Shown here piece by piece: positions 1 to 64,000 of a stretch of DNA of 64,000 nucleotides. How positions within the stretch are numbered: the first letter of the stretch is position 1; every line of letters starts with the position of its first letter. Below the pieces are notes generated by a model. It worked only from the letters and a program-made list of their open reading frames with translations. It was not told the DNA's origin and made no database searches. The DNA comes from Entophlyctis helioformis (lineage: Eukaryota > Chytridiomycota > Chytridiomycetes > Chytridiales > Chytriomycetaceae), in the NCBI GenBank assembly GCA_025526915.1, contig JAHLKH010000063.1, positions 62,001-126,000 of the forward strand, given 5' to 3'. The translations under genes and the position numbers were made by a program.

Positions 1-1456
1 ACCAGCTGATGAACACGCTGACTCCCATACAACTCGCTTTGCTGTAGCCCGGTCGCCGGCTGATTGACAGACGACTTGAATGGCGAAATTGCAGAGGCCG
101 TCGTGCTCTCCTGCACTTGCTTGGCTTGCTGCTCGACGCATAAGCTGTCTGCTTGGCGATCAAGCCCCTCGACTTGGACTATTTCTTTGATGGCGTTGTT
201 GTAAGCGTCTGTATCCGCTGGTAGAGTTTGTTGCACTTTAGAGCAGGACTGTGCCTTGATGCATGGCTCGTTGGGTGGGCTTGGTCGAGCCATGTCCATA
301 ATCAGGAACCGAGATCTTGATAAACGATCGCATTCAAGACTGGAGAGTGTGGCTGATAATCGCAAATGCCCGACGGATTCATCTTTGTAGGTGTCTGCTT
401 GCTGTATCGAATGTCGGTGGTGTTTGGAGCCAGTCTTGACTCGAAGAGTGTTGGATGGCGTCCGACTACGCTTTGACTCGGAAAGCGACCAGACGCGGAT
501 GCGATATTGGGCATCATGCACAAGACCTTCAATTGTCGCACATGTTTGGTCACCGGGGATGTGTCCAACCACAACACCATTGAGCTCAACGACATAAGAT
601 GCAGCTGAACAGGACCTTGCAGCGTGCTTGGATCGCAGTCGTAAAATGCCGGTAAGGTGATGCCATTGCTGTGTTTTTGGTGGGCTGGCGATTTGTGTTG
701 ATTTTGCTGCATGGCGACTTGTCGACTGGACAGACCATGGCGTTGCACAGTCATCCAAGGACGGGTTGATGTGCCAGGAGATCTTGATGTATGTGCCTGA
801 AATGTCTTTGACAGCGACTTTTGGCGCGTCTGGAAACTCGATCCCAAAGACCCAACTCAGTTGATACAGATTGTTGTAGAAGAAGGACATGATGCTCCAT
901 AAGGAGTAGAAGAGACCGAAGGCCGCGCTGTGTGCGGCAAACGGAGCCATCTGGATGGGGGGCTGGACCGTGTGCGAGAACGGGTTGAATGCGCGAAAGC
1001 GCAACCACACAAGCCCCACAATGAGCGCGGCTTGTGCGAGGTGTGCAGGCCGTGGGGCCAGCGTGCCGTGCGACGTGTACTGGCCAACAACAAACGCGAT
1101 TATAAAGACGCAGACAAAGGTCGATGCCATGACGGATGTGACGGAATAGGGAACGAGGAGGAAGAAGATGATGTCTGTGGAGAGGATGAACGTGCCAAGG
1201 GCGGTGAGGGCGACGGCGCCGACGCTGGACCAAGTCCGATGGAAGACAACAAGCGTGAAGCACAGGGACGCTGTCCACTCCAGCGGACACTCTTGAGCCA
1301 CACAGAGTCAGCAGGCATCCAATGGGCTGCAGAAGCAGCATGGTGCTGATGCGCATTGAATGCAGGCCGTGAGGCTGTACCTTGCCAGATGGTCGTCATT
1401 GTCACGATAGCCCACACGGGCACGACAGCCAGCAACCAAGGGTTGTGTTGTGCCAT
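1..1456 (-). CDS. Membrane protein with fibronectin type III domain, 3' part cut off by window edge
   Basis: Two exons read on the minus strand: 1456..1381 and 1291 to the window edge, with an intron at 1292..1380 (gtacag...ctcaag). Exon 1 gives MAQHNPWLLAVVPVWAIV, a hydrophobic first segment. Exon 2 gives further membrane segments (TASLCFTLVVF, ILSTDIIFFLLVPYS, TFVCVFIIAFVVG), then a fibronectin III-like fold (VAVKDISGTYIKISW ... YVVELNGVVVGHI ... LVHDAQYRIRVWSL), then a low-complexity tail still open at base 1. The protein is therefore probably an endomembrane protein with an exposed FN3 domain; its exact role is not recognised. The start is the only ATG that joins the long exon in frame. 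It is divergent to the SCI1-like gene. Confidence 0.7.
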
Positions 1457-1688
1457 GGATGTGAGAGTGAGAGTGAGAGTGCGAGAGTCTGGTGCTGATT
1501 GGCGGACACTGCGTGATGCCAGATCCAGTCACGTGTCTCTTCACGTGATCCGGCTGACATCTGGCTAGTTCGTGTTCGATTATCTGGATCGATCTGTCCG
1601 ACGAGACACATTCACGTTGGTGGCATGCTCGCAGATGCCGTCCACTCGGCGTCCATGCAGGCTGCTGACTTGAACCCGCCTCGTCAGA
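1457..1688. promoter_or_regulatory. Divergent promoter with two TCACGTG boxes
   Basis: This 232-bp gap lies between two ATGs pointing away from each other. It contains TCACGTGT at 1529-1536 and TCACGTGA at 1541-1548. The core CACGTG is the classic bHLH/E-box site (Cbf1 type in fungi). The same 8-mer occurs in the gaps at 8431 and 16709, which supports a regulatory role; binding itself is inferred. Confidence 0.45.
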
Positions 1689-2894
1689 ATGCCGCGCAGC
1701 GACGAAGGCCGCAAACGCAGCAAGCGGGACAGAGACAGCCACAAGGAGAGCAAGGAGAGCAAGAGCAGGGACAAGGGGCAGTTGGCGACAGAGCATGAGC
1801 TGATTACCGATGCGGACTACTTTGCCAAGTCTGCCGAGTTTCAGGTCTGGCTCAACACTGAGCAGAAGCTGCGCTTTGGCGAGCTGGAGTCGAGCGAGGC
1901 TCGAAGCCTGTTCCACAAGGTGAGCCATGGAGGCACGTTCGGCTGCCACCAGACGCTGTGTCGACTGCTGACCGAATGCCCAGTTTGTCAAGCGCTGGAA
2001 CAGGGGCAAGCTTGCAGATCGATACTACAGCGGCATTCAGCCAACGGAGCTGACATCATCAGAGCGAACGTCATACAAGTGGAAACTGAAGAACGTGGCA
2101 AGTGTCTGACGGGGCAGCCAGGTCGACTTGCTGGATTGTTGCTGACCGCTCGATCTGGCTATTCTATATGCCATATTGGCCAGGCAGGATCAGATGGAGC
2201 TCGAGTTGACAAGAGACTCGATCGAAGCAATGACAGGATCCAAGACGTCGCTAGTGCCGTCGATTTCTGCGGGAAGGCATGACCAAGCCATTGGCGCAAC
2301 CTCCTTCCGCAGTCCTATGCCGAGAGAATCACGAGAGGGTCAAGAGGGCCAGCATGGCGCAGGTAAACTAGATTCATTGCGATGCATTGCATTCGTTTGT
2401 TGATTGCTTGCAATGTAGACGAGCGCAGACATGGGCCACGTTCGCTGGAAGACAGATCATTCAAGAAACGAGTGTATGCGGACATTGATGAACTAGTTCC
2501 AAAGGAGACTGGACGGTGCGCATGCATGTGTGAAGGGATCGGCGAATGTGATGCTCTTCGAGACAGAAGTGTGGCCTTGCGGGCAGCATTGTATACGTTT
2601 TGTTGACTCTTGCGCGACAGTGATGCTGTGATTGAGAAGCGGCGTGCACAGACAGCGTATCATCGCGCAGAGCGCGACGTGGATGTCGAGATCAGCGAGC
2701 GCGATCTCTTTGACGGCGATAGCTTTCAGGCAGCCCGAAGTGCGCAGAGGTATGGCCAGGCGCAGCGAGACGCGCGTCGGAAGCAGCAACGCCAGGAGAC
2801 GGCAGCAGCATTGGCTACCAAAGTCGATCAATACCGAGCCAAGGAGGAGGCAACGATTGCCATGTTCAGGGAGATGGCGGCCAATAAAAAGTGA
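1689..2894 (+). CDS. SCI1-like (style cell-cycle inhibitor 1 family) nuclear protein
   Basis: Five exons can be joined in frame: 1689-1918 (ends before gtgagc), an exon opening with FVKRWN after cccag, one opening with DQMELELT after ggcag, one from about 2418, and one from about 2620 to 2894. The N terminus is Arg/Lys/Ser-rich (MPRSDEGRKRSKRDRDS), followed by the family core YFAKSAEFQVWLNTEQKLRF and, across the splice, FVKRWNRGKLADRYYSG. The C-terminal half is a charged helix ending TIAMFREMAANKK. This core is that of the eukaryotic family named after plant SCI1, small nuclear proteins of poorly known function. The terminal codons overlap a good donor (gtgagt at 2891), so a further small 3' exon is possible. 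Confidence 0.6.
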
Positions 2895-3600
2895 GTCAAG
2901 CGGTCGGCAATTGTATTTATTCGCCGTGGGCTGTCTATTGGATGGCATTGCCAAAACGGCTTCATTGTCACTTGCCCAAATCCAGCCGAACGTGGGCAAG
3001 TGGCCAAGCAAGCCATCAGACGATAGCCTAGACATCGGCAGCATTCAAGGCATTTTACATACACTCATTGCTTTCATTCTTCGTTTCTGTCTGTCAAGTG
3101 AGTGCGTTGAGACGATGCCATTCTCAAGAGCGCAGGCGTACCGTTTGTCGCCCGTCCATTCATCGCCGCGCCGCGCAGCGTCGCGTCGCGTGTCTCCAGC
3201 CAACAGATTTGGCATGGTGGTTTGGCATGACGCATCGTCGTTTGAATGCGGGGCCCTTGATATGGACGGACGAGGCCAACGTGGCTTGCAAGCCCTCCTT
3301 TCCGATGGCATGCATCTGACTCGTTGTTTTCGACGTTGCCATCAATCTACGACAGACGATAGTCAAGGCGACTGCCATCCAAACAGGGCTACATTGCCAA
3401 CTGCGATTACCTCGTGGCCAGGATCTCCAAAATCACAACTCAGTAACAGCCGCCTCAGCGTCCATTGCATCGTCTACAGCAGCCACACGACTGTGGAACG
3501 GCGGCCGCAGCGAACCCATATAGATCTGCGCTAGCATCCAGCCATTACGGCGCGACAGCAACTCGGCGGCCTCTTCTCCCGCGTCCGCTTTCACGCACAC
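2895..3600. other. Intergenic, nothing recognised
   Basis: About 700 bp between the SCI1-like gene and the phosphatase gene. Long open frames here run antiparallel or in different frames and carry no family signal. A run of acacac repeats at 3595-3625 precedes the phosphatase reading frame. I see no RNA gene or mobile element. Confidence 0.4.
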
Positions 3601-3693
3601 ACATACACACACGCACACCACCACACCAGATACATACCATCCAAGCTGTCAGCCCCACACCACATCCCGGACCTATCGCGCCCAAAGTCCTCT

Positions 3694-3767
3694 TTGTCAC
3701 TTGCCGCCAAGGACGCCATCGTCCAAGAACTAAACCAACTCCCCCAGCTCCAGCAAAGACAGCAGCA

Positions 3768-3799
<32 letters not shown>

Positions 3800-5865
3800 A
3801 ACAGCAGCAGCATCAGCAGCATCAGCATCAGCACTCGCTTCATCTCCAGCAGCAGCTGCAGCCGCTTCACCAATCTGCCAACAGCTACAATTCGAGCCCA
3901 GGGTCTTCTCGCCACCCGCTTGCGCCTCTGCCATCGGTTTCCGTCGGTGCTCTCAACTCAAACAGCGCAAACACAGCAGCCCAGGCGTCTCTGTCCGCCG
4001 CCTCGTCCAAGGCGCACCTTTCGCCGCTCCCCCCGTCCGCCCACAGCCCCCACAGCCCCCACAGCCCGCACAGCACCCACATCTCGTCGTCGTCGTCTCC
4101 CACCCACAGCCAGCGCAACTCTATAGCAACCGGCCTGCAGTCGTCGGCCCCTGCTTTTCGCAACAGCGCCAACTTGAACAGCCCAAACATCTTTGCGCAA
4201 CTTGAGGCTGCCACTGCTGCCGCCGCCGCTGCCGCTGCTGTTGTCGCTGCTCCGTCCCTGCCTGTCTCCGCCTCCATCTCAACCTCTTCCCTGCCCGTCT
4301 CATCGCCGACCGCTGCCACCATGTCAAACACATTGCCGTCGGGCTCCGGATCCGGCAACAGCCCCAACTCGCCGTCGTCACCGCCCATGGCGTCACTGCC
4401 TGCCGTTCCAGCAGCGCCTTCTGGGAATGGGAATGGATCCGCCGCCGCATCCAGCCCAGCGTCCATTATCACCCAGGTCAAGCAGACGGCAGCTCCTGCC
4501 AACTCGGCCAAGTCGACCATAGAGGCCGCCAAGAAGCGTGCTGCCAAGCTGGAGGGTACGGACGGCTTGCGCCTACGATCGCCTTGACAGATGATGCACG
4601 GCTGCTTGCTAACCAAGCATCCTTGCCCTGTTCGTTGTCTTCCCGCTGGATTCTGGAAATCTGCCGCAATCTGCTGGCCAAACCTGTCTCCTGACGGTAA
4701 TTGTGGCTGTTGTTTGGCTATATGACCTGGGATCTGGCACTGGCCCTTGAACAACCATGAACGGTATTCAACGTTGCACACACGCACACGCACACATACA
4801 CAAACACACGCACACACACACGCACACACACACAGTCGCGACTAATGGCACACCGGCTGCCCCGTCATCAAGCCAAAAGGACGATGGATCCACCGCAAAT
4901 CACCCACCAGCCTCGGGAAAGACACCTCTCCCTCCTTCGCCGCACACCAATCTTGCTCTCACCGCCATGCAGACCGGCGCACAACAACCCGCGCCGATTG
5001 CGGTCATGGCTGCAAAGAGCAAGAAGCAAAAGGCTGGATCGGGCTCGTTTTGGTCGACGCTTTTCCCTTGCTGCTGCGCACCGATGGAAGACGAGCCGAC
5101 AGCTGTGCCCATGGCCCCGGTCGCAAAGCAAACGACGGTGGTTGCAAAGCCGTCCCCCATCAAAGCCAAGCCCGCTCAGCCAGAATCTCGAAAGTGGCTT
5201 CTTAAGCCGCTTGCGCCAGAGGACGCTGGCCGGAAGTGTCTGGTGCTGGATCTTGATGAAACGCTTGTACATAGCTCCTTCAAGCCCGTTGCAAAGGCAG
5301 ACTTTGTGATCCCTGTCGAGATTGACAAGACGATCCACAACGTGTACGTGCTCAAGCGGCCAGGTGTTGACACTTTTCTGCAGAGGCTTGGCCCGCAGTT
5401 TGAGGTCGTGGTCTTTACAGCAAGTTTGGCAAAGGTAAGAACGTGCTGCTTGCATACCGCATCTTCCTACAGTCTGTTGCGTCTTTTCGACTGTTGTGTG
5501 GGTACTCTGCTGCTGTCGCTTACACTCATCCTACCTTCGCCTGGATACCCAAGTATGCCGATCCTGTTCTAGATATGCTTGACAAACACAAGGTCATCAA
5601 ACATAGACTGTTTCGCGAGGCATGCATTCACCACAAGGGAAACTACGTCAAGGATTTGAGTTTGCTGGGACGGGATCTCAAGGACGTGATCATCATCGAC
5701 AACTCCCCATCGTGCTACATGTTCCATCCTGCAAACGCAATACCGATCTCGAGTTGGTTTGACGAGCCCAACGACACCGAGCTCCTCGATTTAATCCCGT
5801 TTCTGGAGGACCTCAAGCTCGTCGAAAACGTCACGGTGGTGCTGGACAACTCTCTTGACGACTGA
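3694..5865 (+). CDS. Psr1/SCP-type (FCP/NIF family) DXDXT protein phosphatase with polyQ N terminus
   Basis: Exons 3694-4555, 4836-5434 and 5554-5865 join in frame (about 590 codons). The catalytic domain carries the HAD/FCP signature [14 protein letters not shown], then [34 protein letters not shown] and [12 protein letters not shown], and ends with the usual [18 protein letters not shown]. This is the short CTD-phosphatase-like class that includes yeast Psr1/Psr2 and animal CTDSP. Upstream is a long low-complexity region with a polyQ/H tract (codons from about 3760) and a Cys cluster (FPCCCAP), reminiscent of palmitoylated Psr proteins at the plasma membrane. The true start is unresolved: the frame is open upstream of 3694 without an ATG, so a short 5' exon may be missing. 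The first in-frame ATG is at 4321. Confidence 0.85.
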
Positions 5866-6106
5866 TAGAGCGGCGATCTTTCCATGGCTCGGGCCGCGTT
5901 TTTGCCATGGCTGGTTGGCAAATGGCATTCACGTGCCCAGTCCAACTGTGCAAAGCAGGCCCATCCCTTCGTGCTGTCCCCTCCTGCCTCTCGATCCCAA
6001 TCTCCATCTCCCACCACCTGTCATCCAACATCCTTGGTCTCTCTCCCGTCCTCTGTCCACCTGTCTGTCTAGGCGCAATATTGAAAATCCAAAGAATAGC
6101 AGAGCA
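5866..6106. other. Short convergent intergenic gap
   Basis: 240 bp between the 3' ends of the phosphatase gene and RCL1. It is C/T-rich on the plus strand and presumably holds both 3' UTRs. No other feature is seen. Confidence 0.4.
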
Positions 6107-8359
6107 TCAAGTCGCCTTCTTGTTAATGTTGGCGAACCCAACGCCTACAGAGGCGAGCAAAACAGTGTGCGTCTCGGGATCGGGCGTAATCTTGAACGTC
6201 ACATCGAAAAACGTGCGCAGGTCGCGCAGGTATTGGACACTTGAAGTGGCGGTCGCCACACCAGCATCCACAACGGAATGTACGCATCGAATGTTGGCGC
6301 TTACGTCAGCAAAAGAGTCGTTCTAGGAACGGTTGGAAACATGTCTCCACCGCAAACCACCGCAAACTGCCGACATGCATCGCAACCAGACGAGAACTTA
6401 CGTGAACGGGGAAAGGCTTCCAAATCGCACTTTGCCAACGTCTTCGGGTCCAAGGGCGATAAAAAGCAAGTGGAGCCATTGGCTAAGTGTGTCAACCGAG
6501 CCACCACGCTTGATCTCGTGCAGCAAGAGACGCGCAACGCGGACGCCAAGGTCCTCGGGTGTCGGGAACGTGTAGTCGTTGACGAGCATGTCTGACACGG
6601 TCGGGCCAACGTCCACAATAGGCTTGGCAACAGCCATGGCATCACGGTTGCTCCCGGTGAGTTGCACTTGATTGAACGGATCCTGGCTGGCAGAGGGTGT
6701 CGTTTCTGTCACTTTCTTGCGAGGCTGATAAGCACACTCTGCAGAGAGCAGCGTGTTGGTTGTTGACTCTGCAACAAGCGAGAGTGCATAGCCAGGAGAC
6801 CTGCCACTCTCCTGGCCCTTGTAGACGTCGGTGTAGATGTAGACGTCGGGGATGTATCTCGTCAATAGACCGCGTGCGGCTTCAACAACGCGGTTGGCCA
6901 TCTGTGGCGACATGCGCGTTGCATACGCAATTCCTCGGATGCGCTTGATGTGACCAGCGTCTATAAACTGCAGCGGCTTGAGCTGTCTGACAATTGGACA
7001 GCGGAACACCACTTGGCCACCACCAAGTGGGGGTGCGCCGCGCTTTGCAATCTGCCAGAGTATTCGCGTTGCAGTTTGATAGTCAGCAGTTGCTTGTAAA
7101 CGCTGGTCGGATGCATTCAACCATGGCAGTCAACCCAGCCATCCACGAACCTTGAGTTCCAATCCATCCTCGATGCCAAAGCGCGAAAGTTGAGGAAGCA
7201 GCAGCGTGCGGATCAAGTCGGCCTGTGAGAGCAGAAGACGCGTCAGCAACGTGCCACAGCCGAGAGGTCTCCCCTGCGAGAATGCAGTCCGATAAAGGAC
7301 ACAAGCAGCAGAGATACATACAGAAATGTCCACGTTGTCGTTGGTGATTCCTGTCAATGTGAGCTCAACGGGGTGCTTTGCAAACGGAGAGAGAGCAATG
7401 ACTGCCTCCATAAAGTATCCGATCGAACGCGACGGCGGGCACTCGTGCTGGATCCTGCCACCAAAAATCGTTCCTGGGTGATATGTGACGCTTGTGCCTA
7501 CACGATGAAAAGCAAGCGACGTGAGTCGGCTGGCGCAACGAGCGGGATGATGCAGCAATTCTGCCATGAGGCATGGAAAGAAGGAGAAATCTATTCTCGT
7601 CTCGCGAGTGGCCAAGCCATGCCAGCCACGAAAAAGCATCGCACCAACTTACCCGTGTGGTTGATCTCGATCGTGCAGCCGTTTGTAAGCTTTTCGAGCA
7701 GACGAAGGAAGCTGGCCTCGTAGTCTGCAGAGTCACAGTGGTCATTGTGCGTGCGTGGAAACAACCAATGATCGTGTGAGTGGGATGAATGCTACCACGT
7801 CATCCGACAGATTGCAGTGGTCTCGGGAGCATGTGGGGCGGTGGAGAGATGGCTCTCCAAGGCAGGACGGCACTTCCATGGATCGGGCTCAACAAGGCCA
7901 GGCCAGGCCAGCTGGCTGATCAATGCCAATACACAGACAGTCTGGCAGCAGCACTTGACGATTGTCGCCATCGCATCTTCGCGACATGCCAACGCAAGCC
8001 AGGCCTGCAGTGCATTTGCTTCTGGCTCGAGCAACACACATCGTGCTCCGTATCCACCCTCGGACACCGGCCAAGACGTGCGTCATGCAACGGCCAGCCA
8101 GAACATGCTAAGCACGCCTGCTCGACAGCGACGGTTGGCCGGTTGAGAAGGCGGCTTTCCAGCAAACAAGTCGAGTGTGGGGCATGACCAAAAAAGTCAA
8201 CGAACCTGCGAGCCCAGGCTGCTCGTCATCGTCGGCGCGAATGTTTTCGATGCGGACAGACTTGCCACTCAGCGTGGACATGACCAGACGCTGGCGCAGA
8301 CAGGTGTGGCCTTCAAAGCGCAGCATGCGACGAGCCCCCGATGCCGTCACGGGCGCCAT
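6107..8359 (-). CDS. RCL1: RNA 3'-terminal phosphate cyclase-like protein Rcl1
   Basis: Six or so exons on the minus strand. Exon 1 starts MAPVTASGARRMLRFEGHTC and continues RQRLVMSTLSGKSVRIENIR. Later exons give DYEASFLRLLEKLTNGCTIE, the glycine-rich GTIFGG segment, ADLIRTLLLPQLSRFGIED, then KRGAPPLGGGQVVFRCP, IKRIRGIAYATRMSPQMANR, PDVYIYTDVYKG and GYALSLVAES. The last exon gives QYLRDLRTFFDVTFKI and ends VGFANINKKAT. This is the Rcl1 branch of the cyclase fold, a nucleolar SSU-processome factor working with Bms1 on 18S rRNA. The ATG at 8359 is preferred over an upstream in-frame GTG. The start is 125 bp from the divergent fusion gene. Confidence 0.92.
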
Positions 8360-8484
8360 TGGTTGTGAGCAGTTGGGTCGACGGAGTTGGACAACAAAAA
8401 TCGGGGCCAGAAAAAAGAAAATCTTGAGTGTCACGTGACTGGACGCGAGACTATTGTCAATGTGCGATTTCGAAAAATGCTTTT
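8360..8484. promoter_or_regulatory. Divergent promoter RCL1 / kinase-AAA-GAF-PDE gene
   Basis: Only 125 bp separate the two start codons. The gap contains a perfect palindrome TCACGTGA at 8431-8438, the same box as in the gap at 1457-1688 and upstream of MYG1. A bidirectional promoter is inferred from geometry. Confidence 0.45.
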
Positions 8485-11400
8485 ATGGCGGCCGCAATGT
8501 CGTCTCCCAGCGTTGTGACGAAAACCGCGCCTTGGCACAGCAAGGAACTCGCGGCACGACTTGTTACTGAGCGTGACAGTCTTGCTCTTTTGCAGTCGGC
8601 GAGCTTCGCCAAGCAGCACGCTGCTGCTGAGACGCTTTCGGCGACGTCTGCCAAGCGTTTCGAGAAGCAGGGGTCCGCATGGGGTGAAGATGATGCTCTT
8701 TCTTTCAAACGCCAAGATTACATTGGTTTCGCGCCGCCGCCGCCCCAGTTTTCACACGATCTTGTGCCTCGAGTCGTGCGGTGCGACGAGTCAGACAGCT
8801 TCATATCGGTCGTTCTGGAAGACTTTGGTGGCGCATCGCTGCAAGCCGAAATCAAGCGGCTTTCGCCAGGCCGCTTCGGCCTTGAAGATGTGCTTCGCAT
8901 CGGTGTGCAGTTGGCGGCCGCTGTCGACATTACTCACAAGGCAGGAATTGTCCACAACGACATTTGTCCGGCCAGTATTCAATTGCGCCATGCTGGGGTT
9001 GATCGCACTGTCGAAATCCAGCTATGCAACTATGGCCAGTCTGTCGTCCTCAACAGCACACGTGGGACAGTCTCAAGCATGCGGACACTTGAGCATTCGC
9101 AGTACATGTCACCAGGTATTCATCCGTCGCGCTCACTGGAAACTGCGGCATCGTGCCCATTTGCAATGCTTCTTTGCTGACGATGCTTACCATGGCCAGA
9201 GTTCTTTCAAGACCCGCAAGTGGGCTGTTCTTCAGGTACTTTGCATCCAGGACGCTGTGCGCGTCACAGAAAAAGTAACATGCATGGAAAGACTTGTGTT
9301 CCGTCGGTCTAGTCCTGTGGGAGTTGGCTGTTGGGGTCCAGCCGTATGACGCGCTCGATTTTGTGGTATGCTCATGGATGTGATAAGGCTTATGTTTTTC
9401 CGAGTCACTGACCGTCCCACCTGGCGACAGGGCGTGGCTGCCAGCAAGCTCACAAAGTCTCTTCCAAGCGCCATTGAGACAAATTCAATGGTTCCTCTGG
9501 TATTGTCCAAGATCATCCAAAAGGTGTCCAGAGACTCGTTTGGTGTCACGACACTGAGCTTCACGTGTGCAGTTGGCGTATGGAACAGTTTTAACACCAC
9601 GTTGCATTGGCAGCTGACTTCCAAAGGCAAGCAAGACAGGTACCAGACAGCTGCAGCTTTGCTTCAGGATCTGCAAGCTGCTGAATACAGGCTTCAAGAG
9701 TACAAAAGATCAAAGGGTAGTTTGTGCAAAGTATCCGATGACGAGTTTGTCGAAGCGATCAAGGGGTTCGACGTCCCTGCAAGCGCTGATAGTCCAACAA
9801 GCAAGACTATACTTGCACCATCCAGGCTGTTTGGACGTGACTCGCAAATGCAGCAGCTGTTTCAGGCATTCGAAAGGATTTCAAGCGGCGACTCGGCATT
9901 CGAAGTTGTCTTCCTTCAAGGCGAAAGGGGCAACGGGCACACATCTCTGTTCAAACGTCTTGAATCGCGCGTGTTGGATACGCGTGGACGGTTTGGTAAG
10001 TGACTGCCGTCGTAAAGTTTGATGCGTACATATTGACAATGCGTTCGACAGTTTCAGTGGATGTTACGCCGGACTCGATAAATCGACCGCTCCATGGTAT
10101 TGCGCTAGCCATGGAGGAATTGCTCATCTCAATGCTATGCGAGCCAAGCAGAGTCCTCGACACATGGACCAACAAGATTCTGTCGTCGTTTTCGCCAATC
10201 AGCCGATGGATCCTTGCTCAGTTGCTTCCCGACTTGCAAGTTTATCTGCCGAGCCTTGTTGCCGACTGTGTTGTTCACGAAGCTTCAGAGGCTGAAGTTT
10301 GCAAGTGTATTGCAGCCTTCCTTCAAACCTTTTCAAGCCGCAGCCAGCCCCTTGTTGTTTACATTGATGACATTGTAAGTCTATCCAATAAGTGCCCTCT
10401 GGAGCCATTTTCTGTTGGATTCGGATGGTTCCTAACATTTTCACATCACGAATGGTTCAGTCTATCCCGGGAACAACAGCGTTGATCGAGCACTTGTCGC
10501 ATGCAAACATCAATGGCTTACTGCTCGCAGGATCGATCTTCCAGCCGCAACTTCAAACAACGACGTCGATGCAGCTGGACAGGCTAAGAGAAGCACTTGC
10601 AAATCGATCGACAACAATCGCGCTCCCAAGCCTGGACTTTGGCGCAACCAAAATGCTTCTCAAGGACGCAATCACGCCCGCTACCGGCGAACTAGAGTCT
10701 CTTGCGCAACTAGTCATGGGGCACACACGCGGTGCACCATCAAGCGTGTGTAGCCTCCTTCAGTCTGGGCATCTCTTTGGGTTTTTCCAAACTGCAAACC
10801 AAGAGTGGTCATGGGATCACGCAAAGCTGGCAACGCATGCGGCGTCAGAGGCCAGTCTGGTCGAGTACATCATGTCACAGGTCGAAGGCCTGCAAGAGGA
10901 AGCAAAAGAGTTTCTCCAGCTGGCAGGTACGCATCACTGGTGCATTGTGGCTTGACGGCATGGTATGGTATGTCCAGTATGGCTCTCGATTGACCGAGAG
11001 CGTCAAAAAATGCATGCCACGCACAGCCTGCCATGGACTTGCGTTTGAAATCTCCCAACTTGACCTGCACTTTGCCGAATCCGGCATATCAACAACGGAT
11101 CTTGTGAATGCTGCAGAAAAGTCTGGATGCATCGTGCCTCTGCCCAACTCCAACCGCGAGCTTTTAGGCGACCTTTTCAAAATGACGCGACCAGGATCAG
11201 ACGCGTGCCAGTCCCTGCCCCTCAGCGTTGAGGTGGCTTGCCGTAGATATGCTGTAAGTATACCTGCTTTTCGGCTTGCTCATTGCGGAGGTGTTAATCA
11301 ATTGGTCAATGTATTCAGTTCCGCAGCAAGGCTGTGCATGACGCCGTCCTGAACTCCATGAGCGGCCAGTTACAACATGAGCTGCATCTGCGGATTGCCA

Positions 11401-14400
11401 GAGACCTGCAAGACCATCTCGACGGCGTTGTTGCTATGAAGAAGCAGGTGCACAAGGTCGCAGGCCATATGCTGCAGGCGATCGATGTCCTGTGTGATCA
11501 GCTCGAGTTGGCGCAACTGGTGGGCATGCTTCACGATATGGCAAAGAGCAGTGTTTCTTTGGCGCAGCTGCATCCGGCACTTGAGATGTTGGTACAGTCG
11601 GACACTGTTGTCCAACGCATAGGCATAGACGTACTTTGGGCCAGCCACTACGGGCTAGCGGTCAAGACAAACAAGCTTAGGCTCGGCATACTTTCCCAGT
11701 TGAAAGAGTCGGACAAGGTCCGCGATCTGTATCAGCGGCTGCTGGCTCATCTTCAACCTCAAGACATTGGTGATTTTGCCATCCTTGCCGTCTCGAGCCT
11801 GCTTGGCAGCGATAGCGTCCAAGACGCTGCCTTTCAAGCGCGCGATGCCCTTTTGCGACTTGGCATTGACTATCCCTCAGACGAAATCAACCTCAAGGTT
11901 TCATTGCGCAAAAGTCTGGAGCTGCTCGATGCCGTTATTGACAAAGCATCACCAGAAGACGTGCTCGCCATGCCGACAGTGACCTCGGCGTCCGATCACG
12001 CCAGGACCATTGATACACTGCTTCGACTCGCCCATCAAGCTGCCCGTTCCCAAGGAAATGGCCTGATCCAGCAGGTTTTATCTGTTCATGTAGGATAGTG
12101 ACAAACGTCTCGCCGCTCTTGGATTTGTGACCGAATCGACTGATCAACCGTCCGGCATGTACCCTTTACTTTACTCTAACGTGTTTGTTCAGGGATGCCT
12201 CAATACTGCCAAGCATGGACTGTTTCCATCGTCTCTGTTCTTTGTCAGCTCGTGCCAGCGGCTTTGGCAGGATGGCGAAATCAACGCTGCTCGCTTCAGG
12301 TGGCTGGCCAATCTAATCTCTACATGGATCCGTAACCCCAAACGTGACCAGCCAGACGATCAAGCGTACGTCTCGATCGTCCAGGACTCTTGCTCGTCTC
12401 AAGCCATGTCCAACACAGACTCGCAATGGACCGAAACCATAGAATCGGCACTTGCCGTTGCGACAAGCAATGGCACCGTGGATCGGGCATTCGGCCTTCT
12501 GATCGAGTATCAGCACAACTTGCTGTCCATAGGAAGATCATTGGACCAGATCGAGCAATTCTACAACAGGCACACGGCCTTGTACGAGCAAGCGGACAGT
12601 GTATCGGATAGCGTATCGGCCACGTTCAAGTCCGACTATATCGAGCTCAAGAACTTTTTTGCTGGCAGTACACCTCATCTGTCATTGGACGAGGAGCCAT
12701 TCGTCCAGTTCGTTCGCTTTTTCGGAGCAGTTGTCCATAACAGCGACGACAGTGTGACACGTCTGAGCGGGATTCAGCAGCTCCTGGATGCATTTGCGGG
12801 AACATGGATGTAAGGAGGCTCCAACGGTCGTTGCCGGTGTGCTGATGGGATGTACATGATGGTATGCGATGGCATTAACCCAAGCATGATTTGCAACTCG
12901 GCCAACCAGGCATGTCGATCTGCTGCTGTGCCGGGTTGTCCTTCTTGCCCGACAAAAGCCCTTGAGCTCATGGGAGCCTGTCAAGGCCGATGTTGAAATA
13001 ATACGTTCGATGTGCGAGATCCAACCCGAACGCAAGCAAATGTTCAAGTATCATCTCGCCAGAGCAGAGCTTGTAGGTCATGATTGCCTGGAGCCACGAT
13101 TGTTGAAATGGACATGGACATACATAGGCCAACATGCGTGACTGTGGACAGGCACACATGAAAGAAGATGTTCACTCGGCGGTCGCGCATTATGAGGAGT
13201 GCATTGACCTCGCTCACAAGCACGGGTTTCCAGTGTTCGAAGCATGGGCAACCGAGTTGCAAGCGACATTCTGGTGCTCCCAGAAATCCAAGCGCTTGGC
13301 GCGCACCATCCTGGCGTCTGCGGTGCAGCTATGGACAGCTGCCGGCAGTCCGCAACGAGCACAGTACATCCAATCCAAATACTCGGACGTGCTTGTTAGC
13401 AAAGGCGGCAGCAGCTTCGCAAAGACAAGCCAGAGGCTCAAGCTTGGCATCAGTGTTGCTGGCACACTCCGTCGCGCAGCCGTGTCTGACGACAATACGA
13501 ACGGGCCCGAGTCGCAGGGGGTAGTAGGCGACTCATTAGCCTCTCCCTGGGTCGGCGACGACTTTATTTCTCCAATGAGTGCTCGCATAACCTCAACCAA
13601 CAACACATTCTCGTTTGGACGTGGCCGACAAGCCGATCTGGATCTCGCCACGTTCCTAAAGGTCGCAGAGACGCTTAGCAAGGAGCAGAATCTGACAGGA
13701 CTTGTTGAGAAGATCCTGTCTCATTTGACATCAAGCACTGGCGCAACCAAGGCGTTCCTTCTTCTTGCAGACGGCGAGCTGCTTACAATCTCGGCAATGT
13801 GCGAGCTGTCAGAAGCAGGTCAAATGCAGCAGGAGACTCCTGCACTGCGCGAGCCGCCAGCCACCGACAGGCTCCCAATGATGATTGTCAACTACGTCTT
13901 TCGCGTTGGAGAGGCAATTGTGCTTGGCGATGCCTTGGACGACCCGACTTATCGCCGTGATCCTTACATCGAAAAGGCCAGGCCACGATCCATTCTCTGC
14001 TGCCCGATTCAGCATCAGGGAGCCACGACGGCGATTGTGTATCTGGAAAATCGTCTGCAGACAAGTGCATTTACGCCAGCACGGATCGAATTTGTCCAGT
14101 CGTTGACATCATCTGCTGCTGTCTCTATCGAAAACGCGCGTCTGACCAAGAAAAACACCGAGCTTACCAAAGCACTCGAGGTTACCAAGAAAGCATCGGA
14201 ATCCACAGGCGGCCCGCGATACAACTTTGGAGGCCCGATCCGACGCGTTCTTGAAACTCTGGAGTCGCTCAAGGCCCGGCTTGGTCCAAACGATCCCGAC
14301 ATTGCGAGATTTGACGAGCTCGCAAAGCTGCTGACTTCGGACGGCCTCTTCTCGGCCAACTTGAATGAGGTCAATGACGAAAACGGCCAGTCTCTCGACC

Positions 14401-16543
14401 AAGACACCAAGTCGTTCATTGAAGGATCTCTGTTACAGCAAAGCATGAATAGCGGACGTGATCGGCTTCCAAGTAACTCTGGCATCATGTACCAGTCGTT
14501 ATCGGCGATCGGACTTGAGACCATTCCGTCCGTTGCGGCGTCGCTTAGCTCCTTGAGCATGCTGGCAGACATCCCATCGGTTCGGCAGTATAACACCCCG
14601 ACGTCCGTGACACCACACGCCGATATTGACTTGCTCAATCAGGCCGACATCGATGCATACTTGGAGACAGTGTGCTCTTATGACTTTAGCGTCTTCAAGC
14701 TCGCCGAATTGACATCTGGCAAGCCCCTGAGCTATTTATGTGTCTACGTTTTCAAGCGTTTTGGCTTGTTGGAGTCGCTGAACATCAGCCCTTCGGCAGC
14801 AGCGAGATTCTTTCAGAATCTCGAGTCTCTGTATCACTCACTTCCTTATCACAACAGGTAAGCTAATCGCTTGTCGTTGCTCACATTCAAACATTACCTT
14901 TTAACAAGCGGCTTTGCATGCAACAGTACCCATGCGGCAGACGTACTACAGACTGTTATCATGCTCATTTTGAACACCGATATTGCCACAAAGTTTTCAG
15001 TGCTGGAGATCTTTAGTCTGTGCGTGGGGAGTGCGGTGCACGACGTCGATCATCCCGTAAGTTTACCTCTGTCGTGTCTCTCTCACGACTTGATGCGTGT
15101 GTTTAGAAACAGCAATGCTGGCGAGGCACATTTTAACACAGCCAATGCTCCAACCAACCAACCTGCCAACCAACGCCTATCGTCATGCTCGACACAACCA
15201 CATACCGCCAGGGTGTCAACAATGCATTCCTCGTGCAAACAGGACATCCTATCGCGATCCTCTACAACGATATGGCTGTTCTCGAGTCTCATCACGCTTC
15301 AAAGGCATTCGAGATTGTTCGCTCACCGGACGCCAACATTTTTGGGAACCTTGCAGTCGACCAGATGCGGTTTTGCAGGAAGCTGATCATCTCCATTGTG
15401 CTTGCCACTGGTGCGTGCACACATTGATTTATGTTGCTGGCCGGCTCATATGCTGTGCTCCATCAATGCGAGCGTCAGACATTGCGCCGCAGAGACTGAC
15501 GTATGGAGTGTTGGCGACCAACAACAACATGCTTTCACGTACGCGTTGCTGGGATGCTGGGCAGATCTGTCGCAGCACTTCCAGTTCATCAACAAATTCA
15601 AAGGCAAGATTGCAACGTCTTCTCTGAAGCTGGAGGAAGAGCCAGATCGGCAGCTTGTGCTCGAAATGGCCGTCAAATGCGGCGATCTCGGCAACCCAAC
15701 CAAGCGATTTGATGAATCCAAACGGTGGTCGTTTCTTGTGATGGAAGAGTTCTTCCGCCAGGTAAGTCGGCTGAACGTGATCTTTGTGGTGTATGTCTGT
15801 ATGGGACGCTTCATCGGCTGATTCATAACCATGTTGTGGCTGCAAACGTTTTACGACAACAGGGAGATCGGGAGAAGCAGCTGGGATTGCCCGTCTCAAA
15901 GTTCATGGACAGGAACGACACCAATATTCCGAAGTGGTAAGGCTGTCGTGACTGCCTTTAGTCAACAGATGCGTTTTGACGATCCACACAAACTAACCTG
16001 GATTCTCCACCGGCGCGACCTGGCATGGCATCACATGGCATTACATGGCATTACATGGCATCACATGGCATCACATGGCATGGCGTGGCATGATGGACTG
16101 TGGATCGGCAACGTGGCGACCTGTCTGGCTGCACATCAAGCCAACTCGGCTTCATCGATGTGCTCGTGACGCCTTTATACGACGCCTGGCACTCGTTCTC
16201 GCAGACACCATACATTGCAAGTTGCATGGACAACATCGCAAGGAACCGCGAGCTGTGGCAGGCGCAGGTCGAAAAGAACTTTGAATTCAGCCCGTCTCTT
16301 CGCTCCAATGAGACCAAGTCGGTAAATGGCGCTCAAGACGTCGATCTCCTTGCGCTCCATCTGCCGCCAATTACATTTGGCCATAGCTCGTACAAGACAG
16401 GCAGCGGTCGTGCTGAAGGCCACACGCCAAGGCATCGGCAGCGCTCATACACCGTTGGAGGATCGGCGCCGGCGCAGCATTCCCGATCGAACAGTGCCTA
16501 TCCAGAAAGATTGCGGGATGAGGCGATAGAAGCAAGCAAGTAG
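8485..16543 (+). CDS. Giant fusion: degenerate protein kinase - AAA-type ATPase - helical repeats - GAF - class I cyclic nucleotide phosphodiesterase
   Basis: About 17 exons join in frame to about 2160 residues. Clear junctions are 9115/9200, 9235/9292, 9365/9431, 9523/9614, 9995/10052, 10374/10461, 10926/11027, 11253/11319, 12809/12910, 13072/13152, 14857/14927, 15056/15212, 15410/15565, 15761/15863 and 15936/16141; only the splice near 12080-12193 is uncertain. The order matches fungal hybrid histidine kinases that begin with a Ser/Thr-kinase-like domain (here HND at 157-159 and NYG at 182-184 replace HRD and DFG), then RLFGRDSQMQQL and an ATPase with VVYIDDI, alpha-helical repeats and GAF (about residues 1420-1580). 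The C terminus is a phosphodiesterase, not a histidine kinase: HAADV, HDVDHPGVNNAF, ESHHASKAFEI and KCGDLGNP give the metal ligands. It probably hydrolyses cAMP and/or cGMP under control of the upstream sensor part. ATG 8485 is the first in frame; a second lies at 8497. Confidence 0.82.
16025..16095. repeat. Imperfect tandem catggcatcaca/catggcattaca repeat in intron
   Basis: Six or seven units of about 10 bp (ATGGCATCAC / ATGGCATTAC) lie inside the last intron of the fusion gene, between its exons 15863-15936 and 16141-16543. It looks like a simple intronic minisatellite. Confidence 0.8.
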
Positions 16544-16962
16544 GGGAGCACATCAAATAAAGGCTGCTTTCAACTGTCCGACACTAATTTAGAATCGTGG
16601 AATCGCGATGGGCGTGAAGAAGTGAAATGCCCACACATATCTTGAAAGGACCAGCATGTACCAGCCACGCAAGTGCACCTAACAGCTGCGTGCAAGTCGC
16701 ATGCGACCTCACGTGACCAGTGTTTAACGCGGCCATGTCCGCCATCAATTTATGTATCGGGCCAGACTCCTGATCAACCTCTCGGGATCATCTATTTGTA
16801 GGTCGATGCTTGCAGATGTGCATCGCCCACTGGTGGTGCATTCTGGCTGCTGGCTCTAACCTGTAATGCTATGATACGCAGGCGGAAAGCCGGCCAGACA
16901 TGCCTGTACGTTCGTGGGGACGCCTGCTGCAGTTTCGACCAGCGAAGCAGCATGGCACACTC
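16544..16962. promoter_or_regulatory. Intergenic region and MYG1 promoter with TCACGTGA box
   Basis: 419 bp between the fusion gene stop and the MYG1 start. AATAAA at 16556 is a plausible polyadenylation signal for the fusion gene. TCACGTGA at 16709-16716 lies about 250 bp upstream of MYG1 and matches the boxes in two other promoters of this window. Confidence 0.4.
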
Positions 16963-18784
16963 ATGCTGCATCTGCATGCCATGCCTGCCTGTCCTGCCTT
17001 TTCCACCGGGCCGCTGCCGACCGTACGACTGCCAACCACAAAGACGATTGTGACCCATTCGGGCAGGTGAGGTCGCATTGCACACCACCAACCTCTCTGC
17101 ATGTGCATAGGTTCTGTGTATTGCCCAGCCTGCAGGCTCTCAACCAACGCCTTGGTTACTGAGTCCCGCCTGCCCTGTCTGCCAACAGTTTTCATGCCGA
17201 CGAGTCGCTGGCTGTCTTCATGCTCAAGTGCGTCGTCAGCGCCTTGCACCATCGCGCAATGCCATGCCGCTGACGTTCACCTGGCATGGAGTCCATCCAG
17301 GCTTCTGCCCGAGTACAAGGACGCAAGCGTTGTCCGCACTCGCGATGCCGAGGTCATCAAGACTGGAGACATTGTGGTCGATGTTGGCGGCGTGTACGAC
17401 CCTGCCACGCACCGCTACGACCACCACCAGCGCGAGTTTACGGACACGTTTGACAAGGACCACGCCATTCGTCTGTCCAGTGCAGGCCTTGTCTACAAGC
17501 ACTTTGGCAAGCGTGTCATCCGCACCATCCTTGGCTGGGACGTTGGCCACGATGCCCAAGTTGACCAGCTCTTCATCAAGATCTACGATGATCTCATTCA
17601 AGGCGTATGTGCAGCATGTGCCATTGTGCCGAATCCTCTGATCTGTCTAGCCATTTCCAGACGGGCCAACTCACTCCCTCTTCTTTCGATTGGGCAGTTT
17701 GATGGCGTGGACAACGGTGTCTTGCAGTACCCCGTTGATCTGAAGCCAGCCTACAAGGAGACCACCAGCATCTCTCATCGCGTTGCTTCTCTCAATCCGT
17801 GGTGGAACCAGCCCAGCACCGACGAGGATCTCAACACCCGCTTCCTCAAGGCTGTTGAGATGGCTGGCGCCGAGCTCCTTGAAAAGGTTCTGTCGCAGAC
17901 CATATTGTCTACCTTCCAGTTGCCGTCATGTGCGTATTAACGATGATGATGGCTTGTGCGGTACAGGTTCAATACCTAGGCCTGTCCTGGCTTCCAGCCA
18001 GGAAGATTGTCGAGGATGCAATGGCGTCACGCAAAGACATTGACGAGTCTGGCCGCATCTTGGTGCTCGACCAGTTCTGCCCTTGGAAGGGACACCTGTA
18101 GGTGCAATCTGTCAACAGCCAACATTGCCTCCTTGCAAAGCGGGCCTTGTTTGCTGAATCCATGCGCCTGTGGATTTGTATCTGCCTTATCCACCCAACA
18201 GTGAGGCATTTGAGGAGGAGCTCAAGTTGAAGGATGCCGACAAACCATACTACGTCATCTACGAAGACTCGTCCAAGCAGTGGCGCATCCAAGCAGGTAC
18301 GCGTTGCGTTCAATTGTGCACAATGAGATTGCATTTGCATTTGCTGCAATTGCGCGTTCTGTCACGATGCCATGCTCTAAACTTGAAAGCGCATCCTAGT
18401 GCCTGTAACGCCATCGTCTTTTGCCAGCCGCAAGCCGCTTCCAGAGCCGTGGATGGTATGCCGGTATCCGTGGCATGCATATCATTCGTCATGCCAACTT
18501 GGATTGCCTGTATCTGCTCTATGCTAATGTTTGCTTTTGGGCAAATGGCAGGGTCTTCGCGACGAAGCCCTTTCCACGCTTTCGGGGATTGACGGCTGTG
18601 TTTTTGTGCACGCCAGCGGATTCATTGGTGGCAACAAAACCAAGGTAACTGAATGCTGTAATGCGCGTGGCTGAGCATGAATGACCGATGGTCGCCATGC
18701 TAATTCGTCGCTTTATTTGCAACCATCCGCAACGCTGATCAGGATGGTGCATTGAAGATGGCCAAGAAGGCACTGCAGATGTAG
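16963..18784 (+). CDS. MYG1: MYG1 (GAMM1/UPF0160) DHH-type RNA exonuclease
   Basis: Exons 16963-17066, 17189-17227, 17301-17604, from 17698, and further 3' exons to the TAG at 18782-18784. The start of the domain, IVTHSGSFHADESLAVFML, is assembled across two introns. Then come VVRTRDAEVIKTGDIVVDVG, the characteristic YDHHQREFTDTF, AGLVYKHFGKRVI, DGVDNGV, YKETTSISHRVASLNPWW, SWLPARKIVEDAM and the C-terminal CVFVHASGFIGGNKTKDGAL. Family members act in nucleolus/nucleus and mitochondria to process pre-rRNA and mitochondrial RNA. The first residues (MLHLHAMPACPAFSTGPLP) could be a mitochondrial leader; a second in-frame ATG at 16981 is possible. It is convergent with the second phosphodiesterase gene. 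Confidence 0.9.
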
Positions 18785-18937
18785 TGGGGTGGTTGGAATG
18801 AACACGTTTATCGCCCACTTTGAATGCGTGCATCTTACGACTTTGGATTCTGACCCTCGTCTTGCTGCCTGCCATTGTTGTCGGTGCGCGTCAGTGGCAC
18901 TCGATTATGCAAAGCGATGCATTACGTTTGCCGCAGC

Positions 18938-21900
18938 CTACCTCTTCCAGTATTCTCGGTTCGCCCGAAGGTTGTTGAGTGCGGGGAAATTGCCATCTTC
19001 GTTCATGTACTGGTCCCAGACTTCGTACAGCGGGAGCACGATGTAATCAATGAAGCCAATCTGACACTTGCTTACGACCGTTGTCTGTCGATCCATAAAC
19101 ATTGAGATGGGCAAGCCACGCCGCCGCTCCTCGTCACCCTGTATGATTGCACATGCACAACAATAGCCGATAGATTGCCAGCCATCTGTGGGCTTAGCTA
19201 CTCGCATGCCAAGCAAGCTCTCACGGTCATGCGCTCGGGCAGCAGGATTTGCAGTTGGCGATAGGATCAAACTCGTACCTGCTTGAAGAACTCGTCCATG
19301 ATGTTCATGGCCCATTGTGTGCACAGACTTTGGCTCTTGGCGGCGTTGTTGATGTCGCCACACTTGATCGCAATGTCCATGCACAGCTGGCGGTCTTTCG
19401 GATCGCTGAACTCAAGTCCTGGTGATGGGCAGTGTCAGCAGCCGCATGTGGCAGAAATAGGCGAGCCATCAGATCGCGGCAATGGTAATTGTGCGACAAA
19501 CAAACAAACACATGCTGCAAAACAACTTCCCGCCAGCCGGCCACAGTCACGCACCTGATCCATTCATCTTGTTCTTGAACTTGGCAATGTATTCAAAATG
19601 GCCAGTCATGTCCGTAGCAAGGACCATGGACAGGATCGATGTTCGAAGCGCCTTGTAGCGATCAGGCGGGACACCGCCAAGGACGTTGCATCCCGGCTCG
19701 TTCAGCATGATGTCGAACCCAAGTGATGCGTGGTGGTGCTCCAGAACCGACACGTCGTTGTAGCGGATGGCTTGTGGGGTCATGGTTGCGATCATGAACG
19801 CGTTGTTGAAGCCTGGATGGTCGACATCATGCATTGCGGCAGCTACAATGCCAGCAAACGCATCCTTGCATTCAAGCCCAGTCAGTCAAACGAACGCGCA
19901 TAGCAGCAACGCCTTGTTCACACATTGCAACAGGCAAAACACCAAAAACAGTACTCTGAGCAGCAGCGCCAAACAAACGATGCAACTGTTTACCTCGCTC
20001 GTCACAAGCTCGTTGAGACCCAATACAGTGAGGAAGTAGTGCATCGAGTGCATGACATCGGCTGCATGAGCAGAGTTGTGATATGAGTTGGGCTGTGAAT
20101 GTGGGGGCATGGCCGGTCAGTCAGTGAAAGGCATTCACAAGGAGTATGTCGTCGTCGTCGTCTTTGTCGTCGTCCTAGACTAATCCGTGCTGTCGCAGCA
20201 AGTTGCAGACAGTAAAGCGGCATTTAGCTAGCCAAGGTGGCTAACAGCGCACATACCCGGTAGGCTGCTTCTACTTTTTGCAGAAACGCGCGCATGACAG
20301 ACTCTTCGACGTTGAACCCTGAATGGAAGTTGTAGATCTCAAAGAGCGCCATTCCCAAGTGATACAACGGTCGACCTGGACAGCCATTTGATGTCAGTGT
20401 CGTCAAGATTGTAATGCCGACTGCAATCTTGATTCGCCGATCGGCAGCTCAATGCCAAAGATGAATACCTCCAGTAACCTTTGAAAGCTCAAAGATGTCA
20501 AACTCCCACGTATCAACGTTTTCGAGGACTTCTATCACGTTTGCTTGGCTGGTGCTGTACCATCACAAGAATGACAGGATTTAGCTTGTGGCCAGCGTTC
20601 ATACAAAGACTCGGGGCCATAGCCGGCGGCATTTGCGCATAGCCGCCAACACGCAAAAGACATACCCAAACGTCATCCTATTGACTGCCTCGGACGATAA
20701 AACTCCTGCAAGGTGGGCATCTCCCGCGTGAATGTTGCTTGCCGATTCCGCTTTTGGCTTCTGGACCTCCTGGTTGTTGATCATGGCATTGAGCCATTTG
20801 TTGACGTCCGTGTCCATCGCGTCCTTGTTGACATTCAGGTTCGGAAGGAACAGTTGGTTCGAAGAAAGCAGCATAATGACATAGTCGAGCGATTCCATGA
20901 CATCCGCCTCCAGGTCTGTTTCGAAACACATTCATCGTGCGTAAACAGGACATCACCGTCCGTCAGTTGCCACCGTGTTGCGACGATTTCCAGTATGCTG
21001 GCATGAGCTGCTGAGGTCTGCACGCAAGTGGCATGCCATGATGCATGGAGAGCCAACATGTTCTTGTGCCAAAACTCACCTCCCTTGACTTGAATGTCAC
21101 GAATCACCTTGATGACTTTTGTGATGGGCGAATCCAGGTCCAGGTTGTCATCATTGCGCATTCTGCCAAGTTTCGATTCGTCCGTCGTAGGACATTGCGG
21201 CCATAGGGTCAGCATAGCGTGCGCATTGATCTCAACAAGGGGAGCCAGCCTGGCTGGCCAAAGCTCAACACTTGGACTTACTCCTTCAGCTGCTGTTGAA
21301 GATTTGCATTCTGATCCGAGAGATTGATCACCGCATGCTGGCGGTCTAGCAGATTAAAAGCATATTCACGGACATGCTGCTGGAGCATAAACGACGAAAT
21401 GCAGATGAGCAGAATGCTGATGATGAACGTGATCTCTTGCTCTTGGAGAACATGCAGGTGTGCGCTCCATTCGCACTTGGATCCGACCGCGGTGTACATG
21501 AAGGGACAGGTACACGTTGATCCTGAGCCTGATATACAGTCCATCTGAATTTCGGTGAAACTTGTGTTGGTGCCAACCAGGATTTGATGCCAGATCCTTG
21601 GGTTGTTGATGAATGCAGAGTATCCGCCAAACGTCAGAACGATGTACAGTACTAAGCCAATGATTGCAGATCGTTTTCGAGGATCCAAAGTTAGCCAAGA
21701 ACCTGTATCCAGCTTCAAAACGGCCAGAGGCCCAAACTCTGCAACGAAAGGCGTAGCATCGAACGCGACATGTATACTGATTTGCACTCACCAAGAAAGC
21801 AGAAGCTGATGCCAGCAACATGGATCTCGAGATTTGGCCGGCTGATTTGCAAAACGATTCCCATAATGGAGGCGAACCAGAGACCGCTGAAGATCATATG

Positions 21901-22775
21901 TCCGTCGCGGGCAAGCAACTGAAAGTAAAAGTACGGATAGAACGTAAGGTAGATGGGCACAAGGCTTACTGGGTCCTGTCTGTATATCAGCCGGCCAATC
22001 TGCCAGACGCTGAACGACGCAAACAGATCTGAGCATGGTCACGCACCACAACAGAGCGGCAGTGAGTGGCAACTTCCAGATCAAATGCAAAGCGTAAAGG
22101 CGGTCAGATGGAACAACGACTGCCTTACAGACTGGAAAGTTGAAGTAGTCAAGCTTTGAGAAATTCGTCAAGTCAGACAGCACCAGCAGAACGCCATGCC
22201 ACGCAAAATGAGCAAGGATCTAACGCGTCCGAAAGACCAGTTTAGTCAACAGCCAAGAACTCGCCAGTTGCGGGCGAGCCACAACCCGACTCTGTTGTAT
22301 GGCGTTCTGTTCCTTCCTTGTGCCCCTCACAGAGTGCATGTCCATCCGAAAGACCAACCTGCTCCAGGATTGGGCCTTTGATGACTTCATAATCATCGTC
22401 TGTTCCTCCAGAATGTTTGCGGCTACTGTCACGTCAGGCGTTGATGTCTGAACATGCATACAAGCTCTTCCAAGGGTGTATGGCTATACGTATGGCAACG
22501 TACGTGTATGAGCTTTCATGACGGATACGGTCGCCTTTGCTGCCAAACGCCTTTGAGCTGGTTGACTTTCCATCCATTGCCCCTTGGCCATGGCTGAGTG
22601 GTTGATGCGAGTGTTGATGCGAGTGCTGCTGGAGTTGCTGCAGTTGTTGCTGCTGTTGCTGAAGCCTGATACGCAGTGATGGCTGATGCCCCAGAGTGAT
22701 GGATGCTGCTCTGCTTGCCGACAACTGCTGCTGGTGTGACGGGTGTATCTGTGAAGACTTGACGACAGCCGACAT
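18938..22775 (-). CDS. Membrane-anchored class I 3',5'-cyclic nucleotide phosphodiesterase
   Basis: Many exons on the minus strand. The first exon starts MSAVVKSSQIHPSH and is Ser/Gln-rich. It is followed by several membrane segments (ILAHFAWHGVLLVLSD; FASFSVWQIGRLI; LVPIYLTFYPYFYFQLL; FSGLWFASIMGIVLQI; AIIGLVLYIVLTFGG; ITFIISILLICISSFML) and a short coiled coil (NLLDRQHAVINLSDQNANLQ). After the linker ITKVIKVIRDIQVKG the catalytic domain shows NSYHNSAHAADVMHSM, HDVDHPGFNNAFMI, EHHHASLGFDI, CMDIAIKCGDINN and GLPISMFMDRQ. All metal ligands are present, so it should be active on cAMP and/or cGMP at a membrane. The stop at 18938 follows NREYWKR but overlaps a donor-like gtaggc, so a short last exon cannot be excluded. 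It is divergent to the cNMP-binding gene. Confidence 0.85.
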
Positions 22776-22919
22776 GGCTGATTGGGCTGCTTGTTTTGCG
22801 GGAAGAAGCAGTGGGCTTGGCTTATCCAGCTTCGCTAGAAGGGAAGGCACCCCCTCCTGGCGGAGTTGAGCCTGGCAAGTCGCGTCGCGTTTTCGAGACG
22901 GTTGCCCCGAAACTCGCAA
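22776..22919. promoter_or_regulatory. 144-bp bidirectional promoter between phosphodiesterase and cNMP-binding F-box gene
   Basis: The ATG of the phosphodiesterase (minus, 22775) and that of the cNMP-binding F-box protein (plus, 22920) are separated by 144 bp with no other coding signal. A shared promoter would co-express a cyclic-nucleotide hydrolase and a cyclic-nucleotide sensor; this is inference from geometry. Confidence 0.45.
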
Positions 22920-25900
22920 ATGTCTTCATACGCCCGTTATTTCCCAGCCCCGACGGCAAAGCGCACGTTTGTGTCCTTCACCACCGACGAGGACGAGGAC
23001 GAGGACGAGAACGAGAATGAGAACGAGAACGAGGAGGCATCCGTGTTCTCAACAGATGGCGATACAGGCAACGGCGACACTAGCACGACTGATGCAGAAG
23101 GTGCGTGGTTGCCTATCCGCTACCCGTGACAGCAAGCGCCACGCCTTTCAGAGACTGTGCAGTAGCGGCATGTTTGTTTCGACCGGACCGGCGTGTTGCT
23201 TGCTTTGGGATGGTTTGGTCGAGCCTGGATTCGTATAGATGTGGCAACTGCCGGCTCGTTGCGGAGCTGCCATCATACGAGAGCCGGATTGCTGCGTTCG
23301 TCCTGTGGGGGGTATACTGCCCCCCAAACTGCACTCGCCTATATGCCAGCTCTGCAGCAGCGGTGCAGCCGGATCCTGCATTTGCCAGATCGACATGCCA
23401 TATGCCATCAGACTCACGATCGTGCATTGTGCATCTGATGCTCGCCACTGCGTGTCCACATCGCCTTGCGCTTGATAACGCTCGTGTGTAAAACCTATAC
23501 AATCGTCTATGCGGGGCCGTAGCGTCTGCAACCGCGGACTCAACCACCGTTGAGCCGTTTTCCGTCCCATGCCCCGTCATCGTTACCGATCATCTGTCTG
23601 ACTCGTGCAATGAGGGCACAAGCGTGACGATATCCGTGACACCGGCGCAATCGAACCTGCCGTCTTTGCCTGGGGAGTTGTACATGCTCCTCACAACACT
23701 ACCTTTCTTCTCTGGCGCGCCGCGGACCTCGGAGTTCCTAGCTGACATTAGCTCGGTGATGCATGTCCGCAAGTATGCGCTTGGAGACGTTGTCATTCGC
23801 CAAGGCGAGACCGCCAAAGCCATGTTCTTCATCATCAAAGGATCGCTCAAGGTCATTAGCGAGGACGGCGAGATTGACTTTGGAGAGCTGTCTCACGGCA
23901 CATTCTGTAAGTTGCTGCACAGCTGATCACGTTTGTATGCAGTATACAGCATAATCTACGAGAAAGACCAAAACTAAACAAGCACTTTCTGGACGTTTTC
24001 GTGCGCAACAACGCGATGCACAGTTGGCGAGATTGGTATCTTGTTTGATGTCAAGCGGACGGCAACGGTCGTCGCCAAAACCAATTGCACGCTAGTCACG
24101 CTGACGTCAGAAGAGGTGCGCCAGAAGCTGTCCAAGTACCCAGAGATCAAGCAGGCAATGAAGAACGCTGCGCAGGGTCGTCTCGACATTATGACACAGG
24201 AGCTGGCGCGTGCTGGGCGTAAGCCGGCGTTGGAGCTTCCCTCCAACTTTCTGGAGGCCGACAAGGTAATCGACTATGTGCAACCACGTCAGCATATTGC
24301 ATGCGCGTCAACTCACTCTTGCGGCATGTGAACATCTGCCGACATTCTTTGCCGACAATACGACATGACCTGGACTTTGACGCACAATGGATGTTGATCA
24401 TACAAACCATCACGGCACAAACGTGCGCGAATGGCGTCTAAAAACCAACCGATGCCACTGTCTTGTGCAGACCAGGCAAGACTCGCTGTATTCATCACGG
24501 CGCGAGCTGCCTATTTTATCGTCGCCGTCGCGGCGCAGCTCAATCAGCTTTGGATTGACCGAGTTTGCAACGTCCGAGCCTTCCGAGCCAGTGCTCAAAG
24601 AATCCTCGCACGAAGGCCTCGACACGTCCCTGGCCGAAATGACTGCATCGCCTTCGTCGCTGGATGCAAGCTCTGCGTCGGATGGATTTGGCGGTCGCCT
24701 TCGCACCAGCATCAGCCGATCGCAACGAAACTCAATCTCAGTGACAGACAGAGCATCTGCAGGTGGCGACACATTCAATACCGTCTCGTTTGCAAGCGAC
24801 ACCTTGCTGCCATTCACAAAACTAGGGCCACTAGAGCATGACCCAAAGCCACGCGCGAATCAAGACGACATTAAGGACGAGGAAGATGCTGGAGATGCGG
24901 ACGATGATGACGACGACGATGATGATGGGGAGTACTTTGATCCGCGGTACCCGCCACCTCAGCCCAAAGTGATTGAGCCGCATCCCGCCGTCCAAAACAA
25001 CCTTCAACAACGGCAGCAGCAGCAGCAGCACCTGACACCATCCCAGCCGCACGAACAGACAATGCAGAGCCAGTTTTCGAATTCGGCCTTGACGCGGCGT
25101 CTCAATGAGAAGCGGCGGGTTTCTGTCGCAGTTTGGTCCGACGATAAACTCATGCAGTTTGCCCAGAATGTTGTCAACCAGGCAGCATCGCGCGAGTCCA
25201 AGATGAAATCAGCCGTATCAGCAGATTCCCACGACTCGCTTGCGTCGAGCGACGACGAGCGTGCCTCGGTCTCTGGCTCATCAAGTGCTGTTTGGGAGCT
25301 TTCGGCATACATGGGCCTGGACCCGGCAGTATTGGCGCACGTCTTTCGATTCCTTGACTTTGGCCAACTCATGCGTATGCGACGGATCAACAAGACGATT
25401 GCGAACCTGATCTTGGACAGAGCGCATGGCCTCGTGAGCATCGTTGACCTGTCGCCTTGGCACAAGCGCATAGATAACAAGGTTGTGGGCGACATCATGT
25501 GTTTCTGCGGGCCAAGCGTCGTGACTCTGAATCTCAAAAACTGCTGGCAGATCACCGACCAAGGCCTTTCGCGGATCTCGCAGTACACCCCTCGCGTCCG
25601 CGTTTTGTCACTCTCCAGCTTGTGGGATGTGACGGATGCAGGTCTATCGGCACTGGCGCAAAACTGCAAGCAGCTGCGCACAGTCGAGCTGAGCAACTGC
25701 CGCAAGCTCACTGATCACGGCATTCTCGATCTCCTTGACAATTGCCCAAACCTCGAAACGATTGGGCTTGGATACTGCAAGAACCTTTCTGACTCGGTGA
25801 TGGACCGCGATATGTGGGCGGCACTGAAGCGGATCAGCTTCCAGCGGTGCACGGGACTATTTGATGGCGGATTCACGAAATGGCGAGAGCGACGTCCACC

Positions 25901-27047
25901 CGCGTTCCGGTTCTCTGGCGCAGGCTCGCAAGCTGCAGTCTCGCCAATATCACCAAAGGCCGCCGCCATCACAGCAGCGCCAATACTGGCTGCCCCGAGC
26001 CCTTCAAAATGCGTGCCCGATGCAGCCCCTTTGGTGACTGTAGCTGGAATCAGCGTGACGGATGTCGCTGAGATGGACGTTGGTGACCATGACTCGCGCA
26101 CAGCCAACCCCCCGATTGTAGCCGTGAGCAGCAGTAGCAACAGCAGCATAGCAAGCACCAGCAGCATCAATGTCATTCAGGGAGATGCTGAAAAGCCGGC
26201 AAGAACCAGCAGAGGCAAGTTCTGCATGGAGCATCGTGTTTGCAAATCAGTGCTGACGCTGAATGCGAACCACGCGTTCACAGTCACCATTGTTGGATCT
26301 GGACAGCCACCTGCAGCAGACGAGGTGCTTGCACTGGCGGCCACGGTCAGCGGTGATGTGACGATGGAAGACATGGAGCTCGTCTCGCCCGACCAGTCCA
26401 TAACGGTTCCGAGCATAGTGGTTCCCCCCATTGTCACTCACTCGAATCAAGGCGGCGGTAGAGCAGGCACGGATTTTATGTTGCCACCGCCCTCTCCAAG
26501 CAGGCTGATGCGCACGCCCAAGACGTTTGGCATGTTTGCGCTGGAAGAGTTGAATCTGAGCGACTGTTCATTCCTGACCGACCAAACGATCATGACGCTC
26601 GGCGAGCTCTGCCCTCGGTTGCAACGCCTGTGTCTCTCGTTCTGCTGCTCGCTCACGGACAAGTTTGCAGACGGTCTCGCACACGGGTGCCGCGACATGG
26701 ACACGCTGGACGTCAGCTACTGCGGAAGTGCTGTCACGGACGCGTCGTTGCAGACACTTGTGCGCGGGATGCGTGTGCTGCGGCGGCTGAGCATTCGCGG
26801 ATGTGTGCAGGTGACAGACAGTGGCGTGGACGTCCTGCTCCGAGAGGCGGCGAGTCTCAAGACCATCAATCTGTCGCAGTGCAAGTCGGTGAGTCGCGGG
26901 ATGCTGGACAAGGCAGGCAGTCGCTTCGAGCTGCTGAGCCATCAGGGATTCTTTGACCACGAGCTCATTGCCACGGCGGCGAGCCCGTCCCAGCGACGCA
27001 TACGGGCATCAACAGCGCCGCATGCCATACGCTTTGGGACCAAATGA
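22920..27047 (+). CDS. Cyclic-nucleotide-binding domain / F-box / leucine-rich repeat protein
   Basis: Exons 22920-23100, 23523-23906, 24024-24265 and 24471-27047 join to exactly 1128 codons (1127 residues). An acidic start (FTTDEDEDEDENENEN) precedes a cyclic-nucleotide-binding domain: LGDVVIRQGETAKAMFFIIK, then, across a splice, a phosphate-binding cassette FGEIGILFDVKRTATVV that keeps the Glu and Arg needed to hold cAMP/cGMP. After a Ser-rich, acidic and polyQ linker come an F-box (GLDPAVLAHVFRFLDFGQL, about residue 545) and AMN1-type LRRs in two blocks (VVTLNLKNCWQITDQGL ... and EELNLSDCSFLTDQTI ...). F-box/LRR proteins are substrate adaptors of SCF ubiquitin ligases, so this looks like a cyclic-nucleotide-responsive adaptor (inference). 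The long first intron (23101-23522) shows no gene of its own. Confidence 0.88.
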
Positions 27048-27568
27048 AGACAGGCACTTGGGCATCAGTTTCTGCTGTGCAGGTTTCGTCACAAGGAGCT
27101 GCGACAGCCGGCTGCCCGCCTGGATCATGCCGTCCAGCCGGCGTCGTTGGGCCGTTGGCGTGTGGTGTGTGTGTTGGGCTGCGGCAGTCGGTCGGTCAAA
27201 CGGGCCGGCACAGCAGGCGGCGGTCAGCCAGAACGACTCGAGCCACTGGCAGACACCTGCGCACACCGCCAAGCCGCCAAGCCGCCAAGCCGTCGCTAGC
27301 ATGGCGGCACGACAGCGCAGGCAGTCGGCAGACGGCTGACGCAGCTCGTATGTTGTATCTGAAAACCATCATCTGCCACTAAGACGAAACCCCGATTTTC
27401 CAACAATATCCACGAAACCAACCGCATACGCAGGTGACTGACTGCTCAGCAGACGCCGGCCAGACGCCGTGCCAGGTGGCGTCTGCGCGGCGGCTGACCG
27501 CAGAGCCTGCCTGCTGGGGGGCCCATGCTGGACACTGCGGCTCACACCTGCTAATCCGACAGAGCCTC
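27048..27568. other. Intergenic, no gene seen
   Basis: About 520 bp after the F-box/LRR stop. It includes a short GCCAAGCC triplet-like repeat near 27270-27297. Apart from being upstream of the ANTH gene, nothing is recognised. Confidence 0.35.
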
Positions 27569-30092
27569 ATGTCGTACGAGTACGCTGTCGCTCGGCTGAC
27601 AACAAACGCAATCCGCACTCTCAAGCCCACACACGTTTCCCGTATGTCCCGGCCGCCCAGCTGTCTGTGCTTGTCTGTCGATGCCGGCCCGCTGGCTATC
27701 TGGTTGCTGCGCATGCATGCACACCATGCGTGTGCATGTACGTGTGGCATGCGCAGCCTGCCGGTCTGCGCTTGCTGTCGGTGTCTGCGCTGCTTGTTCC
27801 GTCGTAGCGCCACAAACTAACGGCACCGTCGATATTGGTGGCGTGCGGCATGCTGCTTTCGGCCACGCTGCACACGCAACCCCAAGTGCTCATCTCGGTC
27901 ACCTTCCAGCACAATGTGTCCATGTCCGAGCTGTTCCGGCTCATCTCTCCAAGACTGCGCGAGTCCAATTGGGTGGTATGTCCATGGCTGCACTTGTCGT
28001 CTTCGTCAAAGCTTCGCAGGCTGCTGCCCAGATGCGCCCCTTGATCTCCTTCCCCATCCATGGCGCCACTGTCGTGGACAGTCGCCGTGCGTACTGCCGC
28101 CGGCTGCATTTCACGCAACGCCGTCACTCAACAACCCACCTGCGGACGCCACATTCGTGCATGAATGCTCGTCTCTGATCTGACCCGACTGCATCGTCCT
28201 CTGGCAGGTGGTCTTCAAAACCCTCACGCTTGTCCACGTTCTCATGAAGGACGGAAACTCTGAGCGTGTGATTGGGTTCCTGTCTGCCAACCCAGATCGC
28301 ATCAGCGTCTCCAGATTCCGTGACAGAAGCGGCCATCCAATGGGTAAGGATGCCTTTTGCTTCGTTTTGCTTGCCACTTTCCGATTGTCGGGTCGGCTGC
28401 CCAGGTATGCTAGTCGATGTTAACGCTGCTCGTGATAGGCTCGATCCAGTCCAACAACATCAAGTCGTATGCCAGTTACCTGGAAGAGCGCGCTCTTTGC
28501 TACAAGGAGGTCAAGGCAGACTGGATCACAGACAAGGACGCTGCCATTGTTCGCTTCCGTACTTTGCCTCTCGAAGACGGACTATTGAACGAGACTGTTG
28601 TTCTTCAAAGGCTTATTGACGGACTGCTTGGCTGCTCGGTAAGCATCGGCTTCGGCATCTGACTGGCATGCACAGCGCGCAGTGTTGAGCTGTGAATAAC
28701 CGTGCCTTCTTCAACTGGTCCGCCGGGCTTGGCCGCATTTTTGGATGGCCTTGTTGTGATCAGTGGCATGCAGAGGACCTGGATCAGGTGGTGACATTGC
28801 AAGCGTTCCGTTTGTTGACGTGGGACATGATGGCCCTCTTTCATCTTTTGAGCGAAGCTATCGTCCGCGTCCTCGGTCAGTCATGCACGGCTGTTGCACT
28901 GCTACTGCACATTGACGCTCTTGCTGACTGCTCCTCATTGACCTCCTGACCTTTTTCAATGTTTCGGCAGGGATCTACTTTGAAATGGAGCGTGCGGATG
29001 CGGCCAAGGCTCTCGAGATCTACAAACGGTTTGCATCTCAGACCAAAAAGATTCTAGAGTTTTTTGTCATTGGACGTCGCGTCCGCCGCGAAACTGGATT
29101 GGATATCCCAGAGTTCAAGCATGTAGGTTCACGAACAAGCACTCTTTTTGATGGTTGCGGAGCATGGTGCGAATCTAACGTAATCTTGCCGTCTCTATTC
29201 ACTGTCTGCTCTATGCTCTGCCAGCCACCTTTGTCGCTTGCTGGAGCCCTGGAAGACTACCTCCGCGCTCCCGATTTTGAGGCTCAGCGCATCGCTTACA
29301 AGAAGCGCAAGGCAGCCAAAAGCAGCAGCAAAGGCTACGCTTCGGAAGGTATTCCGCTTTTCTTTATGCAATCGCAGATGCAGAATTCGTGACAGCAGCA
29401 GGCCCATATCGCGATCCAGCTTACACCTGCACTGCCCATCCAGATGAGAAGCCGTCACAGAAGACCGAGCCCAGCGGTTCTTCCAGCGCAGCCGCAACGG
29501 GATCCAAGCCTTCTGCTCAAAAGGAAGAGCAGCTGATTGACTTTTTTTCAAGCCTCGACCAGGAAATCTCTGCATACCAAACAGCGCAGGCACAAAACGC
29601 GTTCAACGCGACTGGCTTTGACGCACTTTGGGATCCCAACGATGCTTTTGCACAGCGAGCAGGCCAGGTGTCGCCAGGTGACAACCCGTTCATGGCAACG
29701 CAGAATGCTCAGATCCAGCTTCAGCAGCAGCTGATGGCCAACGAGAGGCTGCTTCAGCAGGCTGCAGCATCCAACACCGAAGTCGCCAATCCATTCTCAC
29801 TCCAAGCTGCTGCGGCACTCAACTCAACCATGTCATTCGCCACCTATTCGCCGTCTGTCCTCCAGCCGTCAGCCATGGACAACGCAGGCTTTGCAGTCAA
29901 TCAGCCAAGTTTGTCTGCGCACAATCCGTTTGCAATGGGGCCTACTTCGCCAGCCATGTCTGTTGGGGCTCAGGTGTCGAATGCCGCTGCTGGGTTGGGA
30001 TCCTTTTCGGACATTTCTCAGGGCCAGGCGCGACCTGCAACACCCAGTATGGTCGCAACAGCAAACCCAGTTCTTGATCCGTTTGGCCAGCT

Positions 30093-30137
<45 letters not shown>

Positions 30138-31528
30138 CTCAAACTACTCACCTCGCTTCGACAACAGCTCTCAGTCCAACAATAATCCGTTTGGCGCAAC
30201 CGGCGCTGGAATTGGCATTGCGAATCCCTTCTCTGCAGCCACCCAGCAGCCCCTTGGGGTTCAGCTGACCGGCAGCAGCCTGGGCAACTCAATGGGCATT
30301 GTACCAGGACAACATGGATCTCCTTTCGCGGGCCAAGCCAGCACCTTCAATGCAGGGTTTGGCGGTCCATCAATGGCGACGCAGGGTTCGAGCTCCATGC
30401 TACCCTTGTCGATGAACCTGACGGGCGGAGGTCTGTCAAGTGCAAGCACAAACGGCAGCAATCCGTTTGGAGCGTTATCTGCAGGCGCCGGAATGGCAAC
30501 CAACAATGCGTTTTCCAGCAACTCTGGTGCCTTTGGCGCGTTCAACTCGCCAAATGTCATGACCTCTTCAGCGGCAACTGGCGCGGCATTCTCGGGTGGA
30601 TTGCCTCTTGCTGGGGCATCAAGCAACATCGGAGGTGCGTGCACGGCCCCCATATTTTGCAATGCACGATTGACTGTCCATCACTATGCCCGATTCGTCC
30701 CCTTGCGTGCATCGCCTGCCTGCCTCTATGCAGCCACACGATCCTTTCCTCCCTTCTGGTGCCAAAATCATGACGCCAGTGGCGCGGGCGGCGGTGGTTC
30801 CAAGAATCGGCAGTTGGAGTTGTGGCGACCACTTGATCCATGGCGTTCACTTACCAGGCAGCAACGCGGCAACTCCAGGTGCAGGTGCAGGTGAAGGCAC
30901 AGACTCTGTCCCGAGATCGTATCGAGCCAGCCCGGCAATGAGATCCGATCAGCCAATCACCGCCCCGGCTCCACTGGCCGCCACGCTTTTGTCTCTGCAG
31001 CCATTGTCCGCTCCGCAGTCCATTCCTCATTCAACTCATTATTCTGTGGTTCCTGGTGCAGCTCCCTCTAGTTTCGGCAACACTCTTGGAAACCCAAGCA
31101 GCGCAAGTCTCTTTGGCAACCTTGGCACCGCAAGCAGCTCTGGCTTTGGCGTCAACAACATGGCGACGGGAATGAGCGGTCCTGGAGGAATCAGCGGCCT
31201 TGGTCTTCAGGGGCCGGGCAGCTTGTCTGCAAACAATCCGTTTTCCGCGACAGGCGACAGAGCATTATCGCCGAATCCGTTTGCACAACAGACGCAGATG
31301 CAGCCAACCTCCATGATGCAACAGCAACAGCAGCAACAACAGCAACTCTTTCAACTGCAGCAGCTCCAGCAGCAGCCGTTCGGAACCCTCGCCTCGAGTG
31401 CAGCTGTCCACAATCCCTTTGCCGCAACGTCCTCGTCTGCCACAATGCGGCCACTGACGCAGCAAGGCACTGGGTTCGGCATGGCGTCCAACCCGGGCAA
31501 CGCGTCTTCGGGCTTCACTCAGCAGTAA
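27569..31528 (+). CDS. AP180/CALM-type ANTH-domain clathrin adaptor with NPF motifs
   Basis: The ANTH domain is clear from about 27874: SVTFQHNVSMSELFRLISPR, LRESNWV, then (28208) VVFKTLTLVHVLMKDGNSER, NNIKSYASYLEERALCYKEV, DLDQVVTLQAFRLLTWDMM, YFEMERADAAKALEIYKRF and LEFFVIGRRVRRETGLDIPE. This domain binds PI(4,5)P2 at the plasma membrane in clathrin-mediated endocytosis. The long C terminus is Gln/Ser/Gly-rich with repeated NPF tripeptides (DNPFMA, HNPFAM, NNPFGA, ANPFSA, NPFAQQ), ligands of EH-domain proteins, and a polyQ run at about 30095-30133. Yeast homologues are Yap1801/1802. The 5' exon is uncertain: ATG 27569 (MSYEYAVARLTTNAIRTLK) is a plausible first exon, but its splice to 27874 is not decided. 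Confidence 0.82.
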
Positions 31529-31679
31529 CAGCCACACCCACCACGTTGGACCAAACAGCCTATTCCCAGCAAGACACCACCATTGACACCAAGCCAGGTA
31601 GACCACAATACAATGGCCAATATGGCAGCGATTATCCACAGTGCCTTGTTCATTCAACCTTGGCGACATCCTGTATCGC

Positions 31680-34600
31680 GTCAGGTTCACGAGAGCGCGT
31701 TCAGCTACGTATCGCCTCCTGCATGCCAGACAAACCCCAAGGAGATCCTTACTTTGGCAAGGCTGCCAAGCAGTGGCTTCAGCTCATTGGTTGCATCGCG
31801 AACGCGGTCACGGAGGCTGTAGACAACCGCAGGCGCAGCTTGAACAATAGATGATTGGGAATGGTGCATAGCCAGCCTGAGCAGCTCGGTGCGCGATTGG
31901 GTCCTGGGTCAGTTTTCATGCATGCATGCATGTATGCGTGTTAGCTGGTTGTCCATGGGCTGCTGTCTACGTGCATGTATCCCGGCGCCAAAATGCACAT
32001 GGCAGTGTGATGGACATACATGAAATCGACATGCTGGGCAATGGTGCCAAGGGATCCGCCCAGCTTGTCTGCCATGCGTGCATGGTCTTGGCAGAAGCTG
32101 GACAGCTGCTGGACGAGTGCATCTGCAGACGTCAAAGTCGCGTGTATCTGTTGCTCGTGATCTGACGCCGAGCAAGGCGTTGCGGCGTCGGTCTCGGCCG
32201 TTGCTGTAAACAGTGCCGATGCGCCTACATGCCTGAGCGTTGGTTCGCTTGCAGATGGGTCAGGCTTGAGACGGTCAGATACCAATGCGTTCATGGCAAG
32301 CCCCATTTCGTCATGATCTGTAACATAGTGTGAAGCAGACTGTGCAGCTGAATTGGCTGGGTCTTGGAGGAACGCCTAAACATCATCCATCATATGGGGC
32401 TCAGAGTTAGTCCCACGCGCGAGACTATCGGGTCGGCAGTATCGATATCGAGGTTCAATGACATCTTACAAGCGATTCGTTGGTTTGGTTTGCCAGATCC
32501 AATAGCCGGTCAAGACAATGGCGCGCTGCTTGCGTGCTTGTCTCCAGACTCTGGGTCTCGTGGTTTTGCACTATGCTTGCCAGTTGCATTTCCGAGTACA
32601 ATCGGATCGTACACGCAACCAGCTGAGCAGCCCATTGGAGGCCCAGACAAACGACATCGTCGCACACGAAGCCATTCCAGACGCGTTCTAGTCAGCTATT
32701 GGCACAACCAGACAGCGCCAACCACATGACATCAAGAGCAGACGCAGCCATCGCACCTCTTGCGTCTGCTGCAGAGTTTCAGTCAGGTGTCGAGAAAGGC
32801 TTGCAAACATGGTCGACTGCAGTTCTGTGCCAGCTTGATGGGCAGAGAGTGCCTGCCAAGCCGGCTCGAGCACCTGTTTCCGAAGCCGCGACAACTCGAG
32901 CCGGGACATGTGCGCGCCAGACTTTAAAGCAGGCGTCGATGCATCGGCAAGTTGGACAATCATTGCAGCTGTGGCAGACTCGTCCAGAAGATGCCTGACG
33001 CATGCACGTTTCGATTCAAGGTATGTCGCACGCATGTCTGCTGCAAAACTGCGTTGGTGTGATAATGCTTCTCTGCACAGCACCGATACAGAGACCCAGA
33101 TCAATGCAGGCGATTTAGAATAGGCTTGCTAAAACAGCAAGCCAAGGTGTTGCTATTCACTTACATGGTCTTGAGCCGATCTATTTCGCTGGACATTCGT
33201 CGAGAGAAGAGTCCGCAATCCTGGCCTGATAACGAACGATCATCCGAGTTGGTGCAGTGCTTGTTGTGCATTGCTCGTTGGCGATCGCATATGGCCTGTG
33301 TGCGGTGCACCTATAATGTTTTCGATGTGTTCACACAAGTTTGTGTCAGAGAAGGTGCAGCAGAGCCCATAAGAGGTCGGTCCAGCACTGCATACCCATG
33401 CTGCGATTTCCTTGAGAAAGACATCGTTTCGGGCAAGGATGCTGTCAAAGGACTGGAAGTAGTGCGCAAGCTTGCTTTTACCTGATCAATGAATGGTGGG
33501 TTAGATGAACATTGACATGCCTTTATGCAGAAGGAGTGGGTGCAAAGACGGGCTAACCTTGGACTGGCGATTGGCTGTGAGTGTCAAGGAACATTGACAT
33601 GGTCTTCATGGTTTGGTCCAAAGACAGGTCCAACTGTGTTTTTGGAGTGTCAGAGTACGCGCAACGGCGAGTGCCTGGGATCACACAGTGACGGCCTCTT
33701 GAATGCTGATCGGATCAGTACCTTTGCTGCAGACGAGGGGATGCTCTCGTCTTGAAGAGTGTGCTCATAGGACAGTGAATTTTCCAGGCGATAGAGCCGT
33801 TCCAACTTGACCTGGAGTTCATCGCTTGCCGATCTGCATGCAGTGTGCCGGTATTAGATGCGCACAAACATGTTCCTGCTTTGGAGCACGCACTTTAGAA
33901 TTGGCCGTTGGCGAGCAAGAGCGTCTCGACGGTCTTGGAGCATGCGAGTCTCTTGACTGATCCTGAACAACTTTGACCTGCCCATGTTTGCAATCCACCA
34001 TTTCCAATCAGATTCCGTTGGACGACAAGGAGACGGCTCAGCCGTCGGACAGCCACCAAAGAGCAGTCGATCGACCAACGAACCTGGCGGCGGCTGCTTT
34101 TCCCGGACTGACGTGATCAGCCACTGCCAGTCCAGTAGTTCCGTCAACTGCACTGTCCGTGGCGCTGCCAAGAGTGAATCCATCCAACTAAAGAATGGTA
34201 AGCATGCGTGAGTGTGAGTGCGTGCGCCTGTCGATGCAGATCTGGATGCTGCACAGCCGCGATGAGGCGAGCCTTACAAAGTGAGGGCCGAGATCCTGCA
34301 TCGTATGCAGCAGCAGCTCATATCTGTCCAAGAAGCAAGCAGCATATCGCATCAGTGCAAGACCACACGAGCGCAGGTGCATGTCAGACTTGCAGTCCAG
34401 CTTCTTCCTCTGATAGGACATCGAATCCGCGCAGCTGTCCATGAACCGCTGAGCTTGGATGCTGATCCTCTGGAGTGCCCTTGGTGAGAGTTGCTGCGAA
34501 TGGGACGTGCGGAGAGGGCGGCTCCCCATCGGCGAGGTTGTCATTGTCCTGCAGGGCGTCGCAGAGCCAAGCGACAAACGGCCGGGTCGAGTCAAGGCCA

Positions 34601-34818
34601 AACGTCCACTCCAGCTGCTGTGCAAGCTGCGCTGTGGTGGTGGTGCTCGCTGCACTGAGCTCGTCTGGCACGTCCAGAGCCCTGCTGGTCTCCAGACTGC
34701 CGCTGCTGGGTGCGTTGCGCCGTGCCGCCTTGGGCCTGTATCCGAGACCAACCAGCAGATGTGCAAGGTGCTCTGCTGGTGCTCTTGTCTCTGTCGGCCA
34801 GCTGCTGCCCAAGATCAT
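31680..34818 (-). CDS. Probable augmin subunit 3 (HAUS3-like) coiled-coil protein
   Basis: The first exon starts at ATG 34818 (MILGSSWPTETRAPAEHLA). It shows HLLVGLGYRPK, then LEWTFGLDSTRPFVAWLCDA and LQDNDNLADGE, the N-terminal pattern of HAUS3 (short GY segment, then W-F ... FL-W-C ... N-L-E). Further minus-strand exons are suggested by TELLDWQWLITSV (about 34100), ESKRACVRHLLDE (about 33000) and YSLRDRVRDATNELKPLLG (about 31800), all helical and charged. Augmin recruits gamma-tubulin to spindle microtubules; it is absent from budding yeast but kept in some zoosporic fungi. Internal exon borders and the 3' end are uncertain, and the assignment rests mainly on the first exon. The Fanzor transposon inserted 61 bp upstream of its ATG. 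Confidence 0.4.
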
Positions 34819-34878
34819 GTTGCGACGCACTCGTCACGTCTGAAACCCGACCAATGCGAGAGCAAGACAAAAAGATGG

Positions 34879-34886
34879 TCGCAATG
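34879..34886. repeat. Left 8-bp target-site duplication (TCGCAATG) of the Fanzor transposon
   Basis: TCGCAATG occurs directly outside the left terminal inverted repeat and again directly outside the right one (46515-46522). A perfect 8-bp match in exactly these two places is the mark of a DNA-transposon insertion. Confidence 0.88.
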
Positions 34887-34909
34887 GGCCCGGTTCTCAT
34901 ACCATTACC
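34887..34909 (+). repeat. Left terminal inverted repeat of the Fanzor transposon
   Basis: Begins GGCCCGGTTCTCATA and ends ATTACC. It is the reverse complement of 46492-46514 at 19 of 23 positions; mismatches are at positions 7, 9, 10 and 17. Confidence 0.85.
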
Positions 34910-34910
34910 C

Positions 34911-35023
34911 CTGGTGGAATCGCTGTGATTGGTCAATCCTGGTGGAATCGCTGTGATTGGTCAATCCTGGTGGAATCGCTCTGATTGGTCAACTCCTGGT
35001 GGAATCGCTGTGATTGGTCGATC
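34911..35023 (+). repeat. Four subterminal tandem repeats of 28-29 bp
   Basis: Copies begin at 34911, 34939, 34967 and 34996. Each opens CTGGTGGAATCGCT and contains GATTGGTC; copies 1 and 2 are identical and copies 3 and 4 differ at one to three positions. Subterminal repeat arrays next to a terminal inverted repeat are often transposase-binding sites; GATTGG is also an inverted CCAAT box. There is no spacer between copies. Confidence 0.85.
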
Positions 35024-35081
35024 TTGAGCCTGAGGATTGCCGGCACTTGTGCCTCGCTTGCTCCAGAGGTGACACTGCGCG

Positions 35082-36162
35082 ATGCGAGCACAGCAGCAAC
35101 GCGCCATGCCAGATCCAGACGCTGCTGCACTTGCCGCCCAACTGCACACAAGCAACAACGAGCCAAACGACAACGACGACAGCAACGCAGGCGACGGCAC
35201 GGATATGGGACAACACTCGCTTGCTGGACGAGTCCTTCAGGGGAGACGGCGAGGCTCACTGCTCAAGGCGGCATGCAGCAGGCAGTCCAGCAGGCAGTCC
35301 AGCAGAGCAGCGTGGTCGTGGCCGTCTGAGAGGCGTGCCCAACAAGGCGGGCGGACAGAAGGCAGGCTGCAGACAGGCAAGCAGGTGCGTTGACACGCTG
35401 TCTGTCCAGGCATGCTCCATTGCCCGTTGACGACGACGGCACAGCAGTCTGACGGCCGTGTCTGTGTGGTCTTGGCACTGACTGCGTGCATGTCTGATGG
35501 CTCCAATCAGCAAGGGACGTCGGCAAGGCGGCCGTGAACAGGGCGATCTGGTTGTTGTTCAAGAGGACAGCGAGAGCATTGGCATTGCAGGACGAAGCTG
35601 CCTGGTGCTTTCCAACTGCGACATGGGATGCAGCAGCAGCGATGAGCAGCCACTGAGACGTGCTCAATGGACCGATCCTTGGAGTTGGCTGCAGGAACTG
35701 CTTGCTGGACAGCTGGATTGGCATGCCGACTTGGATGCCAAACAAGACAGTCGCAGCACACTCGGCGAACAGCACACTCGACGACACTGATCCAGACGAG
35801 ACTGGTGAGGAGGACGCGAGTGCTGGCAGGCGTGTCTGGCCACATTGCACTTGGTGCGATGGCATCTTGGATGCGACCCACTGACCAGCAACTGGAGTGG
35901 CCAGACAGACAGACCAAGCACTCTCGATCCATTCAACAACCACAATGACGATGATGGCGAAGACCCTGACGATCACAGTCTTGCATGCACTGTGCTTATT
36001 GACGAGGACGATCCAGAGCTGAGCGGCGATGCAGGCAGTGCGCCAACGGCCAACCTGTCCATGGACCAGCTGGCCAGTCAGGCAACACCAACTGCATCGC
36101 ACTGGGTCACAATGAAGACGCATATCAGGACGCTTGTTGGATGCAGTGGGGACATTGACTGA
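35082..36162 (+). other. Undefined transposon reading-frame fragments with AT-hook-like and acidic segments
   Basis: No single gene model works here, but plus-strand frames look protein-like. From ATG 35082: MPDPDAAALAAQLHTSNNEP. Near 35310 in another frame: RGRGRLRGVPNKAGG, like an AT-hook. From 35497: SKGRRQGGREQGDLVVVQED. At about 35775: STLDDTDPDETGEEDAS. From 35940 to a stop at 36162: DDDGEDPDDHSLACTVLIDE. They may be exons of one acidic DNA-binding accessory protein, or a decayed gene. The antiparallel open frame at 35263-36204 mirrors these acidic repeats and is not favoured. 36163-36496 holds nothing recognisable. Confidence 0.3.
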
Positions 36163-38109
36163 GAAGACGACACTCGGAGAGACGCTTGCTGCAATGCGGC
36201 TCATGACACGCAGAGTGATGCTGCACAGTGCATGTCGAGCTGCGCACTGGGTGGCATCACATCAATGACTGTGCCAGCAACACACGACCACATCTTGAAC
36301 GCCTGGCTGTTGGCTGTGCTCGCTGCTCGCTGCTCCCTCTATGGCTGTTGGACAGTGGGCGGCAAGTGCCAGACTGCCCGCTCTCTATCCACTCGCTCTC
36401 TGTCTGTGTCAGCAATGAAAGTTCAACTCCGCCAGACGCTCTGATTCTTTTCTCGTAAACACAGATACAGACACCCCACGCACCAGCAGCACCAGCATGA
36501 CTTTGGTAGGCCTGCTGAGAGCCTTCAAGGTACGCCGTGCCGTCTGCGACCACACCGGCAAGACTTTTGGCCATGCTGTGCAGCGTGTGCTCCACAGCAT
36601 GCTGCCACAACAGCCGCCTCTGCAACAGCCGCCGCCGCAACAGCAGACTGCAACAGCCGCAACAACAACAGCCGCAACCACCCAGTTCATCAGCGGGATG
36701 CTGCACGTCGACTTCCTTAGCATCTTTCACCCAGCATTAGTCGCAACAGCCGCCATCAGCCAGCCAGGCTCCAAGGCCGGCTGGAAAGCCATCATCCAGC
36801 CGGCCTTTGAGCAGTTCATGGCGTCGCTTGGCGGCGGCCACACCATCCGCTTCCATGTGGATGGCCAGCTTGGCGACCTGGGCCTCAAGCTGGTCCACAA
36901 CAGCCGCACCAACAACATGCTGCATGCGGCAGCCAAGGTCTTGCAGCATGCATTCCAGCGTCAGGAAGGTCGCCACTCTGGATCACTTTCAAAGTAAGAT
37001 CGCCGCTCTATACTGTGTGGTTGCCTTACTGACCATTGTCTGCTGTTGGCCATCAAGGACAGAGAAGCACGCCCTCCACCGCTTCTTCTGTCTGACGCAG
37101 AGCGATAAGAAGGCGATCTATGAGGCTCTCTCAGAGCTGGCTGGATCCAAGGAGGAGTGCACAGTCTGCCCATGCGACTATGAGGCAGACGTGTGCATTG
37201 CCTGCCGTGTTCGCAAGTCCAGGTTAGATCGCCTTGCATTCTTCTGCTGTAGTTGATGGCTCACAGTCTGCATTCTGTGACAGTGACCAGCCGATCATTG
37301 TCATTGCCAATGACTCTGATCTGGTGGCACATTGTGCTGGGCACTGTGCGGTCATTTTGACGCACTTGGAGCATGGGCAGCTTGTGCAGATGCGATCCTA
37401 CAACCATGGTGGGCTTGCCACCATGGCATCTGTCTTGGGTGTGTGCGACTTTGCTGGAGCATGCCAGCTGGTCGCTGCACTGTCCAGGACAGATTATTTT
37501 GGCCGCAATGACCATGGTGAGTTGCCGCGCCTGTTTTGTAGTATCTGCCATCACTCACATGCCATTCTTTGTCTACATGCACGATTCTGCTTGCATTCCC
37601 TGCCAGGAATCGCCGCCGCGGTCAAGTTTGTCAATGCGCGGTTTGATGCCAAGGTCGAAGAGCTCAACATCAAGGCGGCCCAGCTCTGCGCGATCCTCGA
37701 GACTCCTAATGAGGCCAAGGCGTTCATGGATGGCGTCAGGGACGCGTACATCGAGGAGCTGGTCAAGAATGGTGATGAGAACCTCGTGCAGGCATTCAAG
37801 AACGCATTTGAAGTCTTTGTCAACCGGAATGAGGTTGGGGCCTCTGCTGGTGCAATCACAGCGCCGATCGTCGCGAGGTATGTTTATTCTTGAAGGATGT
37901 CACGGACATGATGGCATTGACGCGTTTGAATGCCTTGCACAGATCTGAGCCTCAAGCCGACCACACCAACCACATGGATGTCAACACGACTCCATCTGTT
38001 GGAATGAAGTATGAATGCATGGAATCTGTGGCGTTTCTGGCAAAACTGACACTGAGTTTCTGTTTCTGATGCTGCGATCTCATTATTGTGCAGGTGCTTG
38101 ACGGATGGA

Positions 38110-38114
38110 TGCTG
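38110..38114. repeat. Left 5-bp target duplication (TGCTG) of nested LTR element
   Basis: TGCTG directly precedes the 5' LTR and recurs at 40396-40400 directly after the 3' LTR. Five base pairs is the usual duplication made by LTR-element integrases. Confidence 0.85.
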
Positions 38115-38342
38115 TGTAACGAGCCGCAATGTGTCTCTCATTGTGCACTGATGCCGCGTGCCAATGGCTGCATGGGCATTATTGGAACGCGCCTTTTGCT
38201 AGCGGTCGATGCACCAGACTTGCCCCAGCTGTCGTCTTGTGCATCCAACCGCAGGTACCATCCATCTCCCCTGCCTGTCTCTGCTACTGGTCTGACAATG
38301 AATATCTTGTGCATCCAACCGCAGTCCTTCCGTCCCCTCACA
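38115..38342 (+). repeat. 5' LTR (228 bp)
   Basis: Starts TGTAACGAGCC and ends CCCCTCACA. Inside is a duplicated 16-bp phrase CTTGTGCATCCAACCG (about 38237 and 38307), and the LTR adds VTSRNVSLIVH-stop to any frame entering from the left. Confidence 0.88.
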
Positions 38343-38392
38343 CGACAGCTCTCATACAAGTAGCGACCGACAACCGACTGAGCAGCAACGCC

Positions 38393-40204
38393 ATGCCCTC
38401 TGGCGGCCCAGGCCAGCCAGGCGGCATCAACCAGCAGCAGCAGCACATCACAGCTGCAACCACTCACCAGCAGCAGCAGCACACCACTGCCGCCACCAAC
38501 AAACAGATCCAGCAGCTTCAGGCGACCGCCAGCAGCCTCCGGCAGGAGCTGCGCCTGGCCCGCCAGCAGCTGCGCACCACCAGACTCGACCATGACGACT
38601 GCCTGATCGCCATCCAGCAGCTGACAGCCTGGCGCACAGAGGCATTTGCAGAGATGCACATCATCCGCCGCGCCTGCTTCAGCCCTCCGACGCCAGCCGG
38701 CCGCCTCCGCTACGAGCAGGCTGCCGCAGCCTTGCGGGAGGGCGTGGCCAGGCTGGACAGCCTCCAGCTGGAGCGGCAGCAGCTCGAGCAGACGATCGGC
38801 GACCTGCGTGCAACCATCCAGCACAAACAGGCCGCCATCAACTGCACTGAGCAGAAAATCCATTCGTGGCTTTTCGTTCTGATCGATTCCAACAGCAGCA
38901 GCAGCAGCAGCAACACCAGCCGCGGCTGCAGCACCACCGACCTCGCCACCAGTTCCACCTGCACCGGCCCCAGCCATGTGCAGCCCCAACCGCTCTGCAT
39001 GCAGCAGCTGCCCGACCAGCCCGTCCACAGCCCCAGCCGCTCTGGTCCTGGCAGCACGCCTGGCCTGACGCCGCGGCATCAGCAGCATCGTTCTCCCGTT
39101 CCGACCGCCACTGCTCGGGCCTCGCCCCAGCAGCACCGACCGACCCAGCCGCCTCTGGCACCAGCCAGCCCGGCCAGCAGGGTCGAGCACCCGTCCGTCC
39201 CGTACCCGTCCGTCCCGTACCCGTCCGTCCCGTCCCCGTCTGTCCCGCTCTGCAGCCCAGTCGCCAGTGCTGCAGGCTCGCCCATCCAGCCGCCTGCAGC
39301 ACGCGCCGATTGGCCAACGCGATCTGATTGGTCAACGCGTGCCAATCGGTCAGCAGCAGCTGATTGGTCGGCACCAACCGATTGGTCAGCCGCGTCTGAT
39401 TGGTCGGCATCAGCCGATCCATCGCCGATGCCAATCGATCTGCCATCTGCACCAGCAACAACAGCCGCTCTGCCCAGCCTCTCGACTGAGCAGCACTCAG
39501 CCGACACCGCCGCACCTGCCCTTGCCACGCAGCCGCACCGCCTGTCGGCACACTCGCCCTCGCACCCGTCTCAACTGTCTGCAACGCTCCATCTGCCTCA
39601 CCCGTCTCCCGTACTGTCAACTGAACTGACTGAGCTGCATCATCTGCAGCCAGTACAACAACTGTCAACTGCATCAACTGAACCGTCAACTGCATCGACT
39701 GAGCTGCACCAGCTGCAGCCAGAACACCAACCGTCACCCGCTCACCCGTCTGATCTGCCTTTGCAGATGCTGCCGACCCAGCCGCATCAGCAATCGCAGC
39801 CTGTCCACTGCTCAACCGACACTGCCTGCATTTGGCCGGCTACCAACTCAGCAGCGTCAACTACTGTCACCGCAACTGATCGACGCGGGCCAGATACATC
39901 TCTGTGCTCTGCCCACCACCTGTCTGGATCGCCATTGCATGGGATTGGCCTGTCTGCTTGCGCCATCCTGTCTGTTCATCTGGATTCAGCTGCTCCAACG
40001 CGACCACCACCAGAGCCGCCAGATCCCCCAGATCTGCCTCCACAGTCGCATTGGATGCCTGCTGGTCTTTGTCACAGCAGCCGCCTGGCTGCCACACCAC
40101 CTGTGATCCACATTGCATCTCTCTCTTGTGGCGATCAATCCATGAAGGATCTCTCGTCAAGGGGGGCTGTAACGAGCCGCAATGTGTCTCTCATTGTGCA
40201 CTGA
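38393..40204 (+). CDS. Coiled-coil, Ser/Pro/Gln-rich protein of the LTR element (gag-like position)
   Basis: One uninterrupted frame of 603 codons starts 50 bp after the 5' LTR (MPSGGPGQPGGINQQQQH) and ends inside the 3' LTR. Residues 30-170 are a predicted coiled coil (QIQQLQATASSLRQELRLAR; LERQQLEQTIGDLRATIQHK). The rest is Pro/Ser/Gln/His-rich. It includes a PYPSV repeat at about 39200-39240 and a DWS-type repeat (SDWSTRANRSAAADWSAPTD) encoded by recurring GATTGGTC at 39310-39420. There is no zinc knuckle, protease or polymerase motif. Its position suggests a Gag-like or captured protein; the function is not known. Confidence 0.6.
   Translation: MPSGGPGQPGGINQQQQHITAATTHQQQQHTTAATNKQIQQLQATASSLRQELRLARQQLRTTRLDHDDCLIAIQQLTAWRTEAFAEMHIIRRACFSPPTPAGRLRYEQAAAALREGVARLDSLQLERQQLEQTIGDLRATIQHKQAAINCTEQKIHSWLFVLIDSNSSSSSSNTSRGCSTTDLATSSTCTGPSHVQPQPLCMQQLPDQPVHSPSRSGPGSTPGLTPRHQQHRSPVPTATARASPQQHRPTQPPLAPASPASRVEHPSVPYPSVPYPSVPSPSVPLCSPVASAAGSPIQPPAARADWPTRSDWSTRANRSAAADWSAPTDWSAASDWSASADPSPMPIDLPSAPATTAALPSLSTEQHSADTAAPALATQPHRLSAHSPSHPSQLSATLHLPHPSPVLSTELTELHHLQPVQQLSTASTEPSTASTELHQLQPEHQPSPAHPSDLPLQMLPTQPHQQSQPVHCSTDTACIWPATNSAASTTVTATDRRGPDTSLCSAHHLSGSPLHGIGLSACAILSVHLDSAAPTRPPPEPPDPPDLPPQSHWMPAGLCHSSRLAATPPVIHIASLSCGDQSMKDLSSRGAVTSRNVSLIVH
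40159..40166 (+). other. Polypurine tract of the LTR element
   Basis: AAGGGGGG lies one base upstream of the 3' LTR (TGTAAC at 40168), where plus-strand DNA synthesis is primed in LTR retrotransposons. Confidence 0.7.
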
Positions 40205-40395
40205 TGCCGTGTGCCAATGGCTGCATGGGCATTATTGGAACGCGCCTTTTGCCAGCAGTCGATGCACCAGACTTGCCCCAGCTGTCGTCTTGTGCATCCA
40301 ACCGCAGGTACCCTCCATCTCCCCTGCCTGTCTCTGCTACTGGTCTGACAATGAATATCTTGTGCATCCAACCGCAGTCCTTCTGTCCCCTCACA
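40168..40395 (+). repeat. 3' LTR (228 bp)
   Basis: Same length and ends as 38115-38342. Differences include T for C near 40209, CCAGCAG for CTAGCGG near 40253, C for A near 40313 and T for C near 40384. It is followed by TGCTG. Confidence 0.88.
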
Positions 40396-40400
40396 TGCTG
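40396..40400. repeat. Right 5-bp target duplication (TGCTG) of nested LTR element
   Basis: Matches 38110-38114 exactly. The FEN/XPG-like frame continues from the next base. Confidence 0.85.
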
Positions 40401-42489
40401 CTTGAGCCATACTGCACAGCAGCAGCAGCAGCAGGCTGAGAATGGTGTCCAGCTTGTCCACTTGACACGTGGCAGGGTCGAGCAGCTTGTCAGCAGCACT
40501 GTTGGCAGCAGGCGGTTGGATGCTGCCTTCATTGAGGTGAAGGGTTGCCATGTGGCACTCGACACCATCATCAGGTGCACAGTCAACCGCCTTGCGAGCA
40601 GCTACGATGCTGTCACGCGTCGCGACATCCTGGCGGCCATCTGCAAGGCAGCGAGTGCCCAGCTGCTGCAGATTGCCAGCGAGCAGTTTCTTGGAGCAGA
40701 TGGCATTTTTAAGCTCCTCCCAGCAGATGAGCCAATCTATCGCGCATTGGTATGTTTGCATGGCTTGAATGCATGCTGTTGCTATCACACCACGTGCATT
40801 TGCTGATTTTGAATGCGGCTGACTTGATCCATTGCTTCTGGACAGAACGCAGCAATGAGAATGCAGATGCAGCTCGACAAGATTGCCAATCCGCCATGCG
40901 CATCCCACCGGCATACATCCACTCCCAGTAGGTGTTGATTGCATTGAAATGATTCAACAGCATCCACTCACAGATCCATTTGTGTTGAATGCATAGTACT
41001 GGACACAGAGACGCAGAAAGTCGAGTACCACGGCAGGATGACCACGCGAGTTGCACCGCGATCCACTGTCGCTGCTATCCACGACAAGGCCTCAGCCTGG
41101 CTGTATTTCCTGGAGCACCCCATAGGTCCACATCCAGAAAACGCCAAACTGCCGACACTCATCAATCAGCGCCAAAAGGCCGTCGCCCTGCTGCAGTCCA
41201 TCATTGAGCAAAGTGCAGTGCGTCTCGACTTCCACTGACTGCATGTGCATGGAATGATTTGGCGCGATTGCTCACCATCCCACTCCACAGGTTGGTCCTC
41301 CTCCACCGCCGCCCAAGCCACCACGGTTGTCCAACAACATCTTCGCAGCACTGGCATGCTCCAAGACCTTTCCTGTTGGCGATCTTGCCGACACTGAGAC
41401 GACGGTGAGTTTGGTGCACTATTGGCGATTATGGCTGTGTTTGCTGCACTTGGAATGGCCGCCTGATGCTGCATCCAACCGTCACAGGCGCCATTCCAAT
41501 TCACGGCAGCCAAGCGGGCTGCGCACACAAAGGAGCGTGCCAAGAAAAAAGAGAAGGCCACACTACAGGAGATCATCAGAGAGAACAAGAAGAAGTCAGG
41601 CCTGCATGCTCGCAAGGCTGGAACTGTTGGCAAGAAGCAGGCGTACGCGACATATGGCATGTCATGTGCCTTGAATGTGCTTGCTGACACGTGCGCCATG
41701 CCACAGATGGGTTGCTGGCAGTCAAGTGGCAACTCGTCAGAAGCTTGCAAAGCTCGGCCGCATGATTGCGATGCCAGTCATGACACTTGCCGCGGCCACC
41801 CATCCCAAAGGACAGCCAAGACCTAAAGGCAATGCACACAGCCGCCCTGAGCAGATTGTCAAAATGGCGGTATGGGGTTTGATCGGCATGCTGCTCTGTT
41901 TGCTTGGCTTTGTGTATGCTGACTTGTGTGGTATGCAGGAGATGCAGTCATGCGATCTCGCAAACACCAAGTTTTTTGGGCCCCAAACCAAGACACCACT
42001 CGCCGAACAGACACCCAGTTCAATCAGCCACGACACCACCCTCACAGTCTACTATTTCACGGCCGGCTTGTGGCGTGCTGCCCTTGCCTTGATCGGCGCC
42101 ATGGTCGCGGATCTGGTCAAGCTGGATGCAGACGCGCCTCTGCCTCTGGAGTACTGTGTCCTGGAGGCAAGCCAAGGCAAGCTGACGCAGTATTACTATG
42201 TCAACCCCAAGGACTTTGACGAGGACGAGAGCGCGACGCTCTTGTCAGGTGGATGCATTCACAAGCAGGGCATCATTGTTTGGCACATGTACGGCACCGG
42301 CCCGCACAGCAGCGACACAAAGATCCCTCGCTATGGCAGCTTGGTGACTCTCGACAGTGACACGGCTCTCAAGATCTGCGCCTTTGATACTGCCAAGATT
42401 GCCAAGCAATCCAACATGCATTGTTAGATTATTGTCTGTTGGCTTTTCCAATTCTGTGTCTCGCGACTCTCCCTTTCCCTTGCTGTTCT

Positions 42490-42633
42490 ATTCAATTGCC
42501 TGTCACAGACGCTGTCGCCTGACAGCTCTTCTTCCCTTTGTCTGTGCCTCAGGTACTTCCTAGAATACACATTCAATTGCCTGTCACAGACGCTGTCGCC
42601 TGACAGCTCTTCTTCCCTTTGTCTGTGCCTCAG
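42490..42633 (+). repeat. 63-bp direct duplication upstream of the Fanzor gene
   Basis: Two identical 63-bp copies (42490-42552 and 42571-42633) begin ATTCAATTGCCTGTC and end GTCTGTGCCTCAG, 81 bp apart. They fill the gap between the FEN/XPG-like stop (42427) and the Fanzor ATG (42681). They are pyrimidine-rich and may be part of the Fanzor promoter or leader. Confidence 0.88.
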
Positions 42634-42680
42634 ACCCGCAGTTCCCTGTGCCTTCGCTGCACTCGAGCAGGAACTCTGAC

Positions 42681-44720
42681 ATGCATGGCGACCTCGACGA
42701 TCAGGACAAGCAGAACGAGCACGACGAGCAGGACGAGCAGGACGAGCAGGACGAGCAGGACGAGCACGATGAGCACGATGAGCACAACGAGCAGGACGAC
42801 CATGATGTGCACAATCAGCCGACAGCAGCGGCCAGCAGCACCGGCGCTTCATCTTCAGCCGTCCAACCGCCACCACCACCACCAGCAGCAGCAGTTCCAT
42901 CAGCAAATGAGCTGCTTACGGCCCTCACCAGCAGTATATCAGGTGGAGGCGGTGCTGTGGACATGCTGCTGCGCCATCTTGGCTATGTCCTGGCGGACAG
43001 CATGATGGTGCAGCCGTATGCACCCAAGCATGTCATCCACTCCTGGATCGTTACAGTCATGCAAATGACGATCCATCGCACCTGGACGCGGAGGGTGCTG
43101 CAAACCAACGCAGCCAAGCTGCAGGATGACACGGTACGGATGGACATGATGCAGACGTGCACGATGCTGATGGACATGTCACTGATTGATGCAATGCAGC
43201 AGGCGGCCACGGCACACAGCGACACGTTCCAGAAAGACGCGCGGCAAGCAGCCATGATGGACATGGCACAGATGGACACGATGCGAGCAGCCATGATGGA
43301 TGCGACGCAGCAGACGGTGACAATCCAGGCCGACGCGATCCTGTCAGCCGTGGTGCAGGCAGATGCAGAGCTGTCGGCCTTGATGCACACAAGTGCGCAG
43401 ACGGCAGACGCTGTGCACGCGGGCACTATGGAGGCTGTCTTGCCCTACAGGCTTGATGACAGCCTTTGCGCGGATGCAAGGAGTGACATTTACAGCAATC
43501 TGGCCAGGGATGTGTGTGGCATGCTTGCGCGGCACTACATCTCTAGCCAGTCTGAGCTGGCCGTCACTGCGGCCCTCAAGCTGATGCCCAGTGCATCCAT
43601 TGAGGACGTGAGAGTGTGGATTGCGGCACTTTTCAAGACCGCCAAGGCTGCCAAGGCCGCCAAGGCTGCTGCTGCCAAGGCTGCCAAGGACGCTACACCA
43701 CCGGCGATCGAGGACGCCACACCGCTGGCCACTTTGGACACTGCTCCTCCCACGTCAAGTCTCAAGCGGGGTCGGTCCACCTCTTCGTCAGCCAACAAGG
43801 GCGGCAGGCCCAAGAAGCGACGGGGCCGGAAGGCAGCCACCACCAAGGACGCGGCATCCAGCTCTTCCTCGGCCACTGAGGACAGCAGTATTGATACAGT
43901 CCCGCAAGAGCTGCACGAGCTCAAGACGCTGGTGCCTGATGTGTCTCGGTCAGAGATCGTGATCTTTTACGAGCTGTCCAAGCTTGCTGGCACGACAAAC
44001 AAGCTGTGCCCGCAAGCAGCCAGCCGCGATCCCTTCATCCTCATCACTGAGACAACGCTCTTTTGGGCGGTGATGGGGAGTAGTGATGATCGCATCCGTG
44101 GCGAGCAAAGTGCTGCTTTGGCATACTTGCGACTGCAGCTCCTTGCTGTACTCAGTAGGTCGCACTTGTTTATGCCATGTCTACATGATATGATGCTGAC
44201 ACTCCACTTTTATCCAAGACTACCAAAAAGCCAGCTTGGGTCTCGCATCACCTAACACGACGATCAAGAAGGCGTTCAGCAATAGCAAGGAGCTCTGTAT
44301 CCTCAACATACTCCTTCCCGGCCTCCGCCCCAAGAAAGGCCGCTATCAGACGCCAGACGAGGCCGACAAGGAGGTGTTTGAGCAGGTCCAAGCAAATGAC
44401 GCAGTCATTGCTGATGCGATGCAACTGGCTGAGCACGAGGGTCTGGTTGGCAAGGAGCGCCAGGAGTTTATAGACGCCGTGATCGATGGTCTTCCTCCTG
44501 CAATTCCAAGCAAACCGACCGCGGTGGGCAGCTTCCGGACGGACGGATACAGCATCTTTCAATTGGCGCTGGACTATCGCACAGACCGTCCAGAGTCGCC
44601 TCGCAGTATGTGGCGTGCTTGAATGCTTTGGTGCACACATTGGTTCTGACTGCCGCCTTGATCTGCATGCTCCAACATGGCATCTTTAGGCGAGCAGCCC
44701 AGCCTTGCTGATGGCATGCC

Positions 44721-44753
<33 letters not shown>

Positions 44754-46317
44754 GGCTGATGATGGGCATGATGGGCATGATGGGCATGATCACTTGGATG
44801 GCGAATGTGAGTTGCTGTGCCAATCCAGACGCACACTTGGCACCAACACCGACTGACATGCCATCCACAGCCGCCGATCCAGCCGACCCATCAGCCACCA
44901 AGCCAAAAGCGACCAATCCTGTAAGCCACTTGCCTGCCAACCTCGCGCATTGGTGCACATGCATTGCACATTCCTCACTCATGTCATGGCATGACAGGGC
45001 AAGCTCAGCTTCTACGCCTCGCAGCGATTGCTCAACATTGTCAAAGCCAACAAGTTGTTCACCAACAAGGGCTACCGGTTTGTGCGTATTGTCGGCATTG
45101 ATTGGGGCGAGCGGTACATGTATGGCGCGTCCAGCATGCTGGTGGATCTGGCAACCTTCACCTATACCCTCGAGTCCAACTACGTGCTCTCCTCTGGCAT
45201 GGCACGAGCCGAGCACAGCCTTCAGCGGTGGTATGCATGCAATGACTCTGCCACGCGCACTCTTGACCAGATCAACTCACAGCAACTGCCTCTTGTGCCA
45301 GGCTCAACAATCGATATGCCAAGGCAGCCGACATCCAGGCGGCCATTGCATTCAAGACAGCAAAGCATGCCGATCCAAATGTCAAGCCTGGCGAGAGAGC
45401 CTTTTGGGATCTGCGCTGCCATGCGTACTGCACGCCATTCCTGAATGCACGGGTACGTTTTCTCTGTTTCTGTATGCCCATTGCCATGACCGCCATACTG
45501 CTTGATCGCCTGCTGATTGCATTGAGTGCCATGGCATGGCATTCCACAGAAGGTCAAGGCCGAGCGTTTTCCCATGCGCAGCAACAGCACGTCTGATCAC
45601 GGACATGCTCTTGAAGGCATCATGAAGCTGGCAGGATCGACCACTGGCAAGCGCGCATCAGCTGCATCTCAAGGCTGCTGTGACGAGCCAACAGAGAAGG
45701 ACATTCCCGTTGTGTGGGCATTTGGCATCGACTTTACAGGCCAAGGTGGCCGGCACGCTGTGTTTGAGAGGTTTCTCATCAGGCATCTGCGGTCGTCTGG
45801 ATATGCCTATGTGCGTCTGATGCCATCCATCCATCCATCTGTGCACCAACTGACCACACAATCATGCACACACACACACATACAGATCTACCGCTGCAAT
45901 GAGAACCTGACCAGCCAGATGTGCCCGCAGTGCAAGCAGCGGATCCCATACAAGAACCGCACCAACCTGCGACGCTACGAGTGCACAGACTGCGATACCG
46001 TCTACCACCGAGACGTGCTTGGAGCCACCAACATCGGGATGGTCGCACTGTGGCATCTGCTCTTTGGGCAACGGCCGCTCTACTTGACACACACGCCACC
46101 TGACAGCAATCCAGCCACGCAAGAGTACCTTGCAGACATCAAGGCAACTCATCATGACATCCAGTGGCGTGCACAACATCACATCATGCTGCTCGCGACA
46201 CCGCCTGATCAGCCTGTCGTCCAGCAGCCTCCGTCACCTGATCTGCTTCCCTTCAAGTCGCATGTGGCCTCATGGGATCAGATCATGCTGCCATGTCTGC
46301 CAACAACAACACTTTGA
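42681..46317 (+). CDS. Fanzor (eukaryotic TnpB-like RNA-guided endonuclease), 1034 residues
   Basis: Eight exons (42681-44154, 44219-44605, 44690-44806, 44871-44920, 44998-45230, 45302-45452, 45550-45810, 45886-46317) join to exactly 1035 codons including the stop. The C-terminal nuclease shows RuvC-I (RIVGIDWGERYMYG, D711), a RuvC-II-like segment (VVWAFGIDFTGQGGRHAVFE, candidate E877), a TnpB-type zinc ribbon (CPQC at 904-907, CTDC at 924-927, preceded by NENLTSQM) and RuvC-III (HRDVLGATNIG, D934). Fanzors cut DNA guided by an omega-RNA encoded at the element end. The long N terminus holds an acidic DEQ/DEH repeat, polyP, a Met/Gln-rich helical region, and a nuclear-localisation/AT-hook-like GGRPKKRRGRKA (about residues 375-386). 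A poly-Asp/His-Gly-Asp stretch lies at about 635-658. All catalytic positions and splice sites look intact. Confidence 0.9.
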
Positions 46318-46491
46318 ATCGGGGCACCTCCCGATCGACCTAACGGGTCACTTCAATAGAAGGTGAGACCCTTGTTGGATGTGCCTCGCCCGCCTGTCGT
46401 CGCATGCTCGTTGCTGACTCGAACCTTCAATCACGTGATATGTGGGCTTGCATCCGTCGCCTCTTGCGACGATTATAACTCCAAAATCCTT
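46318..46491 (+). ncRNA. Candidate omega-RNA scaffold at the transposon right end
   Basis: Known Fanzor/TnpB guide RNAs come from the segment just 3' of the nuclease gene up to the element end. Here the 174 bp between the stop and the right inverted repeat hold stacked hairpins: ATCGGG/CCCGAT (46318-46323 with 46330-46335), GACC/GGTC (46337-46340 with 46346-46349), TCACTTC/GAAGGTGA (46348-46366, one bulge, alternative to the previous one) and CGTCGC/GCGACG (46455-46460 with 46466-46471). A palindrome ATCACGTGAT is at 46431-46440. If the model holds, the guide would be flanking sequence beyond 46514. Transcription is not shown by the sequence. Confidence 0.35.
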
Positions 46492-46514
46492 GGTAATTGT
46501 ATGAATATCGGGCC
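46492..46514 (-). repeat. Right terminal inverted repeat of the Fanzor transposon
   Basis: Ends GAATATCGGGCC; its reverse complement begins GGCCCGATATTCATA and ends ATTACC, matching the left end at 19 of 23 positions. Confidence 0.85.
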
Positions 46515-46522
46515 TCGCAATG
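46515..46522. repeat. Right 8-bp target-site duplication (TCGCAATG)
   Basis: Identical to 34879-34886 and abutting the right inverted repeat. The host sequence resumes here about 60 bp from the stop of the actin-related gene. Confidence 0.88.
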
Positions 46523-46581
46523 GCTTCTTCAATAGACGATATGGCTCAAGCAGGTGTCAAGGCTCGGTGGCTGCAGAGGTG

Positions 46582-48280
46582 TCAAAGCGGCTTGACAAAC
46601 GTGACTGCCGGCCCATACTCGTTATAGTCGCCCTTGGACACATAGATGCCGCCGTTCGTGAACACAACCTTGGCATGCAGTGTCAGCATACAGACCCGCC
46701 ATCGCAATCACAGCTCGCAAGTGCGATGCACGTACCTTGGCTGTGATGGACCCGCCAAGGAACGTCACGTCACTCGGCCGCTCCTTGAACTCGATAAAGT
46801 AGTCTGGCATCTTGATCCACTTGACCTCCTTGGCCTGGAACTCGCTGGATGTCTCCGAAACAGCGAGTAAGGGAGCCAGCTCCTTCTCAATACGATCCTT
46901 GATGCCTGTCACAAGCACGCACACAAGCATGCACGCATGGCTGTTGAGTATCGTGTCTTGCATTGGCTCGCCAACCAGACAAAGCAGCCATCCAATGCGG
47001 CAAAGACAGCCACACACCTCTGACAAGACTGCAGCCGCCCGTCAGCAGAATATTCTCCCACAAAAAGAGCCGCTTCTCTGGCTCTGATGCATTGTCGACA
47101 ACCAAACTCAAAGCCGCCTGCAGCCCCATCACGTCCTTTCCAACAAGCTCCGGGTTGAAAAGCACATCGATGCCATGGCCGCGCCAAGATCCGACATGAA
47201 TCTGCAGAGAATAAAGCGCATGTGAGAATCCCGCACGCGCGTGCGAATGACGCAGGGTGGAGCGGCCAGTGCGGATTGCACAGGTTTACCTCTCGGCCCT
47301 GGTACGAAAAAGTAGACGGAGGCAGGGATGCTGCTGCTGCTGCGATCGGAGGAGCGGCAAACGCAGCCGATTCTTTCAAGGCGCGTGCAAAGTCGAGCCC
47401 GATCAGGTCGGGATACGTGCTAGAAAAGTCGGGGTCGGCCGCCATGAGCTTGACAAGATACGCGTCAATGTCTGCGCCGCCAAGAGGGATGGAAACCGAT
47501 GCGGCGTGGACGGCGATGTTGTCAAAGACGGGGGTGATGTCTGTGGTTGTGTGGCCAATGTCGACAACAAGACCGGCAACGACACCTGCGCCGTACAGGG
47601 CGGCGACGGGCTGGTCTATCAAGAACATGGCTGGCACATTGATGTGCTCAAACAAGATCTGGGTTGCACGCTCCTGGTCACTTCGCGACCAGCCAGCTGG
47701 GACCGTCAGAAGCACCGGACTCTGGTTGGTCTCGCGCAGCACGCCGCAGTGTTTGACAAGGATCGTGCGCCTGTCGTTGCACGCACCGGGCAGTCAGCAT
47801 ATTGGCGGAGCATGAGCGGCTGCCAGCACGAGCAAAGGAGCACGAGCAGAGCAGAGAGGATGCACGCACCAAAGTGCCTCCAAGGCGAGCCAGTCGACCA
47901 CGCGGCCATTCTGCATGGGCCACACAAACTCGCCAGACTCGGACGAGAGGCGGCCGTCTGCAGAAGAGACGGCGGCTGCAGCCAGGCCACCTGCGGGCCT
48001 ACCGGCGGGGCCACCGGCAGGACCACCGGCAGGACCAGTTCCGGCACAAGGATCCGTGGCTGGTGCAGCGTTCAAGTCCTGGATGGCCACTCGAGACAGC
48101 ACGTTCTGCAGCAACGGCACGGCTGGTCAGCGGGCAGGTCGTCTGTCAGCCAGGAGCAGGCGAGCAGCGACTCACAACGGCGGGCGGTGTCTGGTACGTC
48201 GCCAGCCCGGCGCGGGTGGTGCGGCTGCCGGGGTCGAGCACCAGCAGCTGCGACTCTCTGGGCACAAAGTGTGCCGACAT
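46582..48280 (-). CDS. Actin-related protein (Arp9/Arp-type, probable chromatin-remodelling subunit)
   Basis: Exons on the minus strand. Exon 1, ATG 48280, gives MSAHFVPRESQLLVLDPGSR then TTRAGLATYQTPP. Later exons give VPLLQNVLSRVAIQDLN, a Gly/Pro/Ala-rich insert, then the actin core SPVLLTVPAGWSRSDQERAT, INVPAMFLIDQPVAALYG and GLVVDIGHTTTDITPVFD, an exon with NPELVGKDVMGLQ and LFLWENILLTGGCSLV, and finally VTFLGGSITAKVVFTNGGIY to a stop at 46582. The nucleotide-binding phosphate loops are recognisable (LDPGS, DIGHTTTD, LTGG). The divergence and the inserts fit nuclear Arps of SWI/SNF or RSC rather than actin; the exact Arp number is a guess. It follows IKS1 on the same strand with a 51-bp gap. 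Confidence 0.75.
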
Positions 48281-48331
48281 GTGTGCGTTTGGCCGTGGTT
48301 GTGAAAGTGACGGCAACGACAAGCAGTCGTT

Positions 48332-51300
48332 TTATTGCAAAACGGCGGCGTGGATGAGCAGGCCCACGACCAGCGCCGCCTGGGACAGCGCAAGGACACC
48401 GACAAGGCGCACGGATCGCTGGTTCTGCTGCGTGTGCGGTTGTGTGTGCTGTTGTGTGTGCTGCACGGCGTCGCTGCAAACAAAGAGGTTCAAGGCAACA
48501 TGCCATGCCAAGATCAGCGCCAGTCCTCTCAATCCATGGTCACTAGATGTGCAGGCTGCCTATGCAACACAGCCAAACTCACATCAGATGCAGGTCGAGC
48601 AGCGACGATCCAAGGACAAGTCCAAGTGCGGTTGTCGACAGGGCTTCGGGCCACAGCACGATCGAGACCAGCGCGACCTGCCATGCAACCCACGCGGTCG
48701 CTTGTGAGCATCCTCATATCCAGCCTTGACCCTCGCGTGCATTCACGCGCAACCCAAAGTTGGCGTTACCTTGACTACAACCCATGTGCCCGCATTCACG
48801 GACGGCGACATGCTGGGCAGCTGCTGCCGCACAACTCCAAGGAACCGCTCAAACACGGCCATATCCCGCGTGTCTTTGGGGAGCGCGATGGACTGCATTG
48901 TGCATCATCCTGGCTGCCGCCGCTGCTGCCGCTGATGCCATTGCTGTTGCCGAGGCTTGCAGGCGAGCATCCGATCCAGGGAAGCCGGCTGCTGACGGTG
49001 ACGCAGACCGCCTTCGCAATTGCTTGGACGCCGTCTGATCCGCCAAGCGATCGTGCTTAACAAGCAGCATCTGTTGGCATACCATTCATGTGCGTTAGTC
49101 GGGTGCTAAATGCGCGGCGCGACAATCAACAGATACGCACCTCTTCTGTCGAGGCAGCACCAATGTATGCAGTCTCAAAAGGCGGCGTGTCGGGCAATTG
49201 GAGTGGTAGGTTTGCGTGGCCGTCAATGGAAGACGGCGCTGCAGAGTCGATCTCGGTGACAATCGGATGCGTGCTCTGCACCGAGACGGAAGTGCTGCTC
49301 GTGTGGTCATGCCGGTCGTGGCTGCTCGAACGCGTGCGGCTGCGATGGATGGCTGTTCCAAACGAGCCTGCAGAATGGGCAGCGTGGTACTGCTTCTCAA
49401 CCGCATCAATAACGTCTCCGACAGATGGACGACGCTCTGCATGTTTGCTCATGAGTTTTTGAATGAGCACCTTGAACTCGTCAGGCACGCGTTGGCCACT
49501 TTCTGGAAACACTACTCTGTGTGCGGGCATGGCAATGAGCATAGATGTGTCAATCATCGCGTGTTCGAGAGAAGGAGAGAGGCAGGCTGACCTTTCAAAG
49601 TTGAGAATCTCGCTCTTGAGCACATCCACATCGTCGACTTGGGAATAGGGCAACGACGAATAGCACAAGAAGAAGAGCAAAACACCGAGCGACCACAGAT
49701 CCGTGTTGGGCGAATGGTTGGGGATGTACCGGCCCATCGCATCCCGTTGCAACAGTTCCTATTGGGCGGCTCAAGATTAGCACGGCCGTGTCATGATCAA
49801 TGCGTTCATGCATCGACAGCCAGCGGCCAGAAACGGGTCAATGAAAACATGCACATACTGGCGGCATGAACTCGAGCGTTCCCGTGGCTCCTGTGCGTTC
49901 TCGGTTGGTTTGGTCCGAGACAACTTCACACTCGCCAAAGTCTGAGATGAGCACCCTTGGACTGTTTGCGAGCGAGCCAGTGCATATCCAATGTCAGACC
50001 GGCCGACTCTCTGATGCAGCCTCGAGGTGACACAAGCGCACGAACGGCGGTCATGTGCAGATCACGTACATTCCAATGCGGTTGGGATCGTCAAAGCGCA
50101 GCAGCAAGTTGGGCGGCTTGAGATCGCGATGGATGATGCCGTGGCGATGAAGGTGCGCAAGACCGTGGCATACATCAAGAAACAGGCTGCGGATAGCCTC
50201 GGTGGTGAGATACCGCACTTTCTTGCCGTCTGGAGCAACGCCGATTCCGCCAACAAGGGCCGCGTCGTCTGTATATGCATGTGGAGCATGTGCAGACTGC
50301 GGTGCCGATGATGGTATAGTTGCTGGCGCGTCTCTGTCGTTTGCTGTGCTTGGAACATGATGGCTTGGCGGCATGTGGCGTGCGCGCTTGGCAGCAAGTT
50401 GTGCTCGGAAAGAAGACTTGAGACGGGCAGCGCCATCCGGCTTATGGGCGGAAGAATCGTCCTGGGGATCCCACTGAACGCGCAAGTATTCTTCCAGATT
50501 GCCGCCGTTTGCAAGCTCCATGAGGATAAACAGACAGGGCACTTCTGGCGCTATAGCATGCGTATGCATCCGCAAGGTCGAGTTAGACGGCTGCCTGGCT
50601 CAAGTTGGGTACACAGATAGCTATGCAAAGCGGCGCGTCAGTTACCAAATGGGCTCAACTGCCGCCGCTCGAGCCTTCATATTGGTTTGGATTGGCCACG
50701 CCCCAGTCAGTCATGGCAACGCACCGACAACAATAGGTCTCCTTCAAGCACACGTACCAAGCGTGACGATACTCGACAATGTTGGGATGGCTGAGCCGTT
50801 CCAGGAGATGCACCTCGCGAAGCATGCGTACAAGCCAGTTGTGTGATGTGCCCACTGGAATAGCCTTGACAGCAAAGGTGCCGAGGGGGATCTTGTCCAA
50901 GACATGGTGACAGAGAAACACGCTGCCGCGCTGTCCGCGTCCCAGTTTGCGCTCCTGCACAAAGAAGCGGTCATAGTACCCCTGGTTGTAGCTGCTATCG
51001 TCCAGTGAGTTGGATTGCGAAGATGGCGATGAAGGCGATTGCTGCGACTGGGTTGGTGGATTCGAGGGGGGAGAGGGTGCCGGGCAGGCAGATGAAGCTG
51101 CCGAAAACTCGTCTGGATCGGCATTGATCAAGGAAGAGGGCTGCTTGTGATAAAGCGTCGTGTTGCGCGAAGGCGAGAATGGAAGCAATGCAGTCGACGG
51201 CCTGCCGGGGGTTCAAGACAGAGTCAGATGGCGGCGGTGAATAGGCACATGCAATGCATGCATGCACACACCTAGAGTCCAGGGCCGCCACCAATGAGAG

Positions 51301-52092
51301 CGAGGCATGATCGTGGACCTCTGATGGCGGACGCATTTGAACATCATCGTGAATCATGTCGTCGGTTGAGATGTGCGACGCCTCGAGCATCTTGAAGTAG
51401 CGGGCATCGACAAAGGATGCGGCCGAAGGAGAATACTGCGATGCGACGGTCATGGCATGCGAGTCTTGCACGTCCACAAGGAGCTCGTCTGTGAACTTGG
51501 ACGGTCCATCAAAGCGTTCCGGCTCAGTTGCATCGAGGTCCATCAGGCTGGCTCGATCTGCATCGGACGGCGAAATAGCACTGTGGGCCGATCCTCCAGC
51601 AATGGCAGCGGCCGTGCGGGAAAGGCGTCTGGAATAGGGCACATGCTTGCGGTGCTGGTGTTGGTGCTGGTGCTGGTGTTGATGTTGGTGTTGGTGGCTC
51701 GCAAGCAAGAGCGACTGCCGACGATGCGTAGTCGGTGGCTCGGGCCGTGCCTGCAACGGGCCAACAGCAGCGGCCGAAGAAGCGTACATGGCAGGCACAG
51801 GCTGGTTGCACATGGTGCAGACGAACGGCGGTGCCGAGGCAGCGGCAGCGGCGGGCGTGTATGCTGGAGCAGACGCATTCGAGGCATCGCGGCCGATGCG
51901 AGCAGTTGCAGCAACACGGCGGACCAGGGGCCTCACTGCGACCTGGCGTCGGTGCTTGTCGTATATCACCACCTGGCCAGTTTCGCTGCTGCGCAACACG
52001 ACGCTCCACTGGTTGTGCTGCTGCTGCTGGTTGTCCTGCTGCCGGTTGTCTTGCTGGTTGTCTTGCTGGCTGGTCGGCAGCTCATCGTCCAT
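48332..52092 (-). CDS. IKS1: Iks1-like membrane-anchored Ser/Thr protein kinase
   Basis: ATG 52092 (MDDELPTSQQDNQQDN). The N terminus has WSVVLRSSETGQVVIYDKHR and a CTMC pair as in the yeast Iks1 family. The kinase domain spans several exons: FFVQERKLGRGQRGSVFLCH, TFAVKAIP (catalytic Lys), REVHLLERLSHPNIVEYRHA, LFILMELANGGNLEEYL, a loop insert, HGIIHRDLKPPNLLLRF, VLISDFGECEVVSD, TGTLEFMPPELL and DLWSLGVLLFFLCYSSLPYS. HRD and DFG are intact, so it should be active. The C terminus (48332-48530) has two hydrophobic stretches (LALILAWHVALNLFV; VLALSQAALVVGLLIHAAVL), as in Iks1, implying membrane anchorage. A His/Gln repeat lies near 51660-51700. Confidence 0.85.
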
Positions 52093-52233
52093 CGTGACGA
52101 GGTTGAATGGAAAGCTTATCTTAAAGGGTGCACGAACAAACGGCTGCTTGTTGAAAAGTTCACTGGGAAACGGGCTTGTAGAGATACATAGAGAAGAGAG
52201 TAGAGCAGAGCAGAGCAGAGAGACAAAACAGTT

Positions 52234-54688
52234 TTAGAAGCAGCGGTGCTCAAGGGTCATGTCCGACTGGGGGGCAAGGCCGATACACGCGCGCATGATG
52301 TTCTCAATGGCAGCGCGCTGCTTGGCGAGCGCGTTGACGACGGGGGTGCCGTTGGGGACAACGGGAGCCTTGAGCATGTACGAGAGCACGGACAGGACGG
52401 GGTGGAACGCGGCAAACTCGTCGCCAGTCTCCTCGGTCTTGTACGCAATGCGCGTGAACAGCTCGGCGAGAAGCGCAAGGTCGAGAATGAGGGGCGAGGC
52501 GAGCAGCGAGTCCTCGCAGACGTTGTAGATGGAGATGATGCTGCGGCCGCCCATGAAGATCTCGCTGACGTACTCGTCCATGGCGCGCTTGCTGTCGCCG
52601 ACGGCCGGGCAGTACTTGATCACGACAATGTGGTCGGGCTTCTCGCCGTCCTTGTACAGCAGGTGGTTGGCGTCGACCATGTCGTCGACAACGTTGCTCT
52701 TGGAGATCTCCTTGGAGCGGAACTGCTGGGGGGCCGACAGGTTCATGCCGTCGTTGTTGCCGAGGTGGTTGTAGCTGGTGATGGCAAGGGGCTTGATGCC
52801 GGCATTGACAAGGAAGTCGACAAGGACCGACTTGATCTTGGTCTGGCCACTCTTGAAGTCGTCACCGCCAACAAACACCTTGTGGCGCTCGGCAAGCTCG
52901 ATGGCACCAGGCACAAACGTGTTCTGGGGCGAGCCGTTGATGAAGGGAGCGTCCTCGAGGATGGAAGCCATGGCGAAGACGGTCGAGGGGGCGACCTCGG
53001 AGTGGCCCTGCTTGACGGCGCGGATCAGGTTGTCGGCCGTGTCGTTGACGCCCTCGATGATCTGCAGCAGCATCGACGGATTAGCGCATTGAAGCACAGC
53101 AGGGGAAGGCGGCGGACAAGGCCGGGGCAAGTGTGCGCAAAACGTACGTCAGAGTAGCGCTCAGTGTTGGCGGTCCAGAGGATGATGACGCGGTCAAGGC
53201 CGTTCTTCTCCTTGAACTCGCTGGATGGGCGGATGAAGGGCGTCAGTTGAATGCGGCATGGTGCATGGTGCACAACCAGGCAGGCAGGCAGGCAGGCAGG
53301 CAGCTATGCACGGCAAGACTCACCGAATGTCCTTGCGGACCTGCTCGAGCTGCTCCTGCTTGGAGCCGTGGATGAGGTTGTCGGCACGCTCCTCCTGGTT
53401 GGCGGCAATGTAGTCGGGGTAGTAGATGGACGGCAGAGGCTTCATGCCCTGCATCTTGTCGACGAGCTGGCGCTGGAGGTCCCAGTCGAGGACCTTGGCG
53501 CGGTGCATGGACTCGGCAAGGTTGGCGGACGAGATGTCCCAGCCACCAACGACAATGTCGTTGGGGTTGACCATGGGCAGGAACGACGAGAAGGGCATGT
53601 ACACGTCCTTTCCGGTCGCGGCATCGGTGCCGACCTTGAGGGTCGACGCCTGGGTGACGGAGCCGTAGTAGTTGGCGGCCTGGACGCCCTCCTTGGTGCG
53701 CCACGTCATGCCCAGACGGTTGGCAATGAGCGACGCCGTGAGGGTCGAGCCGTTGTTGCCGCCCCAGCCGACGAGCATGAGGCTGCATTCGCGACCGATC
53801 GAGCCGGCAGGCGATGGCAAGAGGAGCAGCAGCAGCAGCAGCAGCAGCGAGCGCCATCCGACAAGTCGCGCCGACGGTACCAAGACGCCGCAAGACGCCG
53901 CGAAACGGCAGCGAGCAGCGCACAATAGCGGCCGTTGGCGAATTGGTCAGCAGGATGCCGCAACAATCAAATTCGCCGCGGCGGATGGTTGGTTGGAGAA
54001 GCACGACCGGCGACCAAACGAGCACGTGGCGCGCGCGGCCAGATGACCACAGAAGCGGACGGAGGGCCGGTTGTGGAGGTGCGGGCATGCGGGCATCAAG
54101 GAGTGCGGGAATGCGGGAATGCGGGAATGCGGGAATGCGGGAATACAAGAATGCGGCGCCGGGCAGGAGCAGCCAGCCAGCGCAGGTGGGCGGTGCACCA
54201 CATGTACAGAGAGCAGGCGTCAGCGGGCATTGTTTCGAGGTGCACACTCGCTCGCACATATGGCTGCACGGCACGGCACAGCGCAGCGGCGAGGACGGCC
54301 TCTGGATGGCCTCGTGCACTGCAGGCTGCTAGGCAGCTACAGACAGCTACAGACAGCTCCAAAGCCATACAGCTTCACAGACAGACGACTGCACAGACAG
54401 ACAACTGCACAGACGACTACACAGACACCCAAGAGCATGCGGCACATACCCAAGCTTGGGGACCTTGCGGTCGACCTTGAATTGGTAGTGCTTCTCGGTC
54501 GGCGTGACCGTCACCGAGCCGTCCTGGGCCGTCGAGACCTGGGCGTCACGGTAGACGTAGTCCGAGATGATGTGCTCGGCCGTGTACTGCACGTTGGGCG
54601 CATTGACGACAAACGTCGACGGGCGGGCGGGGGCCGCAGCGGCAGCAGGGGCAGCAGGGGCAGAGACAGCGCCGGTGGAAGCGACCAT
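52234..54688 (-). CDS. INO1: Inositol-3-phosphate synthase
   Basis: Four exons: [13 protein letters not shown]... (54688 down to about 54455), then a long exon with [20 protein letters not shown] (NAD-binding GWGGNNG), [37 protein letters not shown] and [20 protein letters not shown], a short exon with [20 protein letters not shown], and the last exon with [66 protein letters not shown] and [20 protein letters not shown], ending LEHRCF. It converts glucose-6-phosphate to myo-inositol-3-phosphate, the first step of inositol synthesis, in the cytosol. All hallmark motifs are present and the length is normal. The first intron (about 53830-54455) is unusually long for this window and carries minisatellites. 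Confidence 0.95.
53277..53302. repeat. CAGG tetranucleotide repeat in INO1 intron
   Basis: About 6.5 copies of CAGG in an intron between the EFKEKNG exon and the upstream long exon of INO1. Confidence 0.85.
54105..54144. repeat. Five tandem GCGGGAAT octamers in INO1 intron 1
   Basis: GCGGGAAT is repeated five times without interruption, with near-copies just upstream (GCGGGCAT at 54081-54096). It is an intronic minisatellite. Confidence 0.85.
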
Positions 54689-54805
54689 TGTGTGGATGCG
54701 AATGTGATTGTGGCGGCAACGTCCCAACAGCCCGGCTGGTTTTTATGGCACACGCCGTTTGCCGCGCCTATTGCCGCAACTGATCAACATTTTCTGAAAC
54801 GGGCA
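54689..54805. promoter_or_regulatory. 117-bp bidirectional promoter INO1 / Ser-rich protein
   Basis: The divergent start codons of INO1 (54688) and the long Ser-rich protein (54806) are 117 bp apart. I see no clear inositol-response element (CATGTG). Confidence 0.35.
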
Positions 54806-57800
54806 ATGGCCGAGGTCAGTGGGTCGGCCACTCCGATGCCAGGGCGTGCCGCGCCAGAGACGCCGATCGTGCACCGCACCACCAGCGCTGACCTGCCATG
54901 CATCCGGGCTGCCCCTCGACAGAAGCAGCGCGGCTCGTCTGGCTCCATCTTTGCCAAGCTGTCCAAAAAGTTTGGCTCGTCGTCCGCATCCTCCGTGTCG
55001 GCATCGGCATCTGCCCTTGGTGTGGCATCTGCAAACACCGGCCCTGCCGCTGCGTCGGCCAACGCTGCTGCTGCAAACACCGCAACGGTCAGCGCGCCGT
55101 ATCTCTTGCCGGCATCCGACGGCATCCTCCCGGCTGGCTCATCGGCCAGTCTCAGCACTGCGCATGCCGACGGCAGCGATCGCACAACCACTGGCACGTC
55201 CGAAGCTGCCGCATCCCCCTTCGTGCCTGCTGTTGGGTCCCAGCATGGCGGATCGCCGTCTGGCTTTGCCAAAAACAGCAGCCTGCTGGCACAGTCAGCA
55301 GGTGGAAATGCCCCGATCCCCGCGTTTGCTTCCGCACCAACACTCCCGGGCAAACTGCCGCAGCAGTCGGATGCGCCTCAGCCGCTGGCCAGCGCTGTTG
55401 AAGCCGCCAGCCAGGTCCACAGCTCGCAATCGGGCCAGCAACTCGCTGCAGGGTCATTGGCATCTCGGACACCGGCAGGCGCATCGCCGACACAGCGTCC
55501 CAGCGCTCCCTTGAATGCGGCCGCTGATGCCGTGTCGCATGGATCTCAAAGTCAGCAGCAACAGCAGCAACAGCAGCAGCAGCAAGCCTTGGCGCCAGCC
55601 GCTCGGTCGCAAGATGCGCCAAGTCTCGGGAGGCTCAACATCGCAGCAGCACGGTCAGCCACGGTACATGCTCAGAGAGCATATCCAGCAAGCGCCAATC
55701 CATCCAGCGTCAGCGCACAGGGGCTGGCGTCCATACCGATCGCTGCCTCTCGAGGGCCGCTCCACCATCAGCAGCACCATCAGCAGCAGCCGCAGCAGCA
55801 GCAGCCAGACCGCAGCGGGCAAAGCGCGAGTTCAGCTGGGCTTCCACTGAGCCAAGTGAATGCGCAGATGCGGCAATCCAATCATGCGCTGTCACACCAC
55901 GATCGGCCGTCAAGCGGCTCCGTGCTGGCATCGACGCCGGCTGGAGCGTCCGGCCTAGGAGCTGCTGGCGCAAGCGGGTTTGGCGCCACTGGGTCTCTTG
56001 GCAACTCGTCGTCGAATCTGGCGGCCGCAGCAGGATCGCTAGGCGGCCCCCATACTCTTGCCGACCGTGCTCTGCACCAAAGTATGTCGCGTCTCAACAT
56101 GCACGGCTCGCGCCACCTCTCGGGCTCAGCCACCAATCTCGCCATCCCTGCCGCGTCCGCTGCGGCAAGTCGCAGCGCTCACCAGCCGCCGCTGAGCAGC
56201 GGGCCTGGACAGACTGCGCCATGGTCGGCGTTTAGTGCAAAGCAGTCGGCGGTCGGTCCAGCACACATCCATCACGGCACGTCCATGACGAGCATCGATG
56301 CGGCGTCAGGAGGCGGGAGCATGCAGCCAAAGTCGCCCTTTGCTGTCGCTGCAGCACCTGCCTCGTCTTTTGCCTCTCAAGCACCCGCAAAGCAGCCGCA
56401 GTCCGATGCCCAGCTCGCTCACGATCTGGACGCGCCAGACCATCCCGAACAGCAGCCACCTGCAAGTCCAACCAAAGCAGCAGCAGCAGCAGCAGCAGCA
56501 GCCCCACTCTTGTCATCATCAAAAGCAACAAAGACAGAGCATCAGCCTCAGTCTCCAAGAGACGCGCACGCACACGCATACACCCAGTCGCCAGCAACAT
56601 CGCCGACAAAGATGCGTGCACTGCATGGATTGCCCATGTCTGCAACAGCATCTGCATCTGCATCTGCATCGGCGTATCGCCCATCGCCGCTCTCGCCCAG
56701 CCCACAAGCATTTGCTGATGCACAGCCGTTCCCCCAGTCGAAACGACAAGAGCCAGCAGCCACGACAACCTCCCAGTCCACGACTGAATCGATGCGAGGG
56801 TCTCAACTAGCAGGGCATTCTCATAGCCGCACAAGCTCGACATCGTCCATCAACTCGGCCAGCAGCGCGGCTGGGCCTGCTTTTCGTCCTGCCCCCATCA
56901 ACACCAGCATTGCAAGACAGCTTGCCGCTTCTGCGTCGCAGGGACTGCCATCGGCCCAGCCCCAGCAGCCGCTCTCTGCCGCACTTCCAGCACGTGCCGC
57001 ATCGGGCATTTCAGCGTCAACGCTGGGCGATCCGAGGTCTCGCTCGGCGTCCATGTCAGGCAAACCTGTGGACATGACTGCAGACGATCTCATTGCAAAG
57101 CTGCGTGCTGCGGTAGCCTCGAAGCTGACAAGCCCGAGCTCACAGCAGACCATCCAGGCCGGCTCAGGCGCGAGCTTGGCGTCCTTTTCAGACGCGACAG
57201 ACGGCCGCAAGCCAGAGTCGGCTTCTCGGTCGCGAGCACAGACCACCTGGTCGAAGCAAGCATCGCCATTGTCGCCAACAGGCACCAGCCATGCCGCAAA
57301 TGCCAGCATGACGAGTCCCACCCACAACACGCCTGGATCTCCAACCAAGTCGCCCCTGTCGCCAGCCGTGCAGCAGCAAACCAGCGCTTTCCCATCCAAC
57401 GCTGGCGCGGTGCATGGGCTGCAGCGCGGGAACACGCTGTTGCAGCTGCGCACGGGCCATTTGACGCCGCGGTCACGAAGCGGATCCAAGTCAGCCTTTG
57501 ACTACTCCAAGCTGAACCCCAAGACGCCGCTTTCTGCGAGCAACTCGCAGGCTGCATTCGCGGCCACTGGGGTAGGGCATGGACCGCCCACATCCAGCTC
57601 GGGATCGCCGACTCGGCAAGTGCAGTTTCAAGACCCTGCGTCCTTGCCCGGCACAGCATCACCGCGTTCTGCGTTTGCAATGAGCACGGCACTTGACGAC
57701 CCAGCAGGCAGTGGATACTTTGGCACAGTTGACGGTCAAGCAGCAGGATCGGGGTCGGGACGAAGCAGTGTGGTAGCTCGAAGTGCGTTTGACAATGCGG

Positions 57801-60050
57801 CCAAACCAGGCTTGATGAATCGACCACACAGCAGCTCAATCGGAGGCGGCCCACGGCCATCGCTCCAGCGTCCTCGCAACTATTCCAATGCGTCTACCAC
57901 GGGACCGCCACCGAAAGGCGGGTTGACACCATCGCTGTCGGGGGTTTCGTTGCAGCAGCTGTTGCAGAAGCAGCCCAAGCAGGATCATGCCGCAGGTGAG
58001 AGCGACGGTGCACACGGTCAAGTCGAGAGTGATGCCCAGCAAACCCGCTCGACCAACGCGTCCGCAGCACCATCACCAACGCGGCAAGAGCCACAAGCGC
58101 CAGCAACATCAGCGGCGGGCGGATTGCAGCCAGGTCGACCCAAGGCGCCAGTGCTCCAGACTGGGTCCAAGGACGCGGCAGCACCGCCACCAGCAGCAGC
58201 AGCAGCATCATCAGGACCATCCAGCTCTCAGTCTGCAAGTGAGAAGCTCAAGGAAAGCCTTGCACAAGCACGGTCGAAGCGGTCTGCAACACTGTCCACG
58301 ATCGCAGCCGAGCGACCCAAGCCAGCCTCTTCGTCACTGAGCCATGCATCCGCGTCCCAAACCAGCGTTGCAGCCTCACGCCAGCAAGCATTGCAGGCGT
58401 CATTGCAGGCGGGTGGCGACCCATCATCGCAGCCGGCATCCTCATCGACAGGAGCGGACGGGCCGCCCATACCCGCGGGGGCATTCGCTGCATCCAAGAC
58501 AGGGGCCACCGACACGAGGCCGCCCAAACCAGTGACGGCACCTGCACCCAGCGCTTTCCAGCCATCACGCCTCCAGGGACACGCTGGACCGGCAGGCTCC
58601 GCGCCGTTCATGCCCATCGCAACAGGGAATCTGCAGCCGTCTATGCCGCCGTCGAGCTCATCGTCAGGATCGCTGCTTCACCGGTCGCTTCTTGTTGCGC
58701 AGGCATCGCAGATAGGCGGTGGGCTGGAGCCCATTCTGTCGCAGCCGACCACGCCAATGGGATCCGACTCGGCCCTGTCACGCACATCGCTCGGCAGTCT
58801 TGGCCGCGCGTCTCCCGTGTCGAGGTCCGCTGCGTCGCTTGCGGATGAGGAGGCACAAGGCAACGGTGGTCGGTCGCTTGCTGCGGTGGAGAGACAGCCA
58901 GTGCAGCAGCTGTCGCCTTTGCTGTCGGCGCGACCCGCGTCAGCAGCAGCAGCAGCAGCAGCAGCTTCGACGGGGAAAGCAGCGCCAGGATCAGCCACTG
59001 CCGCTGCCAGCGCCGGCGGTGTTGGCAATGCAAACGGAGCCGGCCAGACGCGTCGTGCAGCAAGCGGCCGTGGCACTCTGATCTCCGACTCTGACGCGTC
59101 GCACATGGCGTCAGCACCGCCACCCTCCATAACGTCACCGACTGCCGCGTCCATGTTGCCGTCAGCCAATCCATCTGTCCCGCAAGGAGTAGCAGGAGCA
59201 ACAGCAGGAGGAGCAGCAGGAGGAGCAGCAACAACATCGACTGCAAAACCACCAAAGCCGGCACCTGGACCTGCCGCTGACACGAGCAACAGCAGCAACA
59301 GCGACACCAAAAGCGCCGATATGCATGTGGGACCATCGAGGTCGGCCATGGATGGCGCGACGCCGCTCATGCCCAAGAGCCCGCTCGTGCGCCAGCAGAG
59401 CCAGCTGGCCATTATCGGGTCAACCGAAGCGCTGTTTATCCAAGAGCAGCAGAAGCGCGAGGCCCTTGAGCAGCAGCAGCAGCAGCAAGACGAGCACGAC
59501 AATGAGCAGCATCGTTCCGAGGGCACCGACTCGGTTCGCGACATGCCGTCCATGCCGCCGCTACCGCCTCTGCCGCAGCATGTTGCCCCTGACAGCGGTG
59601 CGGGAATTCACCGCAAGCAGAGTGCTGGCAATCTGTCCATGGCGGCGTCCAGTCTGCCGTCCGTGCGCAGCAGCGTGGTCGAGCGGCCATCCACCACGGT
59701 CGTGCCGCCAGACGACCAGGACGAGCAGCTGGATCCCCTCTATGTCCGATGCTTCCCGCAAACGTCGCCTGGGCTGTGCGTGCTGGAGCCTGGCTGGGAC
59801 ACCCAAGGTAAGCAGCCGCCTGCATGCCGTGACCATGGCTTGGCTTCCCGTCCATCGCGTGTGCTGACGCGTGTGGCGTGTGTGGTGTGTGCTGTGTGGC
59901 GTGTGCTGTGGTGCAGTGTTCCAAGACCAAAAGTACAACATCTGGCGTCGGTGCATGCTCGAAGTCCTGCAGCAGCAGATCGACTATCCGCTCATCACGA
60001 CTCCCGATCTCTCGGCCGCGCTCCACGACGAGTTCTTCAACGAGTCGTGA
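54806..60050 (+). CDS. Very long Ser/Ala/Gln-rich protein with conserved-looking C terminus, function unknown
   Basis: One huge exon from ATG 54806 (MAEVSGSATPMPGRAAP) to 59808 (ends before gtaagc), then a last exon after gtgcag near 59917 ending at the TGA at 60048-60050; about 1710 residues. The start has RQKQRGSSGSIFAKLSKKFG, a basic Ser-rich motif. The bulk is low complexity with polyQ, polyA, many SP/TP sites and short basic patches (e.g. STLGDPRSRSASMSGKP; MTADDLIAKLRAAVASKL). Near the C terminus come PLYVRCFPQTSPGLCVLEPG and, across the splice, FQDQKYNIWRRCMLEVLQQQ, which is ordered and probably a conserved domain. I do not recognise the family. Many SP/TP sites suggest heavy phosphorylation (inference). 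Confidence 0.75.
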
Positions 60051-60139
60051 TCCTCTCCTCTCCTTCCCCTCCCCTCCCCCCTGATCATTTGTGCACATTC
60101 ACTATAACGCAGGCGTTTGCTTCAATAAAAAGGGCAAGG

Positions 60140-61592
60140 CTATGCATCCATTCCTCCATCGTCGTCGTCGCCGTCATCATGGCCCTCATCGTCGTCCTCA
60201 TCGCCAAAGTCAAACGCAACGAAATCCTGGTCCTCGAGACGCGCTGCCTTCCAAGCCTGTCCTTGCTGCTCATCCTCGGCACCGGACACGCCGCCAGCAT
60301 CGTCTGCCGGTCTCTTTTTGGTATCCATCTGCTCCATCGACAGCACGCCACGGTAGCTGTCTTTTCGTGTGGCTGCACACCATCCGCCACGTTGCATGAG
60401 CATCAGGGTCCACACAGCAGTCGACCCCAGCAAACCCGCCATGCAGTGCAGTGCAGTGCAGTTCAGTACAGTGCAGAGTGTTTGGTTACCTGCATGGAGC
60501 AAGACGGAGCGCACCGTGTCGGTCATGGCCGCCTTGGCTTGTGCCATGTTCATGCCAAAGATGGTAGCTCTGGCAATCGCATCCATTTGCACCGTCAGCC
60601 ATCACATCCAGCCATCACCTCCAGCCGTCGCCACCGGGCAGTCGCACCACAACTCACAGGTTCATGACATCAAACGGCCCACGCAGCTCAATCGCATGCG
60701 CCGCCGCCGACGACAGCACAATGTGTTTGCCCTTGGTCACTCGGACGAGGGCAGCCGCGTTCGAAAAGAGGTGCCGCCGTGCCGTCGCGTCGCGGATGCC
60801 CTGCGAGTACGTAATCTCAAACGCGACGCCGCGCTGGATGGCCGCGTTGATGGTGGGGCCCTTGAAGTAAAAGGGGAGACGGGTGCCCATGTCGAGCGTG
60901 ATGAGGTCCACGTCCAGCTGCTGGCACGCCGCCTGGAACAGCTTTTCGGTCATGGGCTGCACCGACACAAGATCGTACGACGCAATGATCTGGCTGTTGC
61001 TCGACTGGCTGACGCAAGCGGCGGTGAAGGAGTTAGCGACTGCGGGTCGGGCGATCATCGGTGGGGTGGTTTGCCAGGTGTGCGGTTGAGGCGGGCGAGG
61101 GCAAGCCACGGACAGGCACTTGCCAGCGAGTAGTTGTGCGATGGGTTGTCCAGCACGACCGACAGCCGCGTGTAAATGTCAAACGAGCGGGCGGCAAACG
61201 GGTGGGGCAGGCCGGCCGGACTGAGCTGTGCGAGCAGCATGGGCGATGTGCGCACGATGGTGCCCTGTGCCTGCCCTGCGCCTGCAGGCCCTGCTGCAGA
61301 CGCCGACGCCGGCGTGGTGGCGTGGGCCTTGGCAAACGCCTCTGCGTACCGGGCCTTGTCTATCCTGCACGGCTGTTGGTCGACAGAGGTCAGCACGGAC
61401 GGCTTGGCTTGGCACGGATGGCATGGCTGGCTTGGCTTGGCTGGCATGGCACGCACACACCTTGCTCTTGTTGAGGTTGCCGTCGGACTGCACGGTAATG
61501 GCCAGCCCGCGGTAGCCCAGCCGCTTGAACATGCGCAGCACGTTGACGGCATCGGCAGCGAGCAACGACTCGGGCACATTCAAGTCGAGCAT
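60140..61592 (-). CDS. RPP1: RNase P/MRP protein subunit Rpp1 (p30)
   Basis: ATG 61592: MLDLNVPESLLAADAVNVLR then MFKRLGYRGLAITVQSDGN, the start of a PHP/TIM-barrel. The middle exon gives PFAARSFDIYTRLSVVLDNP. The next gives IIASYDLVSVQPMTEKLFQA, VDLITLDMGTRLPFYFKGPT, INAAIQRGVAFEITYSQGIR, DATARRHLFSNAAALVRVTK and AIELRGPFDVMNL. The last exons give ATIFGMNMAQAKAAMTDTVR and an acidic tail (FDFGDEDDDEGHDDGDDDD) ending at 60140. Rpp1 is a core protein of nuclear RNase P and RNase MRP (tRNA 5' and pre-rRNA processing). It is convergent with the Ser-rich gene; the stops are 90 bp apart. Confidence 0.92.
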
Positions 61593-61696
61593 TGTCGTCG
61601 TCTCGCCAAGATCGACAGAACGGTCAAGCCGAGCAGGACATGCAGCACAAAGACAGACAAGGACAGACAAGACAAGACAAGACCAGAGAACCCTGT

Positions 61697-64000
61697 TCAA
61701 TCCACATTTATTTCCATGAGTACCGCTGCCGCCAGACTCGCCAGCTCGTGGTCGTTAACGGCTGGCGCGTCGATCGCGAGCCGTGTGAGCTCGGGCTCGA
61801 CCAGAAGCAACAGGTCGCGGTTGCCCGCCACCTTGGCAAACTCTTCAATCGTGCGCATCGACCGATGCCGGATCGTCGCAAACGGCGCCAGGTCCTGGAC
61901 GGTCGCAAAGGCAGACGGGTTGCGTGCTGCCGCGGAGGATGCATGCTTGCCGGCCGGCTGGGCGAGCGCGAGTTGGAGGTCATGGAGTGGCTTGGTGCAC
62001 AGCCGCAGGAGCCGTGGCACGAGCCCCGGGAGGGCACACACATGGCGCGCCATCTCTGTGCCGCCAATGAGCGTGAGCGAGTGCAGGTTGATGGACGCCA
62101 GCTCCCATTTGGCCACCGTGTCACTGGAAGCGCCGCGTACGAGGGTCGTGGGCAGCAGCTGCGCTACCCGCTGTGCCAGCACGTCGAGCCGGGGATACTG
62201 CGCAAACAGCTCCTGGTTGTCTGCATGCAGCATCAGCTGGGCCAGAGCGTCGAGAGCCGGATACACATAGGCGGACGCCGGCTCGCTGAGAAAGTCGGCA
62301 ATGACGTCGAGGGCAAGGTCCGCCATGCCGCGCGTCTTGCACCAAAAATGCTGGCCAATGTTGGACAGGATGATGAGCGCCGTCTTGCGGTGCTCGAGCA
62401 CGCCAACCATCGTGAGCGGCACTTGGCGCTTGTCCAAGCGGTTCAACGGATCCCTGCTTGCACACGCGCCGTCCGATGCATCGTCTTCTTCGTCATCCCG
62501 GCCATCCAAGTGCGCGCTGTTGTTGCTCGATGAGGTCGGCGCAGTCGGCACGGTCTGGCTCGTCTCCTTCTCCCTGCTAGAGCCGGCATCGTCGGATCCA
62601 GACAAGTCATCGTCCTCCTGCCACGACTCAAAGAACACGCTCAGGTCCAGCGTCCAGTAGAGGTAGTCGAGAATGACGGGATGGCTTGCAAGCAGTGGAC
62701 GGTTGCCCACGAGGAACGACGCATTGCGCAGAATCTTGCCAACAGCAAAACAGTACTCGGCAAGGATTTTGGTCTCGCAGAGCGTCGGCTGTGCGAGCGC
62801 GTCCAGCTGCCACAACTCTGCATCCTCGGCCCCAAACAAGTCGATGTAGCTGATGATCCCAGACGGCTGCTGCTGCTTCTGCTGCTGTCGTTCCTGGTCT
62901 TCCTGGTCTTGCTGTTGGCTCTGCAGCGGCGGCTGTCTCCTTGCACGCCACTTGTCCAGATGGTCTGCTGTGATCCGCGGAAAGATGCCGCCAAAACAGT
63001 CGGCAGCCAGCTGGAAGATGGCGTCCAGCAAGTTGGGTGCCTGGGCAAACGCGACGCTGTTGTGGAACGAGTTGATGACAAGGACATCGAGCGCGAAGCG
63101 CACCTCGTGCTTGAGCCGCGACTTGATGCTCATGACCAGACACTGGTAGTCGACTGGCGCGTATCCCTCTGCCACTGGCGGTGTGTACAGGATGTGGTTG
63201 GAGAGAAGAGCAAAGTCGATTCCGCCGTCGGTCGCTGCCTGTCGCGATCGCGGGAAGAAGATGGGTGCGCGTCGAACAGGGGGTGGCCTCATTGGGATGA
63301 TGCTTCGACCGCCGACCGCCGGGGGCGGCAGGGCCGCCACAGCAGCGGCGGCAGCAGTGGCGATCGCTGTGGATGTAGCTGGCTGAGATGGAACGATGGC
63401 GGGTTTCATCTGGGCAGGTGCGCCTGATGGAGTTGCTGGAACAGATGCTGCATTGGCCGATACCGAGGCGGCCGCCTGCATCGCTGCCTGTGCCGTTGTC
63501 TGTGCCGCTGCTTGCTGCGTAGGCGGAAGGGGGACCGTTGGGGCAGGGACGGGGGTTGGCGACAGTAGAGCTGCATTGCCGGGCTGCTGCATGGGCATGG
63601 ACGTCCGCCGCTGCGCTTGGGCTTGGGCTTGGGCGTCCAGTGCTGCAGGCGCCAGTGGCAGAGAAAAGGACGACGATCGCGGCGGCAGAGCATGTCCCGG
63701 CTGCTGCTCCGATGGCGACGACTGCGCGACAGACGCGGCGGGCGATCGCTTCGCAGCCTGTGTTTGCTGCTGCGGCGGAGACATGATGTGCTGGCCGAGA
63801 CGCTGCTGCATCAGCTGCATTTGCAAGTGCTGCTGCTGCATCTGCTGCATCTGCTGCATCTGCTGCTGCGCGAGTTCCTGCTGGATGGCCTGGGGAGCCT
63901 GCACGGCCTGCATGTCCATCTGCATCTGCGCCTGGGCACCACGAGCCGCAGACGCATCGTCTGCAGCCAGTCCCACGGCTTGAACACCTGCCGGAGGCGA
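61697..64000 (-). CDS. Probable SWI/SNF Swi1/BAF250-like subunit, 5' part cut off by window edge
   Basis: One open frame from the right edge to a stop at 61697. The N-terminal visible part is Gln/Met-rich (QQMQQMQQMQQQHL) and Pro/Ala-rich. Then follows an ordered helical region: DYQCLVMSIKSRLKHEVRFA, LDVLVINSFHNSVAFAQAPN, LCETKILAEYCFAVGKILRN, VILDYLYWTLDLSVFFESW, KTALIILSNIGQHFWCKTRG and ARHVCALPGLVPRLLRLCTK. This repeat-helical C-terminal part resembles the Swi1/ARID1 BAF250_C-type fold. No ARID is inside the window, so the call is tentative. Upstream coding continues beyond 64000. Confidence 0.45.
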   Translation of the reverse strand, partial: SPPAGVQAVGLAADDASAARGAQAQMQMDMQAVQAPQAIQQELAQQQMQQMQQMQQQHLQMQLMQQRLGQHIMSPPQQQTQAAKRSPAASVAQSSPSEQQPGHALPPRSSSFSLPLAPAALDAQAQAQAQRRTSMPMQQPGNAALLSPTPVPAPTVPLPPTQQAAAQTTAQAAMQAAASVSANAASVPATPSGAPAQMKPAIVPSQPATSTAIATAAAAAVAALPPPAVGGRSIIPMRPPPVRRAPIFFPRSRQAATDGGIDFALLSNHILYTPPVAEGYAPVDYQCLVMSIKSRLKHEVRFALDVLVINSFHNSVAFAQAPNLLDAIFQLAADCFGGIFPRITADHLDKWRARRQPPLQSQQQDQEDQERQQQKQQQPSGIISYIDLFGAEDAELWQLDALAQPTLCETKILAEYCFAVGKILRNASFLVGNRPLLASHPVILDYLYWTLDLSVFFESWQEDDDLSGSDDAGSSREKETSQTVPTAPTSSSNNSAHLDGRDDEEDDASDGACASRDPLNRLDKRQVPLTMVGVLEHRKTALIILSNIGQHFWCKTRGMADLALDVIADFLSEPASAYVYPALDALAQLMLHADNQELFAQYPRLDVLAQRVAQLLPTTLVRGASSDTVAKWELASINLHSLTLIGGTEMARHVCALPGLVPRLLRLCTKPLHDLQLALAQPAGKHASSAAARNPSAFATVQDLAPFATIRHRSMRTIEEFAKVAGNRDLLLLVEPELTRLAIDAPAVNDHELASLAAAVLMEINVD

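Follow-up and report, generated by a model that had tools for sequence, protein, structure and literature searches.

How does a Fanzor-carrying transposon move when no transposase can be recognised in it? What a Fanzor, a relative of CRISPR nucleases, contributes to the transposon that carries it has yet to be settled, and Fanzor elements without a transposase are on record in SPu-1 of Spizellomyces (PMC10432273) and in SfAV (PMC10711439). The locus described here lies on contig JAHLKH010000063.1 of Entophlyctis helioformis (Chytridiomycota); the window is the whole stretch of 64,000 nt that was analysed, and all coordinates are positions in it. It belongs to a family of Fanzor-carrying DNA transposons with TIRs that is present in many copies, and the manner in which such elements jump is a testable question.

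Results

Boundaries of the window copy

The window copy of the Fanzor transposon extends from 34887 to 46514 (11,628 bp including later LTR insertions) and is delimited by the following features:

34879-34886, no strand: target duplication, left copy, octamer TCGCAATG, junctions read
34887-34909, + strand: left TIR, 23 bp, GGCCCGGTTCTCATACCATTACC, from the genome-wide end search
34907-35026, + strand: subterminal repeat family D7, four units of 28-29 nt, recurring in other copies
46492-46514, - strand: right TIR, 23 bp, pairing with the inverted left TIR
46515-46522, no strand: target duplication, right copy, same octamer, 8/8

The 23-bp inverted repeats and the 8-bp duplication claimed in the preliminary description were confirmed, as the ends agree in 19/23 positions and the octamer is perfect on both sides. 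A search of the two 700-bp gap regions for ends matching at 17/23 or more in inverted orientation, with identical octamers outside them, gave a single hit, and 3 shuffles gave none. The subterminal repeats are possible transposase-binding sites. The insertion had been placed 61 bp upstream of the flanking gene, with which a minus-strand ATG at 34818 agrees. On that side, where a HAUS3-like gene is putative, two scanned ORFs gave no Pfam match; the right flank holds an actin-family gene (PF00022, E 1.3e-23). No insertion-free allele of the window site was found in the assembly.

The element had also been described as exactly 11,628 bp long; its ends hold, its size does not, because two later LTR-retroelement insertions are included:

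38115-40395, + strand: LTR element of 2281 bp, foreign to the transposon, 5-bp duplication TGCTG
38115-38342 and 40168-40395, + strand: LTRs of this element, 228 bp each, 223/228 identical
42422-42681, + strand: solo LTR of 260 bp, 5-bp duplication TGCAT

Consequently, the transposon proper measures ~9.1 kb, similar to the copy L120 (9057 bp). The long ORF of the nested element contains no Pfam domain above the cut-off. The solo LTR, to which repeats in the copies e12 and e151 are related, breaks the coding frame that precedes the Fanzor core.

Copies and target duplications in the genome

With up to 3 mismatches, 84 left-type and 170 right-type TIR sites were detected in the genome, and reversed-pattern controls gave 0 in each case. 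These ends form 41 left/right pairs, and the junctions were read for 41/41. The duplication scored 8/8 in 13 pairs, 7/8 in 11 and lower in 17, so that at least 7/8 was reached by 24/41 true pairs vs 11/1640 mispaired combinations. Further copies with 8-bp duplications of their own, a prediction of the preliminary description, therefore exist. As the assembly holds redundant contigs, the 24 pairs collapse to 21 distinct sites. Three of the 17 low-scoring pairs carry perfect duplications that differ in type, one of 11 bp at C219 and those of 8 and 9 bp, displaced by 2 bases, at C5:128510 and C193. For the other 14/41 pairs no perfect duplication of 6-12 bp was found near the ends.

A deletion derivative of ~1 kb, devoid of the FEN/XPG-like gene described below and of most of the Fanzor, was identified at two sites, one with a perfect (8/8) duplication and the other with 7/8. 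At C109 it is 1044 bp long and flanked by the perfect duplication CAAAGCAG, and copies of 989/1052 bp share the same deletion at the other site, with the 7/8 duplication. Since the same derivative occupies two sites with their own duplications, it must have moved in trans. The derivatives bound the sequence required in cis to at most ~285 bp on the left and ~808 bp on the right. Inverted ends combined with a duplication of fixed length at several places (21 sites and C109) identify the elements as TIR DNA transposons.

A FEN/XPG (PIN)-like nuclease gene

Besides the window copy, five copies were traversed in full. The first large gene region of the window copy comprises:

36497-38114, + strand: FEN/XPG (PIN)-like gene, 5' part, splice sites carried over from L120 and from the public model P0001
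36497-36993, 37058-37222, 37284-37516, 37607-37877 and 37943-38008, + strand: exons of the 5' part, followed by the start of the next exon
40401-40749, + strand: remainder of that exon, transferred splice model

The exon after 38008 is severed by the LTR element at 38115. Beyond the FEN/XPG-like part, exon phases can be traced in L120 and a stop is met in L121; the two nuclease regions may belong to one gene or to two. FEN/XPG (PIN) nucleases are marked by ordered acidic active-site motifs; here HVDG, EAD-x-CIA and D-x-D with a later D are invariant across five diverged copies. Residues 207-292 of P0001 gave overlapping matches below the cut-off (XPG_I_2, E 0.013; 5_3_exonuc_N, 0.027; NYN_YacP, 0.066). 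Motifs and sub-threshold matches support a divergent FEN/XPG (PIN)-like nuclease, in keeping with the earlier assignment of the second large protein. A sequence search gave no PDB match, and two structure predictions (mean pLDDT 37 and 41) were too poor for use. With dN/dS values of 0.27-0.34 (10 pairs from 5 copies), the gene is under purifying selection. Homologues were obtained from E. helioformis only, namely 4 proteins with a single-sequence and 6 with an alignment query (7995 and 7996 candidates scored).

The gene was found in all copies read through but e151. Among the FEN/XPG-like loci listed, at least 33/49 are followed by a Fanzor in the same orientation at a distance of 4.4-12.2 kb; the two nuclease regions thus stand in constant order, FEN/XPG (PIN)-like first and Fanzor second.

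Fanzor region and right end

42900-44147, + strand: FA, conserved coding, upstream of the catalytic exons (dN/dS 0.17-0.48, 15 pairs)
44219-46316, + strand: Fanzor catalytic exons including the stop (PF07282, E 2.7e-11; guided_TnpB, E 8.9e-7)
44219-44605, + strand: FB, catalytic exon
44690-44806, + strand: FC, catalytic exon
44998-45230, + strand: FD, carrying GIDWGERY
45302-45452, + strand: FE, catalytic exon
45550-45810, + strand: FF, catalytic exon
45886-46314 plus stop, + strand: FG, with zinc ribbon and RD
46317-46514, + strand: right end, conserved non-coding, candidate omegaRNA scaffold, ending in the TIR (25 copies aligned)

The Fanzor (TnpB-like) signature, given in the accessible text of PMC3627910 as D-X(125-275)-[TS][TS]XX-C4 zinc finger-X(5-50)-RD, is present as GID followed by TSQM-CPQC...CTDC-(5)-RD, with ~187 residues from D to TS in the spliced model. 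In this exon model FC and FD do not join in phase. No homologue of the Fanzor part was found at E <= 1 among the matches listed; the word-limited search also missed the host's own proteins, which makes this null weak evidence of absence. Neither the Fanzor part nor the FEN/XPG-like protein matched viral contigs.

The non-coding stretch 46317-46514 is a candidate guide-RNA (omegaRNA) scaffold, as suggested by its conservation. Its stem CCCGAT/ATCGGG is retained in 24-25 of 25 copies; covariation is weak (compensatory in 1/34 pairs), and Rfam returned a single match far under the cut-off.

Mosaic copies

Introns of the FEN/XPG-like gene in L120 share 38-70% identity with those of L121 or L126, and comparisons with e12 give 68-82%. 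The last four Fanzor introns are more alike (84-100% identity in 10/10 pairs between subfamilies); the elements are therefore mosaics, with a sharp boundary inside the Fanzor gene. These identities demonstrate that the right end and the catalytic half of Fanzor were exchanged among old subfamilies.

Search for a transposase

In agreement with the claim that no standard transposase is visible, Pfam scans of ORFs from the copies read recognised no family of transposases, and nothing above the cut-off came from the left 1.5 kb, from the linker or from the ORFs scanned in L126. Among five profiles searched against the genome (KDZ, hAT, MULE, DDE_Tnp_1 and IS1595), KDZ alone matched, with 4 matches on 3 contigs. 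Of these, the profiles for MuDR, IS4-type and Merlin transposases (PF10551, PF01609, PF12762) had 0 matches in this genome, with control matches in 3, 9 and 1 of 14 genomes, respectively. The hAT dimerisation domain (PF05699) had none either, its control being silent everywhere too. KDZ is present in the genome and absent from the copies scanned.

Two candidates for an autonomous element were rejected. Nine pairs enclose long copies of 13.9-15.9 kb, two of which were read (e12 on C12, e151 on C151). In e151 a Ty3-like retroelement accounts for the extra length, with domains for reverse transcriptase, integrase, chromo and protease. In e12 one insertion lies between 264-bp repeats (99%) akin to the solo LTR of the window. 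A further stretch of e12, 7810-10750 (2.9 kb), lacks a counterpart in the window copy, gave no Pfam match in three ORFs scanned and may hide an unrecognised transposase. The variant right ends (GGCCCGACATTCAAACAATTACC) were considered as marks of an autonomous partner, and the one copy of this type followed across 9.9 kb, L126, carries the same two gene regions.

Discussion

We consider it reasonably probable (roughly 60%) that the family is moved by a staggered-cut (8-bp) reaction, with the transposase acting in trans and the two nuclease regions being carried along. The duplication is the sole basis for this reaction, as the transposase itself was not found. A DDE transposase would bind the TIRs and subterminal repeats, acting in trans. 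RNA from the right end and its flank may guide Fanzor to element-free sites, where repair of the cut, templated by an occupied copy, would restore or spread the element. The same repair could homogenise the right end, and the FEN/XPG-like nuclease might trim or resolve the intermediates.

Eight-bp duplications are the product of several DDE groups, and transposase-less Fanzor elements are known. The undescribed transposon group suggested earlier is possible and unproven, because the transposase that would decide the class was not found. Fanzor1 and Fanzor2 are told apart by phylogenetic position, and Fanzor2 resides in IS607-type elements, which do not suit these TIRs and duplications.

The elements could instead be non-autonomous passengers of a KDZ (Zisupton-group) transposase encoded elsewhere in the genome. 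Zisupton yields 8-bp duplications, as stated in the part of PMC12730594 available, and KDZ is the profile that matched this genome. However, KDZ is low-copy there, its domain is absent from the element copies scanned, and in the one KDZ locus read (L140, 9 kb; others lie on C271 and C396) neither TIR finds a match at up to 8 mismatches, nor does this locus notably resemble the copies compared. We regard this origin as unlikely.

The nuclease of AcademX is of the XPG type. A relative of AcademX whose transposase has diverged past recognition and whose duplication length has changed would account for the FEN/XPG-like gene in nearly every copy read through, AcademX being likened here by its description as a DNA transposon encoding a nuclease (PMC10045372, in part). 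According to the same portion of that source, in which no Fanzor is mentioned, AcademX duplications are 3-4 bp and those of AcademH 9-10 bp, against 8 bp here, which leaves this relationship very doubtful.

Equally little weight is given to a mechanism without any DDE enzyme, in which Fanzor and the FEN/PIN-like nuclease jointly mobilise the element by guided cutting and repair copying. Fanzor would cut the site, the FEN/PIN-like enzyme process the ends and repair from an occupied copy install the element; duplications of 8 bp and homogenised right ends would be left behind. Purifying selection on the FEN/XPG-like gene in 5/5 copies compared, the retained order of the nuclease regions and the lack of a recognised transposase in the ORFs scanned speak for it. 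Nevertheless, TIRs with a fixed 8-bp duplication usually point to a DDE transposase, and FEN enzymes are flap nucleases for which DNA integration is not known. Derivatives lacking both functions in cis also move, although this is compatible with any trans-acting enzyme. If a transposase were truly absent, the finding would be much larger.

That a chance inverted match and duplicated contigs of a single locus simulate a transposon is practically negligible despite the redundant contigs, given 21 distinct sites at 7/8 or better, the excess over mispaired ends and the separate site at C109.

The family offers many copies in a single chytrid genome, precisely defined ends, a second nuclease whose order relative to the Fanzor is constant, trans-mobilised short derivatives and a sharp mosaic boundary within the Fanzor gene. 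These assets make it testable whether Fanzor cutting drives copying between elements or gene conversion.

Among known systems, as far as the cited portions describe them, the Fanzor elements of the IS4 type from Ectocarpus and an Ectocarpus virus (ESvi-1B) share TIRs and a perfect 8-bp duplication, but ESvi-1B is single-copy and possesses an IS4-type transposase (PMC3627910), whereas DDE_Tnp_1 had no match in the E. helioformis genome. The MuDR-like Fanzor elements ROr-4, PBl-3 and MCi-4 are fungal, as is the present family, with TIRs and no encoded transposase; by description they are set apart by 9-bp duplications and TIRs resembling known MuDR (PMC3627910, in part). Like the present family, the Fanzor1 element SPu-1 of Spizellomyces punctatus has a chytrid host, a Fanzor within TIRs, many copies, short end-keeping copies without the Fanzor ORF and, in the portions of PMC3627910 and PMC10432273 available, no transposase found inside the TIRs. 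In contrast, SPu-1 measures ~2.1 kb and has a single ORF, TIRs of 33 bp and putative TA duplications (same portions), whereas the E. helioformis elements are ~9 kb long, contain introns as well as a second nuclease region, and have TIRs of 23 bp with duplications of 8 bp.

Ends and anatomy of the window copy

The preliminary description had placed a Fanzor transposon of 11,628 bp at 34887-46514, with inverted ends inside an 8-bp target duplication, and these positions were reproduced. The 23-bp terminal inverted repeats (TIRs) inside the octamers agree at 19/23 positions. Across both 700-bp gap regions, inverted ends and octamer coincided a single time, versus not at all in three shuffles. The anatomy was determined with the 9057-bp copy L120 as reference, and the features are as follows.

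34879-34886 and 46515-46522: 8-bp target duplication TCGCAATG, outside the TIRs
38115-40395: LTR element flanked by duplication TGCTG, its 228-bp LTRs matching at 223/228 positions, within an exon of the FEN/XPG-like gene; extra relative to L120
42422-42681: solo LTR flanked by duplication TGCAT, within the coding frame that precedes the Fanzor core; extra relative to L120

The element is built from a TIR, four subterminal repeats, a stretch of ~1.3 kb which is missing from the compact copy L121, the FEN/XPG-like gene, the intron-rich Fanzor gene and a conserved 198-nt tail (46317-46514) with the terminal TIR. Since the two LTR insertions hit its coding frames, the window copy is broken; these later retroelements account for 2.5 kb of its length. 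The 2.3-kb element at 38115-40395 (LTR identity 97.8%) is probably a non-autonomous LTR retroelement, and its 693-aa frame gave no Pfam match above cut-off. Nested sequence was also encountered elsewhere: the copy on C151 carries a Ty3-like retroelement encoding reverse transcriptase, integrase and a chromo domain. In the copy on C12, element positions 7810-10750 hold 2.9 kb unmatched in the window copy, with no Pfam match in the three ORFs scanned.

A high-copy family in the host genome

The window copy belongs to a real family of high-copy, mosaic TIR transposons in which a Fanzor and a second nuclease keep a fixed order and insertion goes with 8-bp duplications, a combination which is new as far as the literature searches reach. 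The full-text search, with most subscription papers outside its reach, returned no paper joining Fanzor and Entophlyctis, and Fanzor was absent from those papers, among the matches listed, that combine two of the terms Fanzor, XPG, flap endonuclease and Rad2. Entophlyctis helioformis (Chytridiomycota) is the source of the public proteins that match the element. In the host assembly the window occupies C63:62001-126000.

Pattern searches of the host assembly (29.6 Mb, 482 contigs) yielded 86 left-TIR sites with up to three mismatches, two of which were of the right type and were removed, and 170 right-TIR-like sites. Pairing the remaining 84 with the first 100 right ends (one contig, <30 kb apart) gave at least 41 pairs, a number of copies and not of insertions because the assembly is redundant: the same flanks recur on C35/C436, C67/C297 and C18/C272, and the right flanks of C60, C36, C408 and C122 are 98-100% identical across 1.5 kb. 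Besides the window copy, pair lengths were ~1 kb (n=2), 2.2 kb (n=1), 7.2-8.0 kb (n=14), 8.8-9.8 kb (n=13), 13.9-15.9 kb (n=9) and 20.6 kb (n=1). Junctions were read at all 41 pairs, and the duplication was perfect in 13, 7/8 in 11 and lower in 17, versus 11/1640 mispaired junctions at 7/8 or better. Three of the 17 low-scoring pairs showed a perfect duplication of a different kind, one of 11 bp and two, offset by 2, of 8 and 9 bp, and the other 14 had no perfect duplication of 6-12 bp close to the ends. After common left flanks had been discarded, the sites scoring at least 7/8 came down to 21 distinct ones; their octamers are rich in A, with C preferred first and G last. C294:14311-19782 and C407:6487-11970 each display two outward-facing left ends ~5.4 kb apart, probably one region present twice.

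Movement in trans

Very short copies were identified on C109 (1044 bp, perfect duplication CAAAGCAG) and, at one other site, on C35 and C436 (989 and 1052 bp, duplication 7/8). All three have a common deletion joint, from element position ~280 to 10821. They lack the first gene and most of Fanzor; therefore, neither is needed in cis. The transposon class depends on the identity of the transposase, and none was recognised in the scanned ORFs of the element copies. Profile searches of the genome unveiled KDZ transposase and no match for MULE, DDE_Tnp_1 or IS1595, whose controls worked; hAT gave no match either, its positive control being likewise silent. The one KDZ locus read (C334:2500-11500) is without the ends of the Fanzor element, and the KDZ transposon's own ends were looked for there and not found.

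Linkage of the two genes and mosaic structure

Protein searches gave at least 49 first-gene loci (83/560 candidates scored) and at least 136 Fanzor loci (145/540 scored). Among the matches listed, at least 33 of the 49 have a same-strand Fanzor 4.4-12.2 kb downstream; for the other 16 it lies upstream (1), on the opposite strand (1) or is not found within 16 kb (14). Conversely, at least 33 of the 136 Fanzor loci have a FEN/XPG-like match upstream among the matches listed, a figure compatible with Fanzor copies that have no first gene.

Identity to the window copy was computed in 500-bp bins. The C12 and C151 copies match its left ~1.5 kb at 87-94%; in these two, L121 and the second-subfamily copy L126, the middle is 64-77% identical or unalignable, and from 44887 rightward identity is 75-94%. 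Introns tell selection apart from exchange. First-gene introns of L120 are 38-70% identical to those of L121 or L126 and 68-82% to those of the C12 copy, and identity in the final four introns of Fanzor is 84-100% in all ten pairs. In agreement with this contrast, dS reaches ~1.9 in the first gene versus 0.11-0.52 in the Fanzor catalytic exons. Intron identity and dS thus make it likely that the right part was exchanged or converted recently. Exon FD (44998-45230) is less conserved than either neighbouring intron in 10/10 pairs. Across 44606-45885, the 3' half of Fanzor, introns are at least as conserved as exons between subfamilies.

The two genes

Six GT-AG introns, each 61-96 nt long, divide the first gene, in agreement with the public model P0001 at all five that it covers. 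HVDG, EAD-x-CIA, D-x-D and a later D are kept in five proteins of diverged copies, in the order expected for FEN/XPG nucleases. Pfam matches were sub-threshold only, three PIN-type families coinciding at one place of P0001; no solved structure matched the protein by sequence, and its AlphaFold models were too poor for use. In ten pairs among five copies dN/dS was 0.27-0.34; the C151 copy, having no first-gene match, is outside this count. The predicted protein P0004 (BC831DRAFT_552065), in which the FEN/XPG-like gene start is fused to retroelement-like sequence, is probably an annotation chimera spanning a nested insertion.

The second gene carries a zinc ribbon (PF07282, E 2.7e-11), a guided_TnpB match (E 8.9e-7, far below the model's own cut-off) and, in order, the published Fanzor motif (PMC3627910). 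The FC/FD exon junction is out of phase in the gene model.

The right end

The 198-nt tail is strongly conserved across 25 copies. Each pair of a CCCGAT/ATCGGG stem, whose ATCGGG lies within the TIR, is retained in 24-25 of them, as would be the case were the TIR part of the RNA scaffold (PMC10711439). With a compensatory change in only 1 of 34 predicted pairs, the right-end RNA structure is a prediction short of proof.

For the second subfamily (L126, L127, L129-L133, L135, L137) the left end was not found. Its right ends continue beyond GGGCC into ATTTGCCGGCGGTTTGCCGGC, with up to ~48 bp in common before divergence; the right end is longer in this subfamily, or the copies have a target in common. 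In L126 the inner motif of the right end is inverted.
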